This document shows positions 1 to 64,000 of a DNA stretch of 64,000 bases, piece after piece; the first letter of the stretch is position 1, and the number at the start of each line of letters is the position of its first letter. The notes under the pieces are model-generated. The model did not search any database and was not told where the DNA came from. It saw nothing but the letters and a program-made list of their open reading frames with translations. Location: contig OZ004595.1 of NCBI GenBank assembly GCA_963924555.1, positions 496,001 through 560,000 on the forward strand, written 5' to 3'. The translations under genes and the position numbers were made by a program. The stretch comes from Crambe crambe (taxonomy: Eukaryota; Porifera; Demospongiae; Poecilosclerida; Crambeidae).

Positions 1-371
1 GACCTGTGGAAAACAATGGAAAGTCCTACACATGTAATTCACATGTGGCACAATGGAAAGTCCTACACATGTAATTCACATGTGGCACAATTTTTAACTT
101 GGACAGATTAAACATGAGATAACAGCCTGGCACCTGACATTTTCGGCATAATATGCTGGTCATTGTTTGTTTGTCAGGACAAAGTACTGCTCAAAATGCA
201 CACTGATGCTAAATGTTAGGACAAACTTTACTTTGTGGGGACATCATGTCCAGTCAATATCCATTTCTTATCATAAGCACTGCCCCTTGGTATCAAAGGC
301 TTAAGCTGTTGAAATGACTACAGTGAGAAGGCCATGGCTTACACTTTGAATTTGATTCTATTCCTCTACAG
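1..371. other. Delta-catenin copy A upstream intron
   Basis: Non-coding sequence ending in a pyrimidine-rich acceptor (CTACAG at 366-371) directly before the first visible delta-catenin exon. A 37-bp unit is duplicated head to tail at 14-50 and 51-87. I see no coding exon here. The 5' exons of the gene must lie outside the window. Confidence 0.6.
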
Positions 372-2075
372 GTTCATTGCACGAGCAGATGAATCACTTT
401 TCTAGGGGGGCAGGGCAGGGAGAACCCAATCTAAAAGACGTGATCAAGTTTCTGCAATCTGACGACAAGATGCTTGTCTCCAATGCTGCCAGTTACCTCC
501 AGCACTTGGCCTATGGTGATGATACCATGAAGACAAAAATCAGGTGAGAATTAATAGATCTCTCTCTCTCTCTCTCTCTCTCTGCTGTAAGGTGTGTTAT
601 CTATCATGATTCTTTTTTTTTTTCCAGGGAGCATGGTGCTATCCCGGTATTAGTCAACCTAATACGTCACCAGGACACCAGAGTTCAAATCACTGCCCTG
701 GGGGCACTGAAGAACCTCTCCTACGGAAGGGTCACAGACGAGAACAAACACATGATCCTCAAGGACCATGGTCTGATGGAAATCATGGTAGCCTTGAAGA
801 ACTCCAGAGTCTCAGAGGTGAGGGAGTTGTTGACAGCACTGCTGTGGAATCTGTCATCGTGTGAGGAGCTGAAGTTGAAGATGATCAAGGGGTGTCTCCA
901 TGATCTGGTGGAAATGGTGATGGTGCCTTACAGTGGCTGGAACACCCAAGAATCTCGAGAACCAACTGCCAGGCCTCAAGCTCTTCACTGGAATGCTGAG
1001 CTCAAGAATACTACAGGTCTGTATCATTTATTTGATCCTCTAGACTTTTATTGCATCACCAATTTAACAGTCAAAAGTGAACCTAGGCCATGCTAAATGC
1101 TTAGATTCTTGTTAGAAAATTGGCTATTTTGCTGAATGCTTAGATTCATTGTTCTCATTTTAAGTGGAATTTTTTGTGACCACTTTTTAATCTAGGCATT
1201 ATGCTGATTTCCATTAGAACTAAAGTCTCCATGTAGTGGTGATCTTTTACCATACATAGACCCAAGTGGTTTTAGTGGTGATGACCCCTTACCATACATC
1301 ACCTTTACCTGTCCCTCCCCAGGCACTCTTCGAAACATGTCTTCTGCGGGAGAGTCTGCTCGCTCATTCATGCGCAGCACCAATGGCATGGTTGACACCC
1401 TCCTCTGGCTCCTCAAGGCTGGTGTTCAGCAAAAGTCAGCGGCTGATGAAAAGGTAAGAGGGCAGAGTGGGAGAGAGAGGGGGAGGGGGGGTGGTCATTT
1501 TCCAAGCACTGAATGATAAGAAATTTCACTTCTGCTTATTCAATAATTTTTTAGACGGTTGAGAATACTGTCTGTATCCTACGAAACCTGTCATACCGGT
1601 TGGAGAACGAGGTGGACCCGCAGGAAGGAGGAGAGGACATTTTGGATCGGGAGTGGGAACAGGAGCAGCGGAGGGAAGTGGAGGACCTGAACCGTTCCTT
1701 CTCCAAACCTTCCTCTGGTTGTCTGTCCTTCTGTGTGCGTCCCAAGACTCATGATGATGCTCCTCGTGTGGCTCTCACTGCTGTCAACAGACCAGTCTTC
1801 AATGTGGACTTTGTCTATCCTGGTATGTACGCACCTCGTTATTCAACCCCTTCCTTACTTATGTAATGGAATTGATGGATCATTCCCTCTTTGCTGCAGA
1901 TGCCTCAGTGATGCCGAAGCGTCGGAAGCCAGTGTATGGGAAGTGTTTACTGTGGCAGCCTGAGGTGGTGTTTGTGTACCTGGCAGTGGTGGAGCAGTAT
2001 CCTGACTCTGTGGAGACCATAGAGGCTGCGGCAGGAGCTATACAGAACTTGACAGCATGTAATTGGAAGGTACTG

Positions 2076-2139
<64 letters not shown>

Positions 2140-3550
2140 TCCTGAGGAAGTATCTTGAAGTTTTTCTTTCTTTCCAGTGGTCAGTTTATATTCGTAACAT
2201 CGTTCGCACATCAAATGGCCTCCACTTAATTGCTGAACTTCTCAACAATGGGCATGATTTGGTGGTTCGAGCAGCTGCCACAGCCCTGCGCAATGTGGCC
2301 ATAGACCAGAGAAACAAGTCTATCTTGGGTGCCCAAAGCATCGCCAATATCATCCCTCGTCTTCCTCTGAGTACCAACCATCTCGGCATCTCCGAGGACA
2401 CTTCCGTAGCATTGCTCTGCTGCCTTATGGAACTCTTTTCAAATTGTCCAGAAAATGCCAAGTAGGTCATGTGATTGTCATGTGATTTGTCATGTGAGTG
2501 TGGTGGCTATGTAGGTTATTTCATGAGAAGGAAGGTGTTCTCCTGCTGACAAGACTGGCTCGCTCCAGACAGCACACGGTTAAGGTCACCTTTGCAGCAC
2601 ATAAGGTAAACAATGTCATATACACACTCTTTAAGGGTGGTTGCCCAAAAGAATGGACCACTGAAACCTGGAGATTGCAGTGATCTTGCAAACCAAAATT
2701 TACATAGCTTCCTTTTAAGTAACCCCAACTCCAAAGCCACCTTTGCTATGTTTTTTGCTGGTCTGGATTTCTTGCACTGCAACACTAATCCATGCAGTTG
2801 TGTAATCCATAGAATGTCCCCCCACCAACCAGTACTGTATCATATTCCATGAACGAAATGGCATGTTTGATAGGAAGAGAAATGTGACTATGAAGGATTA
2901 CTCAGTGTTTTGCAATGGATTTTATGATTTCCTGTATGTACTAGGTTTGTTCTCTGCTGTGGGACTACAAGGACTACAGGTCAGTGCTGAGGAAGTTGGG
3001 ATGGGAAATCAGCCACTTCAACCATGCGGCCAAGGACAGCAAAGTGGCCCAGTTTGAGTTTGACATTCAGGGGAGCATTTCACGAGACTACCAGGGCTCC
3101 CGTAGGAAGAAGCGAGACAGCAAACGTTCCAGTAAAAGGTCGGGGAAGAAGAAAGATAAAGATGGAGGGCCAGGCAGTGGAATAGGTTTTATTGCTGGGG
3201 GCTTACCCCTAGGGGAGATGGCAGATGTACCAATGCAGGTATGTATGTATGTGTAACATCAGAGCTAGAAATAACTGGACCAGTGACCGACCAACAGGAT
3301 ACTGTCAGACCAAATCTTTATAATGACCTGTATTTATATAATTACATATGTTTACATGTATGTATGGTATTCTATTCTCTGTTTCTTCAGAATCCGTCGT
3401 CTGCCATGAGTGTTGGTACTGGTACCATTAGCCCTTCCTTGACTAGCCCTTCTTCAGTGAACCCTTCCTCAGTGAACCCCTCCATGCTCTTAGAAGACCC
3501 CAACTATCAAACCATCCCCAGCCCCTCATCAGGCCACCATCATCATCATC

Positions 3551-3583
<33 letters not shown>

Positions 3584-4476
3584 CCCCTGCCTTGATTGAA
3601 CCCAGTTACCAAAGTGTTCCTGCTGCTTCCTCTCAACACAACCAATCCCCTCCCATGATAGAACCCAATTATGCCAGCGTCCCCACCACTTCCCCTGACC
3701 CCACCCCCTCCAGCACAAACCCCCCAGCACCAACTATAATATACCAGGTATTTATAATAGTATACCAGGCATGTATAATAGTAAACTATAATATACCAGG
3801 TATGTGTAATAGTATACCAGGCATGTATAATAGTAAACTATAATATACCAGGTATGTGTAATAGTGTAGGTATCTATGTTAGTATACCAGGCACTTGGGA
3901 CCCAGGCTTTTGCCCTTTGTAGAGAAGTTGTCCTCTTTAGAGGTCGTAAAGGTACGAGAGTTTGTCCTCTTTCAGAGTGGGAGACTGGGACAGTGTGTGG
4001 TGCTTCAAAATCTCACCCTGTTCAGTTGGATTTTATTTTCTTACTTCCTGCAGTCTATTAATGACCCTGACATGAAGTCAGGGGTGCAAGCGAGTGCCAC
4101 TACAGTGGAGACATCTGCCATAGCCTCCACTACCAGTGGACCAGTGTCAGTCACTTCTCTGGAGGAGGAGGTGGAGCCTGACCCCAATGCCACTTACGCT
4201 TGTGTAAGTATATGTGCAGTGATTCCTGATCAGAGAGGTGTCCTGATTAGAGGGGTGTCCTGATCAGAGAGGTGTCCTGATTAGAGGGGTGTCCTGATTA
4301 GAGGGGGTTTCCTCAATTTAGGGGAGAATAATTTACTGTGTTGTATGATTCTTGATATTTAGGTGGATATTGAGAAGAAGAGAGCCTCTCGTCGGAAGAA
4401 GAAAGAACAAGAGAAACAAGAACAGCAGCAGCAGCAGAGCCAGGAACAAGGAGAGGCCATTGATTCCTGGGTCTAG
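372..4476 (+). CDS. CTNND: Delta-catenin / p120-catenin family protein, copy A (5' partial)
   Basis: Armadillo-repeat adaptor that binds the juxtamembrane tail of classical cadherins and regulates junction stability and Rho GTPases (family knowledge). Exons I place: 372-543, 628-1016, 1323-1453, 1555-1822, 1900-2069, 2178-2461, 2515-2605, 2945-3238, 3391-3747, 4054-4203, 4363-4476; splice phases agree throughout. Family landmarks are VSNAASYLQHLAYGDD, GALKNLSYG, ALLWNLSS, VENTVCILRNLSYR, AAAGAIQNLTA and AATALRNVAID. A family-typical insert between armadillo repeats spans about 1,620-1,925. After the last repeat come a basic KKRDSKRSSKRSGKKK stretch, a Pro/Ser/Gln tail with a His/Gln run, and a final coiled, Gln-rich exon. 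The C-terminus is DSWV, the PDZ-binding end of the delta-catenin/ARVCF/p0071 branch. No disabling change was found in the visible exons. The start codon and first armadillo repeats are outside the window. Confidence 0.93.
2078..2134. repeat. (TC)n microsatellite in delta-catenin intron
   Basis: Pure CT/TC dinucleotide run just after the donor of the TACNWK exon. The orthologous intron in copy B (about 15776-15810) and copy C (about 45749-45830) carries the same repeat at different lengths. A shorter CT run lies at about 560-583 in the first intron. Confidence 0.9.
3736..3875. repeat. Intronic minisatellite, unit about 48-50 bp (copy A)
   Basis: Tandem units built from TATACCAGGTATTTATAATA and TATACCAGGCATGTATAATA segments, starting at the splice donor after the APTIIYQ codons. 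About three units here against about six or seven in copies B (17442-17745) and C (47455-47800). Short open frames through it are repeat artefacts. Confidence 0.8.
4216..4310. repeat. Intronic tandem repeat GGTGTCCTGATTAGAGG (about 17-bp unit)
   Basis: Alternating units GTCCTGATCAGAGAG and GTCCTGATTAGAGGG in the last delta-catenin intron. The same array sits in copy B at 18084-18230 and copy C at 48144-48250 with different unit numbers. Confidence 0.8.
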
Positions 4477-5500
4477 TCTCTTTTATCTCACACTCCCTCT
4501 CATTCAAACTGGTCCATGCTACCATAAGTATATGCAATGTCAAGTCCAACTTGTTAATATATCACTATTTTAGTATTGAGAGATGTCAATTTTACTTATC
4601 GATAATCATACTGGAAATGTATGACAGTTAAATGAAGGGGAAAAGTAGACACTGAAGATAACATCCTTGGGGGGGGGGGACACACAGTACCAACCTCAGA
4701 CACAACGTGAAATATGGGAGAGAGGACTTGGCAAGGGATAATTGAGTTCCGGGCTGTATGAAAGTAGCACCCTGTACTGTAGCATTTACAGGTGTTATGT
4801 AATATTTAGTTCACTCTTTTCTAGCTCTAAGTGTTTTAATGCACCTGCACGAGAATGATGCTATAATGCTTGAGGTGAATGTAATGCACGAGCCGAAGGC
4901 GAGTGCATTACATCACCGAGAGCATTATAGCATCATTCGAGTGCACCATGCATTAAAACACATGGAGCTAGAAAAGAGTGATCTAAACATTTTAGTGCTG
5001 GTCACATGACTTGTGACCAATCAAATTCCAGTTGGTCCTTACAGAACCCTAGCCCTGGTACCTAGCAAGCTCTGACACACTTTGGTTCAGTAAGAATGCT
5101 CTAATTTAATGATATTCAAAAAAAATAAATGAGGTAAATTCCTGAGGTTTTCCTGTTTGAAACCCAATGTAAAAAGTGAAATGCTAAAGTCTATAAAAGA
5201 AAACATTAAGACATATACTTACTGTAAGCACTAGGGACTGAGGCTGGAAGGTCATAGTCCTAGTGGATCTTCCACTAGGCTCCTATGTACCTTCAGCACA
5301 GTTTCTCAAGTGTGCACTAAATATTTAGTGCACATGAAAGTGTGCTTTATGAGATTTAAAGCACACTTTTCAGAGAATCTGATTGGTCACAAGTCATGTG
5401 ACCAGCACTAATAAAAGTATCATGTCAATATTTGATTAGTTTCAATGTTAACATCACTACTTCCCCACTACAGACTTTATAGTCTTGTATATAGTGGTCC
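4477..5500. other. Delta-catenin A 3' flank with copy-specific insertion
   Basis: The 3' flank is shared with copies B and C, including a poly-G tract (4669-4679). It is interrupted by about 610 bp (about 4798-5411) absent from B (compare 18735-18745) and C. The insert holds an imperfect long hairpin (about 4813-4979) and a second inverted pair (about 4990-5032 against 5375-5410), so it looks like one or two non-coding foldback/MITE elements. No coding capacity is visible. Confidence 0.65.
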
Positions 5501-5673
5501 CATTGCTTCAAGTTAAGGAATCTACTCATATAAAAAGGGGGAAATTGTGTCAGTTTAATATCATTCACGTGATACTCTGATCAAACGATCACGATTGCAT
5601 ATTGAGGATTGAGCCCTTATTAAATTTTTTTCAGATCAGAGCCGAGTAACTTAATTAAACTCACGTAGCTACA
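5500..5673 (+). promoter_or_regulatory. Probable core promoter and 5' UTR of Roco gene A
   Basis: A block conserved in all three gene copies precedes the ATG. It has a TATA-like TATAAAAA at 5529-5536 and an E-box CACGTG at 5566-5571, followed by a pyrimidine tract plus CAG (about 5634) that could be a 5' UTR splice acceptor. The equivalents lie at 18878-18885 (B) and 48888-48895 (C). Conservation between recent duplicates is weak evidence of function, so this is a tentative call. Confidence 0.4.
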
Positions 5674-8600
5674 ATGGATGAATCTAAACAGGTGAGCTAT
5701 AATGCATGCTCATCAGTAGGTCTAGAAATCCAGATGAAGAACTTGTTCACTGATGCCATTAAGTATCAGGCTATGGCGCCTAAAATATTGGGGAGGACAG
5801 CTGCATTGGTCGGCTAATTCGCCTCAAAACAGCAGCTGTTTGTTTGTTATGTACAGCCTGTCCTGCTATTTATCAGTTGGCCAATTTATCTTTCTAGTAG
5901 AGATAGCAGTTAGCTAGGTCTGCAAGTTCTTTGACTGGTAGATAGTGTTACTGCTAGTTTATAGTTTGACTATCTAGATGTTTCCTCCCAATACAGAAAC
6001 TCGAGAGAGAGCTTGAGAGAGTATTGGGGGTAAGTTATCATGAAAGTAGCTGCTGTGATGTTGTGTTGGTCCAGTGCCCTCTGGTCAGTCACTGCAAAGC
6101 ACCTTAGGCCCATAGAAACAGTCTGTCAAAGATGAGGGGTGCTCGTATGCAGGGACAGGTTGCTTATTGGAATGTTGGACTACTCAACCTTAAAGCAGTT
6201 ACCTCCAGCATGTGGGCCCCAATGTTTCGTACAGATTGTCAACACACCTCAGCTTGTGTGCCTACTAGACCCCTGTCCATTTTTATAGGCCAAATGCTGA
6301 CTCGGCATAATTCTAGTGCACCTCTGCCGAGAGAAGTGGGTGGAGTCTAGTGACTCACAGACCCCAGGACAATATTGAGCACACTTTTTAATGAACATTC
6401 TCCACGTTTGGAGTGTGCAGCTCAAACACCTTGCATGCTAGACCCCTGCTCAATTTTTTACAAGCCGTTACCAACCCATTCAAGTGTGCCGAGGGAAATG
6501 GGCGGGGTCTAGTGACTCATGGACCCCATGACCTTATAGAGCATGATGTGCTCTACAGGTTCTCCAAGTTTGGAGGCCGTAGCTCGCATGCTGTGGGTGT
6601 GGTGATTTTTTTTTGTGGTGCATGATGGCTGTCTTTGTGTGTTGATTGTATGGTTGTCTCACCTTCTCTCTCTCACTCCTCACAGTGGAAGGCATTGGAT
6701 CAGTGGAGGATAGAGCACTATGAACAGGTGAGTGATGAGTGTAGCAGTGGTGTGATGAGGGCGTGGCATGTGGCCCAGTCCATACCTGGTGTGTATTCCA
6801 TGTGTGCAGAGATTGTCTGCTGCTCAGAAGGAGCTCAGTCAGCCTTCCCTGAGTAAAGCAAGGAAGTCTGAGCTTGAGAAGGAGGTGAAGGATTGTGAGG
6901 GAGGGATCCAGGAATGTAAAGAGTTTCTCCTTGCTAGAGAAGAAGAAATAAAGCATCTTCAGGATGCCCTGGGGCAACTTACTTGTAAGTATAAAGATTT
7001 AGCACTAATTAGATGGTGTAATGATACATTATACAAGTTAAGTAATAGCCCAGAGCTATAAAATAGTGTGCGCTCAGCTGGGAGGTGTAATTAGTAATTA
7101 ATAGTAACATGTAAGAATTAATTAGTGACTAATTAAAAGTAGGTGAAATTAATAAATGTTTGAGTGGCCATAACTTTTGAAGGGAAAGTGCTATAGTCTT
7201 GAAATAAGAACCATTCTGCTCAGAAAATTCTACTCTTTCTTTGTGTCACTACTAGCATTACCTAAGAGAGTGTTAGGGAGGTGGTAATCCATTTTGGCAT
7301 GTATTTTATGACCTTATTATCATTTTATCAGCAGAATGTGACTGTTGTGATGTCTTGTGACACTTATTATAAACTGTTATGTAAATAATGTTCTTTTTCC
7401 CTCTTCAGCTGCTTCCCAGAAGCCTGACTCTTCTTCCCAGAAAGAAACACAGAGTGAGTATTGTAAGCCACAATAAGTGGTCCCATTGACAGCAATGTAC
7501 ACATACAATGGTGTGCTTTAATTGAGGTTCTTGGCCAATTAAATAAAATATTACCATTACACCAGCATTACCCAGAGCTATATAAGATAGTGCTAATTTT
7601 ACTCTTTCTTTGTGTCACTACTAAAGTATCAGGGAGGACCGGGTGATATCCATTTTGACATGTGATACAATATGACTAATGGAATTGAATGTGACATTGT
7701 TAGAGTACTAAAGTATCATTATTATTTCCCCTCTATAATAGATACCTCCTCTAGTCCTGTCTCTACTCAAAATGAACCTCTGACTGGATTTGGTGAGTTA
7801 TACTGGAATGTGGCATCTCAAGTACAATAACATCCATACAATTTCCTTTTCAATCTTTATGACTCAGTTTCCAATGAGATGCTGCAACATGAGAATGCTT
7901 GTTCTAAGGTTATTGCAGAGAAAATCTGTGTGGATATCGACATAATAAGGATGGTTTACTCTGGCCTTCCTCGATCAGGGAAGACGTGCAGTCGACGTCG
8001 TTTGATGGGAGAGATCCTGAATATCTTGATGGCCATGGAGAAGGAACAGCCAAGCACAGGAGTGGTGGAGGAGGGAGGCCATGTTGTCATCAGGAATCTC
8101 CATTCTGATGTGGGAACAATTGTGTCTCGGAGATGGTCGGTAGTTAAGGATGTGTTAGAGGAAGCTGGTATATATAGCCAGTTATTCTATGAAACTGTCA
8201 AGAGTGGCACAACATTGGCAGTTGGCAGAGATACAGCTTCACAGTCTTCTATATCTGATGCTGATACGAGAAAGCAGAGGGTAGAGGACATGGAAGAGAT
8301 TCTCTCTCTTTTCCGAGAAGCCATGCGTAATGAAAAGTGGGGCGAAGTAAAGTACCTATTGGAGGACACAATCCTTTTGATAAATACTGACACTGGTGGT
8401 CATGCAGAATTTTTGGAAATGCATGCTGCCCTCGTCATGGGTCCTTCCCTTTACCTTCTATTCAGCCGACTGACCGACCAACTGGATAGCCTCTTTAAAG
8501 TGTATTATACCAATGAAGAAGGTGTGTCTTCTGACCCCGAAGATTCTACACTAACCATGGAAGAAGTTTTATTTCAATCTCTCTCCAGCATCGAATGCTT

Positions 8601-11600
8601 TAGTGAGCGTTCACTGGATAGTCGTGATGGACCCCCAGTAAAGTGTCGCAAGACTACTGAGTTCTCGGGTCACTTCAAGTCAAAAGCTGTATTTGTGGGA
8701 ACACATCGAGACAAGGTGAATGACGAAGAGTTCAAGGAGAAAGATGGCCTCCTTCAGAAGAGAATCGAAAATACAAGTTTTTATAAGAACGAGATTATCG
8801 AGTTTGTCTCAGAGGACCAGCTGATGTTGGCAGTCAATAATTATGATGGTGGCCAAGAAGAGATAGAGGAGATCAGAAAAGTCCTGGAGAGAATAATCAA
8901 AAAGAGCTTCAGTAAAATAACCATTCCAGCTGCCTGGTTAATGTTGAGTCTCTATGTACGGAAATTGAATTTGCGTGTGATGAGTTTAGTGGAATGTGAA
9001 GAGTTGGGAGAGAAGCTCGGAATCAGTCCCAGCGAGTTGCGAGAAGCATTGAGGTTCCTACACCATTGTGTGGGCCTCATTTTGTATTATCCCGAGTTAG
9101 ACTCATTGAAAGATACAGTCATCTGTGATGTGCAAGTCCTGTTTGATAGCGTAACAAACCTTGTCAAGAAGACATTCACTTTTAAGAGAGTTGGGAAAAG
9201 AGTAGCAGAAAGGTTTAGGAAGAAAGCACAGTTCTCACTTAAAGATTTGAAGAGTGCTACATCGAGTTGCACTGATGCCTACATTCCACTGGAGAAATTG
9301 GTGGATCTTCTTGAATACCTCAACATATTGGCACGCTTCACTCCCACATCTCCTACAGGAGCTAGTTCCGCTCAAGAGGAGGTGTACTTCATGCCCAGTA
9401 TCCTCAAGAGTGCCAGAGCCAGTGAATTGACAGTCGAGACCTCCGATGAAGACCCAGCCCCCTTACTGCTACGCTATGATTGTGGCTATGTGCCTCTGGG
9501 CATATTTTCTTACATGATTGCCAACATTGTTTCTCAGCATTCAAAGGACTGGAGGCTGGTTGAAGGAGCTATTCGAAAAAATAAAGTTGAGTTCCACGTG
9601 GGGAAGGACTATGACAAAATCACACTCATCTCGCGTCCCTTGTATCTCGAGATTATAATTACACGACGACAACATAGGAAACCAGTAACTCAGACTAAAA
9701 TGCTCTGCAGTTGTATTCGTGGGGTAGTTCAGTCCACCCTGAAGACAGTCACCTCACGTTTGAACTACAAATTCATAATGGATTACAGGTTCGCCTTCAA
9801 GTGCCCTATCCACTCTAGTACTGATCATCTCTGTGTGCTGGCAGAAGAATCTGCACCCTGTATGGAGTGTCTACAAGACCCTCAACAGATAGAACCAGTG
9901 GACTTGGAGCCTAAACATACCATTTGGTTTGAAGAGGTAAGGAACCAACTGAGTTATTACGTATGTCATTGGATCATTTCCTCTTAATAGAATCTCAATC
10001 AAGATGGTGTGCAACCTGTTAATGTCAGTGGTAAGTGTACATATATTCAAAGCAGAGAGTAACAGGGTATTTCATCAAGATCAACTACCACCTAATGTAA
10101 GAACATCACTGGGAATAACCCTTTATACCATCACTGGGAATAACCCTTTATACCATCACTGGGAATAACCCTTTATACCATCACTGGGAATAACCCTTTA
10201 TACCATCACTGGGAATAACCCTTTATACCATCACTGGGAATAACCCTTTATACCATCACTGGGAATAACCCTTTATACCATCACTGGGAATAACCCTTTA
10301 TACCATCAAAAAGTAGCAATACAGTCTTTTCAGCTGGTGGCCAAGGTTGGCGAGCCTTTATGGTCTAACTATCTCTCACCCCTGTATCATCAAATATAAT
10401 AGAAGAAGAAGAGTCGCAGCTTGACTACCAGTGCTAGCCTTAGTAAACTTATCCATGCAGGCCTGTAACTGCCTGTTTCAATCCTGGTGTTGTGATGATG
10501 ATCCATCCCTTGTAGGATCAGTTAAGCTCCCAGATATCAAGTATTTCCACCTCCAACTCATAAAATGGATCGACCCAAATGGTGAAGAAGCAAAGCTGAA
10601 AATTTACAAAGAGATGTCAACAAAATGGAAGGAAGTTGCTGGAGTGATTGGTCTGAGTAAAACTGAGATTGACAATATAGCTGCTCCAGGGATGGGACGT
10701 GAAATGACTGATTGCATGCGTGACGTCTTTGGGAAGTGGATGGAGAATAGTGATACGCTTCCTAACCACACATGCTATCCACTAACTTGGGATGGCTTGT
10801 GCAACATTCTACAAGACTCTGACAGTGATACGCTGGTGAAGCGATTGAAAGAAGCTCTAGCTGCTGAACAAAGCACCTTAAGAAATACCTTCCCTGCTAA
10901 ACAGTGTAAGTCCTTAACTTTTCTATCATTAGTTCATGCTAGTCGAGAATTGAGAGTAAGAGAAATAACACCCCCTCACTCTTTTCTCACATACACATGA
11001 ACGTTCTCTACAGAATACAAGTACCCATCCTTCATTGCAGTCCACCACAAGTATAGCAAGTGAGTTCATGTGAAAAACCATCACATAGTAATGAGTATGG
11101 TGCACTCAACAAACTTTTCTATCACTATTTCATGCTAGTTTCAAATCATATTGAAGCCTCAGGCATGGTGGTCTCGGCCTCAACTTTGTCACAAGATGGC
11201 CAATCAGATTCACCTATTGCCCCTGATATTCAGACTATAGCACCTTGGTAATAATATCCCTCAATGAGTGTTGATTAGATCTGTAATCATGGTGTGGGTA
11301 TCTCATGTGGTTTCACATGACTTTTATAATACCCATCATGGTTTGAAAAGTGCAATGTACCTATGAACCACCTTTTCACAGACCCACCTACTCATGCCTA
11401 TGACACATAATGACAGAAGTTTGGGACAATTGATTAAGCTAATTAAGAATGAGATGATGTCTCCTTTATTTCCTTTTAGCATCAACAAATCCACTGCAAG
11501 AACCAACATACTCAAAGGTTTGTGTTTGTAGTGGGTTGATATAAAATGTGGACTACGAGTGTCCATCCTTTATTGCAGTCTACCAGCTCTGAAGGATTAA

Positions 11601-12478
11601 GAGAAAGACACATGAGTGGACCTCAACCAGCAAGTGAGTATGTGTCACAGCAGGTTGCAGTGATCTTGCAACAACAGCAAACCAAAATTTTACATAGCCT
11701 CCTTAAACTGTGGCTTTACTTGAAAGGAGGCTATGTAAATGTTTTAAGTGGTCACTATATAGTCACCACCAAAGCCACAAAAAAATTTCAGTACTGGGTA
11801 GTTGAATGTGATCCCTATATATAGGGCCTATACAGTGAATTGCAAGTTGAATGTGATCCCTATATATAGGGCCTATACAGTGAATTGTAAGTTGGTTGTC
11901 CAAATGTAAAACGCAAATTGACTGCAATAAAAATTTGCATCTACTGAGGAAAAGCCACACATTCATTCAGGAACAGCCTCAAGTTTATACACAGCTCTTT
12001 TAGATTTTGTATCTTATATTGGACAACCAACTTGCAATTCACTGTACAGAGAATTGCAAGTTGGTTGAGGGAGAAGACAACCCTCTGTATTAGTGGTGCC
12101 TATTGTGTTAGTCTATACCATATCTGCTGGATCACTTTGATGTTTATGAACAAATAACACATATTAACAACTCTTTCTTTAGTTGCTCCAAGTTCTTTAA
12201 GATCAGCTGACCATTTTGAAATCACTGGAAAGGTGAGCACAGTCAAAGTCAATGAGATTACAAACACTTAATTAGTTGATCTGTTTCCTATTGTATAGAA
12301 AAGCTCGGTCAAGTCCTCACTACTCCTTCACCTCCAAGACCTACACCAGCAGGTGAGCAGTTTAACAGAGTGTGTATTATCATACTGGTACATGGTACTG
12401 TTAATGAATGCAGGTCCTTCTGTCAACCCTTTACCTGATGAGGTGGACAGTTATCAATGCCATTATTTTGATTCATGA
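5674..12478 (+). CDS. Roco-type GTPase with coiled coil and Death domain, gene A (GTPase cassette I)
   Basis: Predicted intracellular switch: coiled coil, Ras-of-complex (ROC) GTPase, COR region, Death domain. Exons: 5674-5691 (MDESKQ), 5997-6029, 6686-6727, 6810-6984 (charged helix, coiled coil), 7409-7453, 7742-7792, 7868-9936 (about 690 codons), 9991-10031, 10516-10905 (Death domain). Tail exons at 11480-11517, 11577-11631, 12183-12232, 12299-12352 and 12414-12478 are less certain. GTP-binding motifs are G1 GLPRSGKT (about 7963-7986), G3 DTGG (about 8389-8400) and G4 THRD (8701-8712), where Ras has NKxD. COR is inferred from position and winged-helix-like character (EVYFMPSILKS). The Death exon has the WKEVAGVIGLSKTEID core. 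The phase joining the Death exon to the next tail exon would create a stop in the simplest splice, so the protein may end near NTFPAKQ. The GTPase exon is strongly diverged from genes B and C although flanking introns are nearly identical. Confidence 0.8.
10103..10307. repeat. 25-bp minisatellite, 8 units
   Basis: Eight near-perfect head-to-tail copies of CATCACTGGGAATAACCCTT plus TATAC, between the GTPase and Death-domain exons of gene A only. The unit and the sequence just after it (ACCATCAAAAAGTAGCAATAC) resemble the 3' end of the type II GTPase exon in genes B and C (about 23016-23055 and 53020-53062). This suggests a relic of a lost cassette. Confidence 0.9.
11878..12044. mobile_element. 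Tc1/mariner-style MITE, TA target (copy A)
   Basis: A 167-bp non-coding element with about 25-bp terminal inverted repeats (CAGTGAATTGTAAGTTGGTT at the left, its reverse complement at the right) flanked by TA on both sides. The same insertion is in gene C (54715-54882), so it predates the unit duplication. A tandemly duplicated partial end lies just upstream (about 11830-11875). Related degenerate copies lie at about 33387-33500 and about 24715-24755. Confidence 0.75.
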
Positions 12479-12552
12479 TTGAAATATTCACACACACCAT
12501 CACCCCTTTGTATCTGTCTAACTATTTCTACCACTGCTTGTGTCCATTACAC

Positions 12553-13295
12553 AAAAATTCTTTATTAAATTTTTAAAATCATACACTGTGAGAAAAATTA
12601 ATGAGAAGAGAAGATGAGGCATATTGTAGTCATGTGATTGAGGGAAGAATTGTGAGTACATTGACACAGGACTGGGAGAGGGGGACTGGAGTTTTGATTT
12701 GGAGTGAACTGAAGTTCAAATGAGGAGAGAAGAAGTCTCCATCACTGGCACAGGGACTGACAGTGGGCTCATGCACAAGAGAAGGAGGGTGGTGAGGTAG
12801 AGACAAGGTCCTGGAGAAAGTTGGGTTGCTGAACAGAGGGGGAGTGGCATGATTGACAGAGGGGGGCAAGGTGGGATCAAGACTTGATTATTGGAGTGAA
12901 CAGGATGAGCTGGAGTGGTGCTCGTGATGGGACTCACATCATAAGTGGAATATCCACCGTCTGATTCGTAACTAGCCAACAAGAACAACAGGTTCAGATC
13001 AACAGCGGAGTGGAGAAACTGGTCACTCGCTCACCAGACCAATCCTCATTCTCAGAAAAAGTCTCAATATCATTCACAGGCAGGCCTGGGAGTCCTAAAT
13101 GTTTGATGAGCGTGTTCTACACGATGCTGCTTATGGGTGTGGGTTTGACGAAGAAGGGGACAACAGGGATAACAACGAGGAAGAGGAGGGGGAGCAGAGG
13201 GACATCTGTTGTCCTGACATTCCAAGGTGTGGCTGGATCCCATCCGAGCAATGGAGAATTGATACCTAAAGGAATCAGAAGAGACTGTTAAAATA
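12553..13295 (-). pseudogene. Decayed 3' end of the C2H2 zinc-finger gene (unit A)
   Basis: Reverse-strand homologue of 56890-57665. It carries the coding stretch with YESDGGYSTYDVSPIT, SENEDWSGE-like and SGQQTSLCSP-like parts but is broken by indels and has no zinc-finger exons. A reverse-strand AATAAA polyadenylation signal is retained near 12565. It marks the 3' end of the ancestral duplicated unit, convergent with the Roco gene. Confidence 0.75.
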
Positions 13296-13465
13296 TGGAG
13301 GAAGGATGCTTAGCAGTCATGTGATGATGACCCCTTATCTAACACCACTAGAATGGAACATTGTTGTCTGAACTTGTACTTCAATAATAACATAGCTACC
13401 CAGTATAATGTGTACCTTTATCCCCTCAATGGGTAGGTCTGTAATCGTGGTGTGGGTATCTCATG

Positions 13466-13608
13466 TGGCTGCAACATGCACCAAACCAAAATTTACATAG
13501 CCTCCTTTCAAAGGACTTCATTGTGGCTTTGGAGTTGGGCTACTTAAAAGGAAGCTATGTAAATTTTGGTTTGGTGTTCTGAATTTTATGTTGCAAGATC
13601 ACTGCAAT
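13466..13608. mobile_element. Foldback MITE
   Basis: Inverted arms: ACCAAAATTTACATAGCCTC at the left pairs with AAGCTATGTAAATTTTGGTT at the right, with outer GATTGCAGTGATCTTGCAAC-type ends. One-sided or full relatives occur in the delta-catenin introns (about 2676-2750, 16370-16455, 46404-46472) and the Roco tails (about 11655-11750, 54490-54600). It is non-coding. Confidence 0.65.
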
Positions 13609-13734
13609 CCACTGTACCTATGAACACATACCTACCACCTTTTCACAGACCCACCTACTCATATCTACCATGCCTAGACAGAAGTTAGGGACAATTGATT
13701 AAGAATGAGATGTTTCTCCTTTATTTCTTTTTAG

Positions 13735-13862
13735 CATCAGATGCAAGAACCAACACACTCAGTGTTTGTAATAGGTTAAATGTGGACTACGAGTATCCAT
13801 TGCAGTCTACCAGCTCTGAAGGGTTAAGAGAAAGACACACAAGTGGACCTCAACCAGTAAGT
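13735..13862 (+). pseudogene. Orphan Roco tail exons
   Basis: Two fragments match the Roco C-terminal exons 11480-11517 and 11577-11631 (QSTSSEGLRERHTSGPQP), with their upstream intron sequence, but no GTPase or Death domain nearby. They lie between unit A and the truncated delta-catenin B, so they are leftovers of another Roco copy at a duplication breakpoint. Confidence 0.65.
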
Positions 13863-14186
13863 GAGTATGTGTCCATCATACTTGAAACCCAAACCCCCTC
13901 AGTCATATCTTAGACAATTTTATGAATAATTTAATTCCCTTTGATGTAATGAGGCACTATATCACGTAGTAACCACTTGCTAGGCCTGCAAGTGGTCAGG
14001 TATCTATGTGTCACAGTTAGAGACCTGTGGTTTCACATAGAGACCTGTGGTTGTCATAAGACTCTACACAGTTTATACTATTGTCTAAGTCGGTTAGATC
14101 GAGTGACTACTCTGTTTACAATAGACACCTCGGCTCCGCCTAAACCTTGTAGTCACTCACTGTCATGATCTAACCTATACTTAGTG
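13863..14186. other. Spacer at the unit A/B breakpoint
   Basis: No gene seen. It contains a short direct repeat (AGAGACCTGTGGTT, twice at about 14020-14052) and a small hairpin (about 14094-14172) whose arms GGTTAGATC...GAGTGACTAC and GTAGTCACTC...GATCTAACC pair. Sequence similarity to delta-catenin exon 2 starts abruptly at about 14187. Confidence 0.5.
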
Positions 14187-15774
14187 AGTCAGCCTAATAC
14201 GTCACCAGGACACCAGAGTTCAAATCACTGCCCTGGGGGCACTGAAGAACCTCACAGACGAGAACAAACACATGATCCTCAAGGACCACGGTCTGATGGA
14301 AATCATGGTAGCCTTGAAGAACTCTAGAGTCTCAGAGGTGAGGGAGTTGTTGACGGCACTGCTGTGGAACCTGTCGTTGTGTGAGGAGCTGAAGTTGAAG
14401 ATGATCAAGGGGTGTCTCCGTGATCTGGTGGAGATGGTGATGGTGCCTTACAGTGGCTGGAACACCCAAGAATCTTGGGAATGCTGAGCTCAAGAATACT
14501 ACAGGTCTGTATTTATTTCATCCTCTAGACTTTTATTACATCATCAATTTAACAATCTAGGCCATGCTAAATGCTTAGATTCATATTTGATCTTGTTAGA
14601 AAATTGGCTATTTTGCTGAATGCTTAGATTCATATTGGAGTGTTATTGTTGTGGATTTTTGACTGATTTTTAATCTAGGCATTATGCTGATTTCCATTCG
14701 AACTAAAGTCTCCATGTAGTGATGATCTTTTACCATACATAAACCCAAGTGGTTTTAGTGGTGATGACCCCTTACCATGTATGACCTTTACCTGTCCTCC
14801 CCAGGCACTCTTCGGAACATGTTTTCTGCGGGAGAATCTGCTCGCTCATTCATGCGCAGCACCAACGGCATGGTTGACACCCTCCTCTGGCTCCTCAAGG
14901 CTGGTGTTCAGCAAAAGTCAGCGGCTGATGAAAAGGTACGAGGGTAGAGTGAGAGAGAGAGAGGGAGGAAGGGTGGTCATTTTCCAAGCACTGAATGATA
15001 CTTGTGCTTTCAATACTTCTTTAGACGGTTGAGAATACTGTCTGTATCCTGCGAAACCTGTCATACCGGTTGGAGAATGAGGTGGACCCGCAGGAAGGAG
15101 GAGAGGACATTTTGGACCAGGAATGGGAACAGGAACAGCAGAGGGAAGTGGAGGACCTGAACTGTTCCTTCTCCAAACCTTCCTCTGGTTGTCTGTCCTT
15201 CTGTGTGCGTCCCAAGACTCGTGATGATGCTCCTCGTGTGGCTCTCACTGCTGTCAACAGACCAGTCTTCAATGTGGACTTTGTCTATCCTGGTATGTAC
15301 GCACCTCATTATTCAACCCCTTACTTACTTATGTAATGGAATTGATGACTGAGAGAAAGCATATTGCGAAGAGATTTTGAACATGCACATTAATAATTTA
15401 AACCCTTCCCCCATGACTCCTGGATTTCTCTCCCCTTGTCTATCCTGGTATGGCATTCTTTACTTCTTGCTGAGAGATGCCTTAATAATTGTCAAAATTA
15501 GAACAACAATAACAACAACAATAACAAAACAAAAACAAAACCTTTCTCCATGAATATTAACAATTACTGTCACTCAATGAACATGCCTAGATCATTCCCT
15601 CTTTGCTGCAGATGCCTCAGTGATGCCGAAGCGTCAAAAGCCAGTGTATGGGAAATGTTTACTGTGGCAGCCTGAGGTTGTGTTTGTGTACCTGGCAGTG
15701 GTGGAGCAGTATCGAGGCTGCGGCAGGAGCTATACAGAACTTGACAGCATGTAACTGGAAGGTACAGTGAAAAG

Positions 15775-15812
<38 letters not shown>

Positions 15813-18403
15813 CCCGAGAAAGGCATTTCATATGAGGGTTTACTATGAAGTAAATTCCTTTTCCAGTGGTCAGTTTATATTCGTAACATCGTTCGCACAT
15901 CAAATGGCCTCCACCTAATAGCTGAACTTCTCAACAATGGGCACGATTCAGTGGTTCGAGCAGCTGCCACAGCCCTGCGCAATGTGGCCATAGACCAGAG
16001 AAACAAGTCTGTCTTGGGTGCCCAAAGCATCGCCAATATCATCCTTCGTCTTCCTCTGAGTACCAACCATCTCGGCATCTCCGAGGACACTTCAGTAGCA
16101 TTGCTCTGCTGCCTTATGGAACTCTTTTCAAACTGTCCAGAAAATGCCAAGTAGGTCATGTGATTGTCATGTGATTTGTCCTGTGAGTGTGGTGGCTATG
16201 TAGGTTATTTCATGAGAAGGAAGGTGTTCTCCTGCTGACAAGACTGGCTTGCTCCAGACAGCACACAGTTAAGGTCACCTTTGCAGCACATAAGGTAAAC
16301 AATGTCATATACACTGGTTGCCCAAAAGAATGGTGGTGCTTACTAGGGACCACTGAAACCTGGAGATTGCAGTGATCTTGCAACAAACACCAAACCAAAA
16401 TTTACATAGCTTCCTTTTAAGTAACCCCAACTCCAAAGCCACAGTTAAGTCCTTCACTATGTTTTTTGCTGGTCTGGATTTCTTGCACTGCAACACTAAT
16501 CCATGCAGTTGTGTAATCCATAGAATGTCCCCCCACCAACCAGTACTGTATCATATTCCATGAACGAAATGGCATGTTTGATAGGAAGAGAAATGTGACT
16601 ATGAAGGATTACTCAGTGTTTTGCAATGGATTTTATTATTTCCTGTATGTACTAGGTTTATTCTCTGTTGTGGGACTACAAGGACTACAGGTCAGTGCTG
16701 AGGAAGTTGGGATGGGAAATCAGCCACTTCAACCATGCAGCCAAGGACAGCAAAGTGGCCCAGTTTGAGTTTGACATTCAGGGGAGCATTTCGCGAGACT
16801 ACCAGGGCTCCCGTAGGAAGAAGTGAGACAGCAAACGTTCCAGTAAAAGGTCGGGGAAGAAGAATGGAGGGCCAGGCAGTGGAATAGGCTTTATTGCTGG
16901 GGGCTTACCCCTAGGGGAGATGGCAGATGTACCAATGCAGGTATGCATGTATGTGTAACATCAGAGCTAGAAATAACTGGTCATTCCGTGGAAATGGCCA
17001 ACCAACAGGATTATGACCAATCAAATTGATCTTACTGTATGTATGGTATTCTATTCTCTGTTTCTTCGGAATCCGTCGTCTGCCATGAGTGTTGGTACTG
17101 GTACCATTAGTCCTTCCTTGACTAGCCCTTCTTCAGTGAACCCTTCCTCAGTGAACCCCTCCATGCTCTTAGAAGACCCCAACTATCAAACCATCCCCAG
17201 CCCCTCATCAGGCCACCATCATCATCAACAACAACAACAACAACAATAACAACCACGACAACAACAACAACAACAACAACAACAATCCCCTGCCTTGATT
17301 GAACCCAGTTACCAAAGTGTTCCTGCTGCTTCCTCTCGACACAACCAATCCCCTCCCATGATAGAACCCAATTATGCCAGCGTCCCCACCACTTCCCCTG
17401 ACCCCACCCCCTCCACCACAAACCCCCCAGCACCAACTATAATATACCAGGTATTTATAATAGTATACCAGGCATGTATAATAGTAAACTACAGTATACC
17501 AGGTATTTATAATAGTATACCAGGTATGTATAATAGTAAACTATAATATACCAGGTATTTATAATAGTATACCAGGCATGTATAATAGTAAACTACAGTA
17601 TACCAGGTATTTATAATAGTATACCAGGCATGTATAATAGTAAACTATAATATACCAGGTATTTATAATAGTATACCAGGCATGTATAATAGTAAACTAT
17701 AATATACCAGGTATGTGTAATAGTATAGGTATGTATGTTAGTATACCAGGCACTTGGGACCCAGCCTTTTGCCCTTTGTAGAGAAGTTGTCCTCTTTAGA
17801 GGTGGTAAAGGTACGAGAGTCTATCCTCTTTCAGAGTGGGAGACTGGGACAGTGTGTGGTGCTTCAAAATCTCACCCTGTTCAGTTGGATTTTATTTTCT
17901 TACTTGCTGCAGTCTATTGATGACCCTGACATGAAGTCAGGGGTGCAAGCGAGTGCCACTACAGTGGAGACATCTGCCATAGCCTCCACTACCAGTGGAC
18001 CAGTGTCAGTCACTTCTCTGGAGGAGGAGGTGGAGCCTGACCCCAATGCCACTTACGCTTGTGTAAGTATATGTGCAGTGACTCCTGATCAGAGAGGTGT
18101 CCTAATTAGAGGGGTGTCCTGATCAGGGAGGTGTCCTGATTAGAGGGGTGTCCTGATCAGAGAGGTGTCCTGATTAGAGGGGTGTCCTAATTAGAGGGGT
18201 GTCCTGATTAGAGGGGTGTCCTGATTAGAGGGGGTTTCCTCAATTTAGGGGAGAATAATTTACTGTGTTGTATGATTCTTGATATTTAGGTGGATATTGA
18301 GAAGAAGAGAGCCTCTCGTCGGAAGAAGAAAGAACAAGAGAAACAAGAACAGCAGCAGCAGCAGAGCCAGGAACAAGGAGAGGCCATTGATTCCTGGGTC
18401 TAG
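14187..18403 (+). pseudogene. Delta-catenin pseudogene, copy B
   Basis: Closely matches delta-catenin A from the middle of its second visible exon to the DSWV stop, including introns. Lesions: it starts mid-exon without an acceptor or upstream exons; a 15-bp in-frame loss removes the SYGRV codons (about 14250); a net 32-bp deletion near 14476 shifts the frame; a 20-bp deletion near 15716 shifts it again; an Arg codon is TGA at 16824-16826; and the poly-Gln tract contains TAA at 17247-17249. Exon borders otherwise remain. It cannot encode a complete armadillo protein. A regulatory transcript is possible but there is no evidence for one. Confidence 0.9.
17442..17745. repeat. Intronic minisatellite, unit about 48-50 bp (copy B)
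   Basis: Same TATACCAGG(T/C)ATxTATAATAGTA repeat as at 3736-3875, expanded to about six units. Expansion after duplication is implied because the flanking sequence is nearly identical between copies. Confidence 0.85.
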
Positions 18404-18869
18404 TCTCTTTCATCTCACACTCCCTCTCATTCAAACTGGTCCATGCTACCATAAGTATATGCAATGTCAAGTCCAACTTGTTAATATATCACTATTTTAG
18501 TATTGAGAGATGTCAATTTTACTTATCGATAATCATACTGGAAATGTATGACAGTTAAATGAAAGGAAAAAGTAGACGCTGAAGATAACATCCTGGGGGG
18601 GGGGGGGGGGACACACAGTACCAACCTCAGACACAACGTGAAATATGGGAGAGAGGACTTGGCAAGGGAAATAAACCAATAATTGAGTTCCGGGCTGTAT
18701 GAAAGTAGCACCCTGTACTGTAGCATTTACAGGTGTTATTAAAAGTATCATGTCAATATTTGATTAGTTTCAATGTTAACATCACTACTTCCCCACTACA
18801 GACTTTATAGTCTTGTATATAGTGGTCCCATTGCTTTCAAGTTCAATCATTTCAAGAAATAAGCAGGAA
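18404..18869. other. Delta-catenin B to Roco B intergenic spacer
   Basis: Nearly identical to the equivalent spacers of units A and C but without the 610-bp insertion of unit A. It contains a 16-G homopolymer (18595-18610) that is 11 G in A and 34 G in C. No gene seen. Confidence 0.6.
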
Positions 18870-19017
18870 TCTACTCGTATAAAAAGAGTTATTGGGGAAA
18901 TCGTGTCAGTTTAATATCATTCACGTGATACTCTGATCACTCAATTCAGAACGATTGAGCCCTTATTAAATTTTCTTTTCAGATCAGAGCCAAGTAACTT
19001 AAACTCACGTAGCTACA
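18870..19017 (+). promoter_or_regulatory. Probable core promoter and 5' UTR of Roco gene B
   Basis: TATAAAAA at 18878-18885 and CACGTG about 40 bp downstream lie 140 bp and about 95 bp before the ATG, matching the arrangement in genes A and C. A TTTTCAG acceptor-like site follows at about 18975-18981. Tentative. Confidence 0.4.
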
Positions 19018-22000
19018 ATGGATGAAGGAAGATCTAAACAGGTAAGCTGTAATGCATGCTCATCAGTAGGTCTAGAAATCCAGATGAAGAACTTGTTCAC
19101 TGATGCCATTAAGTATCAGGCTATGGCGCCTAAAATATTGGGGAGGACAGCTGCATTGGTCGGCTAATTCGCCTCAAAACAGCAGCTGTTTGTTTGTTAT
19201 GTACAGCCTGTCCTGCTATTTATCAGTTGGCCAATTAGTAGAGATAGCAGTTAGCTAGGTCTGCAAGTTCTTTTAGACTTGACCGGTAGATAGTGTTACT
19301 GCTAGTTTATAGTTTGACTATCTAGATGTTTCCTCCCAATACAGGAACTAGAGAGAGAGCTTGAGAGAGCATTGGGGGTAAGTTGTCATGAAAGTAGCTG
19401 CTGTGATGTTGTGTTGGTCCAGTGCCCTCTGGTCAGTCACTGCAAAGCACCTTAGGCCCATAGAAACAGTCTGTCAAAGATGAGGGGTGCTCGTATGCAG
19501 GGACAGGTTGCTTATTGGAATGCTGGACTACTCAACTTTAAAGCAGTTACCTCCAGCATGTGGGCCCCAATGTTTCGTACAGATTGTCAACACGCCTCAG
19601 CTTGTGTGCTTACTAGACCCCTGTCCATTTTTATAGGCCAAATGCTGACTCGGCATAATTCTAGTGCACCTCTGCCGAGGGAAGTGGGTGGAGTCTTGTG
19701 ACTCACAGACCCCAGGACAATATTGAGCACACTTTTTAATGAACATTCTCCACGTTTGGAGTGTACAGCTCGAACACCTTGCATGCTAGACCCCTGCTCA
19801 ATTTTTTACAAGCCGTTACCAACCCATTCAAGTGTGCCGAGGGAAATGGGCGGGGTCTAGTGACTCATGGACCCCATGACCTTATAGAGCATGATGTGCT
19901 CTACAGGTTCTCCAAGTTTGGAGGCCGTAGCTCGCATGCTGTGGGTGTGGTGATTTTTTTTTGTGGTGCATGATGGCTGTCTTTGTGTGTTGGTTGTATG
20001 GTTGTCTCACCTTCTCTCTCTCACTCCTCACAGTTGAAGGCAGAGTATCAGATGGAGATAGAGCTCTGGGAACAGGTGAGTGATGAGTGTAGCAGTGGTG
20101 TGATGAGGGCGTGGCATGTGGCCCAGTCCATACCTGGTGTGTATTCCATGTGTGCAGGCATTGTCTGCTGCTCAGAAGGAGCTCAGTCAGCCTTCCCTGA
20201 GTGAAGCAAGGCAGTCTGAGCTTGAGGAGGAGGTGAAGGATTGTGAGGGAATGATCCAGTTTTATAAAAAGCTTCTCCTTGCTGAAGAAGAAGCAATAAA
20301 GAAGCTACAAGATGCCCTGGGGCAACTTACTTGTAAGTATAAAGATTTAGCACTAATTAGATGATATAATGATACATTATACAAGTTAAGTAATAGCCCA
20401 GAGCTATAAAATAGTGTGCGCTCAGCTGGGAGGTGTAATTAGTAATTAATAGTAACATGTAAGAATTAATTAGTGACTAATTAAAAGTAGGTGAAATTAA
20501 TAAATGTTTGAGTGGCCATAACTTTTGAAGGGAAAGTGCTATAGTCTTGAAATAAGAACCATTCTGCTCATAAAATTCTACTCTTTCTTTGTGTCACTAC
20601 TAGCATTACCTAAGAGAGTGTTAGGGAGGTGGTAATCCATTTTGGCATGTATTTTATGACCTTATTATCATTTTATCAGCAGAATGTGACTGTTGTGATG
20701 TCTTGTAACACTTATTATAAACTGTTATGTAAATAATGTTCTTTTTCCCTCTTCAGCTGCTTCCCAGAAGCCTGACTCTTCTTCCCAGAAAGAAACACAG
20801 AGTGAGTATTGTAAGCCACAATAAGTGGTCCCATTGACAGCAATGTACACATACAATGGTGTGCTTTAATTGAGGTTCTTAGGCAATAACATAATAATTT
20901 ATTCAGTCAGTGATTTACTTTACAGAATCAACATCAAGTGACTTGCGTCTAGATGATGCAACTAGAGAGAAAATGGTAAGTGTAATTAATGGAGGGGGTG
21001 TGTGTATGCAGATATCATTCATGTGGGGTGTGAACTCTATGATCGCTCTCCTGGTTTCTCTGATTCAGTTCAACCAGTCCATGACGTGGGGCCACGTTGA
21101 GGCAATCATCATCAAGGTCCTGATCGTGGGGGCTGCTGGAGTCGGCAAATCCCTTTTTTTGTCTCGTCTCCTTGGTGTCGCTATTTCTCTCATCCGAAAC
21201 AGTACCGGAGTGGTCGAGAAAGCCCAGAGGGTCAACTGTCAAAGGTTGGGCACAACAGATCACTTAAAGAACATAGTTTGGGAAGTGGTCGGACCGAAAG
21301 AACTGATGAAACTTCTTGCCGATGCCATAACCTCAGGAATTGAGAAGTTCACTGCTTCTGTTTCCCCTCCACATGCATCTCGTCGTTCCAATAATGGATC
21401 AGGTTCTCATTCGACCAGTTCTGCTGATGCAAGCTACTCTACAGCTAGAACTACCGTCCTTCAGCTGATAGGTCGTTCCAAGGAAGGTAAATTGCTGAAG
21501 ATGACTTGGATCTATCTGATAGATAGTGGAGGGCAGCCTCAGTTCCACGAGCTTCTTACAGCATTCATCAGAAACACCACTTTAGGTATCTTTGTCTTCA
21601 GGCTCTCAGATCGGCTGGACGATAAGCCACGGATTGAATACTACAAAGGTGGAAAGCCACTGGGTGAGCCTTATCCTTTCCCCATGAGCCACAAGGAGAT
21701 CTTCCAGCACTGTGTCCAGACCATTTCTTCCCTCCCTTCCACTTCTCCTCTGAAGGATCAGGCCCCAACTCGTCCAAAAATTCTCGTCTTGGGAACTCAT
21801 CGAGACGAAGAGAGCAAGTGTTCCGAAACACGTGATGAAAAAGAGAAGATTCTCAGGGATATCTTGCATAAAGGGCCAAATCCTGACTCGGCCATCTCAG
21901 AAGATTTGATCTACTATGGAAATAGGTGCATCTTTCCTTTGAATGCTAAATCACCTGAGGAGCAGGACGAGGAGATCATCGGTGATATTCGAGACAAAAT

Positions 22001-23681
22001 AGTGCGTCTTGCACCTCAACCCCAATCCATCCCACTGCAGTATTACGCACTCGAACTGGAACTCGAAAAGAAAGAAGAGAGTGTGATTAGCTTCAAAGAA
22101 TGTTTGGATATTGCCAAGCATTCCCTGCTTTTCGAAGAGACTGCGGCCAGAACTGCCATCCATCATCTGGATAGCCTCAACCTCATCCAACACTTCCCAG
22201 AGTGTGCCGATGAGGTCATATTCTGTGACCCCAACATCCTCCTCAACAAGGTGAACGAGCTGATAGAGAAAAGCTACAGCTTGAGAGGTTTAACCCCTAC
22301 AAAACTTGAGGCAGATGTGGGAGGGGACTGGATTAGATTCCACATGCGTGGCAGGGTGACCTTACCCATGCTTAAAGAGTTTCCCGAAGGCTTCGTGCAA
22401 AATCTTTACGATCATCGCACTTTGGCCAAGATCTTTGAAGACCTGCTCATCTTGACTCGTTTTGAGCATGATGATAGCTTTTTCATGCCTGCCCTGCTCG
22501 ATGTTAAAGATCTGAAGCTCATCCAGCGACCTACCAAGACGTGCTTGATCATAGCGTTCTCCTCTGGGTATGCCCCCTTGGGACTTTTTTCTTCCTCCAT
22601 TGCCTTTCTGACTTCGAGCAAAAATCGACCTTCTCCATGGATGTTCTTGTTCGAAAAAGGTCAACTCTTCCGAAATGTGATCAGCTTTGATATGAATACG
22701 GTAAAGGTCACTCTTATTGACTGCTCAGCTCATTTCGAGGTTCATGTGGAGCTGCAGGAAGGCATGCAAGAAGACCCGTCCATGATGCCCGAAGTGTGCA
22801 GAATCATACGCCAAGGGATCAAGGAGGCCATCAAGCAATCGATGAAGAAACGCCACATCTGTAATGCATCGTACAGAGAGAGTTTCTTCTGCCCGTGTGA
22901 CTCGTATGCTACCTACCACTTGGCCAGTGTGAAAGAAGTCTTTGGGAAGTATCGCAGGTGTTGTGAAGTCCACACTGGGAAGGGTGGAAATTTGGAAGAA
23001 CATCACTACCAGTGGCTGGGAATAGAACCCTCTACACTATCAAAAGGTAGGAATACATGCCACTAATCTAATTAATTATTAATTGTCCTCTGTTATGTTC
23101 TTTATAGCCACTTCTGGTTCTCTTGGGATGGCTGCTCTTCCTGCAGTTAGTGAGTACTTTAAAGACGTGAACAGAGAAGAGGTGATCAGACTGGGGCTAG
23201 CTCTTGGATTGTTATACAGTCGACTCGAAAGGATGAAAATGTTTCCTGAGGATGTCATAGCTGCATGGTTGAGGGGAGATGACCAATGTGGTCCTCCCAG
23301 CTGGACTAGTCTGGCCACAGCTCTTGAAAGAACTGGTCACACAGCTATTGCCTCCAAAGTCAGGAAAGGTGAGCACAGTCAAAATCAATGAGATTACAAA
23401 CACTTAATTAGTTGATCTGTTTCCTATTTTATAGAAAAGCTCAGTCAAGTCCTCACTACTCCTTCACCTCCAAGACCTACACCAGCAGGTGAGCAGTTTA
23501 ACAGAGTGTGTATTATCATACTGGTACATGGTACATGGTAATGAATGCAGGTCCTTCTGTCAACCCTTTACCTGATGAGGTGGACAGTGCTGCAAACAGT
23601 TCTCCTAATGACAGGCAACAAAGGTCTCACCAAACTTCTTCCACTCCTCAAAGTCGTGATAAATTTTGCCGATTTTTGTGA
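19018..23681 (+). CDS. Roco-type GTPase with coiled coil and Death domain, gene B (GTPase II, Death II)
   Basis: Coiled coil - ROC - COR - Death domain protein. Exons: 19018-19041 (MDEGRSKQ), 19345-19377, about 20035-20075, 20158-20332, 20757-20801, 20926-20975, 21069-23046 (about 659 codons), 23108-23368, 23435-23488, 23551-23681. All phases join cleanly, so this is the best-defined of the three genes. G1 GAAGVGKS (21129-21152), G3 DSGG (21523-21534), G4 THRD (21795-21806). COR is inferred from position, with a DDSFFMPALLDVKDLK stretch. The Death domain exon differs from genes A and C: it has a PEDVIAAWLRGDD turn and PSWTSLATALERTGH, the classical Death-fold pattern. A Pro/Ser/Thr-rich tail follows. 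Upstream introns are about 99% like genes A and C; the GTPase exon is close to gene C and unlike gene A. Confidence 0.88.
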
Positions 23682-23776
23682 TTGTTATCATCTCATGTCT
23701 TCCATCCTTAAGTATTGTTCATAACTTCTTTATAACAATGGGGAAATAATACAGCCGCTTGACTTTGCCACAGGTG

Positions 23777-24039
23777 ATGAGGTTTCTCAGAGTCATCAAG
23801 GAACTCTTGGTATCCATCCTTCCAATGAACTGGACATGGAACAATGTCTAGTCTTATCTGAGTCTCCCAGCAAATCTGTCCGCCCTCAAATTTCAGCCCC
23901 CAGTCATCCTCTCACTGAATTGGGAAGAGAGGAGGGTATCAGGGTTGAAACTGAAACAAGTCATTGTAGTCTCCAGCACTTTGGACCCAACATTTTCCCC
24001 TTTGTAGAGAGACCTCTTCTTGGAGGCTGTAGAGTGTAA
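23777..24039 (+). CDS. Possible alternative last exon of Roco gene B
   Basis: Open sequence after a CCACAG acceptor, reading DEVSQSHQGTLG and SESPSKSVRPQISAPS, low-complexity Ser/Pro-rich like the Roco tails. Gene B already has a stop at 23679-23681, so this would need alternative splicing. The 3' part (after about 23976) resembles a delta-catenin intron (compare 3890-3960), so the right end of this frame is probably spurious. Confidence 0.25.
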
Positions 24040-24145
24040 GGCCATTGATTCCTGGGTCTAGTCTCTCTCATCTCACACTCCCTCTGGTCCATGCTACCAT
24101 AAAGTATATGCAATGTCACTATTTTAGTATTGAGAGATGTCAATA
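23976..24145 (+). pseudogene. Relic of a further delta-catenin 3' end
   Basis: GCCATTGATTCCTGGGTCTA at about 24042-24061 is the DSWV-stop region of the last delta-catenin exon, followed by matching 3' UTR to about 24145. Upstream sequence matches intron text near 3890-3960. No other delta-catenin exon is nearby, so this is a fragment of another copy just downstream of Roco B. Confidence 0.75.
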
Positions 24146-24239
24146 TGTGACAGTTCAGTGAATAATTATGTTTAGGGTCTGTTGAATTATGTATGTATGT
24201 AGGATGCTAAAAGTCAGTTATTCTGGCATTGTTCAAGTA

Positions 24240-24497
24240 TTAATTTTCATTGACGACTTCCACATAAGCATAGCCATTCTTGTCTCTTCTTTGCCAAAAG
24301 GTCCTCTTTGGTGGTCGTCCTTGTGCTACTTTTGGTTGACTGGGGGTGGGTGTGGCCCTCTGCTGCTGCTGCTGTGGTGGTGCACTTGGCCTGGTCTCGT
24401 AGTAGCCTGCCTGGGGTGGAGGGTGAGGCCGCCTCACTGCAGTCTGACAAGATGTGTTAGAGACATGCACCACCTGCTGGGAGATAGGGAGATACAC
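24240..24497 (-). CDS. Possible terminal exon of an unidentified gene
   Basis: Minus-strand open frame after an acceptor-like CAG, with protein-like composition: Pro/Gln-rich start, then a basic RPPKRTFWQRRDKNGYAYV block and a stop. I do not recognise it. It sits between the delta-catenin relic and the transposon complex, so it could be the severed 3' exon of a displaced host gene or chance. Confidence 0.25.
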   Translation of the reverse strand: MYLPISQQVVHVSNTSCQTAVRRPHPPPQAGYYETRPSAPPQQQQQRATPTPSQPKVAQGRPPKRTFWQRRDKNGYAYVEVVNEN

Positions 24498-24772
24498 AAT
24501 TCATTGTGTGGGTTTTTAAATGATAGCAGCAAATTGGTAACTACAACTGTCAAATAATTATGCATGAGCATTGTTTGATTGCACATAATGTGAACATGGT
24601 AAAGGTAAAGCAACATGATCATGCCTTTTGACAAGTTAAACTTGTGGTTAGTACATGGACAGGCCAGATAATACTCTTACAGCCAGCTGCTAGTGACATG
24701 CGAGCAAGCAAAATCTAAAAGAGCTGTGTAAACTTGAGGCATTTCCTCAATAATACTGTGGATTTCAGGATG

Positions 24773-25100
24773 GTTGTCCATAGGGACTGGCACATTCTGC
24801 CAGCATAGTTTTTGGAATAATAGGTCTATCAAAGCAGGAAGCATAATGCTGGCATAATAGGCTATCGAAAGTGAACTCCATGGTTGATCTTGAATGTATT
24901 TATCATGTGTGCCTACACTAGCTTGACCAAACTTGTCTGCTAATAGCTATTTACGTAGTCTTTCAATACATATGACATCAGGTACGAGCGTAATTAAAGA
25001 ATAGTAGGTCAGTGAAATTAGAATAATGACTTTATAAAGCTGGAATTAAGGAATAGGGAAGCAAAAAAGCATAATGTGCCAGTCCCTAGAACTTGTCCAT
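24773..25100. mobile_element. MITE with about 25-bp inverted ends
   Basis: The left end TAGGGACTGGCACATT and right end AATGTGCCAGTCCCTA are inverted repeats about 330 bp apart. The interior is AT-rich, with no coding frame. It lies just outside the large composite element. Target duplication not resolved. Confidence 0.55.
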
Positions 25101-25130
25101 AAGGAATGAGAAATAGGTAGTGGTTTATAA

Positions 25131-26215
25131 GACCTAAGAAACCTCTCTATACTGCATGTAATTAGAGTTGACACCCTGTGATGGAATCAATTTAGGATCA
25201 CAGAGAAGGACCGGATGAAAAAGAGAAGGACTGGGCTCTATTGCGGGCACCAGACTGCTCTAATTAGAGAGACCACACTATACCAGCACTAAGACACTCT
25301 TGAGAGTCTCTGTACTGCATGTAATTAGAGTGGCAGAATCAAATTAGAATCAAAGAAAAGGACTGGATGAAAAGAGAAGGGCATAAAAGTCAAGCACTCA
25401 GATTACTGAATGCCTGTGCCTCATACTTGCAACAATAGTTCACCTCAACTTGGCCTGCATGCAAACAATATTTCAGACTTGCACACTCAAGCTATCCAAA
25501 GAGGGGTGGAGCTGCACATCTGCAGGGTATTTCGGAGACTTTAAGGGGTTAACACACAATAATGTTGTCATGGGTAGATTGGATGAGTAGAAAGGCTGTG
25601 ACAATTTGGTGACCACAGACTTATTAATATCCGAGTAACAGATAATTGATGTGCTTGTGACAGATTTCATGAAAAGATCACATAACATTATGTAGTGATT
25701 TTTTCCCTCCACTATGCTAGAAATCAGATTTTTGCTCACAGAAAGTATAGTTTTGGTGATAGGAGGGTCAAACTATGACATCGGGACCTCTATACAGTGC
25801 TCTACCACATACTTCATGGAACCCCATCTAAGCTGATTAGCTACATGGCGTACCAAATATATAATCACAGAGAAGGACCAGATGAAAAGAGGAGGACCAG
25901 GCTCTATTGCGGGCACCAGACTGCTCCAATTAGGGAGACCACACTGCTAAATCACTCTTGAGAGTCTATGTACTGAATGTAAAGAGTTGACACCCTGTGA
26001 CGGAGTTAAATTAGAATTACATAGAAGGACCGGATGAAAAGAGAAGGACCAGGCTCTATTGTGGACATCAAACTGCTCTAATTGGAGAGACCATATTATA
26101 CCAGCACTAAAACACTCTTGAGAGTCTCTGTACTGCATTAAAATTGACACCCTGCGAATTAGAAGGACCGGATGAAAAAGAGAAGGACCGGGCTCTATTG
26201 AAGGCACCAGTAATG
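25131..26215. repeat. Left subterminal repeat array
   Basis: Diverged units of about 163 bp containing ACTGCATGTAATTAGAGT, GACACCCTGTGATGG, AGAAGGACCGGATGAAAA and GGCACCAGACTGCTC. Clear units start near 25151 and 25314; further ones occupy about 25860-26215. A non-repeat block of about 450 bp (25390-25860) interrupts them. Confidence 0.8.
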
Positions 26216-26592
26216 GAGACAACAGATTAAATGAAGTATTATCGTTGTCATCATTATTATATATAATTCATACACATTCCTGTTAATTTTATAATGAAGT
26301 TGTAAGAGCTATTGAATAATGATTGCTGTTCATGTGTGATGCCCTTCCTAGTTTTTCCCCCTAAACGAAAAAATAAAACCATTATCATAGTATGTAGGTT
26401 CTTCCATAGATTCACCTTATTAGATTGTAGCATTCAAGCAGACACAGCCCCCTGATTTGTGCTGGGTCTACATTCTTTTTTGCAGACTTAAACGTTTTGA
26501 TAATATCATCACTGGATACCTATGGATCAAAATAATATCGAAATGGAGAAGGTAGACCATTAAGTGGCATAATTATACTTCAGCCAAAATTT

Positions 26593-28339
26593 GAATGTTG
26601 TGCATTACATGAATGCCACAATTGTAACCATCCTCTTGTTCAGCCACCTGCAAACGTTATCACTACATATTTTGAAATAGTGCTGATACAATACTGTCCA
26701 CTTACCTTGATGTATACAGGGTTTAAACATATATCTACCCCTAATAAAATTGCAAAGAATTTTCCTACGTCTTCTATAGTTTGCTGTGCAAACACCTTAG
26801 CTAGTGCTATCCCCTCCCGAGTCAAATATATAAGCCCTATAAAGCAGAAAAAGTGACAACTATGTCTTGTAAACAGTCTCTTACGTTTTGCTTGCAGGAA
26901 CAACAGCAATTGCAATCCAGTGCCAAATGTCTGCTGACTCTGAACCATGTCCTATCCTGCTTACAATGTATTAAATTAAAATGTTATTGTTGCAAGGAAT
27001 AAAAATACCTTGGCTTGCAAGGAAAAACTATCATATCAAAATTCCATATACAATGCTATCATTGAAACAGGTCATAATTTAGGCTAGAAATTAAACTTAA
27101 CATTTTGTCTTCACTAGACGTAATTTGCCCGCAGCAAGCAAAGCTGGGAAAACTTTCCTCCATCACCCCGCAACATACACAGTGATACCAACTGCTGCAC
27201 TTGCTACACTGGATCCAGTCTACATCACTATCCCCACGGAGGTGCTTCACCATGCACTGGTGAGCTCCTTTGAAGACACACACCTCCCTAATGCTGTCAG
27301 CGATGTCTGTGCGATTATTGGGGATTGCACTAGCAATCACAAGATGTTCTCATTCTGGTAATGCCACCATCATTATTGATTATTACCTGTAGCTACATAC
27401 ATAATGTACCTTCAGGCAGTAGAGGAACAATGTGGTTTAATTCTTTGCTTCCTCTAGTCATCCGTACCCACATGATATGGATAACAGATGCAGAGGCTTC
27501 ACTCAAGCAACAGGGAAATAGAGTAAGCCGAGAGAGACTTAGTTCTTCATCATCATCATTATCATCTTCACTGTGCTGTTATAGCAACTCCCACAGCACC
27601 AGCTAGAAACTGAATTTGTAACATTCTTAAAAATAACATGGACGACTTTAGTGAAGTGCAAGTCATTGCTAATTATAGCTACCAGAATATGATCCAGAAA
27701 TCGTTGTGCTGCAAATCTCTTTCTCTAAGATGTATTGAACCATTTCTGGGACAGTAGCATCCACTGGCTTATCTTCAAAAATCTTGTCACTGCTAGCCAC
27801 AGCAGACACAAATGCTTGTGCTTCAGATATATCACTGAGTTGTGAGGCATACTGGGAATGCAACTGTACATAATACTCAAAAGAAATCAATAATCAATGA
27901 TAGTATATACCATTTTACAATAGTGATCAAAGTGATCAACTGCATTACAAACACTTGCAAGCCGTAGAAGATGAGAATGTCTTTGCGAGCCAAATACTAG
28001 CAGGCTGACAGAGTTATACAAGCAATCACCATCACCGCGCGACTTCCCAATTATGAACTTTCGAGGGACTCTGGATCTCAACTGATTCTGACGTCTGCAA
28101 GGTAAACAAAAATAAAATATTCCTTAATTTAGCATTTTAGCTAGCTACCTCTTATCAAGTAAAAAGGATGGAATATCTGATGCCATCTTCAAATCCACTG
28201 ATTGAAGGACAACAGTCTTTTTTATTATTTCTGCTGCCCTCTTAAGAAGTGGCCAGGAATGGGCACACTCTTCTAATAGCAAAAGAGCTCTTCTTGGTTT
28301 CTGCATAGATGTCCAGCTATTAGCTAGTGTAATGATCAC
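26593..28339 (-). pseudogene. OTU-protease / PHD-finger transposon gene, C-terminal part
   Basis: Minus-strand exon fragments in order: a segment at 28339-28145; an OTU-type cysteine-protease motif GDGDCLYNSVS (Cys near 28023) in 28081-27887; a continuation to 27669; a zinc finger of PHD type, WIQCSKCSSWYHCVCCGV (about 27190-27245); then a short EDGYNCGIHVMHNI motif (about 26600-26645) that looks like the catalytic-Cys region of a Ulp1-type protease. OTU and Ulp1 domains remove ubiquitin or SUMO-like tags and are frequent passengers of large metazoan transposons. The gene is separated from its probable 5' exons (33357-34188) by the palindrome insertion, so I call it broken, although intronic insertion cannot be excluded. 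Confidence 0.55.
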
Positions 28340-28855
28340 CAGTACTTACTTACCACAGAACCATCAGTGACTGCATATACTTGTACTAACTCTGGCACAT
28401 TCACATCTTCACTCTGTTATAATTACTATCATCCAATTCTCATGAAGTATAATCATCATAAACCTACTTTCTTGTCACTGCTGTGTGGCTACACAGACAA
28501 TAGATAAATAATATTGTAAAAATGAATTGACTTAGTGCTCACTTCTTCATTCTCAATCGTGGAAGCTTTGGGGGGTGACTACAGTATAATAGCGTACTAT
28601 AATTACATGCAAGAGCAAATGCATTTGTCTGATTACCATTTCATGTCCTGATTCGCTGCTGTCATCATTTTCATCCCGTTTACTGCTGAAATCCATTTCA
28701 CTGTCACTATCATCTTTGCTGTAAAAAATTACATTCATCAAAAGTGATTGCTTTAATACTCCTTACATTTCATAGTGATTTGGACATCTATCTAAAAATG
28801 CTTGCAGGATACATCTCATCTCTTCGGCAGTATACTTTGTGTTGTTTTCTAATAA

Positions 28856-29269
28856 TCAGAGAGTGCGGTAGCACTCTCTATGTAGGGATGACTCGGACGG
28901 CCGCGCGCGCCGCCTATAGACTAATACAAAAGTGAAATTCCAGTTCCCCCACTTAGACCTAACAAAAGCTACTGTGAATGATTATCCAGCCTACTAGAGC
29001 CTACTACAATGTGCAGACCAAGTTTCAGGACCAGGGAGCTTACCGTTTCAGAAATACGGCAAGCAGGTAAATCGCTATATTCTTCTTCTTCTCTATTATT
29101 ATTATTATTATTCTTCTTCTTATTATTCTTCTTAGACAACCATATCTCTCGAACCACTCAAGCTACAGCTATGATTTCTGGACAAATCCACTCCAAATTC
29201 TACGAACTACGATCTTTTCTACTCGTTGGTCCTCGAAAGAGTCGATGAAAAAGGAGACACTATGGAGCA
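28856..29269. repeat. Long inverted repeat, left copy (414 bp)
   Basis: Essentially identical, in reverse orientation, to 31474-31887. It starts ATCAGAGAGTGCGGTAGCAC, itself a small hairpin, and ends GACACTATGGAGCA. The two copies enclose the Cys-rich gene region, like terminal repeats of a roughly 3-kb element. A Leu/Phe-rich open frame inside is a (TTC/TTA)n artefact. Confidence 0.85.
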
Positions 29270-30111
29270 GTCAAAACGCACGCGTGCCCAAATCCCCTTA
29301 AAACACGAGATTTATTTTCCACGATGAATTAATTCATTATCAAATCGCACATTTTTCATGATTAGCAAAAAATTTCTACCGCATGCATACTAGCTATACT
29401 GTACCTAAAATTTGGCTGTACGGTTGCCATGGCACAAGACTACAACTCGGTAAAATTTTGTGGCTAAAATAACTTCGTGGTTGTAGTTACAACCCGAAGT
29501 ATGCTTCTGTAGTAGGCCTACACAAACGAGGGCCAAATGCATCTTAAAGGTATGTAGAGTATAAACTTATCATGAATGGCTTCCAGAAGCTCTACTGATG
29601 TAAAACATCCATCCTTTTTTTGTGTCCCAGTAGCCAAGGAATGAAAATATTAGACTCAATTGTAATGATACATTCATCATTATTGAAAGGTAAGGAATGG
29701 AAAATAATTAATACTAAGTAAGCACACTCTATGGCTAATGTCTGTAGCCACACCAGTTGACCAGTTTTAGCAGTCTGAGCAGTCTGACTTGGATTTCAAC
29801 ATCTGTGGAGAAGGGGGAAAGGTAAACATTAATAGTTACTTGGGCCTTATTTGATAGGTGGGGTCAATTGAACGTCCATCGAAATTTCCAAATTCTCCAG
29901 ATATTTATTTTGTTGAGTGGCAAAAATACCATAGGAAAATGTATTAGGGCATTCTGCTGTTGACTATAATATATTATCACAGTTGAGCTTGCAAAGCTTC
30001 TAACAATGCTACCTACAAGTGTGCTTTAACTATAAGTCAGAAATTTCCATGGCCATTCAATTGACCATGCCTATTAAATAACCTTTGATTTTTTCTTGAA
30101 CAGATACATGC

Positions 30112-30798
30112 ATGATGAGTAAAAAGTACATGAGCTCCATATATCATCCTGAAAGACCCTGTAGCAATTGCTCTCTATGTGGAAGATATAACCCTCCATA
30201 CTTACACTATGGTGCATGGGGAGATGCAGAACGAGAGTATTTGAAAAAACATTGGGACAATGAGCCTGATCATGACAGCTGCATATGCAAAGCACATTAC
30301 AAGGAAGCCAAACATACACACCCACCAGGTTTCATCCCACGATGGAAGAAATTAGTGATGCCCATGAAACATCTTACCGATAGACCTCATTGCATGTTTC
30401 CATACTGTCTTTCAGACTCGAAACTGATCACTCCTTCTACAAGTTTAAGTGAACTCCAAGACACACTGCATGTATCTTCCAATCACCAACAGAATTTCCT
30501 ATGCAAAAAACATTACAGTCAACTGTACAGTCAACTGTACAATCAGTTGAACATCCCCAGGTCATGTGCAAGCTGTGGTGCTCGAGCCAAAACTGGCACC
30601 TGCTTTACCAGGCACAGCCCAAATCCATTTCTAGTGAATCAGGTTCTCCACCCACATGCTGAAAGTAATGATTCTGAGTTACTTTCAGATGATGATACAG
30701 AAGACAGTTCAGATTCAGATGAGTCAACGTCTGATGACTCTGAAATAGAAGAGATAACAACTGAAGTTATCTCCTTTCCTGACTTTGATTATGTATGA
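30112..30798 (+). CDS. Cys/His-rich putative zinc-binding transposon protein
   Basis: A 228-codon open frame with two Cys-rich modules: CSNCSLCGRYNPP ... CICKAHYKEAKHTHPP, and CMFPYC ... FLCKKHYSQLY ... CASCGARAKTGTCFTRHSP, followed by an acidic Ser/Asp/Glu tail. Paired CxxC and CxxH spacing suggests two treble-clef or ribbon-like zinc sites, plausibly DNA or protein binding. I do not recognise a named family; similar Cys-rich proteins accompany transposons in sponges and cnidarians (recollection, not checked). A GTATGA donor-like site lies at the end (about 30793), so it may be an exon of a larger gene. An upstream exon-like stretch at about 29740-29820 contains a stop. Confidence 0.6.
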   Translation: MMSKKYMSSIYHPERPCSNCSLCGRYNPPYLHYGAWGDAEREYLKKHWDNEPDHDSCICKAHYKEAKHTHPPGFIPRWKKLVMPMKHLTDRPHCMFPYCLSDSKLITPSTSLSELQDTLHVSSNHQQNFLCKKHYSQLYSQLYNQLNIPRSCASCGARAKTGTCFTRHSPNPFLVNQVLHPHAESNDSELLSDDDTEDSSDSDESTSDDSEIEEITTEVISFPDFDYV

Positions 30799-30813
30799 CC
30801 AATCTTTATTATA

Positions 30814-33043
30814 ATAAGGGAAAAAGCATTTCGTGAAATGAAAAAAAGATGTAGGGATGACCACTGCTCAAAAAAGTAAGGAAACAAGAAGGATGGAAAT
30901 GGGATCAATCTTTGTTCTGTATATCCAGCCAACAATCCCTACATATACACACATTACTACACTATAATCTGAAGTTACCTGACGTATATGTAGGGATTGT
31001 TGGCTGGATATACAGAACAAAGATTGATCCCATTTCCATCCTTCTTGTTTCCTTACTTTTTTGAGCAGTGGTCATCCCTACATCTTTTTTTCATTTCACG
31101 AAATGCTTTTTCCCTTACTTGTTCCTGGTCTTTTTTCCTCTCTTTTATGGTTTTAGCTATGATTAGAGTTCATTCTTCTATGTGTATGCAGGGACAGATG
31201 AAAGAAGTTCTCCAATAGCATACCAGCCCAATCATTTATCGAGTCAAGGTGTTGTGTTGTTGAGCCATACTCGGAGGTCGAAGATGCTGAAATAGAGTCT
31301 ACCGTGGTGAATCTAAATCCCCGAATCGATACAGTAGCCTATCATCAGCTAGAGCTAGCTAGCTAGCTAGAGACAGCTGAGTAATATTATGATTTCGAAT
31401 AATTGGATATTCAAATACATGCGCATGCGTATTATAGAAAAGATGGCTTCCTAATTGAATTAGTCGAGTGCTGTGCTCCATAGTGTCTCCTTTTTCATCG
31501 ACTCTTTCGAGGACCAACGAGTAGAAAAGATCGTAGTTCGTAGAATTTGGAGTGGATTTGTCCAGAAATCATAGCTGTAGCTTGAGTGGTTCGAGAGATA
31601 TGGTTGTCTAAGAAGAATAATAAGAAGAAGAATAATAATAATAATAATAGAGAAGAAGAAGAATATAGCGATTTACCTGCTTGCCGTATTTCTGAAACGG
31701 TAAGCTCCCTGGTCCTGAAACTTGGTCTGCACATTGTAGTAGGCTCTAGTAGGCTGGATAATCATTCACAGTAGCTTTTGTTAGGTCTAAGTGGGGGAAC
31801 TGGAATTTCACTTTTGTATTAGTCTATAGGCGGCGCGCGCGGCCGTCCGAGTCATCCCTACATAGAGAGTGCTACCGCACTCTCTGATAAAACTTGGATT
31901 ATAATCCCAAATTACCTAGCTAGCCATGCATAGTAGTCAAAATCATACATTATAGCTTACTAAAACGAGGGCCATTCCTGTCTTAAAGTGCCTACAACCA
32001 CAAGCTTTATAGTAACCCAACCTAACATCATGCTAGAATATAATAAACTTTCAAAAAGCTGTGTCCCGGACTTACTTGCAGAGTAAATAGCGATAATGAT
32101 TGAAGACATGAGCCATTTTCTGCCCGTATACAAACCTCAAAAGTCAAAAACAGAAGCGATTTTTGTGTGTAGTGCTCCAAATCCTCCATTGTTCACTTGC
32201 TGTAAGCCTTGGTTACAGGTAAAATATATTTAAAACTACAGCAGACTCGAACGTAACACTCAAAAACCTGCTCTCATACATCCAGCTGCTTCTTCCCAAA
32301 ACGTGCAAAATTTTACACGACCGCCCACGTGGGTGGAAAATAAAATCGCCCGAAAAATTACGCGTGCGGTTTGACTGGGAGCACAGCACTCGACTAATTC
32401 AATTAGGAAGCCATCTTTTCTATAATACGCATGCGCATGTATTTGAATATCCAATTATTCGAAATCATAATATTACTCAGCTGTCTCTAGCTAGCTAGCT
32501 AGCTCTAGCTGATGATAGACTACTGTATCGATTCGGGGATTTAGATTCACCACGGTAGACTCTATTTCAGCATCTTCGACCTCCAAGTATGGCTCAACAA
32601 CACAACACCTTGACTCGATAAATGATTGGGCTGGTATGCTATTGGAGAACTTCTTTCATCTGTCCCTGCATACACATAGAAGAATGAACTCTAATCATAG
32701 CTAAAACCATAAAAGAGAGGAAAAAAGACCAGGAACAAGTAAGGGAAAAAGCATTTCGTGAAATGAAAAAAAGATGTAGGGATGACCACTGCTCAAAAAA
32801 GTAAGGAAACAAGAAGGATGGAAATGGGATCAATCTTTGTTCTGTATATCCAGCCAACAATCCCTACATATATGTCAGGTAACTTCAGATTATAGTGTAG
32901 TAATGTACGTATATGTAGGGATTGTTGGCTGGATATACAGAACAAAGATTGATCCCATTTCCATCCTTCTTGTTTCCTTACTTTTTTGAGCAGTGGTCAT
33001 CCCTACATCTTTTTTTCATTTCACGAAATGCTTTTTCCCTTAT
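30814..33043. mobile_element. Long-palindrome element (about 2.23 kb) with about 670-bp inverted arms
   Basis: Ends ATAAGGG and CCCTTAT, flanked by a possible 7-bp duplication TATTATA (30807-30813, 33044-33050). The arms 30814-31484 and 32370-33043 are reverse complements. Each arm also contains its own near-perfect foldback of about 290 bp (30826-31113 and 32742-33043). The centre holds the 414-bp repeat (31474-31887) and about 480 bp of unique sequence. No transposase frame, so it is non-autonomous. Long arms recall Mutator-like or foldback elements. Confidence 0.65.
31474..31887. repeat. Long inverted repeat, right copy (414 bp)
   Basis: Reverse complement of 28856-29269. It lies inside the central part of the 30814-33043 palindrome, so either it inserted there or the palindrome formed around it. 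The near identity of the copies implies recent spread or gene conversion. Confidence 0.85.
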
Positions 33044-33356
33044 TATTATAGCAACAATGACAATTTTAATTTTGAGCATGTTGTACATGTATACTTTTGG
33101 GATGAGCCCTGTTATTTGGATTTGAGTAGAAGTTGTATTTTCCTATAATTGTATATACAATAGTAATGTCATCCATCATTTTGTCTCCAGATTGCAAGTC
33201 TACCCTCCGGATTCATTATCCTGGGTAAGATTTTATATAGGAGATCTGCCACATAGTGTTCTGAATCTCTTGAAGGGAGCATTAAAGACACTATCCTTTC
33301 TATCCAGTTTTCCGTGGCAATCTTCGTCACAATCTTAAGAAATTATAGGCATGAAG

Positions 33357-34188
33357 TTACGACTGTCCGACTTTGAGTACCATGTACAGTGAATTGCAGG
33401 TTGGTTGCCCAATGTAGGATGCATGACTGTGTAAACTTGCAGTTTTTATTGCAGTCAATTTGCACTTTACATTTGGATAACCCACTTGTAATTTGTGGTG
33501 GCTCAGATACCACTTCACACACCTCAGCTTTGACATGGGCAATGAAATACGACCAAGTTGGTTAACTAACTTACCAAAATTAATGGCTGCACTTCGAAAT
33601 TTTTCCTGAACTTCTTTATCATTTACAAATGATTTCATGTGTGTTGGAACTAAAACGTGTAATAATGAACAGTATTGCAGAGTAGCATTAAACTAACCTT
33701 TCCAAACAACCTGATGACAACCCTTAGAAACTTCCCAATAGAGGATAGCAAAGCTAGGGGGTTGGGTTTAGTGGCTCTTATCCATCCATCAGCCTAACAT
33801 AGGTATAGTAGGTTCAGTAATTATACAGTACTACATGACACATTACCTTTTTCATTAACTGCTTCCATTTTTTATTATTAATCGCAGATAGATTCTATAA
33901 ATACACACAATTTCTAAGAATTCCTTCTGGATGAAGTCCCAGTAAGAGAAGCGGCTCCTTCAAAACAGTCTCATAGTTAGCTATGAACTCACTTTTTTCC
34001 TTTCTGGATTATTTTTTTCAAGCTTAATGATCTATGATTGTATTGTGGCTAAGGTAGTAGCTAAAAGTGTAATGATGATTCATTTTAAAGGCTAGTCATA
34101 CCTTAGGAGAAGGAGGTTTGGGAACAAAGTCTTGCATAGGAATCTCTGGGGATCCCGGATCCAGTGATATATCACCACTAGAAGACAT
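33357..34188 (-). pseudogene. 5' exons of the outer-element minus-strand gene
   Basis: Plausible exons: start codon at 34186-34188 opening MSSSGDISLDPGSPE (to about 34103), a Lys/Glu-rich piece near 33990-34030, DGWIRATKPNPLALLSSIGK (about 33712-33790), and VPTHMKSFVNDKEVQEKF (about 33540-33652). The 3' part of the last runs into a degenerate TA-flanked MITE (about 33387-33500). No domain recognised. Strand and order suggest it is the N-terminal part of the OTU/PHD gene at 26593-28339. Confidence 0.4.
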
Positions 34189-34311
34189 TTTTTTTGAAGC
34201 AGCAATTGGACTCTCTAATGTTAACCACAACACAGACTAACCAGCTGATTTGAGGGCGTAAATTAGTAAGCTAGCGATCGTGAAAGGCATGGATGAGGAG
34301 AAACAAACCGG

Positions 34312-34505
34312 TGTCATAGTGTAGATTGTCCCCTCTAAAAATTGTCCCCCCGGACACTCTACCCTAGTGTAGACTGTCCCCCGGACACTCTACCCTAGTG
34401 TAGAATGTCCCCCCTAGGACATTCTACACTAGGGCAGAGTGTCCCCCCTTAGTGTAGACTGTCCCCCCCTAGGACATTCTACACTAGGGCAGAGTGTCCC
34501 CCTAG
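34312..34505. repeat. Ginger left terminal repeat block
   Basis: Several palindromic and tandem versions of CTAGTGTAGAATGTCCCCCC and its reverse complement, ending about 34505. The right-hand counterpart is about 39930-40039. These are probably transposase binding sites. Confidence 0.75.
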
Positions 34506-35555
34506 GGCTCTTCAATAGTTGAACCAAATCTTATTTTTATTATGAATTTGAAAATCTGTTATAGCTACCACTGAGTGTATGAACACTGCATGTAGCTAGA
34601 ACATCTAATGTCTCCTGAATTCAGTTTTTTACTAAGAAGCCTGAACCATGTTTCATATACGTAGCTATAGCTGCTGTTTTGGCTTGCAAAATAAAACAAC
34701 ACCCCCCAAAAGAAAGAAAAAAAAAACAGCAATAAAACAAAAAACAACAACCGAATTTTACTTGTCAGTGTTGTTCATAAAGTGAATCAATAATCTTTGC
34801 CACTGTTATGAAATTGAAGAACGATTTATAGGGGGTGATACTATAGTGAGCTACGAGTGTACAAAATGAACTAACTGATATTTTTGTTATTGCTTTAGAG
34901 AATGGAAGCAAGGTACTTCTTCATATGACTGTATGTCATAATACATAGGCTCGGAACCTCCATTGTGCAGCAGTGACAATGGAATCAGTAGCTACTGTTA
35001 TCTTCATGGAATAGCTATCCAACACTGAATTTTTATGATCCTTTTGTTAAATCTATCATACTTATCAGCTAGTGTGATAACTTATGAGCTACCTTATGGC
35101 TGGACTTGATTTTTACACTCTTCATTCTTGAACTAGCTCCCCTCTTAGTGTAAAGCTTTCCCCCCTTTTTAAAAAAGTAGAAATAAAAGGATGCAAAGAG
35201 GCATCGGTAGAGCTAGGGGTTATGGCTCCTCTGACAATAGAACTTGTTTCAGAGATGCAATGATTCCCTGTTACCACTATGAACAGTCTTACAGTAGCTA
35301 GAATGCCTAACTATATCCTGAATTTTAGTCATGCAATCTGAGTGTCCTCTAAGATTCAGCTAGCTAATAAGAAGTCTGCATGACCATGTTTCATGCATGT
35401 TATAACTAGCTAGCTATAGCTGCTGTTTGACTTGGAAAAAAATTGTTGTTCATTTTAAAAATATCAATACAGTAGGTCTCTGCCACTGTTATGAAACTTG
35501 GCTACAGCAAATATTTTAGTAGTGATAATGTGTACATTGATTGGAATAGCTTTAG

Positions 35556-37146
35556 CTATTTTATACATGAATTACAGTACCAATCTACTTCCTTCCTTCT
35601 CCATACTTCAGTTGGTGCTACAACACATTTTCGGTGAAACCACTCGTGGCAAGAACTACACGATATCATTTTACCATATGCAGGCAGCCTACAAGTACAA
35701 AAAATTCCAAAACTGGTTTGGCCACGATTCCCACCCTTTCTTTTCCGATTTCTTCGGGGAAATGGAGTGACCAGATTAGCTTCTAGGCACTTGAATAAAT
35801 GGTTGCGGAAGTCATGTTGAATGTAGTGCAGCTCAGATGGATTCTCACCTACACATGCCAAGTAAAAGATCAATAAAATACTGGCAAGAAACTCAGGCTC
35901 ACCTCCACAAAGTGAAGCTGCAAATGCTATAGAAAACAGACCACAGTCATTACCACCGCTCTGGGTTTGGACATCAATGAAATTAACAGATTTTTTTGTC
36001 TTTGCTGCAGAGGATGGAAGCAAGTTGCTTCTTCGTATGACTGTAGAGTGCACAATTTGGCAGACTGTCATAAACATTAACTGAACCAGAAGAACAGCCA
36101 TTTGCTACAGTGATCCATATATGAAGCAAAAAATAGCATAGCTTGCATGAAGTGTAGCTAAAGTCCATTTGCATTCACCTTGCCCCTTAATCATTTACTA
36201 TAACTGCTATAACTTTCTAGATTCTTCAAATTTCAGATAGCAGTTATAGTGAATGACCAAGGGGCTGGGTGTGTTCATGCTGTGTACATATCATTCATTG
36301 AATAGCTAACTAAATCAATGGCTAAGCCTTTGTACAGATACATGTGTGTAGCTTTCTTTTCTTTTTTACATACTCATAGACACTAGAATGTAATATGCCT
36401 ATAACAATAATAATATTATTATGTAGTTCACAGAGTTATTAGCTATTAATAACCTGATTGTATGTGAAGTTCAGGCTCTTCTTTTCTCTTGTGCATGTGC
36501 ATCAAATGCAATGCCTATTAAAATTAATTAATTATTAGCTAGCTATTATGTCTATGATAGATTATACCATACCTCATCACTTGTAAATTTATAACGATGT
36601 TTTGCAATATTTTGGGATATATAACATCCATGGCAAATGAGAAATGCTAAGAAATAATGATAATCAGTGGACTAGAAACTATATACATGCCGTAACGGTT
36701 GCAAATACCTTTATATTCTTGGCACAAACTTTGGACACAATATATTCAGTGACAACATGATACTGGTGGCTTGTGAGGCAGGTTATAGAATTGCTCAAAT
36801 GTTTAAGTTCATCTACAACATAATAATAAATATAGCTAATTTCCAGCATTGCAATAGCTATAGCTAGGTAATAACAACTCACTGCGTCTTTTACATGAAT
36901 AGTTATTGTACTCCTTCTCAGAAGGCTATAAAAACATATAACTAAATTAGCTATCTGATTACTAAAAATACTAGTGCCAACCTTCAAATTATTCATTCTG
37001 TCCAATTGCTCTGAAACTAAAGATAGCAATTCATCTTTATTAAGTTGTTGAAGCGCAGGGGATACAGCTTGTTGCTTGTTGATCACCATAGCTATGAAAT
37101 CAAAATATGCATGGGATACATGCATGAATGCATGGGATACACGCAT
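35556..37146 (-). CDS. Ulp1-type protease and PHD finger portion of Ginger protein
   Basis: Minus-strand exons downstream of the integrase: fragments at 37090-36985 (KDELLSLVSEQLDRMNNLK), about 36905-36940 and about 36700-36815, then the protease. Catalytic-site features are HIWI (His), VYDSL (Asp) and TQSGGNDCGLFSIAFA (Gln and Cys, about 35930-35975), the Ulp1/SENP pattern. A PHD finger follows: CTCRLPAYGKMISCSSCHEW, then FHRKC and WYCNSC, stop at 35556. The His/Asp part and the Cys part are in different frames. The switch lies in an A7 run (rc of about 35990-35998), so a 1-bp indel breaks the protease or the assembly miscounts the run. Confidence 0.75.
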
Positions 37147-37539
37147 GAATGTATGGCTTTATCTTATTTACCTTGTTTCTTGACACTCATTTGTTTCCAT
37201 GATAGCTGAAGGTTCTTTGTCAGAAAAAAAGAACAAAATCTTGAGGAAATCTTTCTGTGTGTTTAGGACTACTTGTTAGGAATCCTGTTGGTCTGCTTAC
37301 TTCTTTATTATCCCAAACTTGTGAACTTAAGATCTGTGCAAATTTGCCATGTTAAATTTGGAATGAAATCATGCATGTAAACTAACCATTAATATTCCTG
37401 TCATCACAGCTCCTTGATTTATTTTCAACAGCTTTAAAGAGGGGTATTGGAGGTGAATGTTGAGGAGTAGCTTCTGGAATAGGCATGGTATTGCTTCCTG
37501 GAGCTTTATTAAAGGTTATAAATTAGCTATGATAATTAT

Positions 37540-39825
37540 TAGCTATATATACGTATATATTAGGTCACCATTGGTATCATCATAGAATGAGTCATGTAAT
37601 ATTAACCGCTTCTTGGTAACACATGAGGGAGGATTTAGGGGAGATAGTGGAGGTGGAAGTGGAGGAATGGAGTCATCAGAGAAAGAATTAGCTGGTATCT
37701 GTGGTGTTGTCACCAGTGTATTCTCATTTGAAGAGTCGGATGAATGAAGTTGAAAAATGTCGCTATTATTTTGTAGTATTGGCTTCAATAAAGGACGTGG
37801 GTAATATAACTTCAATCTACAACAAATACAAAAACAAAATTAAGGGCTGCATGTGTCTTTTACAGTTATATTGAAATGCATCCTTATAACATGATACCTT
37901 ACCTGCATGAATTAAATGCCTTCTTTAGAATTTTACCACTGGAAGCATTTTCTAGTCGATATACTCCTTTCCCCATATGTTCATTAATTCTGTAGGGGCC
38001 CAGCCAACGCTTGGTGAGCTTGTCACCCTTTCGTCCATCACGTACACAATTACGCAGAAGTACCAATGCACCTATATCAAGTTTCTGCAGGAAAAACATA
38101 TCATGATGTCACTGTTATTATTTTTTATTACACACCTTCGCATGGTGGTATTTTTTATCATAATCTCTTTTGTAGCGTCCCTGAGCATCCTTTATTTTTT
38201 TGTTTGCTTTAGAAAACAGATCTTTCCTCAGTTTCAGCATGTCATCACAGTATTTACTAATATTTTGCTTAGCTTCATCATTGCTTGTATCAGTGTCATC
38301 GCTCTGAGTGAGTTCCCTTTCAATTGGAAGAATTGGTTTCCTATTTTTTTATATGCATGAAGGTAACACAATAAAATACAAGTAGGAATAGGAAGGCCGG
38401 AGGGGCCATGCCCCCCCCCCCCCAAACCAAGTCATATATTAATTTGATGATTCATTTTTTACCCAGATAGTCATTCTATAGTAATGCCCAGATAAGGACA
38501 TACCTGCAATACATCAGCTCAAAGGGGGTCACGTCAGTAGATTTCTGTTTTGAAGTCCTATAAGCAAACAACACACCATCTATAAACTTGTCCCAGTCGT
38601 TCTGTTCCTTGTTGACTAGCTTCACAAGAGATCGCTGGAGTGTTTGGTTGTATCTTTCAACCAAACCATTCGTTTGCGGATGATAAGCAGTAGAGATACG
38701 GTGATCTGTTTTGAATTTTCTGCAGAGAGTCTTGTTCACTTCATTTACAAACTCTCTGCCCTGGTCTGATATCAATATCTTTGTACAGCCATATCTAATG
38801 TTGGTAATTATAATTAGCACTATTAGCCCATTATAGCAATATGTACCTGCAAACCATCTGATATAGGAATAGAGCTACACCATCAGCCTTCTTATCTGGT
38901 AGAGCTGCTGCCTCTGGCCATCTGGAAAAAAAGTCCACTAGAGTAATGATGTACTTATTCCCGGCTTTTGTTTCAGGAAGGGGTCCAATCAAGTCAATAC
39001 CCACCTAAAAATTTTGGACAAGTCCACCAAAATTGATAAATATATCAAAACTAAAAAAAAAAAACTACTCAAGCTTTAGGAATGCTGTAGCTAGCTAGCT
39101 ATAATATATAGCTATATGAAAAGAGTGCAAGATTCGTCTCAAAACACAAGCTTATAAGGTAGCTGCACAGAGAGTTTTGCTACCCAATTGATCATGTGTA
39201 TACAACTGTAGCTATAGCTGTGCTAAATATTTTCATACCTGTCTCCATACTTTTGGCTTGACCGGGATAGGGTGAAATGCTGCACCTTGTTTTACAAATT
39301 TTGCATCATTTGTTGTCTGACATACTGGACAAGTTTTGACGTGTTCATCAACATCAGCCCACAGACTCTTCCAAAAAAGTGCTCAGAAATTTTGTAATAA
39401 GTTTTATCCCGACCAAGATGGCCACCTACATAAAACAACCAAAAAATTTTTTTAGCTTGCAGCTGCATGTATTCATGCAACTATTAATTTTGGTTGTAGC
39501 TAGTCTATTAACAAAGATTTTTGTCAATAATTATTGCAATGCTATGGCTAGTTAGCCATGGAGTTTTACCTTCAAGAAGTCCATGGCAGGTTTCTAATAT
39601 CCTCCTCCTTTCCCTGTTTATTCGAGGGACTTGCTTCCAATTCTGGGTCCCACTCTTTTTATAGAACAACTGTCCCCTATCCACTTTATAATTATCACTG
39701 GCCTTTCTTCTCAGAGCTCTCTTCTGAACTTTGCTGAAGCCCTCAGGATACACATGGTTGAAAAGAAAATTATATATAGCTTCATAATCATTCAGAATAG
39801 TAGTCATCTTAGACACTGATATCAA
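37540..39825 (-). CDS. Ginger integrase-type transposase
   Basis: Cut-and-paste transposase related to Gypsy/retroviral integrase. Domain order: N-terminal exon 39825-39570 (VDRGQLFYKKSG); zinc finger with HLGRDKTYYKISEH followed, in another frame, by KTCPVCQTTNDAKF; DDE core with VGIDLIGPLPE (first Asp at 38993-38995), SDQGREFVN (second Asp at 38764-38766) and NGLVERYNQTL (Glu at 38656-38658), giving 35 residues between second Asp and Glu; GPY/F module KRWLGPYRINEHMGKGVYRL (about 37905-38096); and a Pro/Ser-rich exon 37815-37543. Several short introns interrupt it. The zinc finger is split by a missing T in a T6 run (rc of 39373-39378). Confidence 0.85.
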
Positions 39826-40439
39826 GTTTTCTGCATCCAGCTATTAATAAAGCTAGTGGCTATATAGCTAGCTATGGTTTCTACACCATTCTGATCTTCC
39901 CTTTGTCTTGGCGAGGTGGGACACTTCACACTAGAAAGGACATTCTACACTAGTGTAGAGTGTCCCCCGGAGGCTCTCCGCACTAGTGTAGACTGTCCGG
40001 GGGGACATTCTGCACGGGGGGACATTCTACACTCCGACACCGGTAGAACTTACCGTCCACCGCACTATCATGCTATAATTTATGGAAGCCAGCAAGGGAT
40101 GCAGATGATAATGAAAAGTACATGCTTGCTGAGGGATTTAAAAGAAGAAGAGCAACCGGTTTTAGCTTAGCTATTAAAATACAATTACATAGATAGCAAA
40201 TGCTGTAGCAACACTGGTCCAGGTAGTTGTAGCAAGAAGAAATGCCATGATGGTACTACTAGTCTCACTGCTGGTAGATTAACCAAAGTGAGTGAGACCA
40301 GGCCCACCTCTCAATATGCTCTAACATTGATTGTGTATTTCAGCCAGATTTGCTGTGTTACATTTTCCACTCAATACAAGGTGACATAGCCAGCTATTGA
40401 GTTCCAATGACAAAATTAGCTGTAGCTATGACTAATACT

Positions 40440-43400
40440 AAAACTTTAATTCTAAAACAGCTGGAGGTGTTGGACATTCATCAAGATCCAGTATGTAGCT
40501 ACAGAATTTTTTTGGTTGAATGTTAATTTTATTATTGAAATAGGGAAGTTTAAATTTTGGTGACCTTTCTACTGAAGTAAAGTTTGATTCTCAAGAGGTA
40601 GCTACCCATAACCAACTTATCTCCTATCTGATTCAATGATTTTGATACAGACAATAGCTGATATTGATGCTTATGTTTTCTTGCTGAGAACCAACAAAGC
40701 AATAGCCACATGTGATCAGAGTGTAAAAAATTTTGATATCAAAGATAAAAAATTAAAGGTGAGTATAGTAATACTGTTACTTCAGCTAATGTTCATAACT
40801 ATACCCATAGATATAATATCTATGCTATACCTCTACAGAGCAGAACATTCTACTTTGTATCACGATGCGGGAAATTCTTTGCTGGTGAATCGCACTGGGT
40901 TTATTGGTGTACTTGCAACAAGAAAAAATCTGAATTGATAGACAGCTTTTCTTGGTCTAGTCATATGAGTTTTGCTGAGGTTTCAGATATTTTGCTCAAC
41001 TGTATGCACATTAAAGCAGTCCAAAATATTGTTGTTTCACTTGATGGTATTCAGAGCATATCAGCAGACTCAGATTTGTCAGGTATGGCCAACAGCCATA
41101 ATTATTGCTACAGAAAATAGTACTTTTTAATAGTCATAGCTACTCAGCTTCAGGATATGCAATGCCCATGCCACTAGAGGATTTCTCTTCTCCAGTAGCA
41201 GCATTACAGGTTAGTATTTACTGTGGTATATGCTTGAGACATTCAACGTAATGCATGCAGGGTGATTTCAACAAAGTTGGTGTTGAGGGTGCTGTTTGTG
41301 TGAAGTGTGCAGAGGGAAATTTTGGTGTTGTGTTACCAATGAACACTGGAATCGTTTGTACAACTTGAAAATATGGAAAATCCAGCTGTGACCATGTGCA
41401 GAAAGTTCTCTCTATTATCGACAGCACTGATGAAGACGATATTCCACACCTTCTATTACCATTTGTGCTAGCTAAGAACGGAACCCCCCAAAAACACATG
41501 AAAAATCCTCCTAGTTGCATTTCCAGAAAAAAGATTTCATTTCAAATTTCACTTTCTTTGGCAGTAGTCATGCAGCAACCATTGAAACAGAGGCTGAATA
41601 TCCAAGATTCTCTCTGCCACCTCAAGGAATCCAGTATCCATACAGAGTGTCCAAAGTGTGGTTGCTGCAATTGGAGAGATGTACCATCACACAAGCACAG
41701 AGCCTCCAAGTAGCAACCAAGAAAATGAATACTAAGATACCCAGGTCTGCATATTTTTAGTGTACCTTTGCATATTAAAGCTAGCTTAGCTGGCTAGAAT
41801 TTTTATTCAGAAGAATCAAAACTGTGAACATGGGTGTAACACATGATTATCAGGTGATTCAGCATAGTATACCGCAGTGGAATTTTTAGCCCAGCTATTG
41901 CATATTTTGAGGAAGATTTGCATACTTGCATATTGATCATGATTTTTGCATATAAATATGCATAAAAACATACACTTGGAGGCACTGCAAGCAGAGCATA
42001 ATAATTATGCCGAGAATTACCCATCAGAGTTTAGGCAGGTTACATTTTCATGGGTTATCCTACATTTGCTTATTATCATTAATTTTCATCATAGTTTATA
42101 GCAAGCATTGTGATACACCAGAATGTGAGGGACAATTGGATTTTGATGGTTATGATCTTGGTTTGCTGAACATGAAAAGCTACCTTGTAGCACATGAAGT
42201 CCTTCGGGATCACATGTACCAATTTTTTGATGGGAAGGTACATACATTTTGTGTGTATTATGATTAAAATTTTATTTGACTTTGTAGGACAACAATGTTT
42301 ACCGAGTATTCCATACTAGTCAAAACACATGAGGATCTGGGAAACTATAATTTTTCATCACAATTTACTTACAACCATTTCTGAATGGCATGGTATGCAT
42401 TTATCCAGCTGCTTGATATCAATTTCAACCAAAGCTTCGTGTGCAACATTTGTGGTTGTGATCCCAAAAGAGTAATCATGGATGCCACGAGTCTTTCTTT
42501 TCGAAAGGATTATGATCCGTGGAAAAATTTTCTCTCAGATTCAATTAAAAATGAATCCAAGTTGAAGGAGAAAAGATAAGTGACTGTTTATTGAGCTTAT
42601 GATTAACTCAATAATACTTCATTACTAGGTACAGTGAGCGTGTTTTTATCCCCCACAAGCACACCTGTGATGTATTACGTCGGTTTTGTGAGAAAGGATT
42701 GACAGAAAATGAATTCCATGAGTTAAAATCTCTTATTTCGAGTAATGCACCATCACTAAGAGATGTAATTATGCTAGTGGCAACACCGAAGTCAGAATCT
42801 AAATCAAGTGGGAAAATTTTCAAGTGTGATACTGAATGGCAAAAATTCCTTCTATCAATTTCTGCTGTATCATCTGTGTGTGGTCTTTCACATCCTTCAG
42901 ACAGAAGCATGAAGTTAATAAAGGATATGTGCTCCACTGACATCACCAAAAATCCAAAGTCAATGGAGTGTCTTCAGGAAGAGATTCCAGTTCTATTTGA
43001 ATTAATTAGAACAACATCATCTCATTGGCCAACAATTCTTCAACCTGTACTAGAAGAATTGCTAAAAAAAGCAATGGCTCCTTTCGATCAACCAAGTTGT
43101 GTCAGTGCTGACTATATGCAAAGTGATGAGTCATTGAGTTATTTTCCACGTCTTCCAAAGCATAGAAACAGATGCATGTATTCAGCAGATAATAATAATA
43201 TAGGCAAAGTATTAACATGCACAAAAAGGAGCAGTCGCCATCCCACGCTACTACCTGGTGTCTGTGAACATGGTAAATGAGAGAGCCATTTTAATTTTCA
43301 CACCTTTGCAGGTATATGTTACGGTTTTGAAGTTTTACGGATTTGTGAGTCCCCAAATATTCCTTTCACAATACTGTTTGAAAGGTTCCAGAAGGTATTG

Positions 43401-43819
43401 CAATAGATCATGTGTAGCCAGCTATGTGGTTATTACTAGTCTAGCCATTTTTTTAAAAAGCTCCAGAAGTTGTCATTTACATGCAATTTGCATTCATATT
43501 GCCTTAATTGAGAACCTGACTACTTCAAATCCACATGGTTCGTAGTGGACAGGTTCCATTGGCCCAACCACACAGGTACATAGCTATGTTAAATAATTTA
43601 TACAACTTAATTGTTGATGTCATCTTGATAGGATGAAGCAGTGGTTACTGCATGGATTTGTATCCACAACTACAAGAGATAAACAGTCAGGTGGTAGAGC
43701 AGTCCAATTCAACACTCAAGAGGATCAAACCATCATTATCTTACATGAATGCACCAAACTTCTTATTTCACTGTAAATTCTTTTTATGGTACAGGAACAA
43801 ACTTAAATGTAATTTATAG
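40440..43819 (+). pseudogene. Cys-cluster DDE-type transposase (HMGXB3-related family), decayed
   Basis: Plus-strand exons: IADIDAYVFLLRTNKA (about 40640-40757), CGKFFAGESHWVYWCTC (about 40840 on), GDFNKVGVEGAVCVKCAEGN (from 41262), CPKCGCCNWR, a CDTPECEGQLDFDGYDLGLL segment (42110-42237), FVCNICGCDPKRV (42430-42480), a long exon to about 43280, and the catalytic-looking region EPDYFKSTWFVVDRFHWPNH (about 43512-43571). The C-terminal block with SNSTLKRIKPSLSYMNAPNF ends with TAG at 43817-43819. The Cys-pair modules and VDRFHW block resemble the transposon family whose CxC modules also occur in vertebrate HMGXB3 (recollection). Inactivating changes: TGA at 41366-41368 where Cys is expected, TGA at 43509-43511 where Arg is expected, and other frame breaks. 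Confidence 0.65.
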
Positions 43820-43984
43820 TGTGCAGTAAATCTTCATATAGTACAATAAATTTCAAGTCCTCTCAATTCCATATAATAGCAAGTTATGAGCAAGCAGGGG
43901 TGTAGCCACAGAATTTTGAGTGGTCTGGTGTGCTTGTGTGTGAAGATTTAAGGATGGCCATGCCCACTTTTTTGATCTGAATTT

Positions 43985-44465
43985 TGATGATTAAGTTTGG
44001 TCTCCCTAATTAGAGCAGTCTGGTGCCCATGATAAAGCCCGGTCCTTCTCTTTTTCATCCGGTCCTTCTCTGTGATTCTAATTTGATTCCATCACAGGGT
44101 GTCAACTCTAATTATATGCAGTACAGAGACTCTCAAGAGTGTCTTAGTGCTGGTGCAGTGTGGTCTCTCTAATTAGAGCAGTCTGGTGCCCGCAATAGAG
44201 CCCGGTCCTTCTCTTTTTCATCCAGTCCTTCTCTGTGATCCTAAATTGATTCCATAACAGGGTGTCAACTCTAATTACATGCAGTACAGAGATTCTCAAG
44301 AGTGTCTTAGTGCTGATATAGTGTGGTCTCTCTAATTAGAGCAGTCTGGTGCCCGCAATAGAGCCCGGTCTTTCTCTTTTTTCGTTCGGTTCTTCTTTAT
44401 CATTATCATTATAATTTTAACCTTCACAGAGTGTCAATTCTAATTAAATGCAGTATCATTTCACT
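43985..44465. repeat. Right subterminal repeat array
   Basis: Three units of about 165 bp, each the reverse complement of the 25151-25314 unit (GAGCAGTCTGGTGCCC, CCGGTCCTTCTCT, GGGTGTCAACTCTAATTA). Together with the left array they bracket the composite element. Confidence 0.8.
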
Positions 44466-45450
44466 CATTTTACCCAATCCTTCACTCATCCTTCATGGTC
44501 CTTCTTCAGTCCTCTTTGTTTGATCACTTCTTGCAGCACAGCTAAACAGCTAGCATAATAGAATATGTTAGTACTGTAATGATTTTGGATCTACTATGAC
44601 GTCATTTTTAGCCGGTCCTTCTGCTTCTACTGTTTTCGCTATATTTGTTTAATCTAGACATTATGCTGATTTCCATTTGAACTAAAGTCTCCATGTAGTG
44701 ATGATCTTTTACCATACCTAAACCCAAGTGGTTTTAGTGGTGATGACCCCTTACCATGCACACATTTACCTGTCCTCCCCAGGCACTCTTCGGAACATGT
44801 CTTCTGCGGGAGAATCTGCTCGCTCATTCATGCGCAGCACCAACGGCATGGTTGACACCCTCCTCTGGCTCCTCAAGGCTGGTGTTCAGCAAAAGTCAGC
44901 GGCTGATGAAAAGGTACGAGGGTAGAGTGAGAGAGAGAGAGAGAGGGAGGGCTGTCATTTTCCAAGCACTTGTGCTTTCAATACTTCTTTAGACGGTTGA
45001 GAATACTGTCTGTATCCTGCGAAACCTGTCATACCGGTTGGAGAACGAGGTGGACCCGCAGGAAGGAGGAGAGGACATTTTGGACCGGGAATGGGAACAG
45101 AAGCAGCGGAGGGAAGTGGAGGACCTGAACCGTTCCTTTTCCAAACCTTCCTCTGGTTGTCTGTCCTTCTGTGTGCGTCCCAAGACTCGTGATGATGCTC
45201 CTCGTGTGGCTCTCACTGCTGTCAACAGACCAGTCTTCAATGTGGACTTTGTCTATCCTGGTATGTACACACCTCATTATTCAACCCCTTACTTACTTAT
45301 GTAATGGAATTGATGACTGAGAGAAAGCATATTGCGAAGAGATTTTGAACATGAACATTTAACCCTTCCCCCATGACTCCTGGATTTCTCTCCCCTTGTC
45401 TATCCTGGTATAGCATTCTTTACTTCTTGCTGAGAGATGCCTCAAAATTA

Positions 45451-45486
<36 letters not shown>

Positions 45487-45746
45487 ACAAAACCTTTCTC
45501 CATGAATATTAACAATTACTGTCACTCAATGAACATGCCTAGATCATTCCCTCTTTGCTGCAGATGCCTCAGTGATGCCGAAGCGTCGGAAGCCAGTGTA
45601 TGGGAAATGTTTACTGTGGCAGCCTGAGGTTGTGTTTGTGTACCTGGCAGTGGTGGAGCAGTATCCTGACTCTGTGGAGACCATAGAGGCTGCGGCAGGA
45701 GCTATACAGAACTTGACAGCATGTAACTGGAAGGTACAGTGAAAAG

Positions 45747-45748
<2 letters not shown>

Positions 45749-45830
<82 letters not shown>
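45749..45830. repeat. (TC)n microsatellite, 82 bp
   Basis: Longest version of the delta-catenin intron CT repeat, ending in a C run. About 57 bp in copy A and about 35 bp in copy B. Confidence 0.95.
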
Positions 45831-45832
<2 letters not shown>

Positions 45833-47272
45833 CCCCCCAAGAAAGGCATTTCATATGAGGGTTTACTCTGAAGTAAATTCCTTTTCTTTCTTTCCAGTGG
45901 TCAGTTTATATTCGTAACATCGTTCGCACATCAAATGGCCTCCACCTAATAGCTGAACTTCTCAACAATGGGCACGATTCGGTGGTTCGAGCAGCTGCCA
46001 CAGCCCTGCGCAATGTGGCCATAGACCAGAGAAACAAGTCTGTCTTGGGTGCCTAAAGCATCGCCAATATCATCCCTCATCTTCCTCTGAGTACCAACCA
46101 TCTCGGCATCTCCGAGGACACTTCAGTAGCATTGCTCTGCTGCCTTATGGAACTCTTTTCAAATTGTCCAGAAAATGCCAAGTAGGTCATGTGATTGTCA
46201 TGTGATTTGTCATGTGAGTGTGGTGGCTATGTAGGTTATTTCATGAGAAAGAAGGTGTTCTCCTGCTGACAAGACTGGACAGCACACAGTTAAGGTCACC
46301 TTTGCAGCACATAAGGTAAACAATGTCATATGCACACTCTTTAGGGAGATTGGTTGCCCAAAAGAATGGTGGTGCTTACTAGGACCACTGAAACCTGGAG
46401 ATTGCAGTGATCTTGCAAACCAAAATTTACATAGCTTCCTTTTAAGTAACCCCAACTCCAAAGCCACCTTTGCTATGTTTTTTGCTGGTCTGGATTTCTT
46501 GCACTGCAACACTAATCCATGCAGTTGTGTAATCCATAGAATGTCCCCCCACCAACCAGTGCTGTATCATATTCCATGAACGAAATGGCATGTTTGATAG
46601 GAAGAGAAATGTGACTATGAAGGATTACTCAGTGTTTTGCAATGGATTTTATTATTTCCTGTATGTACTAGGTTTATTCTCTGTTGTGGGACTACAAGGA
46701 CTACAGGTCAGTGCTGAGGAAGTTGGGATGGGAAATCAGCCACTTCAACCATGCGGCCAAGGACAGCAAAGTGGCCCAGTTTGAGTTTGACATTCAGGGG
46801 AGCATTTCACGAGACTACCAGGGCTCTCGTAGGAAGAAGCGAGACAGCAAACGTTCCAGTAAAAGGTCGGGGAAGAAGAAAGATAAAGATGGAGGGCCAG
46901 GCAGTGGAATAGGCTTTATTGCTGGGGGCTTACCCCTAGGGGAGATGGCAGATGTACCAATGCAGGTATGTATGTATGTGTAACATCAGAGCTAGAAATA
47001 ACTGGACCAGTGACCGACCAACAGGATACTGTCAGACCAAATCTTTATAATGACCTGTATTTATATAATTACGTATGTTTACATATATGGTATTCTATTC
47101 TCTATTTCTTCAGAATCCGTCGTCTGCCATGAGTGTTGGTACTGGTACCATTAGCCCTTCCTTGACTAGCCCTTCTTCAGTGAACCCTTCCTCAGTGAAC
47201 CCCTCCATGCTCTTAGAAGACCCCAACTATCAAACCATCCCCAGCCCCTCATCAGGCCACCATCATCATCAT

Positions 47273-47303
<31 letters not shown>

Positions 47304-47454
47304 CCCCTGCCTTGATTGAACCCAGTTACCAAAGTGTTCCTGCTGCTTCCTCTCAACACAACCAATCCCCTCCCATGATAGAACCCAATTATGCCAGCGT
47401 CCCCACCACTTCCCCTGACCCCACCCCCTCCACCACAAACCCCCCAGCACCAAC

Positions 47455-47800
47455 TATAATATACCAGGTATTTATAATAGTATACCAGGCATGTATAATA
47501 GTAAACTACAGTATACCAGGTATTTATAATAGTATACCAGGCATGTATAATAGTAAACTATAATATACCAGGTATTAATAATAGTATACCAGGCATGTAT
47601 AATAGTAAACTATAATATGCCAGGTATTTATAATAGTATACCAGGCATGTATAATAGTAAACTACAGTATACCAGGTATTTATAATAGTATACCAGGCAT
47701 GTATAATAGTAAACTATAATATACCAGGTATTTATAATAGTATACCAGGCATGTATAATAGTAAACTATAATATACCAGGTATGTGTAATAGTGTAGGTA
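47455..47800. repeat. Intronic minisatellite, unit about 48-50 bp (copy C)
   Basis: About seven units of the TATACCAGG(T/C)AT...TATAATAGTA repeat, the longest of the three copies. Confidence 0.85.
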
Positions 47801-48610
47801 TGTATGTTAGTATACCAGGCACTTGGGACCCAGCCTTTTGCCCTTTGTAGAGAAGTTGTCCTCTTTAGAGGTCGTAAAGGTACGAGTTTGTCCTCTTTCA
47901 GAGTGGGAGACTGGGACAGTGTGTGGTGCTTCAAAATCTCACCCTGTTCAGTTGGATTTTATTTTCTTACTTCCTGCAGTCTATTAATGACCCTGACATG
48001 AAGTCAGGGGTGCAAGCGAGTGCCACTACAGTGGAGACATCTGCCATAGCCTCCACTACCAGTGGACCAGTGTCAGTCACTTCTCTGGAGGAGGAGGTGG
48101 AGCCTGACCCCAATGCCACTTACGCTTGTGTAAGTATATGTGCAGTGACTCCTGATCAGAGAGGTGTCCTGATTAGAGGGGTGTCCTGATCAGAGAGGTG
48201 TCCTGATTAGAGGGGTGTCCTGATTAGAGGGGTGTCCTAATTAGAGGGGGTTTCCTCAATTTAGGGGAGAATAATTTACTGTGTTGTATGATTCTTGATA
48301 TTTAGGTGGATATTGAGAAGAAGAGAGCCTCTCGTCGGAAGAAGAAAGAACAAGAGAAACAAGAACAGCAGCAGCAGCAGAGCCAGGAACAAGGAGAGGC
48401 CATTGATTCCTGGGTCTAGTCTCTTTCATCTCACACTCCCTCTCATTCAAACTGGTCCATGCTACCATAAGTATATGCAATGTCAAGTCCAACTTGTTAA
48501 TATATCACTATTTTAGTATTGAGAGATGTCAATTTTACTTATCAATAATCATACTGGAAATGTATGACAGTTAAATGAAAGGAAAAAGTAGACGCTGAAG
48601 ATAACATCCT

Positions 48611-48644
<34 letters not shown>
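48611..48644. repeat. Poly-G tract, 34 G
   Basis: Homopolymer in the delta-catenin 3' flank; 11 G at 4669-4679 and 16 G at 18595-18610 in the other units. Assembly length may be unreliable. Confidence 0.95.
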
Positions 48645-48646
<2 letters not shown>

Positions 48647-48879
48647 ACAAAGTACCAACCTCAGACACAACGTGAAATATGGGAGAGAGGACTTGGCAAG
48701 GGAAATAAACCAATAATTGAGTTCCGGGCTGTATGAAAGTAGCACCCTGTACTGTAGCATTTACAGGTGTTATTAAAAGTATCATGTCAATATTTGATTA
48801 GTTTCAATGTTAACACTACTTCCCCACTACAGACTTTATAGTCTTGTATATAGTGGTCCCATTGCTTCAAGTTAAGGAA

Positions 48880-49016
48880 TCTACTCATATAAAAAGGGGG
48901 AAATTGTGTCAGTTTAATATCATTCACGTGATACTCCGATCAAACGATTGAGGATTGAGCCCTTATAAAATTTCTTTTCAGATCAGAGCCAAGTAACTTA
49001 AACTCACGTAGCTACA
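48880..49016 (+). promoter_or_regulatory. Probable core promoter and 5' UTR of Roco gene C
   Basis: TATAAAAA at 48888-48895, a downstream CACGTG (about 48925), then TTCTTTTCAG acceptor-like sequence about 35 bp before the ATG. Same order as genes A and B. Tentative. Confidence 0.4.
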
Positions 49017-52000
49017 ATGGATGAATCTAAACAGGTGAGCTATAATGCATGCTCATCAGTAGGTCTAGAAATCCAGATGAAGAACTTGTTCACTGATGCC
49101 ATTAAGTATCAGGCTATGGCGCCTAAAATAGTGGGGAGGACAGCTGCATTGGTCGGCTAATTCGCCTCAAAACTGCAGCTGTTTGTTTGTTATGTACAGC
49201 CTGTTCTGCTATTTATCAGTTGGCCAATTTATCTTTCTAGTAGAGATAGCAGTTAGCTAGGTCTGCAAGTTCTTTTAGACTTGACTAGATAGTGTTACTG
49301 CTAGTTTATAGTTTGACTATCTAGATGTTTCCTCCCTCTACAGAAACTCAAGAGAGAGCTTAAGACAGCATTGTGGGTAAGTTGTCATGAAAGTAGCTGC
49401 TGTGATGTTGTGTTGGTCCAGTGCCCTCTGGTCAGTCACTGCAAAGCACCTTAGGCCCATAGAAACAGTCTGTCAAAGATGAGGGGTGCTCGTATGCAGG
49501 GACAGGTTGCTTATTGGAATGCTGGACTACTCAACCTTAAAGCAGTTACCTCCAGCATGTGGGCCCCAATGTTTCGTACAGATTGTCAACACACCTCAGC
49601 TTGTGTGCCTACTAGACCCCTGTCCATTTTTATAGGCCAAATGCTGACTTGGCATAATTCCTAGTGCCCCTCTGCCGAGAGAAGTGGGTGGAGTCTTGTG
49701 ACTCACAGACCCCAGGACAATATTGAGCACACTTTTTAATGAACATTCCCCACGTTTGGAGTGTGCAGCTCAAACACCTTGCATGCTAGACCCCTGCTCA
49801 ATTTTTTACAAGCCGTTACCAACCCATTCAAGTGTGCCGAGGGAAATGGGCGGGGTCTAGTGACTCATGGACCCCATGACCTTATAGAGCATGATGTGCT
49901 CTACAGGTTCTCCAAGTTTGGAGGCCGTAGCTCGCATGCTGTGGGTGTGGTGATTTTTTTTTGTGGTGCATGATGGCTGTCTTTGTGTGTTGGTTGTATG
50001 GTTGTCTCACCTTCTCTCTCTCACTCCTCACAGTTGAAGGCATTGCATCAGAGTGTGATAAAGTACTGGGAACAGGTGAGTGATGAGTGTAGCAGTGGTG
50101 TGATGAGGGCGTGGCATGTGGCCCAGTCCATACCTGGTGTGTATTCCATGTGTGCAGAGATTGTCTGCTGCTCAGAAGGAGCTCAGTCAGCCTTCCCTGA
50201 GTGAAGCAAGGCAGTCTGAGCTTGAGAAGGAGGTGAAGTATTGTGAGGGATGGATCCAGAGAAATAAAAAGTATCTCTTTGGTAGAGAAGAAGCTATAAA
50301 TAAGCTTCAAGATGCCCTGGGGCAACTTACTTGTAAGTATAAAGATTTAGCACTAATTAGATGATGTAATGATACATTATACAAGTTAAGTAATAGCCCA
50401 GAGCTATAAAATAGTGTGCGCTCAGCTGGGAGGTGTAATTAGTAATTAATAGTAACATGTAAGAATTAATTAGTGACTAATTAAAAGTAGGTGAAATTAA
50501 TAAATGTTTGAGTGGCCATAACTTTTGAAGGGAAAGTGCTATAGTCTTGAAATAAGAACCATTCTGCTCAGAAAATTCTACTCTTTCTTTGTGTCACTAC
50601 TAGCATTACATAAGAGAGTGTTAGGGAGGTGGTAATCCATTTTGGCATGTATTTTATGACCTTATTATCATTTTATCAGCAGAATGTGACTGTTGTGATG
50701 TCTTGTAATACTTATTATAAACTGTTATGTAAATAATGTTCTTTTTCCCTCTTCAGCTGCTTCCCAGAAGCCTGACTCTTCTTCCCAGAAAGAAACACAG
50801 AGTGAGTATTGTAAGCCACAATAAGTGGTCCCATTGACAGCAATGTACACATATAATGGTGTGCTTTAATTGAGGTTCTTAGGCAATAACATAATTTATT
50901 CAGTCAATGATTTACTTTACAGAATCAACATCAAGTGACTTGCGTCTAGATGATGCAACTAGAGAGAAAATGGTAAGTGTAATTAATGGAGGGGGTGTGT
51001 GTATGCAGATATCATTCATGTGGGGTATGGGGTATGAACTCTATGATCGCTCTCCTGGTTTCTCTGATTCAGTTCAACCAGTCCATGACGTGGGGCCACG
51101 TTGAGGCAATCATCATCAAGGTCCTGATCGTGGGGGCTGCTGGAGTCGGCAAATCCCTTTTTTTGTCTCGTCTCCTTGGTGTCGCTATTTCTCTCATCCG
51201 AAACAGTACTGGAGTGGTCGAGAAAGCCCAGAGGGTCAACTGTCAAAGGTTGGGCACAACAGATCACTTAAAGAACATAGTTTGGGAAGTGGTCGGACCG
51301 AAAGAACTGATGAAACTTCTTGCCGATGCCATAACCTCAGGAATTGAGAAGTTCACTGCTTCTGTTTCCCCTCCACATGCATCTCGTCGTTCCAATAATG
51401 GATCAGGTTCTCATTCGACCAGTTCTGCTGATGCAAGCTACTCTACAGCTAGAACTACCGTCCTTCAGCTGATAGGTCGTTCCAAGGAAGGTAAATTGCT
51501 GAAGATGACTTGGATCTATCTGATAGATAGTGGAGGGCAGCCTCAGTTCCACGAGCTTCTTACAGCATTCATCAGAAACACCACTTTAGGTATCTTTGTC
51601 TTCAGGCTCTCAGATCGGCTGGACGATAAGCCACGGATTGAATACTACAAAGGTGGAAAGCCACTGGGTGAGCCTTATCCTTTCCCCATGAGCCACAAGG
51701 AGATCTTCCAACACTGTATCCAGACCATTTCTTCCCTCCCTTCCACTTCTCCTCCGAAGGATCAGGCCCCAACTTGCCCGAAGATTCTCGTCTTGGGAAC
51801 TCATCGAGACAAAGAGAGCAAGTGTTCCGAAACACGTGATGAAAAAGAGAAGATTCTCAGGGATGTCTTGCACAAAGGACCAAAACCTGACTCAGCCATC
51901 TCAGAAGACTTACTTTATTACGGAAATAAGTGCATCTTTCCTTTGAATGCTAAATCACCCGAGAAGCAGGACGAGGAGATCATCGGTGATATTCGAGAAG

Positions 52001-55000
52001 AAATAGTGCGTCTTGCACCTCAACCCCAATCCATCCCACTGCAGTATTACGCACTCGAACTGGAACTCGAAAAGAAAGAAGAGAGTGTGATTAGCTTCAA
52101 AGAATGTTTGGACATTGCCAAGCATTCCCTGCTTTTCGAAGAGACTGCGGCCAGAGCTGCCATCCATCATCTGGATAGCCTCAACCTCATCCAACACTTC
52201 CCAGAGTGTGCCAAGGAGGTTATATTTTGTGACCCCAACATCCTCCTCAACAAGGTGAACGAGCTGATAGAGAAAAGCTACAGCTTGAGGGGCACTTTGA
52301 CCCCTTCGAAACCCGAGGTACTATTAAAAGGAGACTGGATTAGATTCCACATGCGTGGCAGGGTGACCTTACCCATGCTGAAAGAGTTTCCTGAAGGCTT
52401 TGTGCAAAATCTTTACGATCATCGCACTCTGGCCAAGATCTTTGAAGACCTGCTCATTTTCACTCGTTTCGGGCATGATGATAGCTTTTTCATGCCTGCC
52501 CTGCTCGATGTTAAAGATCTGAAGCTCATCCAGCGACCGACTAAGACGTGCCTAATCATAGCGTTCTCCTCTGGGTATGCCCCCCTGGGACTTTTTTCTT
52601 CCTCCATTGCCTTTCTGACTTCAAGCAATAATCGATGGCCTTCTCCATGGATGTTCTTGTTCGAAAAAGGTCAACTCTTCCGAAATGTGATCAGCTTTGA
52701 TGTGAATGCGGTAAAGGTCACTCTTATTGACTGCTCAGCTCATTTCGAGGTTCATGTGCAGCTGCAGGAAGGCATGCAAGAAGACCCGTCCATGATGCCC
52801 GAAGTGTGCAGAATCATACGCCAAGGGATCAAGGAGGCCATCAAGCAATCGATGAAGAAACGCCACATCTGTAGTGCATCGTATGGTGAGAGTTTCTTCT
52901 GCCCGTGTGACTCGTATGCTACCTACCACTTGGCCAGTGTGAAAGAAGTCTTTGGGAAGTATCGCAGGTGTTGTGATGTCCACACTGGAAAGGGTGGAGC
53001 TTTGGAAGAACATCACTACCAGTGGCTGGGAATAGAACCCTCTACACCATCAAAAGGTAGGAATACATTCTATTTAGCTAGTGGCCAAGGTACTGTAGGT
53101 GGCCGAGTCTTTGGTCACTCCAGCAGCTTGAACTACCTAGTGCATGCAGGCCTGTAACTGGGTACGGTGAACCTGCCTTAAAGACCACCTGTATCCAGAG
53201 ACCAACCTTCTATAAAGTGGTGTTCCCAAAGTACCATTTCGATTGATTTTGACCTCCATATAGAGACCATCTTCCTATTAAGACCCACTTCTTTTTTTTT
53301 TGTGGCCCAGAGGTGATTGCTGTAGGCAGCTTCTCTGTATATAATTATTGATCTGATGCTCCATCCCTTGTAGGATCAGTTAAGCTCCCAGATATCAAGT
53401 ATTTCCACCTCCAACTCATAAAATGGATCAACCCAAATGGTGAGGAAGCAAAGCTGAAAATTTACGAAGAGATGTCATCAAAATGGAAGGAAGTTGCTGG
53501 AGTGATTGGTCTGAGTAAAGCTGAGATTGACAATATAGCTGCTCCAGGGATGGGACGTGAAATGACTGATTGCATGCGTGACGTCTTTGGGAAGTGGATG
53601 GAGAATAGTGATACGCTTCCTAACCACACATGCTATCCACTAACTTGGGATGGCTTGTGCAACATTCTACAAGACTCTGACAGTGATACGCTGGTGAAGC
53701 GATTGAAAGAAGCTCTAGCTGCTGAACAAAGCACCTTAAGAAATACCTTCCCTGCTAAACAGTGTAAGTCCTTAACTTTTCTATCATTAGTTCATGCTAG
53801 TCAAGAATCGAGAGTAAGAGAAATAACACCCCCTCACTCACACATGAACGTTCTCTACAGAATACAAGTACCCATCCTTCATTGCAGTCCACCACAAGTA
53901 TAGCAAGTGAGTACATGTGAAAAACCATCACATAGTAATAAGTATGGTGCATTCAACAAACTTTGCTATCACTATTTCATGCTAGTTTCAAATCATATTG
54001 AAGCCTCAGGCATGGTGGTCTCGGCCTCAACTTTGTCACAAGATGGCCAATCAGATTCACCTATTGCCCCTGATATTCAGACTATAGCACCTTGGTAATA
54101 ATATCCCTCAATGAGTGTTGATTAGATCTGTAATCATGGTGTGGGTATCTCATGTGGTTTCACATGACTTTTATAATACCCATCATGGTTTGAAAAGTGC
54201 AATGTACCTATGAACCACCTTTTCACAGACCCACCTACTCATGCCTATGACACATAATGACAGAAGTTTAGGACAATTGATTAAGCTAATTAAGAATGAG
54301 ATGATGTCTCCTTTATTTCCTTTTAGCATCGACAAATCCACTGCAAGAACCAACACACTCAAAGGTTTGTGTTTGTAGTGGGTTGATATAAAATGTGGAC
54401 TACGAGTGTCCATCCTTTATTGCAGTCTACCAGCTCTGAAGGATTAAGAGAAAGACACATGAGTGGACCTCAACCAGCAAGTGAGTATGTGTCACAGTGA
54501 TCTTGCAACAACAGCAAACCAAAATTTTACATAGCCTCCTTAAACTGTGGCTTTACTTGAAAGGAGGCTATGTAAATGTTTTAAGTGGTCACTATATAGT
54601 CACTACCAAAGCCACAAAAAAATTTCAGTACTGGGTAGTTGAATGTGATCCCTATATATAGGGCCTGTACAGTGAATTGCAAGTTGAATGTGATCCCTAT
54701 ATATAGGGCCTATACAGTGAATTGCAAGTTGGTTGTCCAAATGTAAAACGCAAATTGACTGCAATAAAAATTTGCATCTACTGAGGAAAAGCCACACATT
54801 CATTCAGGAACAGCCTCAAGTTTATTACACAGCTCTTTTAGATTTTGTATCTTACATTGGACAACCAACTTGCAATTCACTGTACAGAGAATTGCAAGTT
54901 GGTTGAGGGAGAAGACTTTGCTTGTTTACGTAAGAGGCCACTAGTTATTGTTCTGAACAATGGCTAATGAAATCTTCCCCTCAACCAACCCTCTGTATTA

Positions 55001-56164
55001 GTGGTGCCTATTGTGTTAGTCTATATTATATTTGCTGGATCACTTTGATGTTTATGAACAAATAACACATATTAACAATTCTTTCTTTCATTATATAGTT
55101 GCTCCAAGTTCTTTAGGATCAGCTGACCATTTTGAAATCACTGGAAAGGTGAGCACAACCAAAATCAATGAAATTACAAACACTTAATTAGTTTATCTGT
55201 TTCCTATTTATAGAAAAGCTCGGTCAAGTCCTCACTACTCCTTCACCTCCAAGACCTACACCAGCAGGTGAGCAGTTTAAGGGGGGTTCCCTGGGTCCAA
55301 AACTTGCCACTTTACAAATGTATTAGCGTAACTCCGCCCACTTGTTACTTCCTGTCTTAGCCCTTCCCTTCCTTCATACCTATAACCCAAATAAAAAAAT
55401 TCATTGCTTAGTTTCATCCTATAGCTAAGTCGAAGCCAAATTTGAAGCCTCTATCACATAATTAACTATTTTTAATTAATATTTTTTTAACGACCACTTG
55501 TGAAGGTGCTATGAGAGCAGCTGTATACCCTAAAAGGTTAAAAATTTACTTCTTGGGACAATGATAACTTAATTTAAAAATTTTTTTAAAATTATCATTT
55601 GAATCTTCTTTAGAAGCTCTACAAAATGTGGCTCTCTATTTCCAACTATAGGCACTGTAATCCACGTTAAGTGACCTAAAGTACTGAAAGGTACTTTGAA
55701 ACATTAGTGAATCACTTGAAAGATGATTTAAAAATTTTTTTTGTGTTGCTATGGAAAAAGGAAAGCCACATTTTGTAGTCCTTCTACATAATTAGCACTG
55801 TGTAAAGTGATGAAATTTTACCACAATTTTTTCCTGAGTTATTACTGTCCCTAACAGTGGTCTTCATTTTTGTTTGAACGCAATATTTTGGGGCCTCAAT
55901 TCTTAAGCCACACCCACTTTTTTGTTTGTAAGTACTCCAACTATCATTGAAATAGCATACTTAATTTCATGGGAATACACATTACAGTTAATGAGTAATC
56001 CAATGTTTTTTAGTGCAGAATTTTTTGCCAGGGAACCCCCCTTAACAGAGTGTGTATTATCATACTGGTACATGGCACTGTTAATGAACACAGGTTCTTC
56101 TGTCAACCCTTCACCTGATGATTTAGTCAACACTCGAAAGAGCTCACCTGATAAACAGTCGTAA
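49017..56164 (+). CDS. Roco-type GTPase with coiled coil and Death domain, gene C (GTPase II, Death I)
   Basis: Coiled coil - ROC - COR - Death domain protein. Exons: 49017-49034 (MDESKQ), 49344-49376 (KLKRELKTALW), about 50035-50075, 50158-50332, 50757-50801, 50923-50972, 51073-53056, 53374-53763 (Death), then tail exons 54327-54364, 54426-54480, 55099-55148, 55214-55267 and 56094-56164, which are tentative. G1 GAAGVGKS (about 51133-51156), then DSGG and THRD as in gene B. The GTPase exon is nearly identical to gene B, while the Death domain is nearly identical to gene A (WKEVAGVIGLSKAEID). The tail intron took a 761-bp TTAA-flanked insertion not present in A. As in gene A, the simplest splice after the Death exon gives an immediate stop, so the true C-terminus is uncertain. 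Confidence 0.8.
54715..54882. mobile_element. Tc1/mariner-style MITE, TA target (copy C)
   Basis: Same insertion as 11878-12044, 168 bp, TA-flanked, with CAGTGAATTGCAAGTTGGTT ends. Its presence at the same tail-intron position in A and C shows these two tails share recent ancestry, unlike gene B. Confidence 0.75.
55281..56041. mobile_element. TTAA-flanked non-autonomous element (761 bp)
   Basis: Precise insertion in the last intron of Roco C relative to Roco A (compare 12352-12370). Ends GGGGGGTTCCCTGG and its reverse complement, flanked by TTAA on both sides (55277-55280, 56042-56045). TTAA duplication is the piggyBac signature. No transposase frame, AT-rich interior. Confidence 0.85.
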
Positions 56165-56261
56165 AAGATATCACCAAACTCCTTCCACTTCTCCAAAACA
56201 TCATCATAAATGCTTGACTTCACACACACCATCACCCCTCTAACTATTTCTACCACTGCTT

Positions 56262-56881
56262 ATTTATTCTCAAAAAGTTGGTATTATTCCCCCAAATCTC
56301 TAATTATTCCGGCAAGAAAGTCTATTATTCCATCAAATTCTATAGTGTGACACATGTCGTGTTATTATTGTAACATGACAGATGACAGATGTTTCTACAT
56401 TATAGTCTTGCAGTGAGGATGCTTGTTTAGCCATAAAATTGTTGGAAAGAATGGAAAAAAACACGTTTTAGGGACAGGAATTCAAGAGTTTACCCTCATT
56501 GATAGAAAGATGCTGATCAGGAAATTCTTTAATTCTAGATGAGAGAGAGACATTCTGTGGTTCGAAAGAAGCAGCACCTTTACTTCTCTTGACTCCCTTA
56601 CATGGATTGGTTTGTAACGTGCTAAATCAGATTCTCTTGGGCATTTCAATCTATCCAGAAGGCAAACCAACAGCTCTTGAACTGGAATTCTTTAGAAGCC
56701 ATTGCTACTATCCAGCAGGCCAAGCTATGCAAGCTCAGCTATGCTAGCAATACCAACAAAATAATAATATCAATAGCCAAACCAATTTAGCTAATTATTC
56801 CCCCAAACTTCCCAATTATTCTAGAATTATTCTATTATGCTACAAAGGTCTATTATTCTCAAAAATAATATGGCGGGGCCT
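56262..56881. mobile_element. 620-bp insertion with 7-bp target duplication
   Basis: Absent from unit A (compare 12531-12545). Flanked by ACTGCTT at 56255-56261 and 56882-56888. Rich in ATTATTCC-type words; no clear terminal inverted repeats and no coding frame. Superfamily not determined. Confidence 0.6.
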
Positions 56882-57193
56882 ACTGCTTGTCTTCATTACA
56901 CAAAAATTCTTTTATTAAAATTTTTAAAATCACAATTATATACATTGTAATAATGAGAAGAGAAAACAAGTCGTGTGATTGAGGGAAGGATTGTGAGTAC
57001 ATTGACACAGGACTAGGAGAGGGAAAGAAAGGAATGGAGTCTTGATTTGGAGTGTTCTCTAGAGAACCAAAGTTTGAATCACTGGCACAGGGACTGACAG
57101 TGGGTTCATGCACAAGGAGAGTGGTGAGGTAGAACAAGCTCCTGGAGACAGATGGGTTGCTGAACAGAGGGGGAGTGGTATGATAAACAAGGG

Positions 57194-59197
57194 TTAACGG
57201 AAGGGGGCAAGGTGTGGAATTGAGACTTGATTATTGGAGTAAGCAGGATGAGCCGGGGCGGTGCTCGTGATGGGACTCACATCATAAGCGGAATACCCAC
57301 TGTCTGATTCGTATTTAGCCAATGAAAACAACTTGGATTCAATTTCACTCAGATCAACAGCAGAGCGGAGAAACTGGTCGATCTGTTCACCAGACCAATC
57401 CTCATTCTCAGAGAGAACAGCCTCGATATCGTCTGCAGACAGGCCTGGGAGGTCTACATGTTTGATGAACTCTTTATCCACGACACTGTTTATGGGTGTG
57501 GGTTTGGATACTAAACACAGAGGTGCCCCCGATGACAGGGATATCAACGATGAAGAGGAGGGGGAGCAGAGGGACGTCTGTTGTCCCGACATTCCAAGGT
57601 GTGGCTGGATCCCATCCAGCAATGGAGAATTGATACCTAAAGGAGAAGAGATCATTTAAAATGGAAGAAGGAATTCCCACCAAAATTTCAGTATCTTAAT
57701 TAAAGGGGGGCTGCCTCATTTTGAGGGGTTGAATTCAATAGAGCAGTATTTGTAAGGGAAGGTGTTTGGAGGAGGTGGACTGACCTGTGTCACTGCTGGG
57801 TGGCATACTGTGGACAACTTGTGAGTGAATTGCCAGCCTCTTGCGGAGAGGAAGCTGAGTTCACAGCTGGGGTGGGGGCAGTTGTACCCATAGTTAATGT
57901 GTGTGTTGAGTAGGCACTCTCTGAGGCAATTTCTGACTGCAATCTGGAGAAGGGTGGGAATAATACTGGATGACAAATTCTTCTATGCAGTGAATTCCTC
58001 TAATCTTGGCCACCTTATAAAGAGTCCTGATTAGAGGGGCTGCCTCATTTTAGGGGTAGATTATTTGGGTGCTTTCTAGGAGTCTTGTGATAATAACCCC
58101 CTTACCTAACACAGGACAGACGAACTGATGGTCTTGGGTAAGGTGGTTCTTCAAGTGACTCTGTCTGAGAAAGATGTGGTTGCAGTTCTTGTGAGGGCAG
58201 CAAAACTGTTTGGAGTTCTTGTGCATTTCTGCATGGCGACTCAGCTTCTCTTGACTTGGAAAACACTTGTCACAACCCTACAAGGATGGATACAATCATA
58301 GTCACGACCCTACAAGGATGGATACAATCATAGTCACGACCCTACAAGGATGGACACAATCATAGTCACAACCCTACAAGGATGGATACAAGCATAGTCA
58401 CGACCCTACAAGGATGGATACAAGCATAGTCACAACCCTACAAGGACGGATACAATACCCTACAAGGATGGATACAATCATAGTCACAACCCTACAAGGA
58501 TGGATACAATCATAGTCACAACCCTACAAGGATGGATACAATCATAGTCACAACCCTACAAGGATCGATATAAACATAACAGTGGTTGTTACAACCCTAC
58601 ACTGACTATTCTTACAACCACCCTACAATGTCATAGACACTTCATGGAATGATAAGTATACACACCTGTATGATGCACTTGTATGGCTTATCGGGGATGT
58701 GTGACCTGATGTGGACTGCCAGCTTGGCCTTGGAGGTGAAATCGTCTGGACAGTGAGGACATTTGTGTCTATAAAGGAACACAAGACAGTAAATCATACA
58801 ATTTCACTTTGAAATGTTCCAATCACTTACAGGGCACTTGGTAGACAAGTTTTCCTTGCACCAGTGGGCGTGGCATCACTGGAAGGGGCAGAATGATCAG
58901 AAATGTCCATTGAGTCTTGACTGGCTGTGGAAGGCGTCCTTACAGCCTCTGATGGGACACTTATACTTCTGTGGATGGTCTGGATGTGCATTGTATCGCA
59001 CATTGAAACCACGCCCATATTCCTTGCACTGTTGATATTGTAGAAACATGTCAATGCTACAGTATTACGAGTGACTCCCAAACCATGTTATGTGTGGTTG
59101 CTTACCAGGTATGGTGTCTCCTTGGTGTGACTCTTGATGTGTCTGCGTAGTTTGTAGGGTCTGGCAAATCTCCAGGGACAACCGTCAAAGGGGCACT
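57194..59197 (-). CDS. C2H2 zinc-finger protein, possibly ZXD-like (5' partial)
   Basis: Probable nuclear DNA-binding or transcription-regulatory protein. Minus-strand exons, 5' to 3': CPFDGCPWRFARPYKLRRHI (about 59197-59107); KYKCPIRGCKDAFHSQSRLN (about 59035-58855); HKCPHCPDDFTSKAKLAVHI (about 58770-58668); CDKCFPSQEKLSRHAEMHKN with FCCPHKNCNHIFLRQSHLKN (about 58278-58110); NCPHPSCELSFLSARGWQFT (about 57950-57785); and a last exon 57655-57194 with LPGLSADDIEAVLSENEDW. Linked C-x4-C ... H-x-H fingers with CPxxxC starts resemble the ZXD family from memory; another C2H2 family is possible. Upstream exons are not seen before the window end. A reverse-strand AATAAA near 56908 is the likely poly(A) signal. 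The gene is convergent with Roco C. Confidence 0.65.
58266..58570. repeat. 31-bp minisatellite, about 10 units
   Basis: Unit ACCCTACAAGGATGGATACA plus ATCATAGTCAC, head to tail, one unit shortened. It lies in a zinc-finger gene intron. Not a CRISPR array: units are contiguous without unique spacers. Confidence 0.9.
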
Positions 59198-61137
59198 GTG
59201 GAGAGGAGGGGAGAGGGAGGGGAGAGGGAGGGGAGGGGGAGAGGAGGGGAAGCAGGTGAATAACATGTTACATCTTTTTTTCTAAATGCACATGCAACCG
59301 TGGGGTTTTGAAAACTTGAGAGAACCTCACCTGATTATACAGTGTTTGGAAAGTGACAACTACAGAACCTCATTAGCTGGACTACTCCACACCAGCAAGT
59401 ATCACAAACAAAGCCAAAAGGTGATCCATTCAACCACCATTTATCAAGCCATTAATAGTGGTACAAGACGTATTATCAGGCCTATGGGAATGTGAATCAT
59501 GTGACACCTAAAGGAATCGGGAGAAGAGATCACAAGTCAAAATGCCACAACAAAGGATGCTTGCAACCCCTGTCCACGCACCGTTGCTAGGGTATTATAA
59601 CGTCAGAGCTGCTTGGAGTAGCTAAATGAAACAAGCACCTGCTAGCTATGGAGTACTGCACATGCTGCTACTACACACAGCAAAAAAGGGCAATTTTTAT
59701 AACTAGATGCTACAGGATATCGTATCGAAGCATGACAAGATCTTGCTGACAGGTGTAGCTAATAGTGATAGTCTGGTGCAGCTGCTTAGGTTCAGAGTTA
59801 CAATCAGTCCTGGCACAGCACGAAATGACATTTTCAAGCAGGAATTTACAGCCGAGCTAGTTAAAATATCCCCATATCACTAGAGATTAGGGGGGCCCCA
59901 ATGACTTTAGGGCCCCCTGGTCCCCATATCCCTAGGGGATGGGAGGCCCCAAATTAGGGACTCCCTATACTTGGCTTGGTTAAAGAGACTGGCAGATAGG
60001 TAGGTCTGGATCTACCTATGGAACTCAGGATCTGCATCTGGATCTACCCATGGAAGTTATTTCCACTCAGAGCAGGGGCTGATCCAGGTAGGGGCCTAAG
60101 GTACCCCTTTCCATTACCATTAGCCACAGTATATTCACTGCATAGTGCAATATAGTTGTAGATAATGAAAGAGCCACATGGTAACATATTTTGAGCCAGA
60201 GAAAGACTACATGTAGCAATATAGACAAGAACAGAATTATGAAGCTAAGCTACAGTTGATCTAGTTGTTATTTGGGTGTGGTTTGGTCAAAAGTCAGCCA
60301 AAAATTTTCCTGGCCAGAGCTAGCTATTTTATAGTGGTATGACTTGTGACCACATACTGTGCAAAGTGCACCATCTAGGCCAAGAAAAATTTAGATTTTA
60401 GGGTGTCTCAGATCCAATCTGGTGCAATCTGGAGCATCGAATTTGTCAAAAATGATCTAAGTCTACCTTCTCTACTACCAACAATTAATTTGCAACTGAA
60501 CTTGGATAAACTATCAGTTTCATCTGTGTGAATGTGCAGCACCATTAGGTTATTCAAAGCATTTGACTCACTGTAGTTCTCAGGTAAGGACAATCCATAC
60601 ATTTGAGAATGCTAGTCTCTGAGTGATACAACTTTATTATATTATCATGAGCTTTAAATAGTGCCAAAATTTATAAATCACATTGTGCACCCACCCATGG
60701 TTCACCATGCTTTCTTAAATCAGCTAGGCTATAGAATTACAACTTCATTACTCTAATCAGTGAGTGGGTGGATGAATACCACAATTGTAATGGAGTAATG
60801 AAGTGTGAAATTGAAATTCCTGTAAGTTACATGCAGTGTTCATCCATCCACTAATTAATTAGTTGGTGATAAATCTTTTAAGTGGGAGAGGATGTGGTGT
60901 GAATAATTCACACATCTCATGGGTGAACACTTGCTAACACCTAAAACTAATACTGTTGAATATCAGACCGAGCCATATGACAATATGCTGCTTATGAATA
61001 ATTTGAGAGGGACCCAATTCATCCCTGTCCAGAGTCTCCACTACAGTTTTCAGGATTTAAAAAAATGTGGTTTATGTTCACTGAAATCCAACTATATTAA
61101 CATCTTAATTGAGATCAATTTAATACTTCATACATAA
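59198..61137. other. Non-coding region with repeat fragments
   Basis: Starts with a purine minisatellite (GGGAGGGGAGA type, about 59205-59245). It contains a GC-rich hairpin-like block around 59885-59955 (GGGGGGCCCC, GGGCCCCC) and a fragment with CTGATCCAGGTAGGGGCC at about 60070. No coding exon, tRNA or other gene recognised. Confidence 0.5.
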
Positions 61138-61420
61138 TCAGTGGCTGATCCAGGGGCCATGGTGCAAGCACATGGACCCTCTTTCCAAAAACTCTGGATC
61201 AGCTCCTGGTGAGTGTGGGTCTCCCCAACTAGAAAATGGGGACCCCAGGATCCCCACTTCTCTAATGATTTGGGGATGGTGGGCCCTGATTTTGGGGGGT
61301 CCCCATATCACTGTTACAATGGTTCGACTTACATTGCTGATTTTTTGTTCCACACAGCCTTCTCTCCCAACACCACACAAGGTAACATTGAGCTTGGTCT
61401 TGGAGTTGGTCAGTGACACT
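61138..61420. mobile_element. Probable MITE-like repeat fragment
   Basis: GC-rich stretch with GCTGATCCAGGGGCC at the left and GGATCAGCTCCTGG shortly after, and internal paired GGGGACCCC/GGGTCCCC words. It resembles the fragments at about 60065 and 59885-59955. Ends and target duplication unresolved. Overlapping open frames on both strands are composition artefacts. Confidence 0.4.
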
Positions 61421-64000
61421 ACAGGGAGACAGTAATGTCAACTGATTAGCTAGGTTTCCATGGTGGAATGTCAAGGAAGGATTCATTAAGTAATTAACCC
61501 CCTCAGTAGGAAAATATATAGTTTGATGAGCTTACTGCGATCAGGAAATGAAAGTAGGAAAAGTGTGTTTGATGCTATTGGGAACATTGTAAGGACTAGG
61601 TCATTCCTGTGGATATTTTCTGCATTGTTTGATGAGCAGTGATGGCGTAGGTTGTGGTTATATCAGCTCAATAGAAAGTGGTCAATAAACACACCAAAGG
61701 ACATTGCCATCAGTTGACATAGCATCTTTACTCAATACAGTGCATCAAGCTAGCTTATTTATTTTTCTTTGTGTCAGGGGGTGTATCCACACAATTTTGA
61801 GTGCTTGTGCATGGGATCACCATGCCCACTTTATCCTTCACCCACTTATCAGAAGGAGTTTCGATAAAGCTATGCTAGTGTGATCATGATTCTTGAAGGT
61901 CATGGTGCTTCATATACACATAATCACTTAGCTAACTTTGCAGGCATGGATAGGAAAAGTGGTCCAGTAAAAACTGGACCAACCAGAGTGGTGGATACAC
62001 CTACCCCTGTGTGCGGATTATTAAAGTTGACATGGGTATATTATATTCAAGGGGGAACTTCCATGAGCTTTTTTGAACCTTACACACAGCCATCCCTTGG
62101 CTATTATGCTAGCTAGCAACTGTACCGAAGGTAAGTGATGGCACAATCTTTCAACCCTGCTTCTGGTCCTCAGCCCACAGAGAAGCAGCTGAAACAAACA
62201 CTAAGAGGCTAGTCAAGCCATTTTGGTTAATTGTGTCCATGGTAGCTACTAGCAGCTGAATAATAGGCTGACTTAATTCAGTGCCATGATAATGATAATA
62301 ACTAAATGGGCAGTTATTTCAGTTATTAGGTAATGTTGTCATGGTGATAAATTTGCAAGGTAATTGTTGTACACGAGATTATAACACAGTCTCTAGATTC
62401 AATAGCTAAAACAGTTTCTTCATCCTCAGCACAGCATATTATTTCAATTTCCATTGCATAAGTCACGGGGGGGGGAGGAGGGGGTTACTTGACTAGTTAA
62501 AAATATTCATAACTGCATCATGACAATTATGAGAAAACTGGCTGTACGTAGTTTTTGGCATTGATGTTGTGAATGACATGGCAGGTATATAATATCCACT
62601 CACTCCACTTGACGTATGAGATCTTTACGAGGTTCTATTAGCTCTCAGTATGTGGAGCAACTGTTAACAATAACTCCATGTCGATTACAAGTTTGTGTTT
62701 GTGGTCAGTAATGAATATTCTTAACCAGTGAGGTCTCATCTCGTACCCGGTGTAAAGTAGCTACCGTTGTAAAGCTTTCTTTTGAGACCAAAATCAAATT
62801 GATGGGGGTAGCTAGCATCATGGAGGTAGCTAGCATCATGGAGGTATGGATGGGAAAAAGAATGGCAGCTGTAAATAGTGGGTGGGAGGCCAACACTATA
62901 ATTGTAGGGTGGTCTGGAAGCATTCACCCTCAGAAGTATCATTGCATCAGTACTTAATTCCTGCACAATGTTGGGCATTCACTGAGGGGGACTAAGCCTC
63001 ATAGTTAATTTGGGGGGGGGGGGGGGGGACAGCCCCCCAGATTTCTATGTCACTGTACTATGTTGAGAATTACTCACAGATAGAATTGATTCTTTTTTAT
63101 GGAGCAACAATGACAGGGACCAGTTATTTATAGGATATACAAAATTCTAAAATGAAGAAAAGTCAACTCTTCTTGAAGTACAGGTTACTAATAGCCATGA
63201 TACCGCCATTATAGATGAAAGATGGTGCTCCCTTGCACTTATTGTGGTACTCGTAAGCAAGGCATTGAAAGGAACTTATCATTATGAAATACAAACTCAT
63301 GGAAATAAAAGTTACTAAGTGATCCTATTAAAATAATTTCACCTGAAAGATGAAGATGGACTAGTAGCTAACTTCTCTCAAAGATGCTGATCTCACGAGT
63401 TTTGCCAAAGAGGCATTAGAGACAGGATCCATCCCACAAACTATCTTTGATTTGTTCATATCCTGCTCACTCAAGATCAGGTACTTTTTATGTATGTGTA
63501 CCAGATGGTATTCATTATGAGAAATGGCTAAACTTACTTTCTCAATTTATTTCACATAAGGAATCAAATAAAACCAATACGAAGAAACAGGCAAAAGGTT
63601 TGACATCTCCAGTTCCTTCTAACTGGAAACTATAAGGTAAAATCATGTTTATCATACAGGAACGTGGTTTTGTGGTAGAATTGTTATGTGAGGTCAAATG
63701 AAATATGCTGTACACATGCATGAATTTGATACTGTGGAGATCATGTAGCTAGCTAACAACACTCCATCTTGTTGCATCATAATTACCTTGCAAATTCTAT
63801 ACTCACAGTAATCTATCAGCTATGTCGCTACTGTAGCTTGTTTACAAGCTTGTACAGCAGGACAATTAATTGTTTTATTTTCATTGTTGAATTTACTGTT
63901 GCATGTTTTTGACTTTTATTATTATCACAGTTTTAAGTGTACTTAAATAATTGCCCATTTAGTTATGATTATGATCATGGCACTGAATTAAGTCAGCCTA
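61421..64000. other. Non-coding region, no gene recognised
   Basis: Mixed AT-rich sequence. About 61775-61840 resembles 43900-43975 (GGTGTATCCACACAATTTTG). G-rich runs lie at 62467-62483 and 63012-63027. GCTAGCATCATGGAGGTA is tandemly doubled at about 62812-62845. An open frame at 63447-63635 (VCVPDGIHYEKWLNLLSQF) has protein-like composition but no recognised domain or splice context. Confidence 0.45.

Follow-up and report, generated by a model that had tools for sequence, protein, structure and literature searches.

The Locus and the Predicted Gene Model

The DNA analyzed here, a stretch of 64,000 nucleotides of the sponge Crambe crambe (C18:496001-560000, referred to below as the window), carries three paralogous gene copies, A, B and C, and was compared with the assembly, which comprises 143 Mb in 119 contigs. 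Joining of the exons of copy A on the basis of the sequence predicts a product of 811 residues, read in frame from the ATG at 5674 through seven exons, the last being the GTPase exon; AG precedes and GT follows each of exons 2 to 7. The features of the three copies are the following.

5674..5691, + strand: exon 1 of copy A (MDESKQ)
5997..6029, + strand: exon 2 of copy A, 33 bp, phase 0, hypervariable (copy B 19345-19377, copy C 49344-49376)
6608..6685, + strand: 3' end of intron 2, 96-100% identity across chromosome families (18 copies compared)
6686..6727, + strand: exon 3 of copy A, a 42-bp microexon, phase 0 (copy B 20034-20075, copy C 50034-50075)
6728..6809, + strand: intron 3, 82 bp (copy B 20076-20157, copy C 50076-50157)
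6810..6984, + strand: exon 4 of copy A, 175 bp (copy B 20158-20332, copy C 50158-50332)
6985..7408, + strand: intron 4 of copy A, 424 bp
7409..7453, + strand: exon 5 of copy A, little variable
7742..7792, + strand: exon 6 of copy A
7868..9936, + strand: exon 7 of copy A, predicted Roc-COR GTPase of type I
10516..10905, + strand: exon downstream in copy A, Death domain-like, below the Pfam cut-off
20898..23066, + strand: predicted Roc-COR open reading frame of copy B (stop to stop), type II, under purifying selection
50983..53157, + strand: predicted Roc-COR open reading frame of copy C (stop to stop), type II

Exon 1 and the sequence 5' of it occur in several versions across the copies. Exon 4 encodes an SQPSLS turn and the second helix of a predicted hairpin and contains hypervariable codons, and exon 5 shows a median pairwise difference of 0.02, its mean being raised by insertions in three copies.

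An earlier note on this DNA had described hypervariable exons beside invariant introns in the three copies, and its counts were reproduced. Intron 3 is identical in A, B and C, and intron 4 has 4 differences in each pair (0.9%), in agreement with the approximately 1% claimed. In exon 3 there are 11 site differences for A/B, 10 for A/C and 9 for B/C; they change 7, 7 and 6 codons respectively, each with an amino-acid replacement, and exon 4 shows 12 amino-acid and 2 silent changes in A/B, 13 and 1 in A/C and 11 and 2 in B/C. The exon 2 peptides are KLERELERVLG in A, ELERELERALG in B and KLKRELKTALW in C; A/B and B/C each include a single codon with a silent-only change.

A Multigene Family on Several Chromosomes

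A genome-wide search with the first 41 bp of intron 3 returned 75 places on C8, C15, C16, C17 and C18, 62 of them with zero mismatches, 11 with one and 2 with three. These were taken as 74 genes, since a copy on C8 (L046) carries a 49-bp tandem duplication of the intron 3 start. Among the best 40 candidates scored for the 1,070-bp region around the exons, 32 matches are located on C18, copy A included, and 8 on C17 at 75-77% identity; two of the C18 matches (L038 and L039) are merely 85-86% identical.

Of the 74 genes, 62 were sampled, in full or in part. The C18 diversity set consists of 30 of the 32 copies, L038 and L039 being excluded; as two further copies (L036 and L037) cannot be aligned upstream of intron 2, figures for exon 2 and intron 1 refer to 28 copies. 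The cross-family exon 3 set holds 59 of the 62 copies, without L038 and L039 (which have an 81-bp intron) and L057 (which has a deletion in exon 3), and the C8/C15 diversity set holds 16 of 18 copies, without L046 and L057. Broken copies exist, including L029, with a stop in exon 2, and L021, with an 8-bp deletion in exon 4. A locus on a sixth chromosome (C9:6725726-6726660) has matches that resemble exons 2 and 4, separated by 0.9 kb, and the intron 3 start was not matched there at up to 3 mismatches.

Exon and Intron Diversity

The alignment extended the pattern beyond the three window copies, to the 30 copies on C18 and to 16 of the 18 in the C8/C15 family. On C18, copies differ pairwise by a mean of 0.216 for exon 2 (n=28), 0.240 for exon 3 and 0.109 for exon 4 (n=30). 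The introns are more uniform: the corresponding means are 0.030 for intron 1 (n=28), 0.030, 0.029 and 0.014 for successive parts of intron 2, and 0.005 for intron 3. The C8/C15 copies (n=16) give 0.247 for exon 3, 0.099 for exon 4, 0.011 for intron 3 and 0.003 for the 78 bp before exon 3. Exon and intron divergence are thus unequal (0.11-0.24 vs 0.005-0.03 on C18). The exon 3 excess is more than chance: exon 3 reaches 0.239, whereas 149 sliding 42-bp intron windows in 28 copies have a median of 0.0195 and a maximum of 0.099.

The three segments behave differently between chromosomes (59 copies; C15 counted with C8). Exon 3 differs about equally within and between chromosome families (0.242 and 0.253), with 58 distinct peptides in the 59 copies; intron 3 differs by 0.006 within vs 0.0275 between families; for exon 4, over its first 150 bp, the corresponding values are 0.179 and 0.475.

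Selection on the Hairpin and GTPase Exons

Among the 30 C18 copies, the most changed codons of exon 3 are 1, 4, 5, 7, 8, 11 and 12, while codons 2, 3, 6 and 13 are constant in all 30, silent sites included. The exon has a pN of 0.271 and a pS of 0.065, and of its 6,090 codon pairs just 11 carry a silent-only difference. The dN/dS values are 2.55 for exon 2 (98 silent-only codon pairs of 4,158) and 1.93 for exon 4 (461 of 21,924), counts of a type that recombination biases for all of exons 2-4; exon 3 gives the cleaner replacement signal. In these genes the GTPase exon is under purifying selection, opposite to the hairpin exons, with a pN of 0.029, a pS of 0.102 and a pN/pS of 0.28 in 16 type II copies and a pN/pS of 0.39 in 4 type I copies. 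Along the type II exon, pS is 0.01-0.05 in the first 240 columns, which lie nearest the hairpin exons, and 0.07-0.20 beyond, with a peak of 0.19-0.20 at columns 540-660 and a value of 0.06 in the last window of 19 columns.

The peak serves as a neutral yardstick. Replacement differences in exon 3 amount to 9.65 per pair and, if assigned wholly to the seven variable codons, with their 21 bases, to about 0.46 per base; after Jukes-Cantor correction and with a yardstick of 0.2, the variable codons stand at about three times neutral. As silent divergence in the GTPase exon reaches approximately 0.2, exon 3 codons need be just a few-fold above neutral, and most of the seemingly fifty-fold excess over intron 3 reflects homogenization of the intron.

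The Predicted Hairpin and GTPase Switch

When exons 2-4 of 25 copies are joined, the amino-acid entropy is most strongly periodic at 3.5-3.7 residues (p of at most 0.002 in each segment by permutation at a period of 3.5) and exceeds 1.2 bits at positions 4-26 and 53-74, plus 42 and 44, the two variable stretches being separated by the near-invariant SQPSLS turn. AlphaFold modeled exon 4 alone as a helix at 2-9, a turn and a helix at 16-57 (pLDDT 96.9). This helix-turn-helix model suggests that both variable stretches would be placed alongside each other in a hairpin, and the variable codons are predicted to form one face of it. The proposal of diversifying selection on the helix is strongly supported by the replacement bias at fixed codons of exon 3, by the helical periodicity and by the purifying selection on a control exon in the same genes.

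The downstream region is, by profile and fold comparison, a predicted Roc-COR GTPase of the Roco type. Copy B reached 25.5 bits for Roc (cut-off 27) and 22.8 for COR-A (cut-off 35.3) in Pfam, both below threshold; a profile of 32 relatives matched LRRK2 at 5.5e-9, and the best folds for the GTPase model (pLDDT 77.8) were LRRK2, LRRK1 and the C. tepidum Roco protein, with a TM-score of approximately 0.45 of the query. A long GTPase open reading frame follows in 20 of 21 C18 loci (type I in 4/21, type II in 16/21), the remaining locus (L022) having no frame of at least 250 residues. The type I and type II GTPase exons of the window (7868-9936 and 20898-23066) share 24% identity although their hairpin modules are nearly identical, so that the 5' module appears to have been joined to different switch modules. 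A Death domain scored 18.1 bits in copy A (Pfam cut-off 22.6) and was not matched by Pfam in the copy B candidate. In the pieces scanned, Pfam gave no match to leucine-rich repeats (LRR), the variable exons looking helical, nor to a NACHT domain or WD repeats, the GTPase being Roco-like.

Homogenization and Recombination of the 5' Block

The DNA flanking the homogenized block is 14-48% different among 14 type II copies. Together with the silent divergence of the GTPase exon, these flanks indicate that the copies are old and that their 5' block has been homogenized. It is the introns that constitute the anomaly, being unusually slow; the claim that exons evolve far faster than introns was half right, as the introns are homogenized.

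Recombination is extensive. The four-gamete test was failed by 384 of 1,035 pairs of 46 informative intron SNPs (28 copies), as expected under frequent conversion. In the same number of copies, exon 3 distance is uncorrelated with flank distance (Mantel r -0.02, p 0.56), and 29 of 378 pairs show zero differences in 297 flanking bp, yet differ in exon 3 by 11 on average and by at least 5. A lag in exon difference would be expected after conversion and is not seen, because exon 3 differences persist as flank differences reach zero.

Direct reassortment was found on C8, where two copies (L045 and L064) have a common exon 3 within an identical run of about 225 bases and differ in exons 2 and 4. 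Beyond the examined copies, among the 100 matches listed of 154, two places on C17 are identical over 35 bp and one on C16 is a single base from a C18 copy (L013).

Proposed Mechanism and Alternative Explanations

The most convincing reading, and a probable one, is that of a family of about 74 genes for intracellular Roco-type proteins, each with a hypervariable hairpin, a Roc-COR switch and possibly a Death-like domain, in which conversion homogenizes the scaffold and diversifying selection keeps the surface codons different. Gene conversion in short tracts would homogenize the introns and the frame codons, and diversifying selection would maintain or re-create the differences at surface codons. 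Tracts that make the exons of two copies alike may be selected out, or may abort at an exon with approximately 25% mismatch. Occasional tracts would carry a whole exon 3 cassette between genes, and exons 2, 3 and 4 would therefore reassort. The variable face could bind many ligands, be they partner hairpins, self/non-self proteins or molecules of pathogens or symbionts, while signaling would fall to the GTPase and any Death-like part.

One weak point of this conversion-plus-selection model is the near-identical 82-bp intron 3 across chromosomes, which conversion explains poorly and for which purifying selection may be needed; others are the missing lag in exon 3 and the larger share of silent change in exons 2 and 4. 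Between families, the region from approximately 6608 to 6809 is 94-100% identical in 18 copies (one of them from C16), exon 3 excepted at 0.77-0.82; identity decays roughly gradually upstream and falls to 45-70% at exon 4. Recent duplication of whole genes does not account for this block of about 200 bp, and either conversion across chromosomes or strong purifying selection on intronic signals could.

The second option, purifying selection on introns in place of cross-chromosome conversion, would concern, for instance, splicing signals for 33- and 42-bp microexons that are unable to hold enhancers themselves. As an account of the exon 3 block it is possible, though less probable than not, and it is compatible with the conversion-plus-selection model, being limited to that block and leaving introns 1, 2 and 4 within C18 aside. 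Exons 2 and 3 are indeed microexons, and the middle of intron 2 and the frame of exon 4 do not share the identity of the block. The balance leans toward constraint because intron 3 offers a mere 82 bp between two mismatched exons. It leans toward conversion because the common tract of L045 and L064 is about the size of the block and because the fixed codons of exon 3 are invariant in C18 at their silent positions too. The gradual upstream decay also argues against constraint, as do introns 1 and 2, which are near-uniform within C18 too and strongly recombined. RNA folding of intron 3 and its upstream flank yielded z-scores of 0.65, 0.49 and 1.15 with no conserved fold, and Rfam gave no match to either up to an E of 1.

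A further proposal regards the block as a dedicated unit of its own, which would be copied by conversion between chromosomes into more than 70 receptor genes with long-diverged neighboring exons, its surface codons being renewed so fast that almost no two genes retain one set; the repertoire would then be built from cassettes, possibly somatically as well. This was considered unlikely.

Still more doubtful is a silent donor library that supplies whole exon variants through conversion. The identical exon 3 pair within the common tract and the near-identical places on C16 and C17 would fit it, and so would the linkage among exon 3 codons, which is weak and not nil (3 of 300 permutations attained the observed distance variance, 59 copies). 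However, clear linkage across exons 2-4 is limited to codons 1-2 apart, and nearly every exon 3 peptide is distinct. Tandem exon-3-like units do occur on C15, in a minisatellite of approximately 4.7 kb (L044, C15:6584001-6590000) whose units, 47 and 59 bp among them, resemble exon 3 plus a splice site; many are nearly uniform, and the array looks derived and degenerate rather than a source of variants. The donor-templated conversion suggested earlier thus stands as reassortment, seen in 1 of 1,711 pairs of examined copies identical in exon 3 within a shared tract, and not otherwise, and the search for a donor exon library found none.

A targeted or template-primed mutator, resembling a diversity-generating retroelement or a deaminase, that rewrites the exons while the flanks are copied is less probable again. 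The identical 297-bp flanks around some 11 changes in 42 bp, uncorrelated with them, and the equal exon 3 difference within and between chromosome families are what such a process would produce. Against it, changes placed on minimum spanning trees of 28 variable codons fall 72/67/41 at codon positions 1/2/3, where 70.3/77.7/32.0 are expected for replacement changes (third-position p 0.10; 17 tree edges silent), and so fit ordinary mutation with a replacement filter. An NNK-like mutator acting by codon position had been suggested by fixed third bases, the third base of codon 11 being C in 68 of 69 sequences, and was rejected on these counts. Of those 69 sequences, the 30 from C18 were chosen independently and the 39 others were found through the exact frame pattern, so that frame invariance in the latter carries an ascertainment bias. 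The unchanging frame includes A, C, G and T, and a base-specific mutator is therefore excluded; adenine-specific change, the mark of a diversity-generating retroelement, was likewise rejected, as the conserved frame keeps adenines along with other bases. The invariance of the fixed codons at silent positions in C18 counts against a mutator as well. Nor was any burst observed in young duplicates: an alignment of L038 and L039 over 2,039 columns contains 9 mismatches and 78 gap columns, and their exon 3 is identical, which implies that exon change is not instantaneous, at least in this divergent and possibly inactive subfamily. Targeted mutation is unsupported and not needed for the pattern. Chimeric assembly or collapsed haplotypes, to which near-identical repeats are prone, are hardly credible as the source of the exon differences, given 30 C18 and 16 C8/C15 copies at separate places and a replacement bias and helical periodicity that misassembly would not yield.

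Relation to Known Systems and Possible Role

The conversion-plus-selection model follows the same evolutionary scheme as several known families, with a homogenized scaffold and diversified surface codons; by analogy, the fungal NWD NLRs and the brown-algal LRR-ROCO genes are the closest kinds. The NWD (NACHT-WD) incompatibility genes HET-D/E/R of Podospora encode multigene intracellular NTPase receptors, with concerted evolution of the scaffold, exchange between members and diversifying selection at a few fixed positions of the binding face (PMC4986451). There the WD repeat is the homogenized unit and NACHT the switch, in contrast to the 5' intron-bearing block, hairpin and Roc-COR region described here. 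The LRR-ROCO genes of brown algae, candidate immune receptors (PMC11378527), likewise combine a Roc-COR switch with an N-terminal recognition region of short exons of equal phase under diversifying selection; their LRR exons, of one motif each, are shuffled and alternatively spliced, whereas in the Crambe family no LRR was found and variation lies between gene copies, within a hairpin of two helices beside near-invariant introns. For the NLR-B30.2 genes of zebrafish, the section consulted (PMC4852459) reports domain-dependent gene conversion within the family and positive selection in the recognition domain, in NACHT proteins whose recognition domain is B30.2, and mentions no microexon block common to diverged families. 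The three-finger toxin genes of viperids (PMC2474615) also have highly similar introns and exon segments that differ between paralogs, although the products are secreted and segments are switched, unlike the fixed codons on a helix face seen here.

Distinctive of the Crambe family are the helical hairpin in microexons, the contrast at the level of single bases and the block common to several chromosomes. Among the matches listed in a search of open-licence literature, no publication dealt with a sponge Roco expansion with hypervariable exons, and a term search found the word Roco absent from the main text of an article on NLRs of Dysidea (PMC12909245).

The pattern is as expected of a family that recognizes many different partners, and a role in immunity or allorecognition may be proposed from the sequence. 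If this is correct, an animal would have a large intracellular receptor family whose recognition residues can be read from the genome, those residues forming one face of a two-helix hairpin on an LRRK2-like switch. The family would then be a candidate, open to testing, for the recognition of self/non-self or microbes, and a clean natural experiment in which conversion and diversifying selection can be followed base by base within 200 bp.

Neighboring Elements

Two pairs of inverted repeats, possibly a mobile element, lie between copies B and C: 28855-29269 with 31474-31888 (415 bp, 100% identity) and 30807-31479 with 32378-33050 (673 bp, 99%). Each window copy is preceded by a copy of an armadillo-repeat gene (652-4480, near 14187-18400 and near 44648-48450), which by eye we take to be p120/delta-catenin-like. 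Downstream of two other copies, open reading frames that look gag-like by eye are present in the array (L016:8022-9446 and L024:8604-9800).
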